Below are positions 1 through 64,000 of a stretch of DNA of 64,000 nucleotides, one piece after another. A program made the position numbers and the translations under genes. The DNA is from Ceratodon purpureus. Its lineage: Eukaryota; Streptophyta; Bryopsida; Pseudoditrichales; Ditrichaceae. The stretch's first letter is position 1, and each line of letters starts with the position of its first letter. A model generated the notes under the pieces. It saw only the letters and a program-made list of their open reading frames with translations. It ran no database searches and was not told where the DNA came from. The stretch spans positions 7,809,778-7,873,777 of the forward strand of contig CM026431.1 in assembly GCA_014871385.1 (NCBI GenBank), read 5' to 3'.

Positions 1-911
1 AATAATTTTAACATAAAGAAATCAGGAAGAGCACAAGGAAAGTTCAGTTAGTAACTAAAGGAAATAATGAAAACATTAGAACTGAAGGAAAACTAGAATG
101 CAGTACGAGAGTAGAAACAGTAGGAAATGAAAAACAGAATGAGCAAAAGGGAAAGGTGTCTCATCCGGAGATTTGGATCGAAGGAAATTCATTCTAACAC
201 AACGAAGTTTTCTATCTAAGTCCTCATTCTAGAAGAGCTCAACGGAATTCTAGGACATACTGAATGATCGATATTAGAAGCTGGGCTGGAGATGCAACTT
301 ACGCTGAATCGTTTCTACAATATTGCACTTCACATGTTTCTTCATGTTTTGAAACAAACACAGCAATCGTCTACAATGTACTGATCGACATTAGAACTGA
401 CAAGCAGTTCACTTGCAAAAAGGACGTCAAGAACAGCTCAATTCTTTGTTTTACCCTATCATATAAGGCTGATTTAAACTACTGTAGTTGTGCAAAAAAC
501 AAGCAAAAATATTACATTACTGTAAGCCAAGAGCAGATTTATCTTGCAATAAATTCAATCTCTAGATTTCTTCCAAAAAATAAAACATAAAAAACATGAT
601 GAAAAGGCACAGCCAGTCTGAGAGCGTCACATGTTACTAGCGCCAGCTTGGCGCTCTCAACTCTTGCAACTAGTTTACCGACATTAGCTAGGGTTAATAA
701 GAAAGGCGATCCAAGAAAAACACAGCCCAGAAAAGAACCGACACGAAATTCTCCACACTTTTCAATGGAAATAACCAACCTGACTCTCCAATCTCTGCAT
801 TATCGACAAACACACCGAATCCCAAACACACTCCCATTACCCACCCTCACAACCAATCAAACAATTTTCAAGACTACAACAATAAAATGAAGCGAAGAGT
901 AAAGACAGAGA
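1..911. other. Left-edge stretch without a recognised gene
   Basis: Purine-rich sequence with an ATG-started open frame of 108 codons at 264-590 (+). Its product (cysteine- and serine-rich, no recognised motif) resembles no family I know, and no splice context supports it. The stretch also lies downstream of the minus-strand gene that ends at 912, so part of it may be that gene's 3' UTR. Confidence 0.4.
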
Positions 912-2381
912 TTAGGTATGCATTTTCTCCAAATTTATAAAAGAACAGTGCAAACCTGATTCTGTTTGAGTGGTGCTCTTCACAGCAGCATCCATCGACG
1001 TCCTTCGCATGGCCTTCGGTGCAAGATCCTGTTCCATTGACGGTCTGATCCCGAATGCAGCAAGATTTGTTCTTGCAAAGGGTTTCTCACAGTCAAGAAC
1101 CAAGCACTTCTCCGACCTCTGGCAAAGATCATACAAACAAAACGGGTGATACGTATGGCCGCATGCCAATGCAAAGTAATCAAAAGACTCGTACCACAAG
1201 CTGCAAACCGGACACGCATTTAGTTTGTGATGTTCGACAACTGGTAGCTCGAGACTGTTCTCCGACGGTCGAGGATAAACTACAGCGCCATCACCAACTT
1301 CCATCTTCCGCAGCTGCTCCCGCATGGAAACTAAAACGGTATCCAAAGCAGTTACTCTGGACTCCATGGACTTGTTCGTCTCCGAGCTTGTCAGCAATGC
1401 CTGTTCCAATTCCCGAATTTCTTGGTCGCACCCCGAAATTGCTGTAACGCACAGTCGGGCCGTAAGTTCATCCGACGCCTTGTTGAACTTCAAGGAACCT
1501 CTCTTACTCTCCAGCGTTACAATCTCGGCTTGAAGACCACCGGCGTCTGTCCCTACTCCGCAACCGACATGCCCTTGAATAATCTCAAGAGGGTAGGCAT
1601 CCATCAACTTGAATGTCGCCTCCAATGCAGCTTCTACGGAATGCTCCTCCTCGCCATAGCTCTTCAATCGCAACTTCACCTCCTCCAGCATTTGTTGACG
1701 ATCACTGAGAAGAAGCTTCTCTCTCCGCACCTTATCCTCCATAGCTAACAGCTCTCTGTGACTCTCAGTGGCGTTCTTGGAGCACTCTTCCCGCAAACCC
1801 TCATGGTACTCTATTGCCCTAACAGTGCTCTCAATCTCTTCCGGATCCCAACGCAGACCACTTTTCGACCCCAATCCCTTGGATTTCTTCCCCATCCCTA
1901 AACCCTCCGATACAACCTCTGATTTCACTGTTAACTTCAAAGATCCGGGACGCCCTATGTCATCCTGTACACTCTCTCTCTTTCTCCTCAAACCCATCAA
2001 ACTGCTCTCAGGACTTGTTCCCTCCCTCTCTCTCTCCCTCTCCTTCCTACCCTCCAACTTCTTCCGCAAAGCTTCCCTCACCTTCTTCCTCTCAGCAGCG
2101 AATTGCGCCCAGTTAATATTGTCACCCTGGCTCATGAGGATCAACCCCCTAGAAAAAGAAAGGGTAATTTCTTTGTTGGGTGGCTCCTCTGCTCCATACA
2201 CTTTCCGGTACAGACTCAGAATTTGAACCTGTTCTTCCTCCGTCGCATGATTCTGGTAACGCCACCCCGACTTGGAGCTCTTCGGTCGGAAGTACTGGCA
2301 CACTGTGGTCTCCGTCACCTCGCGAATATCACTCACAAGCACCCCCCCGGTTGGAAGGCCTTCGCAGGTGTATTTCCGAAT
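912..2381 (-). CDS. Coiled-coil protein with C-terminal RING-like zinc finger (5' end unresolved)
   Basis: A long open frame reads 476 codons from 2342 to 912, but the codon at 2342 is GTG, not ATG. The frame stays open upstream to an in-frame TAG at 2382-2384. That TAG forms an acceptor-like sequence (TGTGTGGTAG), so the frame is probably the second exon of a gene whose start codon lies further right; an internal Met about 70 codons in (MSQGDN) is the alternative. In order the product has: an N-terminal basic part with a WRYQNHA motif; an Arg/Lys/Glu-rich segment around residues 85-110; a coiled-coil-like stretch roughly 190-250; and near residues 380-430 a RING-like finger (CPVC, then CGHTYH, FC, and C-x4-C at the end). 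The last pair spacing is unusual for a RING. The fold suggests ubiquitin ligase or scaffold activity, but no function can be assigned. A splice-donor-like CAG/GTTTGC close to the end leaves open a longer C-terminus. Confidence 0.7.
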   Translation of the reverse strand: MRKYTCEGLPTGGVLVSDIREVTETTVCQYFRPKSSKSGWRYQNHATEEEQVQILSLYRKVYGAEEPPNKEITLSFSRGLILMSQGDNINWAQFAAERKKVREALRKKLEGRKEREREREGTSPESSLMGLRRKRESVQDDIGRPGSLKLTVKSEVVSEGLGMGKKSKGLGSKSGLRWDPEEIESTVRAIEYHEGLREECSKNATESHRELLAMEDKVRREKLLLSDRQQMLEEVKLRLKSYGEEEHSVEAALEATFKLMDAYPLEIIQGHVGCGVGTDAGGLQAEIVTLESKRGSLKFNKASDELTARLCVTAISGCDQEIRELEQALLTSSETNKSMESRVTALDTVLVSMREQLRKMEVGDGAVVYPRPSENSLELPVVEHHKLNACPVCSLWYESFDYFALACGHTYHPFCLYDLCQRSEKCLVLDCEKPFARTNLAAFGIRPSMEQDLAPKAMRRTSMDAAVKSTTQTESGLHCSFINLEKMHT

Positions 2382-2653
2382 CTACCACACAGCAAGAAAA
2401 ATCAAGATTTAGAAACAGTTCAAAGTCCATAGCTAGGTCATTTAAAAACAACGTGTAAGAATCCAATGCTAAAACGAGTTGGCCACAGAACTTCACTGAC
2501 ACACACCTGGAAGATGCCCTGAAAAGTGCGAAGGAGCAAGAACAAGATTCGCGGAGAGCAAGCGTGTGAGCAAAGTAGACAAAGCGTGTGAGCAAGGGGG
2601 CGGGATGCGGGGAAGATGCGGGAAAGCAGGTCCATGTGGCGAATTCGAACCTG

Positions 2654-2682
2654 GCGCCATTAATTCTCGCGCCATTAATTCT
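2654..2682. repeat. Tandem 14-mer GCGCCATTAATTCT, two copies
   Basis: GCGCCATTAATTCT occurs at 2654-2667 and 2669-2682, a 15-bp period. It sits upstream of the minus-strand zinc-finger gene, about where that gene's promoter should be. The TCTCGCGCC junction resembles an E2F-type site, but two copies are weak evidence. Confidence 0.5.
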
Positions 2683-2749
2683 GCCAAGGTGTCATTCCGA
2701 ATTCCAAACCAGTCAACTTCCGGATACGGATTCAGCATCAAACCCTAGG

Positions 2750-5700
2750 CAACCCTGATGAGCATTGATGAGCGGTTCCGTGACTCCATTGATCCGTTGG
2801 GGGATACCCTGACCTGACTTGCGCCCATAGGATGGTAAAAATCTCTATTTCATTAAAGTTTAAAAGATGTAATAGTCTTTAAATTAATCCTATTATATTA
2901 TTTATATAGATAAAATAAGAATATACAAATCACCATACAAAATTTAAAAAAACTCCTATAATTTACTATGAAAATTTTAAAGTTCAAAAGCATATTACAT
3001 ATAAGAATCATAGTTTGAATTATACATATAGACAACAATCAATTGGTTAAAATTACTTTAATTCTAGAAAAATAAACTTCAAAGCTATATACAACACGTA
3101 GTATCCAAGTGAACATTCTAATCTTTTTATTATAGGCTCCCTGAAAAACAACCCAATGAAAAGATATTACACTTCATAACCCCTCACAATAAACCTTTCT
3201 ATCGTCTCTATGATGAGGCGAGCCGTTCCTTTCCTCTTTACCTTTGCGGCTTTAATTTTTGAGGGCGTGTGGCACCCTTTTAGTAGAATTGAATTTATCA
3301 AGTTTTGGAACCAAGGTCCCAAATTAGTTGTAGGGATCCATTCAGTTAATTTTAACTGATTAATATATTTTTTAATTCTTTTTCATCAACAAAATATTTA
3401 TATGGGGCTTCTTGCTGTCTCCAATAGAACTCCTAGTTAGTGGCCCTTGTCATGAAGACGAGGGCGAGGTTTATCGCCACAATTTCATAACCCTTTGTGT
3501 TGGATTCGTGTTACAACTTGCGTTACGGTACTGTGACTACAGTATTGCCACATCTGCTATTGCCTCAACTGTTACAGAAAAAGTTTAAAATTTCAGTGAG
3601 CGAAGGAGATGACGTACACAGAGTGTATTGCCTATGGATATGATTAATCTCCACCGGTGGTCTATAATCACACTGAACGAATAGGCTAGAATATTTTGGT
3701 ACTGAAATAGGTAGTACTGTACAGTTACCACAGGAACTACAGAAACCTATAACTACAGTATTACCAATCCTCGAGCCTGTTCAAAGAGTGTATCTGAGCG
3801 GCAAAGGTGAGTACTGCAGGTATTCTGTATATTTTTTATATTCTCCTGATACCAATTAAATATTTCTCTGCATGCAGAGAAAGACACAGTTTAGGACAGT
3901 GCTAGTAACTTTTACTCGTCAAATCAATGATCAGGATGAACCGGCAGCTAGTTACAAACCAAAAATCGGTCAATATTCAAAATTCTCTGCTGAAAACCAA
4001 AATAAAATATGTGATACTTGGGTGATATCTACACATACAATACTCAGACAATAACTCGGGATCAGTTGTTGAGACTGGTTGTTGACAGAAAATATAGGAC
4101 AATTATGAGTTTCCTCAGAAAACTCTATGACAAAATATAGGACAAAATATAGGACATAGAATGTATTCTCTGGGAGAGGCTCTTGGATTCCGCTCTGGCC
4201 AATTGGTAGATTCTATTATTCTTGTGTTTTGGATGTGTGATAATACAGTGAACACTGTTATTTTTTTTTAATCCATCCGAGTCAGCTGTGTGGATTGATG
4301 TGATATTTTCAAATTATTCTGAAATTCGGCAATGGTACTGTATCACATACTATTCTCCAATTTCTTTGTGAAGCATATATATGAGAGAAATACGAATTTA
4401 CCACATTGAGTAAGGAGGTCCACAAGCGCTTCCCCAACTGAACATGCTCCAGAAATATCTGCATCTTCGGTAGAGTTGGGAACAGTGACAGAGTTCTCAA
4501 CTTGACACTACGGCGGAGAGGTGGCCCACTTGTCAATAATTTTTGCCCAAGGCATGGTTTTTTTATAGCAATGGCTGGGATGCCAGACAAGATGGAAAAT
4601 AATGAAAATACATCTCAAAAGAAATTATCCGGTCGTAGTATCAAAACCAAGACAACTTACTCCAAAGCACAAATTCAATACCTAAAAAATGCTTGAAAAA
4701 TCTTGATGAACTTTAAAATTTAAAAATCCAATCAGATTATGGACGGACATTGTAGTAGCAACTGTAGAAAGGGAGTTAGGGAATCTTTAAACTCCTTCAA
4801 AGGTCTTGAAAATGAATTTAAATAAATGACAAGACATGAGAGGAGCTAAAAACATGAGTATTAAAGGTGTTTTTAAATGAAATTAGAGTTCTTTAATGGC
4901 CAAGTTTCTTGTCTAAGACTTTGAAGTTGCTTAACAAACTTGACTTTTTGTAAACTATTTTTTCAAAAAGTGTTGCCAACTTGTCATTCGGGAAGTACTG
5001 CCATAGAGTTAGTCATGTCATTTTTTAATCCATGCTTGAAGTTCTTCACAAGAGAAGTCTTATTTGTCGTATAAACTGTAACTAGATAAGAAACTAGATA
5101 AGATTTTTAGTGCTCGCTAATCAAATATCAGATTCTCCATTTTTCCATAAAAGACAACCAACAAAATTCTCTACTATAATATAAAAAAATCCTAATTTGA
5201 CTAAATATCATTCTCCAAAAAAATTCAAAAGTTTTAGTATGTAATAAGGTGATATTTAAAAATACATATTTGTGGATCCATATTTTTGCTTTTTGCTCTA
5301 TATCAATTGACTTGAATAAAGAAATCACATATCTTGACTGTATAAGGCTTCTTCGCATACTAATTAGAAATACAATAAAATCTATGAATACTCTATCTAT
5401 ATAGCTATTATCTTGTTGTTATATGGATTTTCATCTTTTTTTTCTTTATAAATATATTTTGGCACATGTATGCGCTTTACAAAAAGCCTTGATACATATT
5501 GCAAATCATGTATTCAATAGAAAATTAGAAAATTTATTATGCCTAAAAAAAGGATGTAGAATAGAACATAACTTAGAAGGCATCTGCCACTTTCATTCAA
5601 TTCCTATTCACTAAACATTCCATTCTTATCTCTATCAAGCCACAATTTACCAAATACAAAAAACAATGTGCAAGCAATGTTTGCTTTTTTTGTTGGAATT

Positions 5701-6690
5701 TAATAATGCCAAAATTACTACTTGAATTTCCTAGTAGTCTTAAATAATACAATCTTACTAATACTATTACATATAAACTACAAAGACATGTACCTTTGGG
5801 CTAAGATAGTATTAGGATGGATGATGCTAAATTCAATGGTTTTTTTATCAATTCAAAAAAGGTGATAATTTTACACAATTAGTATGTGTCATGCAAACGT
5901 AAGCTAAATGATTATATACTTTCTTCATATTCATTTCCTTTGATGGCCAAAGTTTTTCTTTCTTTCATTATGTATAACTTCAATGGAATACTAAAATGTG
6001 GCTCTTCTTACATCAACAACAAAGTTTTGTATCTTTGCACTCTTTTTTCCATATATAGGTCTCAAAAGACGGCAACCACATATAACCACACTTAGAGTAG
6101 AAACTAAAATTATATTTGACATCATTATCGACTCTTTTATTTATCTAAATTTAGTTTTTAGTGAACTTGTAAGATCTATACATAGTTATTATTTTTGCTC
6201 AAGTTCTTTCGTACATTCTTCAAAAAACCCTAAAAATATGTACTTATCCAGTGTATTAAAACCTCCCCTGAGTCATGTTGTGTTCAAAGCTATCACCTAC
6301 TAACCAACATCTTGTGGACTTAGGCTTAGTAGTGGAATGAACTCACACTTTATTCACACGAGACTCTTCCAAAGTCCACCATTTCTCTTCTTCCTCCATG
6401 CTCCTGAAGCCACAAGCAAGCGGATGAAAATCATCAACATCTATCTGTTAATGGCAGAGTTTCATTACTGGAGACCGAAGCTGAGGCGCTTGTCGCCAGA
6501 ATGGGAATCAAATCTTGCAACTATGTATTGGCTTCTCGAAATTTCAAAAACAGATCTGTGTTGAATTCTCTTATGAGGATTTCTACTGTCTTTGGTACTC
6601 ACATCCCAGGAATTTTTTACAAGTGGCAAAAGCCATTTTTAATGGCAATTAAAGGCCATGTTGACAGGGGTGGTCTGAATTAGGGTTTGC
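2750..6690. other. AT-rich intergenic region, no supported gene
   Basis: Long AT-rich stretch. Open frames here are short (under about 105 codons), without recognisable domains or splice consistency. The part around 3500-4150 contains repeated short tracts (CTACAGTATT at 3538 and 3752; GGACAAAATATAGGACA near 4130-4155), which hints at old repeat or transposon debris, but no termini can be defined. Confidence 0.4.
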
Positions 6691-7712
6691 ATGCATGCAT
6701 GCAAAAACATGCAGGCGTTGGGCCGGGAGATGGCGAGCTGGGTTCGGAGACTCGCAAGCATACCGACGTTGAAGGAGATCACGAAATGGGTTAAGACCCT
6801 GGAATGGTGTGAGCCTGTTGTGGTGCTCACGCCCATGATCACGGAGGTTCTTAACACAACGTCAAACATTCCCGGCATTATTCTGGCGTTGATAGGGTTT
6901 ATTAACGCCATCCACATGAGGTTCGAGTACAGGTTCAAGATTTTGCACATCGTCTCTGTCGCTGTGGGACTCGTTAGTATGCTCCTCCACTGCTCCTTAA
7001 AAGTTAGGTGAGTTGCTCTCTTTGCTGAATCTTTTCTCTGGAAATGAGGACAGAAGATGGCTAAGATTTATCTGGAAAATGAGATGATCATTGATGAGCT
7101 TTATTTGCAATGGTGTTGACACTCGGCTGTGGTTCGGAATGCAGGCAGCAGCATGCGGATGAAATTCCCATGGTGTGGATAATGCTGGTGTATATCTACA
7201 CGCTCTACTCCCCAGATATCCATTACGCCCACTTCAAGCCAGTTTTGCACGTTTTGTTAGTTGTGTATGCAGTTTTTTTTGCGGTTCTTCATTGGAAGTA
7301 CCACTCCTTATTGGGTTTTGAGCTACACTATCTTTTTCTTATACTGGTGTGTGCTCCAGGGATGGTAAAGCATTACATGAATACCACGGACTCCCTGGCT
7401 TTGCGGCTGGCGCATCAGTATCTGCTTTGCTTCTCATGCGCAATCACAATATGGGGTATTGATCAGAAGCTGTGCAATCGGGAGACTACGTTGCCAGTGC
7501 ATCCTTTCTGGCATGCTGTGTTTCATGTCTTAAACGGGATGAACAACTATTTTGGCAACATGTTTCTGCAGTATTCCCGAGCGCGTCAGCTGGAATTGGA
7601 ACCAGAATTGAGGTATATTGGCGGCATACTGCCTTACGTCAAGGTCGTTCATAAGAACCGGAGAACTATCGCTGTTGTTCATGAGGAGGAGGTTCAGAAT
7701 AAACAGGATTGA
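6691..7712 (+). CDS. Alkaline ceramidase
   Basis: Two exons: 6691-7007 and 7145-7712 (294 codons). The intron 7008-7144 has GTGAGT and CAG ends and splits an Arg codon. The product is a multi-pass membrane protein that hydrolyses (phyto)ceramide to sphingoid base and fatty acid, normally in ER/Golgi membranes. It follows plant alkaline ceramidases (ACER family) along nearly its whole length: E52 and NTTSN (55-59), SMLLH with H100, QQHADE with D111, LYSPD, and HxxxH at H229/H233. The catalytic zinc ligands of the family (the three His, plus Ser and Asp) are all present. Length fits the family (about 255-275) with an N-terminal extension of about 30 residues. The start ATG lies in a CATGCATGCATGC tract; in-frame Mets at codons 7 and 14 are alternatives. 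The basic C-terminal tail after LPYVKVVHK is longer than usual. Confidence 0.9.
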
Positions 7713-7784
7713 AACGGGCCGGTTGTGATCATTGGATGCCAATTCATCATAATTCCTCTTTTACTTGCAATTATCTTGCAGCAA

Positions 7785-8660
7785 GCATCCTGGTGCAGAG
7801 AATATCTTTCAATGAAACTGGGTAAATCTGTCGATGGAGCGGGGAATCATCAGCTAAGTTTCTTTAACATTGACAAGGTTCACTTTCATCAAGACTAGTG
7901 ACGGCTGCATGCTATCTGCAGATTGAAGGACAGGTGTGAAATGAGAAATGTCTTGCAACCTAATGCAATTCCTTCCAGACTAAGTGTAACGAGAAGCAAC
8001 CGAATGTTTCCTGCTGTGCACGTCTGTGTGTAAATGTAGTTGACAATTGAATTTGCAGAGGATTTGTCACTTGTGATTGAAGCTTCACAATTTAATCATT
8101 ATATCGACCACTGATCGGTACTGGTGAACATATTGAGGACGAATCTATGATCAATTCGATTTTGAAATTAAATTGACTTTAAGTTCGAACGAGATGTACA
8201 TAGTCGAACGAAACCTCAAGCTGCGTGATCCAAACTTGGTTGAGCAAGTGGAATTATATGTATGTGTGAAGCAGATCAATATCTGAACTTTAAAGAAACA
8301 TGAAGACTCCGGGAACTGCTGGCTAAGTACTAAATTGGACTTTGATATTCTGATGTCTCAGAGCATTCAGACATTTAGCTGGCTACAGTCGAAGTGGGCT
8401 ATGAACTCTAAATTCTTCCGAAGCTGGGCTCCTGAATCTGGTTACAAATTTTTATGACAAAAAATGTTGGAGGTTAGAATGGCCCTGAAAACACACTCAA
8501 CGTGCAAGAAGTACTTATCTAAGATTGTAAGTAGAAAAATAAACAAAGCTTTGCAGATTATAACGAGGGAAACTGTTTTCAGGCCCTTCGTATCACACTT
8601 GTTACTGTTTTGTAAAATTCAATTTGATATTGTACAAATGAGGAACATCTGCTCTTCACA
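7785..8660 (+). repeat. Copy A of a diverged direct repeat (partner near 10780-11260)
   Basis: Starting just after the ceramidase stop codon, GGTGCAGAGAATATCTTTCAA and the following 300 bp recur in the same order at about 10785-11100. The AACAAAGCTTTGCA and TATCACACTTGTTA blocks near 8545-8610 recur at 11150-11215. Copy A carries about 380 bp (roughly 8140-8530) not present in copy B. The repeat covers the likely 3' UTR of the ceramidase gene. No coding potential is seen. Confidence 0.8.
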
Positions 8661-8723
8661 ATCTAGAGATTAGGCGAGATCGGTTTTGTGTCCCATATCG
8701 CTTTGAGGTACCTCAGCCTTACT

Positions 8724-9776
8724 CTAGCCAACCAGCACTAAGTCTTCTGACCAACCTTCTGTACCGAAACTGAAGACGGTGAAACAATTATCAGCGGCGT
8801 TCTCCAGATATTCGTTACCAGTATCGACGTGTACAAATTCCACCCCATTGATTTCCAACATATCCACATTCATGCTACTGGGGGACTTATGTACACAGCA
8901 AATCAAGCCAAACACAGCGCCCCGGATCATCTCCACAAACACAGGCTCTCGAATCCCAGGTCCAGTGGAAATGCCCAGTTCTTCCCAGCAGTTGGAGGAG
9001 TCGACTTCGCATGCACCATCATCTTCCACAATGGTGAGGGTCTGCTTGGACGCCACAAGCAGGCCCCCTTTGACCACCCCAGAGAATATCGCATTCATCC
9101 GAAACTTCTCTCCAAACGCAGCAACATTGCAACTTTCCACAAAATAATTCCGGTAATACGTCATGTCCCGCTCCACGAACATTGTAATCTGCCCTTTGGT
9201 CCAATTTACAACCGCCACAGCCCGAGCCTCCCCTATGTAACCACCTGACCGCCTCTTGAAGGACTTCCAATGGTTTTGCGCGTTCACTAGCGAGTAGCCT
9301 TGCCTGCGACCTGTGCTCAGACCAAAGCCGTCGTCATCGTACGTGTCTATCGCCACCTGCTCACGAAGCAGGCGGACTGTGCCACCGTAGTTATCGGGAA
9401 CTTGGGTCGAGACGGCTGTTCGCGGCGACGGTCGTGCGTAATTAGAAGACTGACTGCGAGGAGGACCGACCGGGGCCGTCACCCTCTGGTTGATTTGTTG
9501 CGGCGGCGGAGGTGCATAATTGTAAGACTGACTGCGAGGGGGTCCTACCGGGGCCATGTGGTAATTCACGTTGTATACAGGCGCATACATCAAGTACTGG
9601 TACTGCTGGGGTTGCATGTAAGCCCCAGCCATGGAGTAGCCGTTGTGGGCAGCCGTGTAGTTTACCATCGGGCCTGTTCGGTTGCGCCGGGGGTTGTTCG
9701 CGCGGTACGCTGAGTATGCAGACCCCGCATTCGCTACTGCTGTCGCACCTGCGAAGAGCATCATCGCAATCTCCAT
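8724..9776 (-). CDS. Intronless protein of unknown function with Pro-rich linker
   Basis: ATG at 9776, 350 codons, no intron. I do not recognise the family. Residues 1-20 are small and hydrophobic (possible signal or membrane segment). Residues 35-120 form a Tyr/Pro/Asn/Gln-rich region that contains APVGPPRSQS twice, each followed by a tyrosine-alanine-proline-rich tail, i.e. an internal duplication. Residues 130-350 look like a compact globular domain rich in beta-strand patterns, with scattered Cys. The gene lies between two direct copies of a non-coding segment and could have come with the duplication. A 27-37 bp tandem array sits about 205-280 bp upstream of its ATG. Codon use and length support a real gene. 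Confidence 0.75.
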   Translation of the reverse strand: MEIAMMLFAGATAVANAGSAYSAYRANNPRRNRTGPMVNYTAAHNGYSMAGAYMQPQQYQYLMYAPVYNVNYHMAPVGPPRSQSYNYAPPPPQQINQRVTAPVGPPRSQSSNYARPSPRTAVSTQVPDNYGGTVRLLREQVAIDTYDDDGFGLSTGRRQGYSLVNAQNHWKSFKRRSGGYIGEARAVAVVNWTKGQITMFVERDMTYYRNYFVESCNVAAFGEKFRMNAIFSGVVKGGLLVASKQTLTIVEDDGACEVDSSNCWEELGISTGPGIREPVFVEMIRGAVFGLICCVHKSPSSMNVDMLEINGVEFVHVDTGNEYLENAADNCFTVFSFGTEGWSEDLVLVG

Positions 9777-9980
9777 TCTGTCCCCCCTTCAACAAATTCG
9801 AATCTTCGACGCCGGTACAACTCTGCCGCCCGGACACATGCAGTACAAGATCTAAAACCTGTAGCCGTAGAAGTTCCGATCGATTTGGACAAGCAGATCG
9901 ATCGATCCGGGTAAAGAAGTCGGTTTACTTGATCTGATCAGAGGCAAAACCAAATATCAGTTCACAGGTTCACAAGTGCA

Positions 9981-10057
9981 AGATCAGGTCACCAGTTCAA
10001 AACACAAAGATCAGGTCACCAGCACCGGTTCCAAACACAAACATTGGGTCACCGGTG
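9981..10057. repeat. Three tandem units containing GGTCACC
   Basis: Units AGATCAGGTCACCAG...AAACACAA, AGATCAGGTCACCAGCACC...AAACACAA and ACATTGGGTCACCGG follow each other directly. They lie in the upstream region of the minus-strand gene at 8724-9776. The near-palindromic GGTCACC core could bind a factor; this is inference only. Confidence 0.6.
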
Positions 10058-10779
10058 CATGAGCGAACCAAGTTTAGCGAACTCTGGCCAGAGCGACTAT
10101 TATATACCACCTAATCAATATCAGCTCACAATATCGAAGCTATCAAGATGCTTAAACCCTCTTGAAAGCACAGCAGGCCCGCAACATCCCAACTTGGAGA
10201 CTACAATCACTGCTATCCAGACTAACTTAAAACATGTTTACAGCAGGTCTGCAATCGACTTTGTCAACACCCAACTTGCAATCGTGAAAGCTTGGCGGCC
10301 TCCGAATTGCAGGGGCGCAGAGCCACGCATGAGGCTCCGTGTCCGAATTGAGCTTTTAATCTATTGGATGATATTCACTCTTGGCTTCTCGCATTTACAG
10401 CTTTGGCGACTTCTGCTGCATCGGTCCTTAGAAACTTGCCAGCCTCGTTACCGTCCTTGGTGGTTGCCTATGGGCACCATTGACTTTCTTCCATCCGGCC
10501 TTTACCGACAGTGCCGATCAGCTTTTTATGGCCGATTCACTCCAAGCCCCTTCCGCACTTGCATTTGCATTCCCGAAATGGAGGAAGGTAAAACCAGAAA
10601 CCATGTAATTTGCCTTGTCGTTTCTTGCTGCAGCTACTGTGCAACTAAATTTCACCACCGCAGGTTGAAGGCCCTTTCATATATAGCAGCGCTGCAGCAT
10701 CCATGCGTGGCGTGACTCTTGAGGTAACTTTGAGGGAATCTGTGGGGAAACAAGACTATATCCACACCAAAACTCTGAA
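10058..10779. other. No supported gene
   Basis: An open frame of 223 codons at 10044-10715 (+) exists, but its product is Arg/Leu/Ser-rich with no motif and no homology I recognise, and it runs toward the repeat copy B. I treat it as chance. A short direct duplication (CAGCAGGCCCGCAA/CAGCAGGTCTGCAA near 10170 and 10242) is present. Confidence 0.4.
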
Positions 10780-11260
10780 AATGGTGCAGAGGATAATATC
10801 TTTCAACGAAACTGGGTGAATCTGTCGATAGAACGGGGATCAGCTAAGTTTCTTTTACATTGACAAGGTTCACTTTCATCAAGACTCTCGAGTGATGCAT
10901 GCATTCTGCAGATTGAAGGACAGGTGTAAAATGAGATATGTCTTTGCAACCTAATGCAATTCCTTCCAGACTATCTGTAACGCGAATGTTTCCTGCTGTG
11001 CACGCCAGAGTGTAAATTTGGATAATAATTGAATTTGCAGAAGAATATTTGGGATTGCGGTTTCACAATTTAATCAATATATCGACCCCTGGTCGGTAAG
11101 TATGGTGGACATATTGAGGAATGTATCGAAGGCTGTGAGAAGAAAACTAAACAAAGCTTTGCATAATATGCCAAAGGATACTGCTTTGATCAGGCCCTCC
11201 TTATCACACTTGTTAGTGTTTTGTATAAATTCAACTGTATTAGTATGGAAGTTCAATGAA
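10780..11260 (+). repeat. Copy B of the diverged direct repeat
   Basis: It matches the segment downstream of the ceramidase gene (7785-8660) in the same orientation: AATATCTTTCAACGAAACTGG, TTCACTTTCATCAAGACT, GATTGAAGGACAGGTGT, CAACCTAATGCAATTCC, TTTCCTGCTGTGCACG, then CAAAGCTTTGCA and TTATCACACTTGTTA. It is shorter than copy A because of a gap of about 380 bp. No ceramidase coding sequence precedes it here. Confidence 0.8.
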
Positions 11261-11398
11261 CTCAATCAAAGCAGAAAATAAATTGCACTTTCTACATACG
11301 ACATAAACTTTATTGAAACTTGATTTCATGGCGTTAATGTGGGCATCTCCAAAGATTAGAGAAGTAAAATTGTGTTATGGTCGGCAATGAAAGCTTGA

Positions 11399-11788
11399 TC
11401 ATTTAAACTTGCTATCCATATTATATTGTCCATTACTCATGACTATATTGTTATTTTCTTGAGGAGTTGAAACATTTAATCTTTTGAAAGTAGTGTTTAA
11501 TTCTTGAATAGGAGATTGATTTTCCTCGTTGAGTTTTTTAGGATAGGCTAATGGTTGATAAGACATAATTACTTGTATTTCATCTCCTCCACAAACACCA
11601 TAGCGTACCAAAGTCCAGTCATGATTGTTCATCTCTCTATGTTTGTATATAAGTACCTGCTCTTTTGCAGGGATATCTTTTCGTGCCTCAATAAAATATT
11701 TAATACTGTTGACAGTATCAAGAATATTTACATTGATAGTAAAATTATCTAACATCACATGACAAGGCAATATAATAAGGATCTTCAT
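11399..11788 (-). CDS. Small ubiquitin-like domain protein
   Basis: ATG at 11788, 129 codons, no intron, AT-rich. Residues 1-75 read like a ubiquitin fold: MKILIILP strand, a FTINV strand followed by DTVNSIKYFIEAR (the DTI-x-VK-x-KI helix of ubiquitin), DIPAKEQVLIY, W-TLVRYGV and EIQVIM as the last strand. The terminal Gly-Gly needed for conjugation is absent; instead a polar Asn/Gln/Ser-rich tail of about 55 residues follows. It is therefore more likely a ubiquitin-like adaptor domain than a modifier. A/T-rich codon use differs from neighbouring genes, so it might be a young retrocopy or transposon-borne gene. Recognition is by pattern only. Confidence 0.5.
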   Translation of the reverse strand: MKILIILPCHVMLDNFTINVNILDTVNSIKYFIEARKDIPAKEQVLIYKHREMNNHDWTLVRYGVCGGDEIQVIMSYQPLAYPKKLNEENQSPIQELNTTFKRLNVSTPQENNNIVMSNGQYNMDSKFK

Positions 11789-12099
11789 TTTGAGTTGTGT
11801 TTCCAATCAACACAAAATTGAAAAAATTGCAATATCAAACTTGAAGTTGGAATAGGAAGTAAAAACAAAATACAATATATTTAAAAGCGTGGATTCCAAT
11901 TTTAATATAAAATATATTATATTTAAGTATAATATATTTGATAATTGACTAAGATATATTTATAAGTATAAAATAACATGTGCTTTTACTTTTATTTTAC
12001 TTTGGTCCAATTTCATCAATCGATGATAAATGAGTCACAGATGAATAAAACCTCCTTCGCACATTTCAACCAAGCCAATGGGCATCAGAGATCCACACC

Positions 12100-12345
12100 G
12101 AAAACCGTCACCGCAGCCAAAATCAACAACATCTTCCACCTAAGCCCCTCAAATCCACCAGTAAGAAAACAAATACTCCATCACTTTATCAGTTTTCCGA
12201 ACATTTAACGTATCACCAACCCAGAACCGCCACTACTCATAAATCCGTCACTAATGAAAAGACCGTCACTAATTATAAAACCGTCACTCATCATAAAACC
12301 GTTAGTACACAAAACTGTCATCAAGCACAAAACCGTCACCAGAAC
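12100..12345 (+). promoter_or_regulatory. Cluster of CCGTCAC motifs upstream of the plastid-type gene
   Basis: AAAACCGTCACC, AAATCCGTCACT, AGACCGTCACT, AAAACCGTCACT, AAAACCGTTAG, AAAACTGTCATC and AAAACCGTCACC follow each other at 15-20 bp spacing between about 12109 and 12345, some 650-880 bp before the ATG at 12992. A similar cluster lies upstream of the CDP-DAG synthase gene (21360-21455). AACCG(T/G) cores resemble MYB sites; binding is not shown. Confidence 0.5.
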
Positions 12346-12991
12346 CAACATGGGTGATATCTATTAGGAACGTACATATAATTATCTCAAATCCACAAAT
12401 GTCAGCCATCATAATGTGGAGTATCGGGTTTGCGCACCCTTCGCTTGTCACAAGGCGAGGTCACAGATACAGTTGCGGAATGAAATGGGACTTGTTTGCG
12501 AAGAAGAAAAGGTTTGTTTGCAAGCTTCGTTGCAGAGAGACGGAGAGAGGGAGGGAGGCCGTTGTGCCATTGATTCTCTCCTCCTCCGCATTGCATTCCG
12601 CCCGTAGCTTCCTGCTCTACGCAAAATTCTCTTCAATTTCATCGCCGGCGCTCTTCTTCTCGTGGTGAGTAGAGCTTGAGAAAGCGTTTCTTAATTCAAC
12701 CGTTTCATCGATCAGCGTGGTTATGATTTTGTAACCCTAGTGGTTTCGTGACGGGCTGCGCCAGGAGGATTTGTTCGCGTTTGATGGTGAGTTGGATTGT
12801 TTGAACGAGTTGTTGATTGTGTCTGTGCGTTTGTGTTTGGATTGACGGTTGATGGATGGTGATTTTTTTGATTGGTGGCGTTTTTGTTGTAGTTTCCGAG
12901 TGAATTTGATGTGCATGGCGGAGGAGAGTTTGAAGGTTTGTTCTGGAATTAGCTGAGGATTGGACGCGGAGTTCGTGAGGATTGTGCCGTC

Positions 12992-15900
12992 ATGATGCTT
13001 CATGGTGTGAGTTCGGCAGTAGTGCATGGTTTGAGTGGGGGTGGATTCGCGCGTCGAGGTGTTTGCGGGGAGGTTGGCGTCCTGGGGAGGCGGTGTGTTC
13101 TACGACGGGGTGATGGTGGCGTTTTGTGTGATGGAATAGGCTCGGTTTCGCATTTTGGAGGGTTTAGAGAGCGGAGTAATTTGGTGAATGTTAGGGTTGA
13201 TTCGTCTGGTTCGTTTGGCGGTGGTGGGAATGCAATTACGGTGGCTGGTTTTGGTGGACGGCGGCATAACCGACGGCGGGAGGCGCCTGGGGGGTCGGTG
13301 AGTGCGAGGAAGCAGCGTGGCGATGATAAGGTGGAGATTACGCTTGATTTTGAGGAATTGAAGCAGAGGGCGGGGGAGGCGGCAGTGGCGAGTAAGAGAG
13401 CTCTGGTGTCGTCTGTTGGTAAAGCAAGACAGGTATGATAATTTTGGACTCAAACTGTACTGAGACGCTATTGCTATGTCTATTGACTATGTTTTGGGAG
13501 CAGCTCATTTCGTGAACAAGATCATTGAGCTTGTAATCAATCATTACGTTGACTTGCTGCCTTGCATTTCAAAAAATAGCATATAATGTATATATGCCTT
13601 CCATTTTATAGCATAATCAGTAAGGAAGTGTAGGTTTTCAGGGTCGGAATTGGCTTGCAAAAATGGTTTTCTATGATATTGGGAAATGGATGATGAGTTT
13701 TTAGCACTAAAATTAGGGGAGCCAGTATTGAGTATGTAGGTATAAGCTTGCCCTAATTGCTGCAATTGCATGAGAGGCTATAATTGGAAGTCGTTTACGA
13801 AGAATTTGAGTTTGGTCGCTATGTCCAGGCAGGTGCAAACTTTGTTCAAGACGGGAAGCAGGCATGGAAGGAGCTGCGGTCCAGTGTGGCTGTTCAAAAT
13901 GATAAGCGCGTGGTAATCGCGGTGAGGCGGTCGACTATTGAGTTTGCTGGGCGAACGCTTATATGGACTGTTCTGACAATCGTATTTGCTAGAATTCTCT
14001 TGGCGTGGGCAAGGCGGTTCCGGTGGGGTTGGGAAGAAGGTTTCAATTGGCCCAGAACTGTTAGAGATCGGAGTTTGGGTGGGAAGGAGGTTGTCGTGAA
14101 GAGTGGAATTAAGCTCTGGGAGGGTGGACCTGCCAAGAAGGCTTTTCGCAAGACAGCATTAGGACTCAGTCCATTGGATTCCGTGATGACTGATACCCGT
14201 TCGGAAAAGGAAATTCATCGTTTGAAGGCTAGTGGCGAACCTTTAACTTCTAAAAAGATACAAAAGGAATCACGGCTACCACCTTGGTGGCCTGCTCCCG
14301 AGCAAGCACCTACGTTGCCGCTTGAGACAACCGCAGAGGCGCAAAGAGAAGCAAACACTCTTTTGAATGGTATGTAGCCTTGGCAATCTAATTTAATTGG
14401 TATTTGAGTACATTAGCTTCGTGAATTTCGAATTTAATTTTTACGCAAGCAAGTTGTAAGATGTTGAGAATGCTTGCATTCGACTGAATGCCATAAAAGA
14501 TGTGGTTGGTTGCATCATTTTCGTGCCTTCTGTGTTGCGCACACTGCATTTAACTACATAGAACAAGAGTAATAGAGCACAAAATAACACGTTATCATTA
14601 GTTTTCTCGGACATAGGATCTTTCATCTTTCTTTCCTTCATTTCTTTTACTTTTTATACGAAATTATATTTCAAGACATTTTCCTCCTGGAAGTTGCACC
14701 TTCAGTTCTATCGGGCGGAGCATATTAGAGGATCATCAGCTTTGAGGTTTGCTTTGTGAGAATGCCTTCAGAGGTAACGATTTAATAACTTTGACCAGTT
14801 TGGTTTAGATATGCTGGAAAGGAGAATGAACGGAATCGACTTTGAACGTCATAACATAATTAAGGTGAGTTACTTCGCTGTCTTCTTCTTTTGTAAGGTC
14901 CACAACTGCATACAACTGTTTTGCACCACAGGAGGTGCGTGATGCTGGTAGTAATAACCGTTTTTCTTTCATCGCATTATTCGCAGTTACGCGAACTTTG
15001 TCGGAATTATGGAGCACGAGTAAGCTTTGAAACAGCAAACACACGTGATACCTTCTATCGGACTGCTGTGCAACTCGTTCATAATGTTTGCGTAAGGTAT
15101 GCTCAGTATATTCATGATGCTTTTAAGTCTATATTCTGGGCATATCGATATTTCTCTCTGTTTGACTTGGCTCAATTTTCATTAGAGTTTCTATGCGTTC
15201 TGATGTTCACTTCAACTCACTGTCTGCCTTTTCTACGTTGTGCCAGTTTTTAGAGAAATATGAGATGTCATCTGAAGATGCTTTAGAAATTGACTGCTTA
15301 CGGTGTATGGAGATACAGTAACTGGCTGAAACTGCCAGGCACACTGTCAGTTACCAGTCCTAACCGTTGTTGAGATTGACATGAGTTGACATTCTGTTTC
15401 GTTGTTACTAGGGGTGGTGAGTTCCCAGACGAGGGCGTGGGTAAGTTTATAGCAGGATTAGCTGGCAATATAGGATTAGATGCAGAGAAAGCTGCCATTA
15501 TGGTTATTGCTTCTGTTGCAGCTCGAACACGAGCAGCTTTCTTACAAACTTGGGTAAGCACATTATTCTGCATTGTACGCCTATGGGCTCCTGTTTAAAT
15601 TGCTTCCGGTGTTTGCTGAGAAAATTAACGACACGAAATGTGACCTTTTGGAAGGAGATATCTCTCTAGTTTTTTGGTATATGGGGTGGGGAGTAGGTTG
15701 GTGACGTGCTTCTCCTAATTAGGTTGAGTTGCGCTTCTGATTATCTGTTGTGTGAATGTAGGCACTACATGAGCGTGGCGAAATTCAGGCAGCACACAAG
15801 GAGCTCGAAGGATTGGTTCGAATTCATGAGAACTTCAGCCCTGTTCGGAATTCTGTAAGTCAAGGCATATTCTGTTTGTAGCATCTGCTTGTATGCATTC

Positions 15901-16349
15901 TCCGGTAATGGCATCATCTAGAATTTTTTCACTTTGATTGTTGGTGCTCTGATCTTTTAAGTACAGTAATGCCAAACCGGAAAGGCATGTCTTCTTGCAA
16001 GCAATTAACGCTGCAAATTTATTCACAGTTCCCTTCACCGTCCGTATTTAGGAACTTTATGCAATTTGTGTGACTATCGAATCTTCATGTACATTGAAGA
16101 AAATAGTAATACCTGTAACCCAGTAGCCTAAACCGTGCCCTCCAAATTAGTTTGCATTTCAAGAGTCCATCGATCGATTATAGCTAATTTCCCTCATTTT
16201 TGCAATTGGTGCAGCCAGAGATGGAGATGGCTGCTAGAGGTCTGACGTACTTACCAGTTGAAGATCGACGTGTGCTGCTGGAAATGTATATCTTCGCCGG
16301 GGGGAGCAACACTCAATGGCTTGCGAAAGAAGCGTTGAGTCTCTTGTAG
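12992..16349 (+). CDS. Conserved plastid-type protein, seven exons, function unknown
   Basis: Exons 12992-13418, 13791-14369, 14809-14864, 14987-15096, 15412-15553, 15762-15854, 16215-16349 join to 514 codons (513 residues) with all phases matching and GT-AG ends. A 5' UTR intron with GTGAGT at about 12665 is likely. The first 100 residues are Gly/Arg/Ser/Val-rich with few acids, as in a chloroplast transit peptide. A helix near 199-218 (TLIWTVLTIVFARILLAWAR) could span a membrane. The following basic, Trp/Pro-rich segment (PPWWPAP) and helical C-terminal half (LRELCRNYGARVSF, GEFPDEGVGKFIAGLA, ARGLTYLPVEDRR) look conserved, but I cannot name the family. The E1 donor at 13419 (GTAAAG) was chosen over GTATGA at 13433 because only the former keeps exon 2 in frame. 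Function is not inferred beyond probable plastid location. Confidence 0.75.
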
Positions 16350-18089
16350 AGCAAATCTGTGTTGTTGGGTGGAAGCATTGAGTTTAGAAGGTCAAAATCA
16401 ATACATCATGCTATCCGATTACCCTAATTATGAGGACTTCAGTTGATGTTATGAATTATTGGTTGAGTAAACACCTGCTGGAGGAGGTAAATTGGGAAGC
16501 TGCAGTTTTGGCATCCAACTAATGAACTTGAGAGGAAATGTAGAAAAGTTGGGTCGAGTAGCATCTTCATACAAGAGTGTACTTTTTATCACCCGATTGT
16601 ATTTTTGATCACCGGATTTTAGTTTTGGTTACCAGATTTCTGCCTGAGGTTGCTTTAGTCGCTTCAATTTTTCCCTTCCTGTATTTCATAATTTTATACA
16701 TCAAAGAACATAAATTCATGAACTAACAAGAAGTTTATGTTATTTTTACCAGGACCCGTCCAGATTTGTCTGATCATGTAGAATGTTGTTCTTATGGGAT
16801 GAATCTAAATTGGACTTCCGGTTCTTCATTGACATGTATCCACTGCCTACTTGATACCATTTCTCAGCAGAAGAACCATCATCATGAAGGTTTGCACCGC
16901 TTGAAGACTCAGTTTATTGCCCCTCGTGCCGTTTCTTTTGTGAGTCGAATCAAAGTGTAAGTATTGTTGTACATGCCAGTCGATCCTCTTATCTGACTTG
17001 ACCATATGCTCAAGGACTGTAGAAGGTGTCTTTGTAGTAGGACCACGCCTCCACGAACTTCAGTGCGTTTCCTGGATAGGAGGTTTTATTGCTGCATCCT
17101 GCTTGTGAGGATTTAAATTTATTGGCGTGGATACCACAGATCATTGACACAGAATTTCCTCTTTCCTCCTCGAGAGTACCGTAGGGAACTCAAGTGATGT
17201 GTTATACCTTTCTCACAAAACCACCTCCTGGGTCGCAGATGTGCAGAATCCTCGCCCTATGCTCAACAGGTTGTCATTGGATAGAGATACCCAGTGGCGA
17301 TAAACTACACGGCTGGTAAGAGGTCACAAAAACTGCTACAGGGGAATCGGAACTGGATACTCACAGACGAAAAACGTAAGAAAACGCATAAAAACGCAAG
17401 AAGACAGTAGAGTCGTCGTGCGCTATTCCTTGCAACGGAATAATATGCTTGAAACAGGAGCGCCTATGCGACGCAACAAGTTGGAGTACTGTTTGCTTGT
17501 CACTTGGGTTTCGTGAGCTTCCTCGCACCAACCTGAGCATTGAGCAAACAGAGGAGCGCATGAAATGCTGAAACAGCAAGGAGCAGTTGAAGACATGGAC
17601 TTGGACTGTAGGAGCGTCAGCACTTCGAACTGTCGTCGTAGACATCACTGGAGAGCGGGTTCGGATGGGAGGATCACATTGCTGAGTCTCGGTTCCATCA
17701 CCTGGAGGTAAAATGGGATCTTCCTCACGTACCAATAATCAGGAGAGCATCCATATCGGTCGAAGCTTTCATTCCGTAACAAAAAGGAGAGCTTACGGAG
17801 CAACCAAATACACCCACGGGTTCCAGGTAAACAACTCAGTTATCACTGTGATTGTCCTCCATTCTTGAGCCGTTTAGGGTTGGAAAAGGTTGCAGTGCTT
17901 TGCTCCAAAACACTATATCTTTGCACAACGTCTAGAGTCGATAGAGCACACGATGGTTGGCTCCAGAATGCTAAATCTGCATTTCTCTAGCTCCGAGCTA
18001 AACCTGTATTTCTTTAGCTCTGTGGTAACAGTGGTTGTGTTGCTTCTGCCAAATCAACAGTTTTTTTGCACTTAGTTTCAAGAATTTGG
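16350..18089. other. Intergenic, no supported gene
   Basis: Holds the 3' UTR of the preceding gene and then unassigned sequence. A 124-codon open frame at 17361-17735 (-) has no motif I recognise. From about 18090 the sequence becomes homologous to the upstream region of the U5 genes in the inverted repeat. Confidence 0.4.
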
Positions 18090-18157
18090 TGCATGTAATC
18101 ACGATGAGCAAGATGAGCTGGGAGTCTGGGGTCCACATCCGAAATGCACGAGTATAT

Positions 18158-18200
18158 GACCCATACTCGATGTCGGGAAACTCCCCCGCTCTTGAATACA
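18158..18200 (+). promoter_or_regulatory. U5 snRNA promoter: upstream element and TATA-like box
   Basis: GACCCATACTCGATG at 18158-18172 lies about 60-74 bp before the U5 start; GAATACA at 18194-18200 lies about 32-38 bp before it. The pair matches the spacing of USE and TATA in plant Pol II snRNA genes (USE consensus RTCCCACATCG), with a lineage-specific USE. Confidence 0.7.
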
Positions 18201-18231
18201 AGTCCCGGTGCGTCATTATCATTCCTCGAAC

Positions 18232-18347
18232 AGCCGGGTGCTCAGCACAGAGCGAACTATTCTTTCGCCTTTTACTAAAGAATACCGTGCGCTGGGCACA
18301 CACACCGGCATATCCCAATTTTTGGATCGCCCCTAGCGGGGCCCAAC
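18232..18347 (+). ncRNA. U5 snRNA (solitary copy)
   Basis: Contains the invariant U5 loop 1 (CGCCTTTTACT) closed by TATTCTTT/AAAGAATA, a lower stem CTCAGC/GCTGGG, a basal stem GCCGGGTG/CACCGGC, the Sm site AATTTTTGG, and a 3' hairpin GCCCC-TAGC-GGGGC. U5 aligns the exons during both catalytic steps of splicing. All pairings are intact, so the gene is probably functional. Ends are set from structure and may be off by a few bases. Confidence 0.92.
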
Positions 18348-18590
18348 CAACGTCAAAACCTAACCCGGACAGCTTCAATCTCTAACAACGTAGGGGAGTG
18401 AGACTGTACATCTATCAGTCCGATCGCGGCGAGTGAGGCCCGCCCGTAGATCTCCAATGACACCGTCGTCAACGCTGTCCTCGGATGCCGGATTCATCAC
18501 ATCGAACTCGAGATACATTGCAACATCTTGGTCGTAGGATCCGAGCAGGCAGTCGAAAATGCAAAAGAACGTTATCGAGATTGTTACAGT

Positions 18591-18662
18591 AGGTCCCGGC
18601 GAGATTTGAACTCGCGTTATTGGATTCAGAGTCTAATGTCCTGACCGCTAGACTACGGGACC
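18591..18662 (-). tRNA. tRNA-Gln (CUG), diverged copy
   Basis: 72 bases, matching the tRNA-Gln genes in the arms except for two anticodon-stem changes. Anticodon loop CTCTGAA gives CUG. Acceptor stem GGTCCCG/CGGGACC and T arm are intact. The anticodon stem TTAGA/TCCAA has one A-C mismatch (position 29/41), so it may be weakened or decaying. Confidence 0.85.
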
Positions 18663-18913
18663 GATCTGAAGAACCGAAGCGCACCTCGGAAACTTATATT
18701 TCGGCACATTTGCAACGAGTCTCTTCAAAGATTTGTCAGATGAAAGCTGCGACGCGTGGCGAGTACCGACAACATAATCACGCTTCCGATGATTTGAATG
18801 TAAGCTCATGTGTTACGAGATGTTGGTCGAAGCGGGGTTTCAAAGTAAGTGGGTTGATGGCGACATGAAAGTTTTGTGCACAGCCAAGTTTGTGATGGCC
18901 GAATTCTACAGTA

Positions 18914-19063
18914 CACTCTATTTTTGGAAATGGTGTACAACTGTACCAAAAATGAACACCAAGCAATGACTAATTACACCCAATTTTTATTTTTTGTAAA
19001 TTGGTGTAATTGGTCACTACTTGGTGTTCATTTTTGGGTAGTCATACACCTTTTCTATTAGTG
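18914..19063. mobile_element. MITE-like hairpin with CACT...TAGTG ends
   Basis: A 150-bp near-palindrome. GGTGTACAACTGTACC...AATGAACACCAAG...AATTACACC on the left pairs with GGTGTAATTGGTCACTACTTGG...TTCATTTTTGGG...CATACACC on the right, with an AT loop near 18990. The ends read CACTC and TAGTG, as in non-autonomous CACTA elements. No clear 3-bp target duplication is visible. Confidence 0.65.
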
Positions 19064-21200
19064 CAAAAAGACTCTAGTCGTGTCTACATCTTTAGCATCC
19101 AGCCGGATCTCGGCCAATGCAGATTATGTTTTATATTCATTTTAGAGAACTAAATTTGTGTTTATTTTTCACCATTTTGTAGTTTTGAACATATAGTTAT
19201 CTGTAAATAATTATCTAAAACACCGCAATCATGTTCTTTTTCTTTTCTTTCTTTTTCTTCTATTTTTAAAATCACTATATTGAGTACTTCACATCAAATC
19301 CATTCAAATATATTTTAATCCAACATCTAGATTTTGAACAATTAACTACCAAGATAATGGAACATATCTCCTAGATGGCATTCATCCAATCTCCAAAAAA
19401 TATTGTAAAATTTATGATTTATTAGTTTTGTTTATATGTGAAACTTGTAAAAAGGGGATGATAGATGAATTTTCTATGCTTCATTTCATATTGAAGTGAT
19501 TTACAAATTTTGTGAAGATTCTAGTTTAAAAACGTTCATAAAAATATGCCCTTAAAATATTCATAAAACTCAACAATAAAAAAATGAAGAAAAATCTTCT
19601 TAATTAAAATGGCACATTTCAATTTATGACAACAAATTTTGCCTATGGATTATAAATATTATTGTAAAAAATCACATTATTTGTAATTTTATGAATTTTG
19701 ATTTCCAAATATCATGAAAAATATTGGTGATAGCAACTATAGATTTAACTTTACGTATGTATTCTAAAATTCATGATCTACAACTTCATTGTAAACGTCA
19801 ACTTGTGGTTTTTCCTTCTACTTCCATGTTATGATGAATACTTACACTTATACATATCTACAAAAATAATAAGGTCTCTTAAATGTTAATTAGAAAAAAA
19901 GTTAATATTTTATTTGTATTCGGACACAAAACTTATTTTTTAAATTTAATTTTTAAAATCTATTATAAAACTTGATCGATCGTATAGATAGACTCTAAAA
20001 TTCAAAGCTAAATTCTTTTATTAATATATAAATTCTATAATATTTGTTCAAATAATACCTTATGATAATTTTTACAAAAACCAAGACTTTTTTTTTAGTT
20101 AAAATTAGATGATAATGTCATGATGTCATTTCAAGTCTATAAAAACAACTTTGATATTTGAATCATCCATAAAAAACCTTAGATTTTTAAAAGATACCAT
20201 GAGCTATACTTTACTTTCTTATTATTTTTGAACTCAAATAGTTGGGTACAAATAAAAGCTTTGTCTTTAAATTAAAAAAACACTAATTTTATTATAAATG
20301 AAGACTAATTTTTATTTTATTTTAGAGACCGTCAAACTCTTCAGATGGGTCTTTCGGCCAAAATTCTTTCAACAATTTAGTAACAACCAAATTTGATAAC
20401 ATAATAAAAACATTCTCACTTTAACTTATGGCTCTTCTCACTTCCACTGTATCCAAAGGCCATCAAGTTCAAAGTTGACTATCGTAGGTTACTAGCAGCT
20501 TGGGCATTGTTTTGCCTAATAATTAATTAAAGTGCCAAAAGTGGTTAGGTAGTTCGAAAATAAATATCTCAAAGTTGGGCATTTTTAAATTCCTCAAAGT
20601 ATTATGGGACAATAGTATCTCAAGGTTAGGCAAACAATATCTCAAAGTCGAGTATTAATATTTCTAAGTTGGGCAAACATAGTCACAAATTTCCAGAAAC
20701 ATTTAGGCAGACTTGAAAATAATTATTTTCTGCCTAAGCTACTAATAACCTACGGTATTCAATGGCCATTTAAAGGTTTTTTCCACTGCTTACTGCCCCT
20801 ATTATAGAAAGGACCTCTGTATGAACAAGCAAGATGATGTAATCAAAACTCGTGGTATCAAAATCAAATACCAGTTTGGTTCGCAAGGGTGTATTGTTCG
20901 TTCCTTTTGCAATGGATTTTTTCACCATTTGTCTCAAAAAAAATTAAAAAATTAAAAATAATTTCAAAATCAAAATCAAAAATAAAATTAAAAATAAAAT
21001 AAAAAATATATATATATATGAAATACCAGATACTTTTACAAACACCTCTGTTCAAGCAAGCATTATTTTCATCCAGTGAAAACACAGTGGGGCCTATTTT
21101 TTTGGAAGTACTAAGTTATGATATGTGCTTGCAAGGCAAAAGCCTTTGATGAGATTCAGATGCTCCTGTGTGCATCATTGACTCCAAGACTCCAAGTCCC
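19064..21200. other. Very AT-rich intergenic region
   Basis: No gene seen. Includes a T/C-rich tract near 19230-19265 and an A-rich low-complexity run with a short TA repeat at 20935-21020. Several phrases such as ATCTCAAAGTTGGGCA recur between 20560 and 20680, suggesting old local repeats. Confidence 0.5.
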
Positions 21201-21359
21201 AGGGTCCCACACAACTTAGTTGAAGGACAGTGGATTGAGAGGACTTAGGCAACAGCGACACTTGCATCTCATCCCGAAGATCCCCCTCGCTCCCCTGCCA
21301 CCTCACCCCCTTCAACCTCACAACTCACGCCCACCCCACTCCCCCTCTTCAGAACCCAT

Positions 21360-21455
21360 GCCCAACACCGTCACTGCACCCCTAAGTCCGTCACTGCACC
21401 CCTAAGTTCGTCACTGCACCCTAAAACCGTCACTTCACTCTATAACCGTCTTTTT
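21360..21455 (+). promoter_or_regulatory. Cluster of CCGTCACT motifs upstream of the CDP-DAG synthase gene
   Basis: CACCGTCACTGCACCCCTA, AGTCCGTCACTGCACCCCTA, AGTTCGTCACTGCACCCTA, AAACCGTCACTTC and TAACCGTC are arranged at about 20 bp intervals. The core is the same as in the cluster at 12100-12345 before another gene for a plastid-type protein. Shared regulation is an inference. Confidence 0.5.
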
Positions 21456-21960
21456 ATCTTAAACCGGTAGTCCCCCATTCACTCCCGAGGTTACCCCACC
21501 TGTTTCTATATTCTGAGTCAAAATAACTTGACCACTCCTCTAATTTGCAGAAAGTTCCGAGAGAGGTGGAGAGACTCACAGGATTAGGGTTCTTAATGGT
21601 GCAGAGTGTGTCCCTGACTCCCGGTTTAACTCGGTTGAAGTTGATTTATAATATTGGTGTATTTTTAAATGATGTGCTATCTTGAAAGAGGAAGTTTAGG
21701 TGTAAATAGTAGTTTCTTTGAAGTTTCTATTTACAAGTCAAAAGTGGCTTGATTGGGCACCTAATTGAAGAGAGTTTGGATAATGCTTTGATAGAAATGG
21801 AGAGTAATTACAAAATTAAGATAGAAATGAAGAAAGCTGGCTATTGCTGCTTTATATATGCTTTAAAATATTCAAAAAATTCCCAATTCAATTTTTAATA
21901 ACTTTCTACAACTCCAAAACTTGGCTCCTCGGCATCCTTGGACTATGTGTGAAACGCCCC

Positions 21961-22050
21961 TTACTACTTATTACTCACTACTCACTACTCACTACTCACT
22001 CCCACTGGGACCCACCCCCTTAGAATCTCCTCCCTCCCTCCCCCCTCACT
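21961..22050. repeat. ACTCACT tandem tract and CCT-rich tract
   Basis: TTACTCACTACTCACTACTCACTACTCACT is a short tandem array, followed by a pyrimidine-rich CCTCCCTCCCTCCCCCCTC tract. These look like core-promoter/leader features of the downstream gene. Confidence 0.5.
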
Positions 22051-23474
22051 CCGAGTGGAAACGATAACTCACCACAAGGAAAGTAAGCTACTGGGAGTGA
22101 GTAGACAAAACAGCCCTGCTTGCTTGCTTTGTGGTGTGAGTGGTGGACAGATTCCTCATCTCACTCATAACAAACATCTTACGCAAACTTACTCTCAAAC
22201 CTCATGCTCTTCACTTTGCATCCGCATCCGCACTTTGCATCTTCAGGTGCTCCACTCCCCACCTTGCCCTCCCCAGCCAACTCCCTCAGGTGGGTTCTCA
22301 TTTTTACACCACTTCAAGCCTTCCAGTCTTGCGTTTTCCAGGGTTTAGGGTGAGTTTTGCACTTTGTTTCCACCTCTGGGTGGTGATGCTGTTTGGTGAG
22401 GTGGTTTGAGCGTGTTTGTTGGTTTGGATTCTGTAGCTTTAAGAGTGTGTTCATTTCTAGATTCTTCAGCTCCGTGAGTGTTTATCTATGGTGGCAATAG
22501 TAGTGGACAGATTAGGGAAGGGTTGGGTTGGAGGAGAGTGAGAATTGTGAAAATGGTGTTTTGTATTAGTAGGAAAATGTAGGGAAATGTTGGAAGATGT
22601 TGGTTTGAATTTGTCCGAATTTGATGAATATGGTGTTGATGGGTTCTTGTTGGAAATCTGTTTCTGTGTAATTGCCCGTCTTTTTTTTGGAGGATTTTTG
22701 GTTGAATTTCTGTGCGTTCGATTGTTTTGATGCAAGTGGGTTTTCGTGATTGGGGCAAGTTTTGTGGGTTTTTTGTCATTGGTTTTGTTGTAGAACTGGC
22801 ATTTTCTGGTGGCATTGTCATGCTCGGTCGCATTCGTCACAATGGGCAACATTTTTCCTGTGGAACTCTGGTGATTGGATGATTGCGATTCCTGGTTTGT
22901 TTGCTGGTTTCCTAAGCGGAGCCCCGGAATGTGAGCGCAAATCTGTGTCACCACAGTTGGAATTCAGCTGTTTGGATAAGCCGTGCTCGTGCTATTGCGT
23001 TCCGTATTTTTTAGCGTTTTATTTTAATATTTTTCTTCATTTCCTTCAATTTATCTCCTGAGGTTTTTCCTTGGGGTGCTTATTCTCGATGCAGGATTTC
23101 AGAACCGTAGTACGATATCTAATAAAACATTGTAACATGCAGATTATGTTTGTTGCAACTACATTTCTCTGAGGGGTAACACCTTCCTAGTTCAACACTC
23201 CGCTCATTGAGCACTTTAAAGCAGGTTTGTGTAACCGGATTCATTCTTCGAAATCTGCTCATTTTCGGAAGAGAGTTACCTCCGCAACCGAGTCAGCATC
23301 GCTACGAAACTGTTTCTCGAACAATGGTGGCATGTAGGCAAAGCTAAGAGCTGACGATTGCGGGAAAAGGTCAAATCATGAGGCATTTGGCGGCTCGCTA
23401 TACCATACCCTTGAGATTCGTAGTATAAGAAGGATAGTTTTTGAGAGTGCACTGTTTCATTTAACTTTGCTGCA
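22051..23474 (+). other. Probable 5' leader and leader intron of the CDP-DAG synthase gene
   Basis: No open frame with recognisable content. The stretch is T/G-rich from 22380 on, as in a plant leader intron, and ends in an untranslated segment directly before the ATG at 23475. Exact exon borders cannot be set. Confidence 0.35.
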
Positions 23475-26303
23475 ATGTATGGCGCCATGGGCACTGTGTG
23501 CTCTCCTGGAGCCTCTGCAGCAAGTTCCACCTCGACAAAGCTACCTTCTTCTGGGAGATCTTGCTACAGAGAATTAGCAAGAATACCTGGTCTATACCCC
23601 ACTTCCTATTCCTATTCTAGGTCACCTGATTTTTCTAGGAGCAAACCTCTGACTTCCGGAAGTTGCACGTTGTCGCCAGCCTCATGCAGTTTTCTGGGAA
23701 GCTCTAGTCGTAGGACTCCTCTATCCCTTCCCTCGTTAATACCAGCTCCTGTGTTCCGGAAAAGCATTGCTCAGAAGTTGAGGGCAGTGAATGAGCCTTA
23801 CGTGACGCAATCAATCAGGAACGAGAGGAGCGAAGGTGAATCGGAAGTGCGGCACGAAGACTCAAGAGACGATGATGTTCAATTGAATGAAGAGGGTTCG
23901 CCTTCTGAGGTAGGAGTTCTTTTATCAACTATGCACCTTGCTATTAGGGTTGCTAGAACTGTGTCTACTTTTTGAAATAGAGTTTCCCTTTGCTTGCTAG
24001 ATCTTCTGGCTGGTGCATTGTGAGTATTCTATGCTTCTACCATATCTGAGATCTTTCCCTACTATTCCGCTAGATGCAAATCTCAATTAGACTTCGGGTA
24101 GTCAGATGATGCGTAGGCAGATTTGAAGTTGTAAGTAGCCATGCAGCTAATTTACAATTCACTTAATGAAACCGTGCTTGTAGACTAAGCGCTGCAACAA
24201 TATTTTTTGGTACGTGGGTAAATTTTGTTATCATGTTTGCAGTTGCATGGCGAGCCAATGGAGGATAACCTCAGGAGTCCTTCGTCGCCACCTGCGTCAC
24301 CTTCAGCGCCACAAAAGGGGCAGTTGAAAATCAGGATATTATATGGATTCCTTATAGGATTTGGTTGTCTTGCTATAGTTTTAGCTGGTGGGTGGGTGTA
24401 CACGACAGCTGTTGCTGCTGCCGTTTGGCTAGGCACAGGCGAGTACTTTGATCTTGTGCAAAGTAAGAGTATGACTAAGGGAATGGAGGCCCCTCCGCCT
24501 GTGGCTACCAAAATCTGCTCAGCAATCTGTGCAGCCATGCCCTTTATGACCATGTAAGTTTCAAAGTATCTAGGTTTCTTTCAATGAAGAGACATTGTAG
24601 TCTGACTTTGCAATGCAATTGTTAACATCGTATCAGAAGTTCACCTTCTTTTGTTGTGCATAACGCAGGTATTTTGGAGGCCGTGTAGGGATGGCTTTGA
24701 CAACCGCTTCATTTCTGTTGGCAACAGTATTATTGCTTCAGCGAGGTCCACGATTCTCCCAGCTATCAAGTGCTATATTTGGGCTGTTCTACTGTGGCTA
24801 TCTTCCTTGTTTCTGGATCAAGCTCCGCTGTGGCCTTGCGGTGCCTGCCATAAACACGAGTAAGCTCCTTTGGTCATCTCCTTCGAAGATTCAGTATGCG
24901 TTTGACTAATTGCTTTGCTGAAAAGAAGACATCTTTTAGGTCACCCGCACATGTGACTTCATTTCCACTTCGTTAATACTTGATGCGAAGAAATATGTAG
25001 TTTACGTCAAAGAACTTATTGTGCACCAGCATAGAGTAATTGAGACCTTCTTAGGATGACTTTGCCTCGTTCCCTTTGTGTTGGTTTTAATTTTCGTCGG
25101 CAGTATGAGATCCCTTTGGTCACTTAAAGATTTGTTTTCGTTTTAAGAATAGTTACCTCCTGTTGTCCTTTTCACTGAAATGAAGATTCTGATGACTTTC
25201 ACAGAACTAGGTTCGGTTTGGCCTGTGCTTCTTGGAGGGCAAGCTAGCTGGACTGTGGGCTTGGTGGTTACAATTATTTCCATGTGTTCAATTATTGCTG
25301 CGGATACAGGAGCCTTATTCGGGGGCAGGGTATGGCCTCTAAACGACTTCGTAACTAATTAGAGCTTCTGTTTACAGCGAAGATAGCACATAATGTGCTA
25401 ATTGGCATTGAGATATTGCATCTGTCTTCAATGAAAATATTTTGTCGAAGTTGCCTGAGGTTAGAGTAGTGCTATTTGACTCAAGAAATTGATATACATG
25501 CTTACATTATCTGTGCTCTTGTGCCAGGCATTCGGTAAAACACCTCTTAACGAAGTGAGTCCAAAGAAGACAATAGAAGGTGCTGTTGTTGGCTTGAGTT
25601 CATCAGTTGCTGTAGCTGTGACGCTTGCTCATTTCCTACAATGGCCCACATCTCTTTTCAGGTACTGAGCAGTTATTTACCTTCATGATCAGCAAATATT
25701 TTGAGTTAATTTTGCCATCATGGTTTGTCTCAGCATATTGTAAATATAAAAGTAGATATTGTTGTTTGCGAAAAGCCGCCCATTAAGGGGATTCGTTCTA
25801 GAAACTTGCATTTAAAAATGGCTCGAGGTAGTTGAGTAAAATTGTTAGTGAACATGCCACACTTTGAGGACATTTCTTTATTTTGCACATACTACTCCTC
25901 TGGAATTGTATCTTACTCTTATGGATATCACTGGATGGGGTGTTTGTAGTGCGGCAGCATTGGCGGTACTTGTATTTATGGGCTCCTTATTTGGGGATTT
26001 GACTGAATCTATGATAAAGCGAGATGCCGGTGTAAAGGACTCGGGGAAGCTTATTCCTGGTCACGGTATGTATCAAATTTTGCATCTATTCCCTAATTCA
26101 CAAACGATTTACACCTTCATTATTCTTGAAAATAAATTTAGTAGTTTCGTAGTCTCATGCATGACGTCGTCGAGAAGTTTCTTATGAAACTGTGGTGAAT
26201 CCTGGAAACAGGTGGCATCTTGGACCGGCTGGACAGCTACATATTCACGGGTGCGTTGGTGCATACATTTGTAAAGATAGGAATCCCATTATTTGGAGTT
26301 TAG
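23475..26303 (+). CDS. Phosphatidate cytidylyltransferase (CDP-diacylglycerol synthase), plastid type
   Basis: Seven exons: 23475-23909, 24243-24553, 24669-24859, 25205-25329, 25528-25661, 25950-26065, 26212-26303; 468 codons, 467 residues, every junction in phase. The enzyme makes CDP-diacylglycerol from phosphatidate and CTP for phosphatidylglycerol synthesis. The first 145 residues are Ser/Pro/Arg-rich, fitting a chloroplast transit peptide (CDS4/CDS5 type). About eight hydrophobic helices follow from residue 170 on. The family signature starts at S419: S-x-x-KR-x4-KD-x-G, then IPGHGG and DR, completely conserved and split by the last intron after GH. Conserved plant phrases such as GLFYCGYLP, FWIKLRCG, NTK, LGGQASWTVGL and AADT confirm the assignment. 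A CCGTCACT motif cluster lies about 2 kb upstream. Confidence 0.93.
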
Positions 26304-27119
26304 AAATAGTACAAATTCATCATGTAATGTTGGTTAAATTATGGACTTATTTCTTCAGCGTCATTTCAAGACTAGATAAATTGCAAATTGAGATGGTTGA
26401 AAACCAACGACACAGACTATCCAACCTAGGGTAGAGACAGTGGATACAATGCGACCTAGCTGATACTCTTGGAAAGTTTGTACTACAAATTTCTCATATC
26501 CGCTTTAGTCATAAGACCTTGAATCAACCCCTACACGCCCAAGCCTGTCCTGGAGTTCGAAGATTTCAGAAAACCATGAGAAAGTATTACTTTGAGGAGC
26601 ATTTTAGAGATATGTACAAATGAAAGCACTAGATCTTGATTTTAAGGCTCAATTTGCGCAGATCTGAGTAGTAAAGCCATCACAAATCTGTTATCATTAT
26701 ATTTCAAACTTTTAACTAAAAGGTCCTACAATGGAATGGAATGGATTTTACATAAGCTATTCTTGACAAGGCTGCTTTCAAACTTTACATTCATTGCTTG
26801 TGTGTATAACCTCATTTGTTAAGATCATTTCCAACCTTTAGCTAATGCATACTCCGTATTATGCTTGGTCAAAGCATCACAAACTTCAGCAATCAAAAAA
26901 TACGTCAGAAATGTAACCTAGCAATATCAAATCCAACTATTAAACACGGTAATCACTATGACCAATTCCTGGAATGTCTCCATAAAAACCTCGTGAAAAA
27001 TTCATGAGGTAGGCGAATAGGAAATTCATCACAATCTAACGACCCTGTACAGCTCGCTTAAGTTGCGCAGTATATTTTCACATGCTGTAGTTCAAGCGAT
27101 TTCAACTTAATTCACCAAT
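26304..27119. other. Intergenic, between CDP-DAG synthase and the palindrome
   Basis: AT-rich, no gene seen. Contains the probable 3' UTR of the preceding gene. Confidence 0.5.
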
Positions 27120-27372
27120 ATAATAAACATTGACAGCAATAAGGTGAGATTCCTCCCCGCCGAGGCTCGCTGGTCTACAGACGGAACAAACGCGCCAAGA
27201 TGTGCAACTTCCACTCCCCGCGAAAGAGGATGTTCAGCAGCGAGCATGAGAACACTTCGAGCTGTGGCAGGGCCGGACGAAGAGGATTGACATGTGCAAA
27301 ACGGAATGACACAAACATATGTACTCTCATACGCAATGAGGGAAGCAACGCCACCCCTGTCGAGTACATAGA

Positions 27373-27391
27373 CTGGGCACACACACCGGCA
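27373..27391 (+). pseudogene. U5 snRNA fragment joined to its promoter
   Basis: CTGGGCACACACACCGGCATATCCC is the 3' half of the U5 stem, here directly behind a U5-type promoter (CTCATACGCAATG near 27326 and GAGTACATAG at 27362). The 5' half, loop 1, Sm site and 3' hairpin are missing. The rest runs into an unrelated hairpin element. It cannot make a functional U5. Confidence 0.8.
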
Positions 27392-27401
27392 TATCCCATT
27401 T

Positions 27402-27499
27402 TCTCATTTCTTCTAACTTGTTAATTTCTTCTAATTCTTCTCTCTATTGCATTAGAGGCAAGAACTAGAAGGAATTGATATGTTAGAAGAAATGATAAG
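27402..27499. mobile_element. MITE-like hairpin next to the U5 fragment
   Basis: TCATTTCTTCTAAC...TTAATTTCTTCTA-TTCTT pairs with AAGAACTAGAAGGAATTGATATGTTAGAAGAAATGA over about 90 bp. It begins where the U5 fragment breaks off, so its insertion or a linked deletion may have destroyed that gene. Mirror copy at about 43251-43348. Confidence 0.55.
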
Positions 27500-28112
27500 T
27501 TATTCTTTTGAAATCCATTGGCTTGAAAATTATGTTAGATAATAGATGTACAAAGACCGGTGCCTCTCACACGGACCCAACGTTGAGCTTGTGCTTGTGT
27601 CCGGAGCACCTGGCAGAGCCATCCATGTCCTCGCATGCATGCTCAACGCTACAAAACACTTTGCAGTGACTCCTGGTCTGGAAAATTCAGAGCCAGCCAT
27701 GAATGCCTTCGCAGATTTACGCTCATGTCGAATGGGTTCGACACGAAATGATGCAATCCACTAGGACAGGTTATGCAGTACGGGAGCTCATCTATTGTGA
27801 ACTCACGAATAACAGCTCGATGCGGCTACAGTTGATGTTCGAAACGAATTACAGCTCCTCCAAGTTGTGCAACCCCCGCGTCAGCAGTCGCTTCCTTCGC
27901 ACTCGGAGAGGCTGGGACTTCGTCACCCGAGACTAGAGCCTGTAGTCAGAGCGTTGAGCTGAGGCAGGGCAGGCAGGACGGGATCCAAAAAGATTCTAAC
28001 ATTACGTGATTGACAAGAATACATCATGTCCCATACGCAATGTGCCAATGGCAGGAGCGCAGGGTCCCTCCCGCGCACTGTAAACCCCGGCGCATCGCAC
28101 ACTTCACCGCAC

Positions 28113-28228
28113 AGCCCGGTGCTCATCACAGAGCGAACTATTCTTTCGCCTTTTACTAAAGAATACCGTGCGCTGGGCACACGCACCGGCATATCCCGAT
28201 TTTTGGATCGCCCCTTGCGGGGCCCAAC
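28113..28228 (+). ncRNA. U5 snRNA, left arm copy 1
   Basis: Loop 1 CGCCTTTTACT with TATTCTTT/AAAGAATA stem, Sm site GATTTTTGG and 3' hairpin GCCCC-TTGC-GGGGC are present. The lower stem reads CTCATC against GCTGGG (one mismatch) and the basal stem AGCCCGGTG/CACCGGC. Upstream element GTCCCATACGCAATG at 28028-28042 and TATA-like CTGTAAAC at 28078 are about 12 bp further apart than in the other copies, roughly one helical turn. Confidence 0.9.
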
Positions 28229-29039
28229 CAATAGCAAATCCTATACTGGAGAGCCAAACCTCGTGGTCTACTATAAAATCCACACCGTAACCTCGTGCTC
28301 TACTACGGCCGTGCGCATCGCTCCGACGTAGGCAGGTTCAGCGCCGGAGCTGGTGCTCCGCTACGACCACGACTCCCGCCCTGCTCTCTAGTGACTCTTT
28401 TTTGTTCCAGGTCGTGACGCTCAGTGTGCACCGACAATATCGACCGCATGAATGTCGTACCAATACGATGGTTGGTCGAGGTGGGATCTTCAGGTCGGTG
28501 GCTCGTCGCCGACGTGAGAACTGTGTCACGCAGAGTCCCAGCTTGTGCTGACAGAGTGCGACAGAGCTTCGTTCCCCAGATATTTCCACCGGAACTACTG
28601 ACTTGAGAGAGCTCAGACCGTGATTTCCAACGAATCTGTAAACCCTGGCCACCTCCCTTCATCCCGATTCAACTAATTTACCTGCACACTCCACGAATCT
28701 TGACTAGGAAACACATAATCTTCCCCAATAAAAGCGACCTTTTCAATTGATAACGCAAGCCGTGTTAAAAAAACCACGTAAGGATGGGTGCATGCATGCC
28801 GAAAATTTGTTCAAGGACTTGGGGAAATGATCAATCACTGAAACAAGGAGACCACGTTACCCCCACCATCGCTGACATCCTAAACTTCTTAACAGGCGCC
28901 ACACAAGAAATCTGAGCTCAGTGCCATTCAAAACTAGACATTAACGTCACAAAGCACACAGCATGTCCCATCCGCAATGGCCAGAGCGCTGCCACCCTTG
29001 TCGAGTACAAAGACCGGATCGCCCGACTGCCCGTCACGC

Positions 29040-29155
29040 AGCCGGGTGCTCAGCACAGAGCGAACTATTCTTTCGCCTTTTACTAAACAATACCGTGCGC
29101 TGGGTACACACACCGGCATATCCCGATTTTTGGATCGCCCCTCGCGGGGCCCAAC
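29040..29155 (+). ncRNA. U5 snRNA, left arm copy 2
   Basis: Has loop 1, basal stem, Sm site (GATTTTTGG) and 3' hairpin GCCCC-TCGC-GGGGC. The stem directly below loop 1 reads TATTCTTT/AAACAATA, giving a C-C mismatch in place of C-G; the same change is in the mirror copy. Promoter: GTCCCATCCGCAATG at 28965 and GAGTACAAAG at 29003. Function may be slightly reduced. Confidence 0.9.
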
Positions 29156-29670
29156 CAACACCGAAACCCAAACTGAAGCGCTCCCCGTTCGATAACAGAG
29201 CTGGAAGGGCCTTGGAACTTGGCCAGACGCGAAGAATGTGCTTGGGTAGCCCGGTCTACGAGAGTCACAAATGCACAACAGCAAAGGATGCAATCCGCCG
29301 AGAAACGTTATGCAACTAGTAGTAGGTGATCGAAAATTCATGTAATATGAACACACGAAAACCAAATAGTTCGAGAGTTGTGTAAACCGGTGGCCCAGGT
29401 GCGTTCGCAAGTTCACAGGTTCTTACCTGTGAACCTGTAAATACTCTCAATTGATGAACGCCATCAAACATACCAAGACCTGAGCGTCTTCAACGTGACT
29501 GCTGGCGTCCACAACGCCGCTGCTGCATGTGGTCCAACATTTGCAACCACAACTCTCCAGCCATATCTCACGCCCTGGGGACTGTCACCCGAGAGCATGT
29601 AATCACAATGAGCAAGGTGAGCTGGGAGTCTGGGCCCTGGGGTCCACATGTGAGATGCACGAATATAGAT

Positions 29671-29715
29671 GACCCATACTCGATGCTGGGATACTGCCCC
29701 GCTCTGGAGTACAAA
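29671..29715 (+). promoter_or_regulatory. U5 copy 3 promoter (upstream element plus TATA-like box)
   Basis: GACCCATACTCGATG at 29671-29685 and GAGTACAAA at 29707-29715, respectively about 75-61 and 39-31 bp before the RNA start. The same pair precedes copy 4 (about 30379 and 30415). Spacing between the two elements is about 21 bp, suiting Pol II snRNA genes of plants. Confidence 0.7.
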
Positions 29716-29745
29716 CGCCGTTGAGTCACACTCTCGACATAGACA

Positions 29746-29861
29746 AGCCGGGTGCTCAGCACAGAGCGAACTATTCTTTCGCCTTTTACTAAAGAATACC
29801 GTGCGTTGGGTTGCACACACCGGCATACCCCAATTTTTGGATCGCCCCTCGCGGGGCCCAA
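29746..29861 (+). ncRNA. U5 snRNA, left arm copy 3
   Basis: All U5 elements are present: loop 1, TATTCTTT/AAAGAATA, basal stem, Sm site AATTTTTGG, 3' hairpin GCCCC-TCGC-GGGGC. The lower stem has GTTGGG in place of GCTGGG, and one extra base (GGGTTGCAC) in the 3' strand. First unit of the tandem pair. Confidence 0.92.
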
Positions 29862-30453
29862 CCAACACCGAAACCCAAACTGAAGCACTCCCCGTTCCAT
29901 CACAAAGCTGGGAGGGCCTTGAAACTTAGCCAGACGCGAAGAATGTGCTTGGGTAGCCCGGTCTACGAGAGTGACAAAATGCACGACAGCAAAGGATGCG
30001 ATCGGCCGAGAAACGTTATGCAACTAGTAGGTGATGGAAAATTCATCTAATATGAACACACGTGCGAAAACCAAATAGTTCGAGAGTTGTGTAAACCGGT
30101 GGCCCAGGTGCGTTCTCAGTACAATCAGCAGAAACCTCAGCTTACCTGTGAACAGATACTCTCAATTGATGAACGCCATCAAACATACCAAGACCTGAGC
30201 GTCTTCGACGTGACTGCTGGCGTCCACAACGCCGCTGCTGCATGTGGTCCAACATTTGCAACCACAACTCTCCAGCCATATCTCACGCCCTGGGGACTGT
30301 CACCCGAGAGCATGTAATCACAATGAGCAAGGTGAGCTGGGAGTATGGGGTCCACATCTGAGATGCACGAATATAGATGACCCATACTCGATGCTGGGAT
30401 ACTGCCGCGCTCTGGAGTACAAACGCCGTTGAGTCACACTCCCGACTTAGACA

Positions 30454-30569
30454 AGCCGGGTGCTCAGCACAGAGCGAACTATTCTTTCGCCTTTTACTAA
30501 AGAATACCGTGCGCTGGGTACACACACTGGCATACCCCAATTTTTGGATCGCCCCTCACGGGGCCCAAC
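30454..30569 (+). ncRNA. U5 snRNA, left arm copy 4
   Basis: Intact loop 1, stems, Sm site AATTTTTGG and 3' hairpin GCCCC-TCAC-GGGGC. Basal stem strand is CACTGGC (G-U wobble instead of G-C). Second unit of the tandem pair and the closest relative of the solitary module at 18.2 kb in its downstream flank, which leads into tRNA-Gln. Confidence 0.92.
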
Positions 30570-30851
30570 CAACCTCAAAACCCAATCCGGAGAGCGCATC
30601 TTCATGTAACTTGACGCCAGGGCTGGGAGCAAGGCGGCAGATCTATCAGCCAGCCAAATAGACAGACGCGTTGGCGTTGCACAGGAGCGTGTCAAGCCCC
30701 GCCCATAGAGCTTCGATGGCACCGTTGTCAGAGGTGCCGGTGGGTGGCGAATCCATCACATCGACATTGCATTGATCAACTTGAGTGCGAGACTCGAGCA
30801 GGCAGTTGAAAATGAAAAAAGCAGTGCTCAACGATGATGGTGCTGGCGACG

Positions 30852-30923
30852 AGGTCCCGGCGAGATTTGAACTCGCGTTACTGGATTCAGAGTCCAATGT
30901 CCTGACCGCTAGACTACGGGACC
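30852..30923 (-). tRNA. tRNA-Gln (CUG), left arm
   Basis: 72-nt cloverleaf: acceptor GGTCCCG/CGGGACC, D arm TAGTCTAGCGGTCAGGA, anticodon loop CTCTGAA (anticodon CUG), T arm GCGAGTTCAAATCTCGC, discriminator U. Box A and box B promoter sequences are internal. It is antisense to the neighbouring U5 gene 4 and lies about 280 bp from it. Confidence 0.95.
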
Positions 30924-31407
30924 GGCGAAGATCGCAGAGGTCACTCCCGAACTGCTGTTCCGCCGCATTCAAACAGATTGCGCCTCGCGCACCTTTGACT
31001 TGTAAGCCGTCACGACGCTTCGCGTGTGGCGACGGTCACATGAATGTAAAGCCAGTTGTTGGTCAAGGCGGGATTTTGAAGTTAGTTGGCGATGTGGAAG
31101 CTGCGTGATTCAGTGCTTCATATGCCACTAACTGCAATGTTCGGGTGCCACACCCTCGATTTGACGGGGAAGTGTCATTGGAACCAGTTGAGCTCCATGA
31201 CATGCAGTTCTTGAGTACAATCGAAGGGCTCTGTGGTATTCAAGCAGGCGATCATCCTACCAAAGAAATGCACCGTTTGGCATACAACAGTGCTCGCAGT
31301 GTCGTGACAGTCGACTCAATTTACCGGATATTTACTTTGATGTTCAGAGTCCACTCTATACAGGACAATACAGTTTGGTTTGAATTGGATCCCTCGGAGG
31401 AGGGGTA

Positions 31408-31600
31408 GGGCTGCGCCGGCCAAGGAGATAGTGCAGGACCAAGGCGACGCTCGCGGGTCCGGGCAGCAAGCTGCCGGATGGACCCGCACCCAAAAAAAAA
31501 TTAGATTAATATCATGAGGGACGATGTCCCTCGTATCAGATATTAAACTGATAAGAACAGATACTACACTTGATCTTAGCCAAAAGGCCGAGAAAGGTAT
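31408..31600 (-). ncRNA. U2 snRNA, left arm
   Basis: Mirror of 38975-39167. RNA begins ATACCTTTCTCGGCCTTTTG, contains the branch-site-pairing GTGTAGTATCTG, stem IIa, the Sm site (AATTTTTTTTTGG), stem III (GGGTCC...GGACCC) and stem IV ending in GGCGCAGCCC. U2 pairs with the intron branch point. Promoter is on the right side: TATA-like GAGTATAAG and upstream element GGCCCATACGGATGG (read on the minus strand). Confidence 0.95.
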
Positions 31601-31853
31601 ATCTCTGCAGTGGCACCCCGCCCCCTTATACTCTGGCCCGCCTCACCTGCCTCCCATCCGTATGGGCCAAATATCATCAAACTGATTTTCTTGTGCCTGT
31701 GAGAAACATGAAGCATCATGATTCAGTACTGATCATTCCGAGCCGAAGCTTGAGCGGCCTGTGAGATCACCCCGCTCTGGTTGACTGTCAAATGAATACC
31801 ATCGTTTGAAACACTCAATTAGAGCCTAATATTCCTGAGTCAAGCGGAGTTCC

Positions 31854-32051
31854 ATGGGTACTGGTGTTGAAGTGCTGGTTAGTTCAGACTGGATGTGTCG
31901 TTCCAGAGCTGGTGAGCCCCGGAATATTGAAGCTTTCCGAGTGAGAAGCTGCCGTTTTGATGAAGCAATGGAGGACTCTCGTTTTGATGAGGCAGCACAG
32001 ATCCAGCAACTTGGCCAGGAACTACAATGTATATGCTTATTCCAAGACTGA
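31854..32051 (+). other. Possible gene-fragment exon between U2 and tRNA-Gly
   Basis: A 65-codon frame with a protein-like segment (FRVRSCRFDEAMEDSRFDEA AQ), in which the FDEA motif occurs twice, recalling UVR-type helices. It may be a captured exon. Nothing else of a gene is seen nearby, and the U2 promoter region starts just left of it. Mirror at 38524-38721. Weak support. Confidence 0.25.
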
Positions 32052-32177
32052 GTTTTGGGGATGAGCCAATTAAGAAACACTTACTTACTGCCCACTGATT
32101 GAACATCCAGCCATTCCAGCGCCCGATCCCCGTACGCTCCCTCACTAAGAACGTGGGGAACCATTGGGAACGGGGTG

Positions 32178-32249
32178 GCGTTTGTAGTCCAACGGTTAGG
32201 ATAATTGCCTTCCAAGCAATGGACCCGGGTTCGACTCCCGGCAGACGCA
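32178..32249 (+). tRNA. tRNA-Gly (UCC), left arm
   Basis: 72-nt cloverleaf with acceptor GCGTTTG/CAGACGC (one G-U pair), anticodon loop CTTCCAA (anticodon UCC), T arm CCGGGTTCGACTCCCGG and discriminator A. A T-run terminator (TTTCTCTTTTT) follows immediately. Confidence 0.96.
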
Positions 32250-32834
32250 ATTTCTCTTTTTGTTCCATCCCCTTCTGGAATCTTGGTGACAGGGTTTTTA
32301 AAGTTCATGGGATCAGTTCAAAGATTTCATACCTTAGTCTCATGTGGAGATTTTGGGGAATTCTAGAACACAAGCGATTTCATAAATAGTATGTTTTTAT
32401 CGTCCATCAACACATATTAAAGCATCCAAAAATGAATGAAAATACCTCCCCCATGAATTAGTAGAGATTGAAAAGGCAACCATACTAGACAAACATTAAA
32501 CAAAATCATACTTGCAAAATGCATTCATTAAGACCACCAAGTTTTAGTTAGAAAAAAATCATCGTGATTGAAATGACATTATCTTCACATGCAAAAACTC
32601 AATTGCGTCCTCTAATCTTGTGGTTGGGCCAAGGTCATTAACAAAACTAAGCAAATCTCAACATTGTCCTTGCACAAAGAAACTATAGAAATACAAAGAG
32701 ACAATAAAGTAACTCATTTTGGAAAATCTTGGATGGAAAATTATAGACTAGCAAATTAGAGCAAAGGAAAAAAATTGTCATCTCAATAATACTAGTATAT
32801 TGGATCATCTAAGGAATAAGAAGGAATCGGTGTC

Positions 32835-34963
32835 ATGGTTTGGACTCAAAGTTGGATTAATGAATTGGAGTTAGATCCAAACAAGGATTTCAATCAAGGA
32901 GAATCGACAAAACTGCGTAGACCAAGTGATTCTGAAGCATGGAAGGACATTGATAAGGAATATCCTGAATTCCTATATGAAGCCCGACATTTGAGAATTG
33001 CAATCCGTACGGATGGTTTTAATCCATATTCATTGAAGAGCTCCCAATACATTATATGACCAGTGATAATTATTATTTATAACTTTCCACACAGAATGTC
33101 AACAAAACTTGCATTTATGTTATTGACACTAATCATCCCAGGAAAATCTCAAGTTGTGAATATGGATACATACTATAGCCTTCTTTTTCAAGAATTACAA
33201 ATGTTGTGGAATCCGGGTTGTATAGTGAAAGACATTTCAAGGCCAGAGGAGGAGGAATTTAAAGTTCGAGCAATTGTGATGTGGACAATCAGCGACTATC
33301 TAGGGGCTTCAGCATGTTTGGGTAAGTACACTAATATTAAAGAGAAAATTTGATTAAATTTAAAACTGAGATAACATGTCAGTTAAAAAAATTATTATTT
33401 ATTTTAAAATTTATTCATAGTATTTGTTTTAAACACATCTTATTAATCGTATGTTGGGTGTTGGATACTAAGGTTTATCAACCTCAATGTACAATGCATG
33501 TTACTCATGCATGGACCAACTTCATGCAAGATGGTCAACTGCTCTTTACAAATGTAATTATCCCAAGTTTAGAATGTTTTTGGATGAAGACCATGATTCC
33601 CGGTGACAATCTTAAACATTACTTCAATGGATTGCCTGAATTTTTTCCTAAACCTCGAAAACATGGAGCTGAAGATTGGAATTATTTATGGTATTTTACT
33701 CAACAAAATAATGCAATGGAAGCAAGCACTAGCTAAGTTCAAAGAAGACCAAAATTGCCCGACAACATGAAAAGATATTTCATATTTCATGAATTGGAAT
33801 ATTGGAAAAAACTCAAAATTCATCATCTTTAAGACCCTATGCATGTTTTTCAAAATGTGTGCAAGTCGTTGAATGATCATCTAATTGGTGAAAAGGACAC
33901 GGAGAGCTATAGAGCCGATTTGAAGATCTCTAATACGAAGAAGGTATTATGGGACAAACAACCGAATGCAAGGGAAAGGATGGAATTCATTAAGGCACCT
34001 TATACTATGAATTCATCCGACAGAAAAGATTTTTTTTTGAAACTTGTGAAGCACATAAGAACCCCCAACAGGTTTTTGAGCCATATTACACAATGCGTTC
34101 AACAAAAATGACAACAAGTTTTTCGATTTGAAATTGCACGACTTCTTGAATATATTGCGGTATCATTTGCCGGTTGCTATTATTGGGAAAGATTCTTTAT
34201 CCGCTGGTATCAAAAAAAATGTATATCGATTATTTTGATATGCATGAAAGTTGTGCCAAAGGATAAATTGGAACTTCTCAAAAAAGAAGCCCCAATTATG
34301 TGTTCAATTTTGCAAATGCAATTTTCAACATAATTTTTTGATTCGCAAGAACATTTATTAATTCATCTACCTCAAGAGGTTCGATTTGCCGGTCCAGTAT
34401 ACATGCGATGGATGTTTTTTGTAGAGCGATGCATCAAAAACCTGAAGACCTTTGTAAGACAACAAACTAGACCGGAAGGGAACATTGGTGAAGGCTATTG
34501 TTTACAAGAGACAATGGGTATTCATCAAAGCTTGATTGGGAATCTAGATGAATATGCTCCTCGACTTTGGAGAGAAATCGAAGACATCAAAATCACACAT
34601 ATTGATTGTAAAACAAGTGTTTGTTGATGGGATGATTTTGATTTGTTTTTTCAATTTTATTATGTTTAAAAAATTCTCCTTAAAATATATTTTTTAGTAT
34701 ATGTTGTCTATTTGAATTTTGTAGATAATTCGTTTTATTTTTGCAAAAATATTTTAAAGATAAAAATCATTATATCTAATTTTGTCTGATTCTTTTTTTG
34801 TAAACATCGAATTATTAGATATGCTGCATTTTTTTCAAGAATTTAAATTTAGTGTAAGATTTGGTTGTAGTGTACGCTTTTGTTACAATAATGAGTGTCT
34901 AGTTTGCGACTAGTGTAAGGATTTTTTGTGTTGATTACACTAAACTTCTTATTTATAGTAGTG
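32835..34963 (+). mobile_element. Decayed CACTA (En/Spm, tnp2-type) transposon, right part
   Basis: Coding remnants in order: 32835-33059 (WKDIDKEYPEF and RIAIRTDGFNPYSLK, the tnp2 start region), 33063-33353 (YNFPHRMSTKLAFML, TLIIPGKS, KVRAIVMWTISDY), 33839-34111 (DPMHVFQNVCKSL, YTMNSSDRKDF) and about 34120-34627 (DUF4218-like, HLPQEVRFAGPVYMRWMF, ERCIKNLK). Several in-frame stops and frameshifts separate them, so no active enzyme is made. The 3' end at about 34963 reads ...TAGTAGTG and is preceded by subterminal TAGTGTAAG/TTACACTA repeats at 34850-34945, typical for CACTA elements. No matching CACTA 5' terminus is seen before 32835, so the 5' end is lost. The inverted-repeat breakpoint (33943) cuts through this element. 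Confidence 0.88.
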
Positions 34964-36631
34964 TTAGTTGATGTGTATAAGTGTGTCTTTGAGTTTGTAT
35001 GGGATTATGGGCAATTTGATAATCAGAACTAATGAAGAATTAAAGGTAACCTAGTTACTCTACGAATTTAGGTAGTGTATTATTTTTTCCCATATTTCAA
35101 TGTAAGATAGTTATTCCATAGAATTTATAGCTTATAGAAATGAAAAATCCAATTTCACGTAGTAAATCATTTCAAATTATTTCTTGTTTCAAATGACAAG
35201 AATGCATTCCATGCCACCATCGGAGTCAATGTGCAATGGTATCCTTATTTCTCAAATCCTAGATTCAGAGGTCTTACATATTTGTAGATTCTGGGTCCTG
35301 AGTACAATCTCTCCAGTCTTAAAGAAATCGCCGATTCAAGATTGACATAGATATGTTGTACCGAGCTTGTACATTTCACCTTCACATAGATTTCAATATA
35401 CATTCAAAAACTATTACAAATGCTAGACAAACATGTAATCCTTTTGGGACAAAAGAGCGACATAAAAATGTTTTTGAAAATGTGTTACAAACATGTCAGA
35501 AGATAAGTCTTACAAAATTCTAACTATTTCAGCCGTAGATAGAATTTTCTTTGATTAAGATTGTAACTATTTCAGCGGTAATTACCCTATCATGCGTGAT
35601 AGGGTAATTCCAAAATAGCCCCCAATGGGTTATTTGTCGTTTAGGGATTACAGGTGGTATGGTACGTAGTAGCTTGTAGTGATTAACAGGAGAATAACAT
35701 TGATTATGTTTTTATTTTCTCATCAATTCTAAAATTATCTATATTTCACTCATAAGTATTATGGCATTTTTAAAGAGATGGGATATTTTATTAGTGGATG
35801 TGAAACGTAATCATCTTAACAAAGGATTCAATGAAGAAGTGTTCATTTAGTACACTCTTGGCTTTTGTGAAGTAGAAGAGATTAAAAAGTCTATTGTTTA
35901 CATAAAGCGATGCATAACTTTTAGCATATTTTGTACAAGTGTTCTAAAGTTTTGAAATTTACACTCTCTTCAGCTAATTTGAACTCTTATGTTTTATTAA
36001 AGACTTCATGATTATATTACCCTAAATACATTGATGATTTAATGATAACTGAGAATTGTACTATCAAATTGTATTGGCTTTCTAAAGCTTTGTAGTGAAT
36101 ATCATATGAATTTTATCAAAATGTTAAGGATATGAAAACATAAAACTACCAGTAATATCTTGAATGCCCACAATTTTCTTGAAGTTTTAATAATTTTCTA
36201 GATATTTCCATACTTTATGTGGATTAAATATTCTTTTAGTTCGTTCCATAGTCCTCTAAAATTTTTACTGATGCTAAAAGTTTCTATTCTCTTCAAGATG
36301 TTTCTAGACTCTTTCAGAAGTTTTCTCTATCTTTGACAACTTTTGTAGTTTTTTTGAAGTTTCCATAGATGTTTAGGAAGCTAATTGAAAACCTTTCCAA
36401 TACATATGCCTTTTTTTGTATATAATTAGGATTGATGTTGCAATCTTTGTTGTATGTTGTATGGGATGATGTAAAAATTTGAGACAAGTTTGATTGTGAT
36501 GATTAATCACAATAAACTTTATCATTTTCAATTGATTTTATTTTGAAATATTTTTGCAAATATCTTTTTTCTTTTATTGCTATTTCAACGGATCTATATC
36601 CATCATTTCTCTTTTGTTGCTATATCCGTCT
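34964..36631. other. AT-rich spacer between the palindrome arms
   Basis: No gene or further transposase sequence seen. Contains a short perfect hairpin TTACCCTATCATGCGTGATAGGGTAA at 35581-35606. Together with 33944-34963 this makes the 2.7-kb single-copy centre of the inverted repeat. Confidence 0.6.
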
Positions 36632-36694
36632 CTTCTTCGTATTAGAGATCTTCAAATCGGCTCTATAGCTCTCCGTGTCCTTTTCACCAATTAG

Positions 36695-37740
36695 ATGATC
36701 ATTCAACGACTTGCACACATTTTGAAAAACATGCATAGGGTCTTAAAGATGATGAATTTTGAGTTTTTTCCAATATTCCAATTCATGAAATATGAAATAT
36801 CTTTTCATGTTGTCGGGCAATTTTGGTCTTCTTTGAACTTAGCTAGTGCTTGCTTCCATTGCATTATTTTGTTGAGTAAAATACCATAAATAATTCCAAT
36901 CTTCAGCTCCATGTTTTCGAGGTTTAGGAAAAAATTCAGGCAATCCATTGAAGTAATGTTTAAGATTGTCACCGGGAATCATGGTCTTCATCCAAAAACA
37001 TTCTAAACTTGGGATAATTACATTTGTAAAGAGCAGTTGACCATCTTGCATGAAGTTGGTCCATGCATGAGTAACATGCATTGTACATTGAGGTTGATAA
37101 ACCTTAGTATCCAACACCCAACATACGATTAATAAGATGTGTTTAAAACAAATACTATGAATAAATTTTAAAATAAATAATAATTTTTTTAACTGACATG
37201 TTATCTCAGTTTTAAATTTAATCAAATTTTCTCTTTAATATTAGTGTACTTACCCAAACATGCTGAAGCCCCTAGATAGTCGCTGATTGTCCACATCACA
37301 ATTGCTCGAACTTTAAATTCCTCCTCCTCTGGCCTTGAAATGTCTTTCACTATACAACCCGGATTCCACAACATTTGTAATTCTTGAAAAAGAAGGCTAT
37401 AGTATGTATCCATATTCACAACTTGAGATTTTCCTGGGATGATTAGTGTCAATAACATAAATGCAAGTTTTGTTGACATTCTGTGTGGAAAGTTATAAAT
37501 AATAATTATCACTGGTCATATAATGTATTGGGAGCTCTTCAATGAATATGGATTAAAACCATCCGTACGGATTGCAATTCTCAAATGTCGGGCTTCATAT
37601 AGGAATTCAGGATATTCCTTATCAATGTCCTTCCATGCTTCAGAATCACTTGGTCTACGCAGTTTTGTCGATTCTCCTTGATTGAAATCCTTGTTTGGAT
37701 CTAACTCCAATTCATTAATCCAACTTTGAGTCCAAACCAT
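36695..37740 (-). mobile_element. Truncated tnp2 transposase copy (mirror)
   Basis: Reverse-complement copy of the 5' two thirds of the left-arm transposase remnant (37516-37740, 37222-37512, 36839-37225 and the start of the DPMHVFQNV segment). It stops at 36632, where the palindrome ends; the DUF4218 part and 3' terminus are absent. Confidence 0.88.
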
Positions 37741-38325
37741 GACACCGATTCCTTCTTATTCCTTAGATGATCCAATATACTAGTATTATTGAGATGACAA
37801 TTTTTTTCCTTTGCTCTAATTTGCTAGTCTATAATTTTCCATCCAAGATTTTCCAAAATGAGTTACTTTATTGTCTCTTTGTATTTCTATAGTTTCTTTG
37901 TGCAAGGACAATGTTGAGATTTGCTTAGTTTTGTTAATGACCTTGGCCCAACCACAAGATTAGAGGACGCAATTGAGTTTTTGCATGTGAAGATAATGTC
38001 ATTTCAATCACGATGATTTTTTTCTAACTAAAACTTGGTGGTCTTAATGAATGCATTTTGCAAGTATGATTTTGTTTAATGTTTGTCTAGTATGGTTGCC
38101 TTTTCAATCTCTACTAATTCATGGGGGAGGTATTTTCATTCATTTTTGGATGCTTTAATATGTGTTGATGGACGATAAAAACATACTATTTATGAAATCG
38201 CTTGTGTTCTAGAATTCCCCAAAATCTCCACATGAGACTAAGGTATGAAATCTTTGAACTGATCCCATGAACTTTAAAAACCCTGTCACCAAGATTCCAG
38301 AAGGGGATGGAACAAAAAGAGAAAT

Positions 38326-38397
38326 TGCGTCTGCCGGGAGTCGAACCCGGGTCCATTGCTTGGAAGGCAATTATCCTAACCGTTGGACTACAAACGC
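38326..38397 (-). tRNA. tRNA-Gly (UCC), right arm
   Basis: Exact mirror of 32178-32249: same acceptor, anticodon loop CTTCCAA and T arm, and the T-run terminator on the left side. Confidence 0.96.
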
Positions 38398-38906
38398 CAC
38401 CCCGTTCCCAATGGTTCCCCACGTTCTTAGTGAGGGAGCGTACGGGGATCGGGCGCTGGAATGGCTGGATGTTCAATCAGTGGGCAGTAAGTAAGTGTTT
38501 CTTAATTGGCTCATCCCCAAAACTCAGTCTTGGAATAAGCATATACATTGTAGTTCCTGGCCAAGTTGCTGGATCTGTGCTGCCTCATCAAAACGAGAGT
38601 CCTCCATTGCTTCATCAAAACGGCAGCTTCTCACTCGGAAAGCTTCAATATTCCGGGGCTCACCAGCTCTGGAACGACACATCCAGTCTGAACTAACCAG
38701 CACTTCAACACCAGTACCCATGGAACTCCGCTTGACTCAGGAATATTAGGCTCTAATTGAGTGTTTCAAACGATGGTATTCATTTGACAGTCAACCAGAG
38801 CGGGGTGATCTCACAGGCCGCTCAAGCTTCGGCTCGGAATGATCAGTACTGAATCATGATGCTTCATGTTTCTCACAGGCACAAGAAAATCAGTTTGATG
38901 ATATTT

Positions 38907-38950
38907 GGCCCATACGGATGGGAGGCAGGTGAGGCGGGCCAGAGTATAAG
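38907..38950 (+). promoter_or_regulatory. U2 snRNA promoter (right arm)
   Basis: GGCCCATACGGATG at 38907-38920 and GAGTATAAG at 38942-38950, about 68-55 and 33-25 bp before the U2 start. The upstream element shares CCCATAC and the following -ATG with the U5 promoters, indicating common SNAPc-type recognition. Confidence 0.75.
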
Positions 38951-38974
38951 GGGGCGGGGTGCCACTGCAGAGAT

Positions 38975-39167
38975 ATACCTTTCTCGGCCTTTTGGCTAAG
39001 ATCAAGTGTAGTATCTGTTCTTATCAGTTTAATATCTGATACGAGGGACATCGTCCCTCATGATATTAATCTAATTTTTTTTTGGGTGCGGGTCCATCCG
39101 GCAGCTTGCTGCCCGGACCCGCGAGCGTCGCCTTGGTCCTGCACTATCTCCTTGGCCGGCGCAGCCC
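38975..39167 (+). ncRNA. U2 snRNA, right arm
   Basis: 193 nt starting ATACCTTTCTCGGCCTTTTG; carries the branch-site-recognition GTGTAGTATCTG, the stem-loop II region (TTATCAGTTTAATATCTGAT), Sm site AATTTTTTTTTGG, stem III (GGGTCCATCCGGCAGC.. GGACCC) and stem IV ending GGCGCAGCCC. Structure intact. Confidence 0.96.
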
Positions 39168-39651
39168 TACCCCTCCTCCGAGGGATCCAATTCAAACCAA
39201 ACTGTATTGTCCTGTATAGAGTGGACTCTGAACATCAAAGTAAATATCCGGTAAATTGAGTCGACTGTCACGACACTGCGAGCACTGTTGTATGCCAAAC
39301 GGTGCATTTCTTTGGTAGGATGATCGCCTGCTTGAATACCACAGAGCCCTTCGATTGTACTCAAGAACTGCATGTCATGGAGCTCAACTGGTTCCAATGA
39401 CACTTCCCCGTCAAATCGAGGGTGTGGCACCCGAACATTGCAGTTAGTGGCATATGAAGCACTGAATCACGCAGCTTCCACATCGCCAACTAACTTCAAA
39501 ATCCCGCCTTGACCAACAACTGGCTTTACATTCATGTGACCGTCGCCACACGCGAAGCGTCGTGACGGCTTACAAGTCAAAGGTGCGCGAGGCGCAGTCT
39601 GTTTGAATGCGGCGGAACAGCAGTTCGGGAGTGACCTCTGCGATCTTCGCC

Positions 39652-39723
39652 GGTCCCGTAGTCTAGCGGTCAGGACATTGGACTCTGAATCCAGTAACGC
39701 GAGTTCAAATCTCGCCGGGACCT
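39652..39723 (+). tRNA. tRNA-Gln (CUG), right arm
   Basis: Same 72-nt gene as 30852-30923. A T6 run (GCTTTTTTC) about 35 bp downstream may end transcription. Confidence 0.95.
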
Positions 39724-40005
39724 CGTCGCCAGCACCATCATCTTTGAGCACTGCTTTTTTCATTTTCAACTGCCTGCTCGAGTCTCGCACTCAAGTTGAT
39801 CAATGCAATGTCGATGTGATGGATTCGCCACCCACCGGCACCTCTGACAACGGTGCCATCGAAGCTCTATGGGCGGGGCTTGACACGCTCCTGTGCAACG
39901 CCAACGCGTCTGTCTATTTGGCTGGCTGATAGATCTGCCGCCTTGCTCCCAGCCCTGGCGTCAAGTTACATGAAGATGCGCTCTCCGGATTGGGTTTTGA
40001 GGTTG

Positions 40006-40121
40006 GTTGGGCCCCGTGAGGGGCGATCCAAAAATTGGGGTATGCCAGTGTGTGTACCCAGCGCACGGTATTCTTTAGTAAAAGGCGAAAGAATAGTTCG
40101 CTCTGTGCTGAGCACCCGGCT
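40006..40121 (-). ncRNA. U5 snRNA, right arm copy 4'
   Basis: Mirror of 30454-30569, with the same wobble CACTGGC in the basal stem and 3' hairpin loop TCAC. Promoter elements lie on its right side (about 40160 and 40196). Confidence 0.92.
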
Positions 40122-40713
40122 TGTCTAAGTCGGGAGTGTGACTCAACGGCGTTTGTACTCCAGAGCGCGGCAGTATCCCAGCATCGAGTATGGGTCATCT
40201 ATATTCGTGCATCTCAGATGTGGACCCCATACTCCCAGCTCACCTTGCTCATTGTGATTACATGCTCTCGGGTGACAGTCCCCAGGGCGTGAGATATGGC
40301 TGGAGAGTTGTGGTTGCAAATGTTGGACCACATGCAGCAGCGGCGTTGTGGACGCCAGCAGTCACGTCGAAGACGCTCAGGTCTTGGTATGTTTGATGGC
40401 GTTCATCAATTGAGAGTATCTGTTCACAGGTAAGCTGAGGTTTCTGCTGATTGTACTGAGAACGCACCTGGGCCACCGGTTTACACAACTCTCGAACTAT
40501 TTGGTTTTCGCACGTGTGTTCATATTAGATGAATTTTCCATCACCTACTAGTTGCATAACGTTTCTCGGCCGATCGCATCCTTTGCTGTCGTGCATTTTG
40601 TCACTCTCGTAGACCGGGCTACCCAAGCACATTCTTCGCGTCTGGCTAAGTTTCAAGGCCCTCCCAGCTTTGTGATGGAACGGGGAGTGCTTCAGTTTGG
40701 GTTTCGGTGTTGG

Positions 40714-40829
40714 TTGGGCCCCGCGAGGGGCGATCCAAAAATTGGGGTATGCCGGTGTGTGCAACCCAACGCACGGTATTCTTTAGTAAAAGGCGAAAGA
40801 ATAGTTCGCTCTGTGCTGAGCACCCGGCT
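40714..40829 (-). ncRNA. U5 snRNA, right arm copy 3'
   Basis: Mirror of 29746-29861, including the GTTGGG variant and the extra base in the 3' strand of the lower stem. Confidence 0.92.
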
Positions 40830-41419
40830 TGTCTATGTCGAGAGTGTGACTCAACGGCGTTTGTACTCCAGAGCGGGGCAGTATCCCAGCATCGAGTATG
40901 GGTCATCTATATTCGTGCATCTCACATGTGGACCCCAGGGCCCAGACTCCCAGCTCACCTTGCTCATTGTGATTACATGCTCTCGGGTGACAGTCCCCAG
41001 GGCGTGAGATATGGCTGGAGAGTTGTGGTTGCAAATGTTGGACCACATGCAGCAGCGGCGTTGTGGACGCCAGCAGTCACGTTGAAGACGCTCAGGTCTT
41101 GGTATGTTTGATGGCGTTCATCAATTGAGAGTATTTACAGGTTCACAGGTAAGAACCTGTGAACTTGCGAACGCACCTGGGCCACCGGTTTACACAACTC
41201 TCGAACTATTTGGTTTTCGTGTGTTCATATTACATGAATTTTCGATCACCTACTACTAGTTGCATAACGTTTCTCGGCGGATTGCATCCTTTGCTGTTGT
41301 GCATTTGTGACTCTCGTAGACCGGGCTACCCAAGCACATTCTTCGCGTCTGGCCAAGTTCCAAGGCCCTTCCAGCTCTGTTATCGAACGGGGAGCGCTTC
41401 AGTTTGGGTTTCGGTGTTG

Positions 41420-41535
41420 GTTGGGCCCCGCGAGGGGCGATCCAAAAATCGGGATATGCCGGTGTGTGTACCCAGCGCACGGTATTGTTTAGTAAAAGGC
41501 GAAAGAATAGTTCGCTCTGTGCTGAGCACCCGGCT
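41420..41535 (-). ncRNA. U5 snRNA, right arm copy 2'
   Basis: Mirror of 29040-29155, sharing the C-C mismatch below loop 1 (AAACAATA). Confidence 0.9.
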
Positions 41536-42521
41536 GCGTGACGGGCAGTCGGGCGATCCGGTCTTTGTACTCGACAAGGGTGGCAGCGCTCTGGCCATTG
41601 CGGATGGGACATGATGCACACGTACTGCTGTGTGCTTTGTGTGGACCCTGTCGAGCCGGCATGGCCTCAGGTCGATCAATATGTGATCACATGCTTTCTG
41701 GTGACAGGCCCAGTCTCTCCGGGTGTCATTTCAGTTTTGGATAATTCGGAAACTGTTCAGCTGTGTGTTCAAGGGTATGTACGTGTGCGAAGTTTGTGAC
41801 GTTAATTTCTTATTTTGAATGGCACTAGTTAGAGCTCAGATTTCTTGTGTGGCACCTGTTAAGAAGTTTAGGATGTCAGCGATGGTGGGGGTAACGTGGT
41901 CTCCTTGTTTCAGTGATTGATCATTTCCCCAAGTCCTTGAACAAATTTTCGGCATGCATGCACCCATCCTTATGTAGTTTTGTAACACGGATTGCGTTAT
42001 CAATTGAAAAGGTCGCTTTTATTGGGGAAGATTATGTGTTTCCTAGTCAAGATTCGTGGAGTGTGCAGGTAAATTAGTTGAATCGGGATGAAGGGAGGTG
42101 GCCAGGGTTTACAGATTCGTTGGAAATCACGGTCTGAGCTCTCTCAAGTCAGTAGTTCCGGTGGAAATATCTGGGGAACGAAGCTCTGTCGCACTCTGTC
42201 AGCACAAGCTGGGACTCTGCGTGACACAGTTCTCACGTCGGCGACGAGCCACCGACCTGAAGATCCCACCTCGACCAACCATCGTATTGGTACGACATTC
42301 ATGCGGTCGATATTGTCGGTGCACACTGAGCGTCACGACCTGGAACAAAAAAGAGTCACTAGAGAGCAGGGCGGGAGTCGTGGTCGTAGCGGAGCACCAG
42401 CTCCGGCGCTGAACCTGCCTACGTCGGAGCGATGCGCACGGCCGTAGTAGAGCACGAGGTTACGGTGTGGATTTTATAGTAGACCACGAGGTTTGGCTCT
42501 CCAGTATAGGATTTGCTATTG

Positions 42522-42637
42522 GTTGGGCCCCGCAAGGGGCGATCCAAAAATCGGGATATGCCGGTGCGTGTGCCCAGCGCACGGTATTCTTTAGTAAAAG
42601 GCGAAAGAATAGTTCGCTCTGTGATGAGCACCGGGCT
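42522..42637 (-). ncRNA. U5 snRNA, right arm copy 1'
   Basis: Mirror of 28113-28228 (offset 70750), with the same CTCATC lower stem and AGCCCGGTG basal strand. Confidence 0.9.
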
Positions 42638-43250
42638 GTGCGGTGAAGTGTGCGATGCGCCGGGGTTTACAGTGCGCGGGAGGGACCCTGCGCTCCTGCC
42701 ATTGGCACATTGCGTATGGGACATGATGTATTCTTGTCAATCACGTAATGTTAGAATCTTTTTGGATCCCGTCCTGCCTGCCCTGCCTCAGCTCAACGCT
42801 CTGACTACAGGCTCTAGTCTCGGGTGACGAAGTCCCAGCCTCTCCGAGTGCGAAGGAAGCGACTGCTGACGCGGGGGTTGCACAACTTGGAGGAGCTGTA
42901 ATTCGTTTCGAACATCAACTGTAGCCGCATCGAGCTGTTATTCGTGAGTTCACAATAGATGAGCTCCCGTACTGCATAACCTGTCCTAGTGGATTGCATC
43001 ATTTCGTGTCGAACCCATTCGACATGAGCGTAAATCTGCGAAGGCATTCATGGCTGGCTCTGAATTTTCCAGACCAGGAGTCACTGCAAAGTGTTTTGTA
43101 GCGTTGAGCATGCATGCGAGGACATGGATGGCTCTGCCAGGTGCTCCGGACACAAGCACAAGCTCAACGTTGGGTCCGTGTGAGAGGCACCGGTCTTTGT
43201 ACATCTATTATCTAACATAATTTTCAAGCCAATGGATTTCAAAAGAATAA

Positions 43251-43377
43251 CTTATCATTTCTTCTAACATATCAATTCCTTCTAGTTCTTGCCTCTAATG
43301 CAATAGAGAGAAGAATTAGAAGAAATTAACAAGTTAGAAGAAATGAGAAAATGGGATATGCCGGTGTGTGTGCCCAG
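43251..43377 (-). pseudogene. U5 fragment plus hairpin element, right arm
   Basis: Mirror of 27373-27499: U5 3'-stem fragment at about 43359-43377 adjoining the TTCTTCTAA hairpin at 43251-43348. Promoter-like GAGTACATAG equivalent is on its right side. Confidence 0.75.
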
Positions 43378-43670
43378 TCTATGTACTCGACAGGGGTGGC
43401 GTTGCTTCCCTCATTGCGTATGAGAGTACATATGTTTGTGTCATTCCGTTTTGCACATGTCAATCCTCTTCGTCCGGCCCTGCCACAGCTCGAAGTGTTC
43501 TCATGCTCGCTGCTGAATTACGCCCAGAGTCCTCTTTCAGTGCACAATATGTCACTCGCTGGAAGTGGAAGTTGCACATCTTGGCGCATTTTCTCTAGGT
43601 CTGAACATCAGCGAGCCTCGTCGGGGAGGACTCTCACCTCATTGCTGTCAACTTTTCATATCGTTCTTAT

Positions 43671-44047
43671 TTTTTGGGTGTATTTGTCTAGAGGACTTAT
43701 CAGGATGGTGCGGGTCGTTGGGGAGTTATGCTTTTGTTTCACATCTTGAGTAACTTGGTTGAGTTTCCCTGTACCTTCTGCACGTCGATGTTTTCGAGAG
43801 GACTGCATCATTTCATGTTGTAGACGTCCGACATGGTGTAAACATGCCAAGGTTTGGGTGGTTTCTTGCGCTGGGCCGGATTTGTTATATGAAACGATCC
43901 TAATGAGACAGGAGAGTTGTTCTTAGTTAGTCATGAGCTGATGAACTGTATCAGTACCTGGTTGGAGAGGAAATCAAATGCGCACGTGTGAGTGACAGGA
44001 GGGTCCGCATGAATCCGGAAGTCCCTACGATGAACGTGAATGAATCG
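43671..44047. other. Intergenic, right flank of the palindrome
   Basis: No gene seen; includes the probable 3' UTR of the Dabb gene. Confidence 0.5.
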
Positions 44048-45386
44048 CTACACATTGGCATGAAAGTCTGCGAGGAGTAAGGATCCAGCGATGGGTCGAA
44101 GTTTTGTGTCCTGCCAGGCTATGTGCTCCACACTCGCAAACACCTCCTCTTCGTCCTCTGTGCTGGGGAAGAGCTCCAAAATTCCATAATTGAACCCCTT
44201 GGCTTTATCGGATGGAAATAATGTGCCCGCACTTGCCTGGCCTATCGTGGGGCATCTGCACCCATTCAGATGACAATCTCATCAATCAGCAAACACTGAC
44301 CATGCAGAGGGTTTGCAAGTTTGATTCTGAAGGAAGTTGGAACTTGCTTTGAATTACAGCATGTGGAAAAAACACTGCAGAGCCTCGGATAGAGTATCAA
44401 GGCGAAGAGAGTGGTGTACTTTGAGGGCAGCCGTGGTATTGATTCTTCCATGAACCGCAAGTCCGCGGAGGAAGTACCTTCCTTGATTTTCACAAGGGTA
44501 ATGCGCTTGGCCATAATGCTCTCAAGATATGGCCCGTAGGGTTTGCACTCCCAGTCCACGGTGACCATATTTTCTGTGAGCGGGACCAGAAATTTCTTCG
44601 CGATTTTGGCAAAATCAGGATTGGCTGTGAATGCCGCTAAAGCCTTTTTGTCTCTGTATCGCCCGTGCAAAACATGCGTGTAATCGCCCCCCTGCACCTG
44701 CAAAGCAATGCACCCAAATGTCAGGCAGTTGATCCTCTATCAACAACTTCAGCAAAGCCTCTCCAGACTACTTAAACCTAATTTGTCACAACCCAAAAAA
44801 CTTCAGCGCAGTATCTGTGGTCTATAATCGTATGTCACAGGGCGTTTCTGTTCAAGTGCAAAGTGTTATAAGACCCATATCGCACTCTCACATTTCTTCA
44901 TCATGCTAATCAAAGGTTTAAAATGTCGTGTGAAGAAGCCGCTGAATCACGAACTTACTGGATATGGAACTGTGACAGTGATCCTGCTAACTTTGCACTG
45001 AGAAGGAAATCGTTCACATCCTTACTCACATATTACAATCCGGACACTGTGTGTCTCATCTTCGGCAGTGCTATGAACAAGGAGATTGAAGGATACTTTA
45101 CCGAAAGTGCCTGCCCCACAGTCAATTCCTGCACTCCATCCAGCTTACGGAGCCCGCGAATCGCTTCCAACATGGTTGCTACCTCCTTCGGATTCGCATC
45201 GTCTTTTACCTTAAACATCACAATATGCTCCAGCACCGGATATTTGAAACCTGGCGCCAGTTCCTTGAACGAAGCAATCGACGCTCTTCTTTCGCTCGAA
45301 GACCTCGCAGCAATCAACGAGTCTCGACGCGCGCGCAAAGCAACATCGACCACCGGTATTGACGGCCTTCGCAAGCGCCAATCCAT
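44048..45386 (-). CDS. Stress-response A/B-barrel (Dabb) domain protein, two domains
   Basis: Three exons read right to left: 45386-45102, 44697-44420, 44255-44048; 257 codons, 256 residues, phases 0 and 2 matching, donors GTAAAG and GTACAC, acceptors TTTGCAG and GGTGCAG. The Met at 45386 is the first in the open frame. Residues 1-45 are Arg/Ser/Ala-rich (possible transit peptide). Domain 1 (about 50-145) has VLEHIVMFKVKDD, the VQELTVGQ strand and THVLHGRYRDKKAL. Domain 2 (about 155-256) has RITLVKIKEG, then FNYGILELF and LLLADFHANV at the end. Dabb proteins are small ferredoxin-like barrels, often dimeric and stress-induced; the biochemical role of the two-domain plant type is not firmly known. 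The second intron falls inside domain 2. Confidence 0.85.
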
Positions 45387-46628
45387 TCTCCAACTTCTTC
45401 CAACACAGTCTAAATTTGCAACTAAGAATGCCAGTGGCCGAGAAATGTATGCAAATACATCACAGCTTACAGGTTTCCTCGAGAGGATGCTCTCACACTT
45501 GAATCCATGCGTAACAGCGGATTGGCTTCATTTCACAATCCTAAGGAATCGTGTTGAGTGTAGAATCCCAGACTCTCCATCATTCAAGCCAGGCTACATT
45601 CCAATGCATTGATACCAGTCATCAAAATTGGGTTTCGTCATCCTCACTCATCATCTTCTGCATCTTGCGCTAGGGTTTCAGCAGATAGCAACTCCATTCA
45701 CTTGTGAATAATCACCATACAACGGCGCTGGACAAGTTCATGAATGGCAGTTGTACTTCCATTTGAAACTTCACACGCTCATGTGATTTTCTGCGGACTC
45801 TTCTTCTGACATGTAAATAATCATGAATCCGTCGTTCCGACATCCTGCCGGAGTTTAGTTCGCCTGAGCCATTTGTGTCTTGCCATTGAACTGATCAAAA
45901 CTAAGGTTGATGCGATGAGCCTCGAATTTCCCTCAGAAATCTCGCTTCTCACCGGAAGAACCCAAACTTTCAAACCTAATACGTCAAGCATGGATATTGA
46001 TTGCAAGACGATGACCTAAAACTGTAGGTGTTGTTTAGCATGGTGATGAAAAGCATTCCATCTGAATGCATGAGAGGCTACTGTTTCAGATTCGATACAC
46101 TTCATGTCCTGTATTTCGTATGACGATCAATTGCAGCTACTGTTTTTCATATTGGCAAATAAACCGGACTGTATCACAAGAGGAGAACTAGAATCCACAA
46201 ACGGATACATCCAGAATCATTTCTGGTGGTGAGACTGCAATGTCGTTCACACAGTGTAACTTGGCAAACCATCACGATTTGTTTCCTGGAGCTGGAGACG
46301 CAGACCAAATTTTTACAGTAATCACAACGGCTGTAGTTAACGGTGCAACGGTTGTGTGTTTCGAAGGCAACTCTTCGTTGTCAGTGTAGTGTAGGAAGTC
46401 CAGAGTTTCTGCTTTGAGAAATCCTTATTGTTTGATGTCTAGTCCAGAACATACTGTACATTTGCATGTTTTTGCTCAAAATCTCTTATGAGTCCAATAG
46501 TTTCTGGTCATCATGCATTGAGCGGATTGATATGGTAAAACTCGTGGAAAAGCTGGAAGGAGGGTTTCAAGTTGTTGCGTTCTAAGGTTTGTTCTGAAGC
46601 TGAGATAACATTAGCTGACTTCGCCGTT
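45387..46628. other. Intergenic between Dabb and glyoxalase genes
   Basis: Contains the probable promoter of the Dabb gene and the 3' UTR of the glyoxalase gene (both minus strand). The 229-codon plus-strand frame at 44923-45612 lies mostly opposite Dabb exon 1 and is a shadow. Confidence 0.5.
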
Positions 46629-49558
46629 CTACAGATGTTGCCTATCATTTCTGGTTGTGCATTTCACTTGATGGGTGAAGGAAGCTGGCTCAAGCTCTCT
46701 GGCAAAATCCTCATTGTCAACCCAAACCTGGAAAACACATCCAAACCAACATTGGATTCAGCAGCACTTCAATTGAGCAGGTAAAATAGATCAATATTTC
46801 CTTTAACTTGCAATTCCATGTTGAAGTTCTTCCATACTCCATCCAAATGTACCTGGTGTGTCACTCTTCAGCAAGAGTCTAGCCTAATATATCTACCACC
46901 ATATTGGCAAGTGAACTATTCTATGTCGAGAACATATAAATATCTTTAAATCTATATTCATTTTGCAAGGATGGATTATCACTTCAGCAAAGTAAGCATG
47001 ACGAGAAACCTACTGTTTTCCAGCCATCGAGATCTTCATTCGAATAGATTTTGGTGTTGAACTTTGGTAAAGCACCGGGAGGTCGAACGGTTTTGCCACC
47101 TAGCAACTCAGTAGCGCCCGCTGTCTTGTAAACGTCTTCCGTACCTATAGCTAGCTGATCCACAAACCATATTCCCATCAAGAGTTTCAGTGATTGAAAG
47201 GAAAAAATTTAATCATCAATGATTATGCCTGCTCTCAAGTAACCGGTGCAAAAAATCCAGTCATGACAAGAAGCAGTGACTGCTATCCCCAGGCCAGTTT
47301 AGATTTGATGAACAATCCTTTACTAAATAGAGCTGGGGCTGACAAAATTTTCCTCTCGATTTCTTTCTAATTCACGAATGACGTCCAGCACACCATTGAG
47401 AGCACTTCCAAGATGTCTCAATGATGTCCGATTAGGAGGATTTAATACATTTCACTTCTACAACCCATAGCGTGTTCCTTCGGAATAATATCATATAGTA
47501 TCCCTTGAAATACAAACAATTGCAAATCGCACCTGAGCGTATCCAGTGCCCTTTGGGTAGTCCGTTTTGCCATAGTTGTATTCAAATTCAAGAACTGTTG
47601 ACCTTGTCTCATCCATGTCATAGGCTACGTAGGCAAACGTTTTCTGAAACACCATAATAACATCGCAGCAAACAGCATTTGAAGGTAGAATGATTAGATT
47701 CTGAAGTAATAGACTGCTGCACAGATACACCAACATAAGCAAGGTTCTGTGCCCGATATACTGAACAACTAATCAATTCACTTCATATCATGTTCAGCTT
47801 TTAGAAGCGTACCTTATCCTTAGGGTAATCTTTTCGCGCTAGTAGCTTCATTCCATATACCTATGCCAATCTTCCACCAACGTACAAGTTCACAGATTAA
47901 GAAATCTCATAATGCACAGATTTAATCTGATGCAAAATCGACAGAGCAACAATTCAAACATCAAATGAATTTTGAGGAGTAAATGCTTCTATCGATTGCG
48001 AGAAAAGAAATCAAGTTCAACAGTTACCATGGGTGCTTAAGACGAAAAATAACATACATCTTGATGAAAGAGAATCGACCGGTCGACATCAGCCACGCGA
48101 TAACTTAGTTGGCAGAATGGCTCACGCGAATTTTTTCTTTGTATGAGCTTGACCTTATACCCATCTGGATCCTCAAGAAAGGCACAAACCTCATTCCTCT
48201 CTTTTGTAGGACCAGCTGGAGTCTTGTATCCCTTCTTCTTGATCGCGTCAAGGGCCTTTTGTACCTGCAAAAGCCAATTATCTGGTGTTTTACTTGAACA
48301 AACTGCCTAAAGCATTCAAGAATCGGGCACCTTCTAGAATCGTATGAGTTAACATGTTTAAGAGGATGCAGTAGTCCAACTTCATTGAAAACGTTATTGC
48401 AAAGACTACAACAAACAGAATGAGACTGTGAAGTATATGCTCACATTTGTAACTGCTATTCCAAAGTGACCGAATGCAGCACCAAGATCATACTTCGTCA
48501 CGCCATAATCTACAAGAAAATAATCATAAGAGCTAAATTAGTTTCGAGACGAATTACATGAAGTTTCGCATACGATACTCTGTTCACGCAGGTATTCGGT
48601 CTTCTACAGCGATTATCAAAGTGTACACATGATAACTCAGATCCTTCCTTCAAGCAATGGGCTATCAAGTGACCAGCTGGTGTACCCTAGAAAATGTGGG
48701 TGTGTTCGATTTGAAGAAACAGATTGTTTGTACACGTACTGTATGTGAACTCCACAGTGGTATGGTTGTCTTCCATACCATAACCCATAAAAACGTTCAT
48801 ATACTTCTCGTCTGGAACGTCCCTTTTTCGAAGAATCTGCATTCCAAGACAATCTTCATACCACCTGCACTCCCGTCCCACAAGCAGTAACCCACTTCAC
48901 TCCTACATAAAACAGACTCAACCAGAACTTTGCCTGAGGATCACATCAATTACTGACCCTGCAGTGCAGTGTGGACCATGTCATTTAGACATCTAAACCA
49001 TCTCGAATAATTCGACACACATTTTGAATTTAAATTTCGAACCGCGAATTAAAAGGATAAAAGGATGCTCATTGCTTCAGTAGTTCTTAAACTGCCCCAA
49101 GCGACTCAAAAGATAGCCGTGGTATTCAAGAGCCATTCCTGGCAGATCAAAACTTACTTGCAGACACATCACAGGAAGGCATTCTTTGCTCAAGTAGACA
49201 CTCACTTCATGGATTTCTCGATGTCGCCCACACGATAGACAACATGCAGAATGCGGCGTCTATCTTGCCTCGGCCAACCCCTAAGTCCATTGTCCTCCGG
49301 CGGTGGGCTCGACGGAGGCGAACACTCCATTTTTATAGATGTTGGGCCAGTGCACTTGGGCCCTGGTTTTGCACATCCTCCAGTAGCTGCACCATTCACA
49401 ACAGAAAAAAATAAAAACAATGAAGCTCAAGAAAGTCCCCATCATAGAAAAAAAAAAGCAGCAGACATAAATCCTAATCCGGGAGTGATCATACCTTTCA
49501 AATGAGCCTCATACGCAGCAGGGGTACAGTTACCGCAACGTGTCCTGTAGGACCCCAT
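46629..49558 (-). CDS. Glyoxalase I-like protein, two VOC domains, catalytic Glu replaced
   Basis: Nine exons (right to left): 49558-49495, 49386-49206, 48864-48740, 48509-48445, 48264-48058, 47860-47813, 47643-47533, 47154-47014, 46727-46629; 347 codons, 346 residues, all phases match and all introns are GT-AG. The ATG at 49558 is the first Met after an in-frame stop; Met41 is an alternative start. The protein follows plant lactoylglutathione lyases (methylglyoxal detoxification with glutathione): domain 1 about 62-190 (HVVYRVGD, LGMQILRKRDVP, VEFTYNYGV, GHFGIAV), domain 2 about 195-335 (CQLSYRVADVDRS, YGMKLLARKDYP, LEFEYNYGK, LAIGTEDVYK, DGWKTVWVDNEDF). The active site normally formed by Q197, E249, H138 and a Glu in GY-x-x-ELIQ has lysine (K184, GYKVKLIQ) in the last place. 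That Glu is a metal ligand and catalytic base in GlxI, so activity is doubtful. The Cys-rich N-terminal 40 residues are unusual. Confidence 0.9.
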
Positions 49559-52013
49559 GTCTCGTCCAAGGCACCTTCACATCTGCACAATTTGCTTCTC
49601 CTACTAATATAGAATCTCGTCCACTGCTTGCATCAATGATCACACATCAAAAACATTCCTTTTCAAAATGTAACCAAAAAACTTTCATGCAAATCAAGTC
49701 CAAATCACCGTGACCTAAAAAAAATAGCCAACCAATCCATCACAACCGAGCCCATTTCTCTCATAGACCTAACAATGCATTCAAACCTCACAACAAAGCC
49801 AAAACATCCTGGTGAACAACATCCATTACTAACCATCTGTAAGCCAAGGTATGAGAAGAAAGCCAAATCACTCAATCACATGCATCATCCTCCTATGCCG
49901 CAGACCACATAGTCCTAAATTCTCTTCATCACTGAAAGTGAAGGATTAAATTAGTACCCAAAAATCTGCAACTCATGGATTCCCATCTTAGCATACATGC
50001 GCAAGTCTTACCTGATGATTTGGAGTTTATGTCAACACTTGATTCACAGTCGTGACCATAGTTATGGTTCCATGACAAATCCTGGAATGATCTGACGTGG
50101 CATCCGGCCCGGATCAAGCAGCCTTACAAAGAGTGACTGCCTGTGCAGTTGCTAACAGTGTACTGTGAGAGATGAGATGGAAGTGAAATTAGGGGAATGC
50201 TTTTGAGGGGATTGAAGGGATTAGGTCTTGGGAAGTCACATGAACCAAATGGACAGTCTTTCCATGTGGAGAGAACTTCATGATGATTTACCCCATACAT
50301 TTTTATGAACATTAGTGTAGCGAATATGACAAGATGTAATGTGGCTTTTATCACTATTCAGTAAAAAGGTAGTGGTTATCACTACAATATTCGTTTTGTG
50401 ATTTTTATGGATCATAAAATGAATGACTTTAATTTGATAGCGGGTAGTTGCAATTATTGAATTTTGTTTTATTAAGTTGGCTAGTTTATTTAAAAAAATA
50501 AATAAATCATACAATGAAATGGATGTTGTGCACTAAATTAGAAGGGTATATCGGTATACTTGATTTTATGTGGATAATAGGGATATATACTAGATTTTTT
50601 AGTGGCCAATTAGCCACAATAAATCATTAGCATCGTTGGTAATAGAATATAATCATTTCTACAAGCACTTATAAATTTATAAAATTAAAAAAACATGTAT
50701 ATGCATCCACTTTTTCAATGTGTTTTTTAACTACAAAGTAGTAGTAGTTTCCAAGTAATTTACATTATGATAATAATATTACAAGGTTTAAAGTTTTTTT
50801 AAAAAGCTTGAAAAAATGCCATGATTAAGTAAAAAAGACATGAATACATGTTAAAATGTACATTTCATAAAAATATACACAACAATATACAAAAATTTCA
50901 TTATGTGCCAATCTTTTTTTTTACATTGATTATATTTCTTTTAGATTCATATATTATATTTAATAAAAATAAAATAAAAATCAAAGTAACAATGTAGTTT
51001 TTAAATATTTTAAATATTAAATAAAAGCCTTCAATGCAATTTGTGAAGATATACATAAAACATATGTAATGAAGATTTTATCAAATGATACATAAGAAAT
51101 AATTGATGTATCGTCTTGTAGAAAATTTCTTGTAGAAAATTTATCATGAAGCCTTAGTATGATACTTTTGAAATGGCAATGGTAGCTCAAAGAAACATGT
51201 TTCCATACAAAAATTAAACATCATTTTCCTTTTAGAAAATATTGTTTTATAATAACATCATTTTCTTATTCAAATTTATAGAATCATGTTTTCCAATCAG
51301 TTTTTGGGATCACATAATGATTCATACATTTCTAAGAGCTTATTTCCTTAAATCTTTAAACTTTATTTCTTTAATAGATCACGATATGGATTTCTAGTTG
51401 ATATTGCTTTGACAACAGAAAGAAATAATAAGAGGTATTTTACACCGACATGAATATTTATTTCACCAAACGAGCACAAATATCCATGATGTTAATGAGC
51501 ATGGCAAACATGGGGCCAAGTGTACCGGTAAGTCTCGGTACTGTACTCCTCAAGTCTTCAACTCATCATTGTTACAAATTCTCCCCAATCCACAACCCCC
51601 TCGGATCCACTGCCACTCCAGACCTGGCAAAGCAAGCCCCCTTCTATTTGCAGCACCCGGAATCTCCCCCCCCTCGATGCAAAACAACTAAACTTGGCCT
51701 CCAACACCCACACTAATCTCCCCCCTCCCTCACTCCACACTATTTCCCACCATCTTCACAAACACCTCGACCCAACCCAATCCACTCCTCGCCTACATAC
51801 ACACCCAAGATCTTCACCACCACAACTTCCTCAACACCAGAATCTTCCACACCACACACAAACCAAAAACCAAAAACCAAAACCCTCTACCACATACTTA
51901 CATTCAACCCACAAACCAATAATCTACCAAAATCCACCAAAATCTACCAAAGCATACACCACACCAGTTTAGGATTCTCTAACGGTTTAGGGTACCACAC
52001 CCAGTATCATGAC
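49559..52013. other. Intergenic: glyoxalase upstream region, AT-rich block, C/A-rich leader-like block
   Basis: 49559-50350 is the probable promoter/5' UTR region of the glyoxalase gene. 50350-51450 is AT-rich without features. 51560-51980 is C- and A-rich on the plus strand (runs such as ACCAAAAACCAAAAACC), as in plant leaders upstream of the gene at 52389. No gene recognised. Confidence 0.45.
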
Positions 52014-52412
52014 TCATGAGAGTGGAAGAAATTCTTTACCTTGTGTGCTTCCAGTCTGATCATTCATGGTTTTCTCGAGCTCGCAATCGAAGCTCTGCTC
52101 GATCCGGAACTGCAAAGCTGTAGCAGAGACTGTTCTCACCATCTGGAAGTCTTTGTTCTCCTCATTCAGCTCCATATGAGATTTGGGTGAGGTTTGGATG
52201 AGCTCCTGGAGTTCAGAGTCTTGTGCAACACTGGTGACGTCTGTTGCATTCTCGATCATCTCCGAGGTGCACTGGTTGAGTGTGAAGCTCATGTGCTGAG
52301 CTTGGAGAGGGTTTCGAGGGAGGAGAGGTGTTTCCTTTTGGATCTGTGGTGTGGTTGTGGGAGGGGAGGTACTTGGAGTGGTGAGATCATGGACAGAGGA
52401 GTGCAGGAGCAT
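52014..52412 (-). CDS. Antisense open frame of 132 codons, uncertain
   Basis: ATG at 52412, stop at 52014. The product is acidic and Thr/Ser/Glu-rich (DATSVAQDSELQEL-like composition) with no known motif. It overlaps the first 24 bases of the plus-strand membrane protein gene and the sequence just before it. Composition looks protein-like, but splice context and conservation are unknown; it may equally be a chance frame opposite a GC-rich leader. Confidence 0.25.
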   Translation of the reverse strand: MLLHSSVHDLTTPSTSPPTTTPQIQKETPLLPRNPLQAQHMSFTLNQCTSEMIENATDVTSVAQDSELQELIQTSPKSHMELNEENKDFQMVRTVSATALQFRIEQSFDCELEKTMNDQTGSTQGKEFLPLS

Positions 52413-52667
52413 TACTGGACCGATTCGTCAGCTGGGGGGAGGGATCACGAGGTCGTGTACAAGCCCTACACGGATGGCATCGACGGGGAGCGGTTCTTCC
52501 AGTGCCTCATCTGCCTGTGCGTCATCTACTTCGTGGCCCGCTTGTTCTTCGACGGCATTGTGGTTTTTCTCATTGTGGCCCTCACTGTGGGTCTCATCAT
52601 GCAGCTTCTTGATGGGTGGTCTGCGAGTATAAGACCTCCCAAGTACTCCAAGTCTCATGTGTTTTAG
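52389..52667 (+). CDS. Small membrane protein, unknown function
   Basis: ATG at 52389, 92 residues, no intron. Residues 1-35 are polar (DRGVQEHYWTD, VVYKPYTDG). Two hydrophobic helices follow: about 37-53 (FFQCLICLCVIYFVARL) and about 56-74 (GIVVFLIVALTVGLIMQLL), separated by FFD. The tail is short and basic (RPPKYSKSHVF). An upstream open frame continues to 52194 without ATG. I do not recognise the family; a small organelle or ER membrane protein is plausible. Confidence 0.6.
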   Translation: MDRGVQEHYWTDSSAGGRDHEVVYKPYTDGIDGERFFQCLICLCVIYFVARLFFDGIVVFLIVALTVGLIMQLLDGWSASIRPPKYSKSHVF

Positions 52668-53377
52668 AACGGATTTGAGACGGGATTCTTTTTTGTACAT
52701 TTGAAAAGGATAATATATACGTTGACCTAATTTCGTGATCTGAGCAGAATTCAATGTGCTCGATTTCTTCAAAATTTGTCGACTTCTCTGTGTTTTTTTG
52801 TTCGCCAGTTTCGTTCTCGTCTTCTCTTCTTTTGTTGATAAGCTGTGCTGTGATAAGTTACGTGATCTTAGTGACGCAGATTCGGATGTGATTATTAGAG
52901 TGTATGTGGGAGAAGATTTGGCAAATGGACGCCCCTGAATGGCGTCTTGCGAAGTTTTGAAAACAGATTTATTTTTTTGAAGATCAAGTCTCTGAAGAGT
53001 TTCGCATCGGAGCTTTCAGATTTTAGTTATAGAAACTCACAGAAAATCTCTTCTTTACAGTGTGTGATGGTGGTGTTGTCCTTTGTATCAATTACACATT
53101 ACGTGGATGCAGGTATGACGGTCTGAAGAAGATTGGTAGTGCTTTGCATGGTGTTTCAGGATTGAATCATATTCGCGTGAGAGCGGGAGATGGAGGTTTT
53201 GCAAGAAAACAGGGGTTAGGGTTAGGTTTAGTGTTCGTAGAGTATTGTCATTACGACTTATCCAGAGAAAGAGTCATGTGACGCTCGTCCAAGTTTAATT
53301 GGCGGGGGTAGAGTGAGGAGACTAGTAGTCTATTTAAATGTATTCATCCGGCGAGATTTTTGAAGCTCGCCACATGT
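52668..53377. other. Intergenic or 5' part of the PRT1-type gene
   Basis: A possible upstream coding or leader exon ends at the donor-like GGATGCAG/GTATGA near 53112, which would splice in phase to the acceptor TGTGCAG at 53387. It does not supply the missing first RING cysteine, so it is not included in the model. Confidence 0.3.
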
Positions 53378-55897
53378 ATGTGCAGACAGCTCGTCTACAA
53401 GCCCATTGTTCATGGTATCACTCATAACATTACATCCCCTTTTTACCATCTCCTCGCTATTACTGCTCTTGCAGATATCTTGTGCAGATTGACCCTGCAT
53501 CAGCTGGATTCACTTCGACTTACTGACCATGGGCATTTTTTTGCAGCATGTGGCCATATCTTCTGCTTCTGGTGTGCTTATGTGTCGGTGAATCCCGCAA
53601 CAAGATCGAAATGTCCTCGATGCAGTCGGCCGTATTTACATATACCCCGAGTTTGCAAGGCGCTGCATCTCTTATTACAGCGAGTAGAGCCGGAATTGTA
53701 CAAAGCCAGGACGGAAAATTTTGAAGGTGACTTGAATTTGCAGATAAGTATTCATACACATGGATAGAAAGACATCCTTCTCTTTTGATAGAGTTTTGGA
53801 GTATGTTTGCTTCCCAAGAGACTGTTCAGGGACGTAATCTATTCAGAGGCTTCTGGTGGAACTTATATCTGCAATCTTGGAAGTCTCTTGCAGCAATGGA
53901 GGCTCAAAATGGAGCTTTTTCTCCATCTTTGGACGATGAACCAGAAACAGTTCCTTCAGAGTCTTTTATGGAGTACTTGAGAGACTGGTACGCATCCTCG
54001 AACCAGTCTATGGGGATGACAAGACCGTCAACTGAACTCTTCGATGAGAACGGAATTCACACACCTCGATCTCCACTGTTGACCCCGTCGTCATTTCCTT
54101 TTGGCAACCACCAAGAAGAGAATCAGGTTCTAGAAGTGTTAGGACAAGAAGTTGGTCAGAGCTCGTCACCATTGGAGTATATACTGGATACTGAGGCATT
54201 AGACACTAGGGGCACTTCGGCAGGGTCTTGGGGCAGTATGTATGTGGAGTTGCTGGATATATATAAGAATGAAAGTGTTTTGCCTGAATCGTTGGCTTCG
54301 ATGTTCGCGGAATTTGTCTCAACATGGAACTCCGAGGTGGACAGTTACTTGACAACAGGCTCAGATCGTGAGTTTGAAGACTCTCCAGATTACTTGGAGC
54401 TTGATGAACTCAACATCATGGTCGATTTACTATGCCCCCATTGTGACTATCTCGTGTATCGTCCTTTTGTGCTGAACTGCGGTCATGGCAAGTTGCCTAT
54501 TTCTTATGAGCACGTACCTAACTAATTGCATGTAGTTTAATATATAATTTGCAGATCAAGTATATTTTGAACATAGAACTTGCGATTGGTTGTGTGGAAG
54601 AGGATGATTACTGCAATACATTGGGCACTCTTTGATGTTTGAGATGCTGATTTTCTCTGTGCTTTGGTGAATATAAATGGCAGTCTTTTGCGAGCGCTGC
54701 ATCGCTGTACCCAGAGGCTCAGTCTTGAAGTGCCCTTCTTGTAAACGTCACCAGCCTGGTCTACTACCCCAAGTCTGTGATGAGCTTGATGCATATTTGC
54801 GCAAGGCTTTTCCTTTGGAGTACACCGAGCAAGCTAACCGCGTGCCCCAGGTCTTAAAACCTGTATACAGTGAGTTCTTTCAGCACTTGGTTTGTTTAGA
54901 TTTTTTATTTATATCGCACTAACGTTTATCCAATTCCGGTGTGGTTTCGTTCGAATAGTCACATCGTATTTCTATGTGAAAGGATTTGGATGTCTACCAT
55001 CCGAAATAAGAAAAGGTTTGGATATCTGCACTAGGAGACGTCAACATCTAGTTGCCATTAACAATGCCCTCGTTTGCGATTCGTTTCCAGGTTCGTCCCT
55101 TCTCTAAAATCTCTTAAGTAGTACGAAAGCTTGCCTAATGTACTAGAGATTAGATGTACATTTAGTCAAAGTTTGGGGTACAACCTTTTCGGTCTTTTTC
55201 CTCTTGGGAAATATCCCGCTATCAATTGCTCTTAATAAGGTGATTTTAATTTATTTCTGAGCAGTTCCCGGAACATACCCTCGGCGAATAGTGGAGAACA
55301 TCGGTCCCGTATTACGAGGTCCTCTTCATTATGGAATAGTCTGTGATGGATGTGGGGTATGCTGTTCACTAACATTATTTCTAGTCTCTTGCAACCAATG
55401 TCGCTGATTCACATCGAGAGCAGGGTATAAGAATCCATCTTGAATTGGAAACCTTGCTGTTCACCAGGTTCATGGCACTGTATTCTTCACAACCAAATGT
55501 AATACGGTTAGGTCTGAGACATTTGTAGTTCTGGATTCTTTAACAGTAGAATGACATTTCATAGAAGAGCAAAAGCACTTCCGAGGCTTGTCATATAGGT
55601 CCTAAGCAAGATAAATTCTGCTTGCAGATGGTTCCGATCATAGGTCCCAGATTCGAATGCAGAGATTGCACCAAGGAATTCGGCTTTGATCTTTGTGAGA
55701 CCTGTCATCGTTCTGGATTTGACTTGACAGGGCATGTCAATCAGGAACATACTTCTGATCACAGAATGCAGGTATGGAACAATCGGAGAAAGAAAGATGT
55801 TATGAAGCGAAATCAGATTTCTCAACGGGGGAGATGTCTAGCATCACACTGCGCTCGGGAAGCAGAAATGGCGCTAGATAAACTTGGGCAAGTTTAG
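53378..55897 (+). CDS. PRT1: E3 ubiquitin ligase of PRT1 type (two RING domains and a ZZ finger)
   Basis: Exons 53378-53414, 53547-53726, 53792-54487, 54684-54869, 54959-55090, 55265-55356, 55628-55897, about 530 codons in phase; the 5' end is uncertain and may use an upstream exon. RING 1: C-RQLVYKPIVH / ACGHIFCFWC / KCPRCSRPY; its first Cys pair is incomplete in the present model. RING 2: LCPHCDYLVYRPFVLNCGHV / FCERC / KCPSCKRH. ZZ finger: VCDGCG / FECRDC / DLCETCHRSG / HTSDHRM. The order and spacing match Arabidopsis PRT1, which ubiquitinates proteins with bulky aromatic N-terminal residues in the N-degron pathway. An acidic, disordered-looking 200-residue linker joins the RINGs. The intron after 54487 has a GC donor (G/GCAAGT); using it restores NCGHVFCERC exactly. 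The intron 53727-53791 is only 65 bp. Confidence 0.85.
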
Positions 55898-56252
55898 ACG
55901 AAATAAATAAACCTGGCATGCGTTGGGTGATAGGTAATTGCACGTCTTAGAATTTATTTGCCAAATGCTCACTCTACTGAGGTATTTTCAAGCTGTCACA
56001 TACCGAGAACTATTTTATGTTATGAAAGTGTATAAGTCAAGTGTTGGCACGTTGTGCTCTATTCTACTGTAAACGCCCTGACAGTCCCAGGGCATGTCGC
56101 GACTAGCACCACACCCGAGCGCAGAATTGATTCAGCTGAAGACTTTCTTCTAGTATGCCTTATAAATGCACAAACAGTATTATCCTAAGTGCTCTCAAAC
56201 AACAATCTAAACGTCCACAGGAGTTTGTCTGGCATGTTTAAATCATGCCGCA
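55898..56252. other. Convergent intergenic region
   Basis: Lies between the ends of the PRT1-type gene (+) and the haloperoxidase-like gene (-); holds their 3' UTRs. Nothing else seen. Confidence 0.6.
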
Positions 56253-57683
56253 TCAGAACACAAGCTTGATGGGATCGAAGTCGGTTTGCACTCTCGGGAG
56301 CTCAGCAAACACCTTCAAGTATGCGGGGTTGGGCAGCACACCAGACGGCGTTTCCAGTGCCCAATTCGCTTGCACATAATCCGCAACACTGTCACCAACC
56401 TTCACGGCATCCACAACCGATTTGTTGAAGTGCTGGCCAGCGAAGACACGAGACTGTTGAGTATATCTCACCAAATCTCTGAAAGAGGTGAAGTTTAATC
56501 CTGGAATGGGACCTTGAGCAGGACATCCTGGACCAAAAACTCCGCCGCCCTGTATAGTGAACGGCACATTCTTCCCGATCAGATCCTCCAAAATGGTCGC
56601 GGCTGCTGCGTAACTGGAAACGGATCCACTTGGGTACTCCGGATGGGGGACTGTTTGTAGATATGGTGTCCATGTGGGGATGGGCGCATGGCGGGGATCG
56701 CCCGCCTTGAACGCCATCTCGGGACGCCAGAACCAGAAGCCGTACTGGAGAGTGAAGAGCACGATCAGGGTGTCGTGCATCGCAACGCTGAGCTTTGCGA
56801 AGAGCGTGACTGTGTCGAAGAGTGAGGTTCCTCTGGGCAATGTGGCTCTGGCCACTGCCGACCAGGTCTCCTCTGGAAAGCACGCGACGTTGTTCAGCTT
56901 GAGGCAGGACTGGTTTGCAGTGTCGTTCATCTCGCGAGTCCGTCCCGACCAGTCCGCTCGTCCGAGATCCTTCACTTTCTCGTATTCTATGTCCCACTGG
57001 TCTGACGGGACCTTCGGCGGCTTCAAGTCGCTCAAGAACGCTTTGATAAACATGCTAGGCTCCGGTATTACAAAGGGACGAGCGATTGGAATGTTGTAGA
57101 ACCAGAAGGTCGCGTCGTCGCGACCTGCTGGCGTGTTGTTCAGGTATCGATACACACCAGGGCGCGGTGCGTAAGCTTCCGCGTCCAGCGCTTTCTTGAG
57201 CGCTCGCAGGGCAGACTCGCGCGCGGTGACGCGTTTGGCGATGAGGTCGAGCGCGACGGCCTCCCCTAACTGCCTGCCCAGCTTGTCCTCCTCATCGGAG
57301 ACGCGGAGCTTCTTGAGCTGGGCGTTGAGAAGTGGGTCGATTACAAGAACTTGGCCAAATGGGAAATAATTTGACAAGATTTTATGGCTGGCGTATGCCA
57401 CCACGACCTCCTGGGTGGTGCATGCCCCGGTGTTCTTGAGCGCTAGGAGCGCGTGCCACTGCGCGAGGTGCAGCTGTGAGAAGATGATGTTCGGTTCGAT
57501 CGGAAGGCCAACTTGGCTCAGTTGCGCGCAGGCGAGGACGGAATAGAGCTGGTTCCATTGCACGGCGACGTTGTCTGCGGGTGGATCGGCTCCTCGATCG
57601 GCTTCGGTGAGAGCTGCAGGCGAGCTCAGCGCCAGTGCGAGAGCACACAGCAGGACTGAGAAGCTTTCGAATAATCTGCCCAT
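56253..57683 (-). CDS. Vanadium-haloperoxidase-fold (PAP2-like) secreted protein
   Basis: ATG at 57683 (a longer open frame to 57758 is preceded by an acceptor-like TTGCAG/GTTACC, so the extra 25 codons are probably leader). 476 residues, no intron in the coding part. Residues 1-24 are a clear signal peptide (FSVLLCALALALSS, then PAALTEA). The body is alpha-helical with the three motifs of vanadium-dependent haloperoxidases/PAP2: QYGFWFWRP, PEYPSGSVSS, and SRVFAGQHF near the C-terminus. The vanadate-binding Arg of WRP and the SR-x5-H motif (Arg and the metal-ligand His) are kept. The usual Lys seven residues before the WRP Arg is Gln and the PSGH His is Ser. Halide oxidation or phosphatase activity is therefore uncertain. 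Expected location is the secretory pathway or apoplast. Confidence 0.85.
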   Translation of the reverse strand: MGRLFESFSVLLCALALALSSPAALTEADRGADPPADNVAVQWNQLYSVLACAQLSQVGLPIEPNIIFSQLHLAQWHALLALKNTGACTTQEVVVAYASHKILSNYFPFGQVLVIDPLLNAQLKKLRVSDEEDKLGRQLGEAVALDLIAKRVTARESALRALKKALDAEAYAPRPGVYRYLNNTPAGRDDATFWFYNIPIARPFVIPEPSMFIKAFLSDLKPPKVPSDQWDIEYEKVKDLGRADWSGRTREMNDTANQSCLKLNNVACFPEETWSAVARATLPRGTSLFDTVTLFAKLSVAMHDTLIVLFTLQYGFWFWRPEMAFKAGDPRHAPIPTWTPYLQTVPHPEYPSGSVSSYAAAATILEDLIGKNVPFTIQGGGVFGPGCPAQGPIPGLNFTSFRDLVRYTQQSRVFAGQHFNKSVVDAVKVGDSVADYVQANWALETPSGVLPNPAYLKVFAELPRVQTDFDPIKLVF

Positions 57684-59876
57684 CGTGGTAACCTGCAATT
57701 TATGTCTCCATATTAGTAGCAGTCGACCAATCCTGTTATGTTGGTAGCCAATCAACAAATCATCAGCTCACGAGCATTGATTTTGCACAATTGTTTGACT
57801 TCATGTGCACGAAAGTACCGTTCTATACAAATACATATGCCATCGTATTTACTTTTTACACTACAGCTCTTGATTATTTCTGTTCTTTCAAGAACTCAGC
57901 TATATAATGCACTCTGTAGAGCCACAATTCGAGGGTTCTGTTCTATGGAATACGATCACTGGAAATGGGAAAATGACGGTGAATGTATTGATTGCAATTG
58001 ACGGAAAAGGGAAAATGGTTGAGTTTCTATGGGGTGTTTAATCAAGACACCCTTTGCTTCAATCAGAAGAACGCCGACAATCCGTTCTGTAGAGCGCAAA
58101 GCAACTTCCTGTAGGCTTCTTAGGACTCATTCAGGAATGCACATGAGGAGTCGAGGACTGCACTGAATTCACAAGCTATGGCTTAGCTTTTTATTAAGGA
58201 AGTCTAATGATTTTATTGTAAAATGTATTTCATGTGATGACCATTGAGTTCTAGAAACACACCTGCACTCCAAACTTTAGACTTCGACGTTCTGTCAATA
58301 TAAGATACAATTTAAACATATTAGATAAGATTCAGTGCGCACTCGTATTTGAAATCCAGTTTTATGGAGACTACCCGGTTGTCAAGTGGGACAAAGTGAT
58401 GACTTGCTTGGTTTTGCGCTTGATCACCCTTTCCGCTGGCCCTTCTCAAAGTTCACCTGACCTGTCCACCTAACTTCATGTGCACAATGTGAATTGGACT
58501 TCCAAATAATTTCCTCTGTGAACATGCTTGTACTGATCCCACTTGTGATCCTTCCTGCCAAAAAAAACTTGTGATGCAAGCCACTGACAGAATTTGGTGT
58601 TAAATAGAGATGGGACTTGATGAGATGGGAAAATAATGGATATGCACCACAAATTATTGGTAACAGATGTTGACTGGTAACCTACAGCAACCTCATAGGG
58701 ACGTGCCCAGGGTCATGCCCATGATTTTTCCCACTCAGATACCGAAGAAGGGTTACAGTTTGTGCGCCTCCAAATGATTTAATTTTTAATTTTTTTAATT
58801 TTTAATTTTAATTTTTGTGAAAAATATTAAAGTTGGCCTCAGATGGTGTCAAAATAGCAAAGTGTAGCTCAAAAATAATTTATCCTATTGTTGTTTTCCT
58901 ATCAATATCTTGTGATTTGATACATGAATGTCATACACGTAACACGACCAACTTGGAAATTGGCTGGACAATCTTGACCATCTAAGGTCGTTGAAACCTG
59001 ATCTCAAGAGGGAGGCCTGAAAATTTTGATATTGACGTGCATGCACAAGTTGGCACTCTAGCAATGAGTATTTTGCTATGCTGGAACATTTTCCTTCTTT
59101 TTATCAGTGGACATGATGCAATAGCTTTATTATCACAAATCGCAAAGACAAACACAACCACCCCTCATCAGCACATCCATGTGGAACGCATCACAATTTT
59201 TTAAATGGTATATGCTACATGGATTGTTGGAAGATCACCAGATGATTTGACCTCACACAGAGTACACATCGTGCGCATGTTGATGCAATATTGAGTGCAA
59301 GATCTTCAATATTGAAGATGCGGGTTCCTTTAGAATTCATTTTATTTGGGCCAGCATCGCAGCAGATATATTACATACAATGGTAAGGAGGTAGTTCTTG
59401 AATTTGTGGCTGAACACTAGACCTCTCCTTTTCAATTATATATTGTGTAGATGCTTACGCATATATGAATACAACCGCTGATGCCTTTGATTCCAAAAAC
59501 CTTAGCCAATACATATGGATATGTCTCTCAAGGGATGCCTTGGGACACCGAAGTAAACTACATGGAACACCCATTCGTACAACACCTCCTATCTACATTC
59601 AACCAATCAAGCGAAATCTTTGTAATTTTTTGCGGTGCTTATAATTTTGATGATTTTGAGTCCACAAATGTACTGCCTTAGCTGACTTCTGCCCCCCCAA
59701 GCAAGAACAATTATATACAAGGCAGACTTAGCTGAAATCTGGACCTGTTGGATGTGGATATCAAGACGAGCATGTGAGTAATCAACTAAATCAAAATCGA
59801 TGTATGAGCTTTTCTTGAAAGCAGGAATCAAATCACCAATACTCAGTGCTCACTTCTTTTTGCATCTCCGTAATAA
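57684..59876. other. Intergenic, no supported gene
   Basis: Starts with the probable promoter and leader intron of the haloperoxidase-like gene. A low-complexity TTAATTTTTAATTTTT tract lies at 58775-58815. Open frames up to 87 codons have no recognisable content. Confidence 0.5.
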
Positions 59877-62800
59877 TTAACGATCTTCTTTGAGCCTTAA
59901 TTTTGAAGTTGATATTCGAGGGTCAAGGCCACAGTTCGTCAACAATCTATCTCGAACTGAACTGCTGGACATTGTAATCTTCGTAGGAGGTGATGTAGGT
60001 ATCCTGGGTAAAGCAAGGACAACCTTAAGCTTTGCTGGCCTGGACAGAGCAACCGCCCTTCTCTCCTGCATAAATATCAGAACCCAAGGATTTCAGATTT
60101 CCAAAATGATGAGCCAGCAGCGGAAATGATAGGCCATATCAGAGTGCTCATAAAATGAATTATTTACCGGTCGCTTTCTAGCAGCAGGTGCTCGCTCTCG
60201 CTTGGACCACTTTGTACTGATCACGTCTACTAAAAAGTCCGTGTCATCTTCGTCTGATAGGTCAAGCTCACCATCGTCCGTAATTTCTGGTACTCTCTCT
60301 TCATCACAATCGTCATCCTGCACATACCCCAGAATAATACAGCATCAATTTTCACACGGGACCCAAACCATAGTCTTCACAACATGTTGATTCCGATCCA
60401 CCGCAAAAACAACCCGAAAATGCGTCTTTGTCCAAAATGAACATGCTGTATTCATCAGGGGAGAATGTGATAGCTAGAACCGAGATACACTACCTCTCCC
60501 AAGGTTGGCCATTGTGAGACGGGTCTTTCAGCTGAGAGTGGGCGCAACTGCGCATATATAGCAGAAAAAGATTTGTTAAGTAGACAGTTCATAATTCCAA
60601 CCAAATATAACGTTCGACAATCATCGCATGGCATGTGCAAACCTCTGACAAAAACAGATAAAAACCAGTTTCACTTTTATCATTTCCAATCTTGACATGT
60701 AAAAGAGTGAAAATTTCCACATGATCCTTGAAATTGTTTGCTCATCGGTGATAAAACTTATATTTCAGGCATGTACCACGGGATGTGGCATTGTAGTTGT
60801 CCTAGAATCGACTGCTGAACGGACGATTCCCTCCTTCTGTACAAGAGAAAGCGAAAGTAAGCAAGTGGCACTCACTCAACCGCAGTCCTGCAATGCAACC
60901 ACCAAATTGAACGAAGACAGATGCCTTTGATGTATCTTCAAAGGCATATTTGATGCAACCTCAAAGAAACTTAGGATTTTGACATATTACCTCCTCAAGT
61001 TAGTCAAGAATTGAAACCTGGGTCGGATCTCAAAGGAACCAAGTCCTCACCATGCAATTGAATAAATCACACGACAGATGATTACTTACCTTAAGTAGTT
61101 TCTCCATTTCTTTCACTAGTTTCGTAGGATTCCTATAAATACTGGGTAAGTCACTTCCATCCTTCGACTGCACCAACCAAGACATATTTTTTTCCTCAGG
61201 TTTATCTGTGATACAGTGATTCTGAAATGGGAGTCTGATGTGTTTCAGAAAGATTACTTAGCTTATACATAATTATTGTTCTCAATACCAAAGACTTCTT
61301 AGGTTCAACGAGTAAAGAAAGCGCTGGAGACACGCTCAACGTAAGATTCTCGCAGCATGAGGTCACCGAAACAACGATACTCTCCCAGTGTTTAGTATGC
61401 ATATTTAAATGAGGATCACTGTGGTGCAGTAATGCCTGACCTGCAGTAGCCAAGCTTGCAGGCACGCACAAAGACTAACAAGGCCTTCCTTCTCCCATTT
61501 ACTCACTGACGAGAGTCTCTTCTTCGCAGTGACCTTTGTAGTGGGTCGCAACTGCGCCAGATAATGAGCAGCTGTGTGCCTGCAAACCCTCATACGTTCT
61601 TGTTCAGGGGATCTTAGTCCTGCATTCCATAAAAATAACTACAGCTGACCCATAGGTCTGGTTATTGCGTTCGTACTAGGCAGGAGAATAATCCAAACTC
61701 TTTAATCAACAGGAAAAAAAGTTTCGTGCGCACCACATTAGCTGTTTGTAAAAAGGAAACCGAAATTTGGAGCGGACTTTCAACCTCTCCTCCAGTTGCC
61801 ATGTGATCCATTCACGAAGTCAAGGCAATTCCAAGAGCAAGGCTAGGTCAGTTCTAGAAGAAGAAAAATACACTACGTCTTGAATAGGCCAAAGTCAGAC
61901 AATGTAACGACATACCTCAATCGAATTATGTGTTTGCCTACATATGACTCTAGAGTAAACTCATGCCACCTCCCACTGATGAATTTATCCACCAAGCTTC
62001 ATAAGTAGCCATTTATTTTTTCAATTTAACAATACTGTAACATTGCAAGAACAAATATCGTGCATATGATTGAGGTGGATATATGTCGAGCTGCAGAGGC
62101 AGGTTGTAGCCTGTCAGAAAGTTGCCGCCCAACACCAAGGAGTCTTCCGGGGTCACCACACAGTGAGGCCATCCTCCCGGCCTGATGAGATACCAGTAGA
62201 AACCGATAAGCCATCTAAGAGAATGTTGTAGAATTTTTCATTGAAATGCCCCCAGTTCGAAGTTGCTGGATAATTCATTCATACGTGTGCAATATGATAC
62301 ACTAAAGTTAGATAATATCTAGCACAATAATTCTAATCGGTGTATCTTACAGCATAAGAGTGTCTCCAGCAGTCAGCTCCAACTTTTGACATCCTGTTGC
62401 TCTGTCTGCAAAGAAAATGCTGGCCTGCATTGTTATTTCAGATGATTCAGCCTTGGTTCCACCCCATAAGCAAATTTGATCACAGCTCAACACCTGAGAG
62501 ACTTAAAGGGATAGAGCAGTCACTAATGTACAAAGCATAGACGCTGTTCCTGGAAATTCAAGCAAATGACTCTGAAGGCCAGAAAAGACTATGTGCTTTG
62601 ATCTCTTTGCGCGGCAGCCACATTTCAAAAGCAACAACGAGGTCAAGATGCACAATTTATTTTATGGTCTAAAGATGTGATACTGATGCGCTGGTAAAGA
62701 CGTGCTTGCCTGCCTGTCGGAGGATGACCATTCTTCAAATGCCATTAGGTTGAATTTAGTTGGAGGGACTAAGAGGAAAACCTTGCTCCCACTGATGCAT

Positions 62801-63869
62801 CATCAAATGGACCACGACATCGCTTAGTACAAGAATGATCACAAATCTATTTTTAAAGTAGGAAAGGAGGAAGTACTAAGGACAAATACCAAAATGAGAA
62901 TACTTCCATCGACTGTAATATTGGAACAGATCAGAAAGCCAAAGGATTTGCGATTACGAACTAGTCGCTCCAGTTGAGAGAAGTGAGAGTGCTACAAACC
63001 TGAGAACGTGATACCACACAGAAGAGCCTCCGAAATCAACATGGAAGTCCATGAAGCAACCCTCAACGCTCAACAATGCATACAATTGTACCTGAAACGC
63101 AAGCATGTATGTAATATGCAGTTGGACATGAAGACATGTTCTTTGCAAATGGCTGCAACCAGATGATGTTCGCACAGGAGCGACATCTTTGGTAAAACTT
63201 AAGGCAGACTTGGTGGATCCAATTTTCAGAAACAGAAATCACTCTTCATGTGCCAGGACGTCTACTTTCAGTGTGGTTTCTAAATTCAATGTGGCTTGGA
63301 TCAAAGATGATTGAAGATTGAATTGCGAAATTCACTCTTCATTATGACCTAATATTAATATGTGGGCAGAAAGGCATAGCAATTTCGCATAGAAAAGTAC
63401 CAGTGGAGCTGGAGTCTGAGAAGGGGGCCACGCTTTGTTCACAAGGTCGAGCTCTCGCACCAAAGAAGGAGGACTAACCTGGTTATTGAATATTAGATAT
63501 TAGCCATCAAAGGCTGCAGACAGAAAGTTCCATGTCTACAGGCTTCTGATCATAGGACCCGAATTCTAATTCTTCAACTAAAGACTACAGCACAACAAAA
63601 CCAAGACATGCGTAGACAAGGAAATGCTTGTATGCACAATGAGAACAGGAGAATATTGGTATGGCAATGGGTGTCCTTTGAATAGCATCTAAAAAACGGG
63701 AGAAAAACCTTATAAGATTCATAATGTTCAGACTGTTACATCGCATTACCATGTCATGAAGTAAAGTGTTGGCCAAATCGAGAGACACTACATTCAAAAG
63801 TGGTTTTCTGGGGCTTGGAGACGCGAAATACGTCGCCAATTCGTCCAATGTATAAACCGGCCCTTCTGA
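59877..63869 (-). CDS. JmjC histone demethylase of KDM7/PHF8-like type (N-terminus beyond the window)
   Basis: Twelve exons, right to left: 63869-63750, 63478-63401, 63091-63000, 62791-62710, 62424-62351, 62181-62083, 61802-61734, 61579-61441, 61167-61090, 60547-60494, 60317-60168, 60065-59877; 408 codons including stop, all junctions in phase. The JmjC domain runs through the first seven exons: [110 protein letters not shown] and [12 protein letters not shown]. The Fe(II) triad H-x-D...H is intact (FHVDF and WPHC), with KFRFPFY as in PHF8/KDM2/KDM7. The C-terminal part is acidic ([17 protein letters not shown]) then basic ([15 protein letters not shown]). Fe(II)/2-oxoglutarate-dependent removal of histone lysine methyl groups is expected. 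A PHD finger, if present, lies to the right of the window. One intron is AT-AC and one has a GC donor. Confidence 0.88.
61803..62082 (-). other. U12-type AT-AC intron in the JmjC gene
   Basis: Donor ATATCCACC directly after CTCGACAT, branch-point-like TTGCCTTGACTT about 16 bases before the acceptor, and acceptor GGATCAC/ATGG. Using AT and AC borders joins LQLDI to WQLEERLKV in phase, as the family demands; no GT-AG pair does this. These are the hallmarks of a minor-spliceosome intron. Confidence 0.8.
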
Positions 63870-64000
63870 CTGCGGCACAGACACATAAAAATTTTAAACT
63901 CCTGCATTTCATCTCAGAGCCGAATGTAAAGCCTCCACGCTACTTCTTCCGTATCTCAAGGTCATTGCTATGTTTCTTCGGTCCAAGGTTGTAACACTTC
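63870..64000 (-). other. Intron and upstream part of the JmjC gene (cut by window edge)
   Basis: The exon ending at 63750 has an acceptor at GTGCCGCAG (exon start 63869) or four bases later (63865). No further exon can be fixed before the window ends. Confidence 0.5.

Follow-up and report, generated by a model that had tools for sequence, protein, structure and literature searches.

An interrupted palindrome of U5, U2, and tRNA genes with arms probably made alike by gene conversion

Organization of the Palindrome

The window, a DNA stretch of 64,000 nucleotides analyzed here as a whole, contains an interrupted palindrome at positions 27120–43661, in which inner arms of 4985 bp and outer arms of 1525 bp surround a spacer of 2688 bp (33944–36631, 30% GC). 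The original prediction had placed a palindrome here, and both inverted repeats were found with the mirror sums it had given, namely 70575 for the inner one (28959–33943/36632–41616, 4985 bp) and 70750 for the outer one (27233–28772/41978–43517, 1540 bp). According to global alignment, the left outer core arm (27233–28757, forward strand) has no mismatches with its right counterpart (41993–43517, reverse strand), which was recovered as an inverted-repeat match, and the left inner core arm (28959–33943, forward strand) differs from the right one (36632–41616, reverse strand) at three positions, 28961, 30832, and 30978. Together, the core arms show 3 mismatches in 6510 bp (identity > 99%), and the spacer is shorter than the arms. 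Palindrome arms of such length and identity cannot be the result of chance.

The inner and outer core arms are separated by an island of about 200 bp (28758–28958 in the left arm, forward strand; 41617–41992 in the right arm, reverse strand), where the arms differ by 8 mismatches in BLAST or by 12 in global alignment, some of the latter at gap edges. Global alignment also places gaps of 1, 5, and 171 bases here. Stretches of 5 and about 171 bases are missing from the left arm but present in both the right arm and the non-palindromic paralogue P9022.

The left inner boundary (33943) is crossed by a broken transposon (32820–35531, forward strand), which we take to be of the En/Spm (CACTA) type from its tnp2 transposase pieces (32820–33350) and DUF4218 domain (34334–34627). 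Its homology to other copies reaches 35531, and the right inner arm starts inside a transposon copy. Inspection of the boundary sequences by eye recognized no short inverted repeat at the inner junction.

Genes in the Arms

The snRNA and tRNA genes were called with Rfam and ARAGORN; the covariance-model matches were full length and above the gathering score. Each arm contains the predicted set of four U5 genes, one U2, tRNA-Gln(CUG), and tRNA-Gly(UCC). In the left arm, the U5 copies a–d lie on the forward strand at 28113–28225 (82 bits), 29040–29152, 29746–29859, and 30454–30566, followed by tRNA-Gln (30851–30923, reverse), U2 (31406–31600, reverse, 175 bits), and tRNA-Gly (32178–32249, forward). 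The right arm carries the mirror copies: tRNA-Gly (38326–38397, reverse), U2 (38975–39169, forward), tRNA-Gln (39652–39724, forward), and U5 copies d, c, b, and a (40009–40121, 40716–40829, 41423–41535, and 42525–42637, all reverse). The U5 fragment that had been noted for each arm is likewise visible in both, near 27371–27402 on the forward strand in the left outer arm. Both arms carry the seven genes in intact form, identical from arm to arm, and none of the three inner-arm mismatches falls inside a gene. A related single unit, with an unpaired U5 (18232–18344, forward) and a tRNA-Gln (18591–18662, reverse), is located to the left of the palindrome.

The four U5 genes of an arm are preceded by a CCCATNCGCAATG or CCCATACTCGATG box and by an A/T-rich box closer to the gene, and U2 is preceded by GGCCCATACGG and TATAAG. 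These boxes resemble the plant USE and are putative promoter elements.

Comparison of the Arms with Paralogous Units

Homology between the arms continues outward beyond the core (27120–27232, forward strand, against 43518–43661, reverse strand), and identity drops from 100% to 76%. Conversion was assessed as discordance between quartets of the edge and of the core, with two non-palindromic paralogues, P8220 and P9022, serving as references in place of species. The left edge is 93.9% identical to P8220 (139/148) and the right edge 94.5% identical to P9022 (173/183), whereas the two edges share 75.9% (110/145). In the adjoining core, the left and right arms are 100% identical (468/468), and the right arm shows 89.6% identity with P9022 (415/463). 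The edge quartet, a short one of 117 ungapped columns, grouped left with P8220 and right with P9022 by 9 sites to 0 (2000 of 2000 bootstraps). The core quartets joined left with right, and P8220 with P9022, by 8 to 0 and 6 to 0 (2000 of 2000 bootstraps each), P8220 aligning poorly across much of the core (146/200). Each paralogue also shares the flank of its own side, P9022 as far as 44407 and P8220 as far as 22704. The breakpoint at the outer edge lies inside the homology, at about 27190–27233.

Other Small-RNA Palindromes in the Genome

The palindrome is not a lone curiosity: with it and 19 further loci, at least 20 small-RNA inverted-repeat loci on seven contigs were confirmed by sequence, the confirmation covering 0.6–7 kb of arm per locus. 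At most of the 19 further loci the evidence is high arm identity, and conversion may have acted there as well. A pattern similar to that of the window was found at C11:9.43 Mb, where a core of 99.5% identity over 2641 bp adjoins an outer homologous stretch of 88.6% over 561 bp. The arms of tRNA-Trp palindromes are 97.7–100% identical, and homologous clusters compared between these palindromes are 67–86% identical, save where short matches cover the tRNA genes. Between palindromes, homologous clusters occur everted, which indicates that the palindromes arose repeatedly. Close opposite pairs comprise 13 of 19 tRNA-Trp genes and 12 of 25 initiator-Met genes, compared with 4 of 92 P450 loci among the matches listed.

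Two other palindromes contain a multi-kb insertion in one arm only (3301 and 4805 bp); a search for LTR-like terminal repeats in a one-arm insert found none. A single tRNA-specific element was rejected as the source of the tRNA insertions, since, in the two other copies of the 3.3-kb element whose ends were read, the element lies away from the tRNA types tested, and since the tRNA-Lys insert shows no relation to this element.

As for protein genes, the class is not confined to small RNAs: equal-score opposite pairs also occur among LHC (PF00504) genes (8 of 32 genes at ≥131 bits, with further such pairs at lower scores). Both LHC pairs examined show 94.6–94.9% identity around the gene and 84–86% beyond it, which is below the grade of the small-RNA palindromes. 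The window flanks (156 kb) and 12 further loci, which had been chosen for U5 or for the window and are not a random sample, contained no inverted repeat of ≥300 bp at ≥95%. With other search settings, short local inverted repeats (257–377 bp, 94–96%) are recovered in C11:8.22 Mb.

Origin of the Arm Identity

Edges with different nearest relatives, together with core arms that are nearest to each other, indicate that two older, diverged units were equalized by copying. The diverged edges, the near-identical core, the swap of nearest relatives at the breakpoint, and the diverged island point to gene conversion. As far as sequence can tell, two diverged inverted U5/tRNA-Gln units were very probably made near-identical by ectopic conversion between the arms, and the data suggest that the arms are older than their identity implies. 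The initial state would have been two units in opposite orientation, already diverged by about 20–24%. The palindrome may have originated between such inverted units, either by template switching or through break-induced copying. Non-reciprocal arm-to-arm copying, possibly opened by a long break-induced copy, would then have produced near-identity over 6.5 kb per arm. Conversion could have been repeated through pairing of the arms; a single genome does not distinguish this from one large copying event followed by a smaller one. Heterologies (the deleted stretch, the transposon, and the spacer) may bound the conversion tracts. The effect would be identical U5, U2, and tRNA copies at a high gene dose, and many other small-RNA clusters of the genome may have undergone the same process.

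Differences between the arms and P9022 show no GC bias (29 arm-GC against 37 arm-AT), and GC-biased conversion was rejected on this count; conversion does not require such a bias.

It is an evenly balanced question whether the palindromes are a neutral by-product, small-RNA genes stalling forks or breaking and efficient homologous recombination leaving palindromes without benefit. This proposal addresses why the palindromes exist and is compatible with conversion as the way in which they became alike. A broken tRNA in only one arm of two other confirmed palindromes, and the repeated origin of palindromes with opposite centres, agree with it; the integrity of all seven genes in each arm of the present palindrome and the promoter-like boxes retained by the U5 copies argue against it.

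If one unit had been copied over the other in a single long break-induced event, without repeated conversion, this would account for the one breakpoint within homology at the outer edge and for the almost uniform core. Such an event as the whole explanation is unlikely, as the core is split by the diverged island, which would call for at least a second event or an older copying date.

The original prediction had left a choice between arm-to-arm conversion and a recent foldback duplication. The first part is supported by discordant trees across one breakpoint and by the unconverted island; the second, taken alone, is not, given edges that are 24% different and related to two separate paralogues. 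If one arm had simply been duplicated by snap-back or template switching and never converted afterwards, this would fit the near-zero divergence and the sharp cut through the transposon, whose left side is continuous with copies elsewhere. This account is nevertheless very improbable: the arms extend outward at 76% with different nearest relatives, an island with at least 8 mismatches sits between tracts of 0 and 3, and the edge and core quartets contradict it, except where the copy overwrote a diverged inverted unit already in place, and that would be conversion again.

Near-identical arms are difficult to assemble, but an inverted twin made from one arm by the assembly is hardly credible when the outer flanks differ and are each shared with an independent paralogue, the arms differ by indels, and two other palindromes have the one-arm insertions of 3301 and 4805 bp.

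Relation to Known Systems

According to the available part of PMC10766186, long palindromes are unstable and natural genomes rarely contain them. In the portions of the literature found, conversion in palindromes is discussed mainly for sex chromosomes. In the palindromes of the human Y and the willow W, the inverted arms share stretches of high similarity, show evidence of conversion between them, and carry multicopy genes, according to the accessible text of PMC7023750, and the present palindrome resembles them in all of these features. Unlike them, the palindromes of this plant genome, probably that of a moss, are off the >100-Mb contig, small (0.6–7 kb of arm seen), many, and tRNA- or snRNA-bearing. 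This contig, C6, may be the sex chromosome, to judge by its size; C11 has 17.2 Mb. In the parthenogenetic Folsomia candida, inverted duplication likewise gave rise to palindromes that have no sex-chromosome context, but its Ks values speak against concerted evolution, and the two palindromes described carry protein genes, as far as the available sections of PMC5490193 report. In ODIRA, template switching at inverted repeats yields inverted copies, and secondary rearrangement enlarges the spacer (PMC10766186, in part); in the same text it is known from copy-number variants in yeast and humans, whereas a short inverted repeat could not be established for the junctions here.

We suggest only tentatively, and with some doubt, that this genome routinely houses its tRNA and spliceosomal RNA genes in palindromes, which form recurrently at these clusters and are kept alike by conversion between the arms, as an autosomal mode of concerted evolution beside tandem arrays and independent of sex chromosomes. 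The small-RNA inverted-repeat loci are natural replicates for palindrome formation, for the ends of conversion tracts, and for the likeness of tRNA and snRNA copies. If the host is a moss, a relative of Physcomitrella, in which homologous recombination is very efficient according to the available part of PMC3729371, the rates would be open to experimental measurement.

No small-RNA gene palindrome was found among the literature matches listed, which is weak evidence of absence as subscription papers and preprints were mostly outside the scope. The haploid genome of Dictyostelium has identical tRNA genes in close pairs; we know of no long converted arms with snRNA genes in it. Human RNU2 is a tandem snRNA array of head-to-tail units that undergoes concerted evolution. 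Concerted evolution of snRNA genes is common to RNU2 and the present locus, whereas the arms here are mirror images: mirror U5 copies are identical, and the tandem U5 units within one arm are not homogenized as in the RNU2 array, being about 91–92% alike.

Structure of the palindrome

The palindrome noted in the window (C11:7809778–7873777) is present in the host assembly (362.5 Mb, 151 contigs, designated here by C and a number). Self-comparison located inverted inner arms at 28959–33943 and 36632–41616 and outer arms at 27233–28772 and 41978–43517. Each arm carries, as was proposed, four U5 genes, U2, tRNA-Gln(CUG) and tRNA-Gly(UCC), and every copy is identical from arm to arm; within one arm, the four U5 sequences diverge from each other by a few percent. 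These four copies also appear to be preceded by snRNA-type promoter boxes, which we take to resemble the plant USE. Global alignment revealed no mismatches in 1,525 bp of the outer arms and three in 4,985 bp of the inner arms. Between these near-identical tracts lies a 201-bp island with 8 mismatches according to BLAST and 12 according to global alignment (some at gap edges), and with gaps of 1, 5 and 171 bases in the latter.

A broken transposon, presumably of the En/Spm type judging from its tnp2 (pieces at 1.4e-13 and 1.5e-17) and DUF4218 (3.2e-20) domains, spans the left inner boundary. Its copies on C5 and C2 run unbroken across 33943/33944, and their match to the right arm starts only at 36632. 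Since these copies are continuous over the left boundary only, the ancestral arrangement is probably that of the left side, the right arm breaking off within the transposon, as might be expected after copying halted there or after a one-sided central deletion.

Signs of copying between the arms

A sensitive search extended the arm homology outward to 27120 and 43661. At this outer edge, the left and right sides share 75.9% identity, the left edge matching P8220 at 93.9% and the right edge P9022 at 94.5% (non-palindromic paralogous loci on C11, the contig with the window, at 8.22 and 9.02 Mb, respectively). Over the next 468 bases inward, left and right are 100% identical and P9022 shows 89.6% identity with either arm; P8220 is poorly alignable over much of this core (146/200). 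Four-taxon site counts were 9:0:0 at the edge, favouring left with P8220 (117 columns), and 8:0:0 and 6:0:0 in two core segments, favouring left with right (138 and 209 columns), with 2000/2000 bootstraps for each of the three quartets. The right flank is common to the window and P9022 as far as 44407. The left flank is shared with P8220 to 22704, except for a 3,861-bp stretch (23223–27083) absent from P8220, in which self-comparison found no repeats. In the island, P9022 carries the right-arm form, indicating that approximately 5 and 171 bases were lost from the left arm.

The swap of nearest relative between edge and core, together with the diverged island between near-identical tracts, supports the originally suggested arm-to-arm conversion. 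The simplest account of these sequence patterns would be two inverted, already diverged units, one of which overwrote the other on either side of a skipped heterology; in the outer core, copying in either direction is compatible with these data.

Other small-RNA palindromes in the genome

Stretches were fetched around 16 U5 regions on C1, C4, C5, C8, C11, C13 and C147, taken from 40 places among the matches listed (best 40 of 96 candidates). Palindromes were found in four regions, and none of this grade in the other 12. Three are U5 palindromes on C11, at 8.19 Mb (1,916 bp, 99.8%), 8.46 Mb (2,970 bp, 99.8%, and 1,228 bp, 98.5%) and 9.43 Mb (2,641 bp, 99.5%); the fourth, at C13:13.76 Mb (2,527 bp, 99.6%), contains tRNA-Ala and tRNA-Leu and is flanked by two unpaired U5 genes. 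All three mirrored U2-like pairs read, from a list of 45 matches (best 46 of 13,634 candidates), were palindromes (C2:22.78, C9:8.50 and C2:23.99 Mb). Six Trp and three Ala loci with mirrored tRNA genes, nine in total, yielded ten pairs, all at 97.4–100% over 0.9–1.5 kb, and all three U6 pairs were inverted repeats of 622 bp (100%), 637 bp (99.5%) and 691 bp (93.9%, reflecting one mismatch and one gap). With the palindrome of the window, this amounts to 20 small-RNA inverted-repeat loci on C1, C2, C5, C9, C11, C12 and C13, with complete arms and spacers read for only some; families already seen in palindromes led to the U5, U2-like and Ala loci, and Trp, Met and U6 were chosen otherwise. Match positions additionally indicate candidate mirrored pairs of tRNA-Gly on C7, tRNA-Gln on C2 and six of initiator Met.

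The three U2-like palindromes hold RNAs of 119 nt (59–60 bits; gathering score 46) at 1879–1997, 2560–2678 and 2017–2135 of the fetched stretches L029, L030 and L031, plus their mirrors, which may be a shortened U2 family or pseudogenes.

The listed small-RNA copies lie off C6, whose coordinates extend to 105.6 Mb, save a partial tRNA-Gln, a divergent Met and a weak U2 match (55.5 bits). PMC8000587 gives the C. purpureus genome as 360 Mb, with U and V of >100 Mb each.

On C2, a cluster that is 78% alike recurs in two tRNA-Trp palindromes, yet everted, the centre being adjoined by a Ser gene in one and Leu(AAG) in the other. Likewise, U5 lies outside tRNA-Gln in the window and at C11:8.46 Mb, and tRNA-Gln lies outside at C11:8.19 and 9.43 Mb. 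Such everted homologous clusters suggest that the palindromes probably formed more than once.

Palindromes coexist with tandem arrays. All eight tRNA-Ala matches over the full 74 bases fall in four mirrored pairs (best 40 of 107 candidates); of the other 32 among the matches listed, 31 lie in the same direction on C9, mostly in a tandem array of tRNA-Ala(UGC) with a period of 933 bp (C9:5.945–6.012 Mb), and one on C1. tRNA-Gly(UCC) occurs chiefly in tandem arrays at C12:2.899–2.932 Mb and C1:14.125–14.142 Mb, with periods of 843 and 858 bp (best 40 of 73 candidates). These distributions point to two coexisting modes.

Orientation of neighbouring genes

Adjacent copies of one family within 20 kb were counted as pairs. 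tRNA-Trp showed seven opposite and no direct pairs (13/19 genes; 5/24 rows, short or diverged, left out), initiator Met six and two (12/25; 5/30 left out), tRNA-Gln five and four (10/32), two of the direct pairs being halves of split genes, and U6 three and two (6/23; 1/24 left out; best 48 of 30,530 candidates). The P450 protein-gene control gave two opposite pairs with unequal scores and five direct (4/92 loci; 21/113 rows left out as further pieces of listed genes), these being the best 92 of 382 candidates, so that some pair partners may be absent. Chlorophyll a/b-binding (LHC) genes gave four and six (8/32), with 53/85 rows below 131 bits left out, which hold further equal-score opposite pairs. 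Fisher values against P450 were 1.7e-9 (Trp), 1.8e-4 (Gln), 7.6e-7 (Met), 0.004 (U6) and 0.002 (LHC), and are rough, the two members of a pair being non-independent. Two LHC pairs read share 94.6% and 94.9% around the gene and 84–86% beyond, unlike the small-RNA palindromes. LHC genes at C4:2597460–2630518 stand in mirrored order, approximately 27 kb apart, with equal scores, possibly forming a larger palindrome of protein genes.

Split tRNA genes and flanking genes

Inserts of 0.5–14 kb interrupt several tRNA genes close to the A box/D arm, with 16–26 tRNA bases repeated at both insert ends (16 and 18 bases read directly in two, the rest from match ranges only). These genes lie at 6233–9630 of the fetched stretch L010, C2:23984k (L031:2897–7736), C1:3642361/3642870, C11:9029223/9041818 and C5:15793033/15806842. 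The two inserts read are unrelated to each other, which suggests that tRNA genes may be preferred targets of at least two elements. The palindrome is flanked by genes for a ceramidase-like protein (7098–7712), a Dabb-domain protein (44266–45527) and a protein with a haloperoxidase-like VCPO domain (56253–57767).
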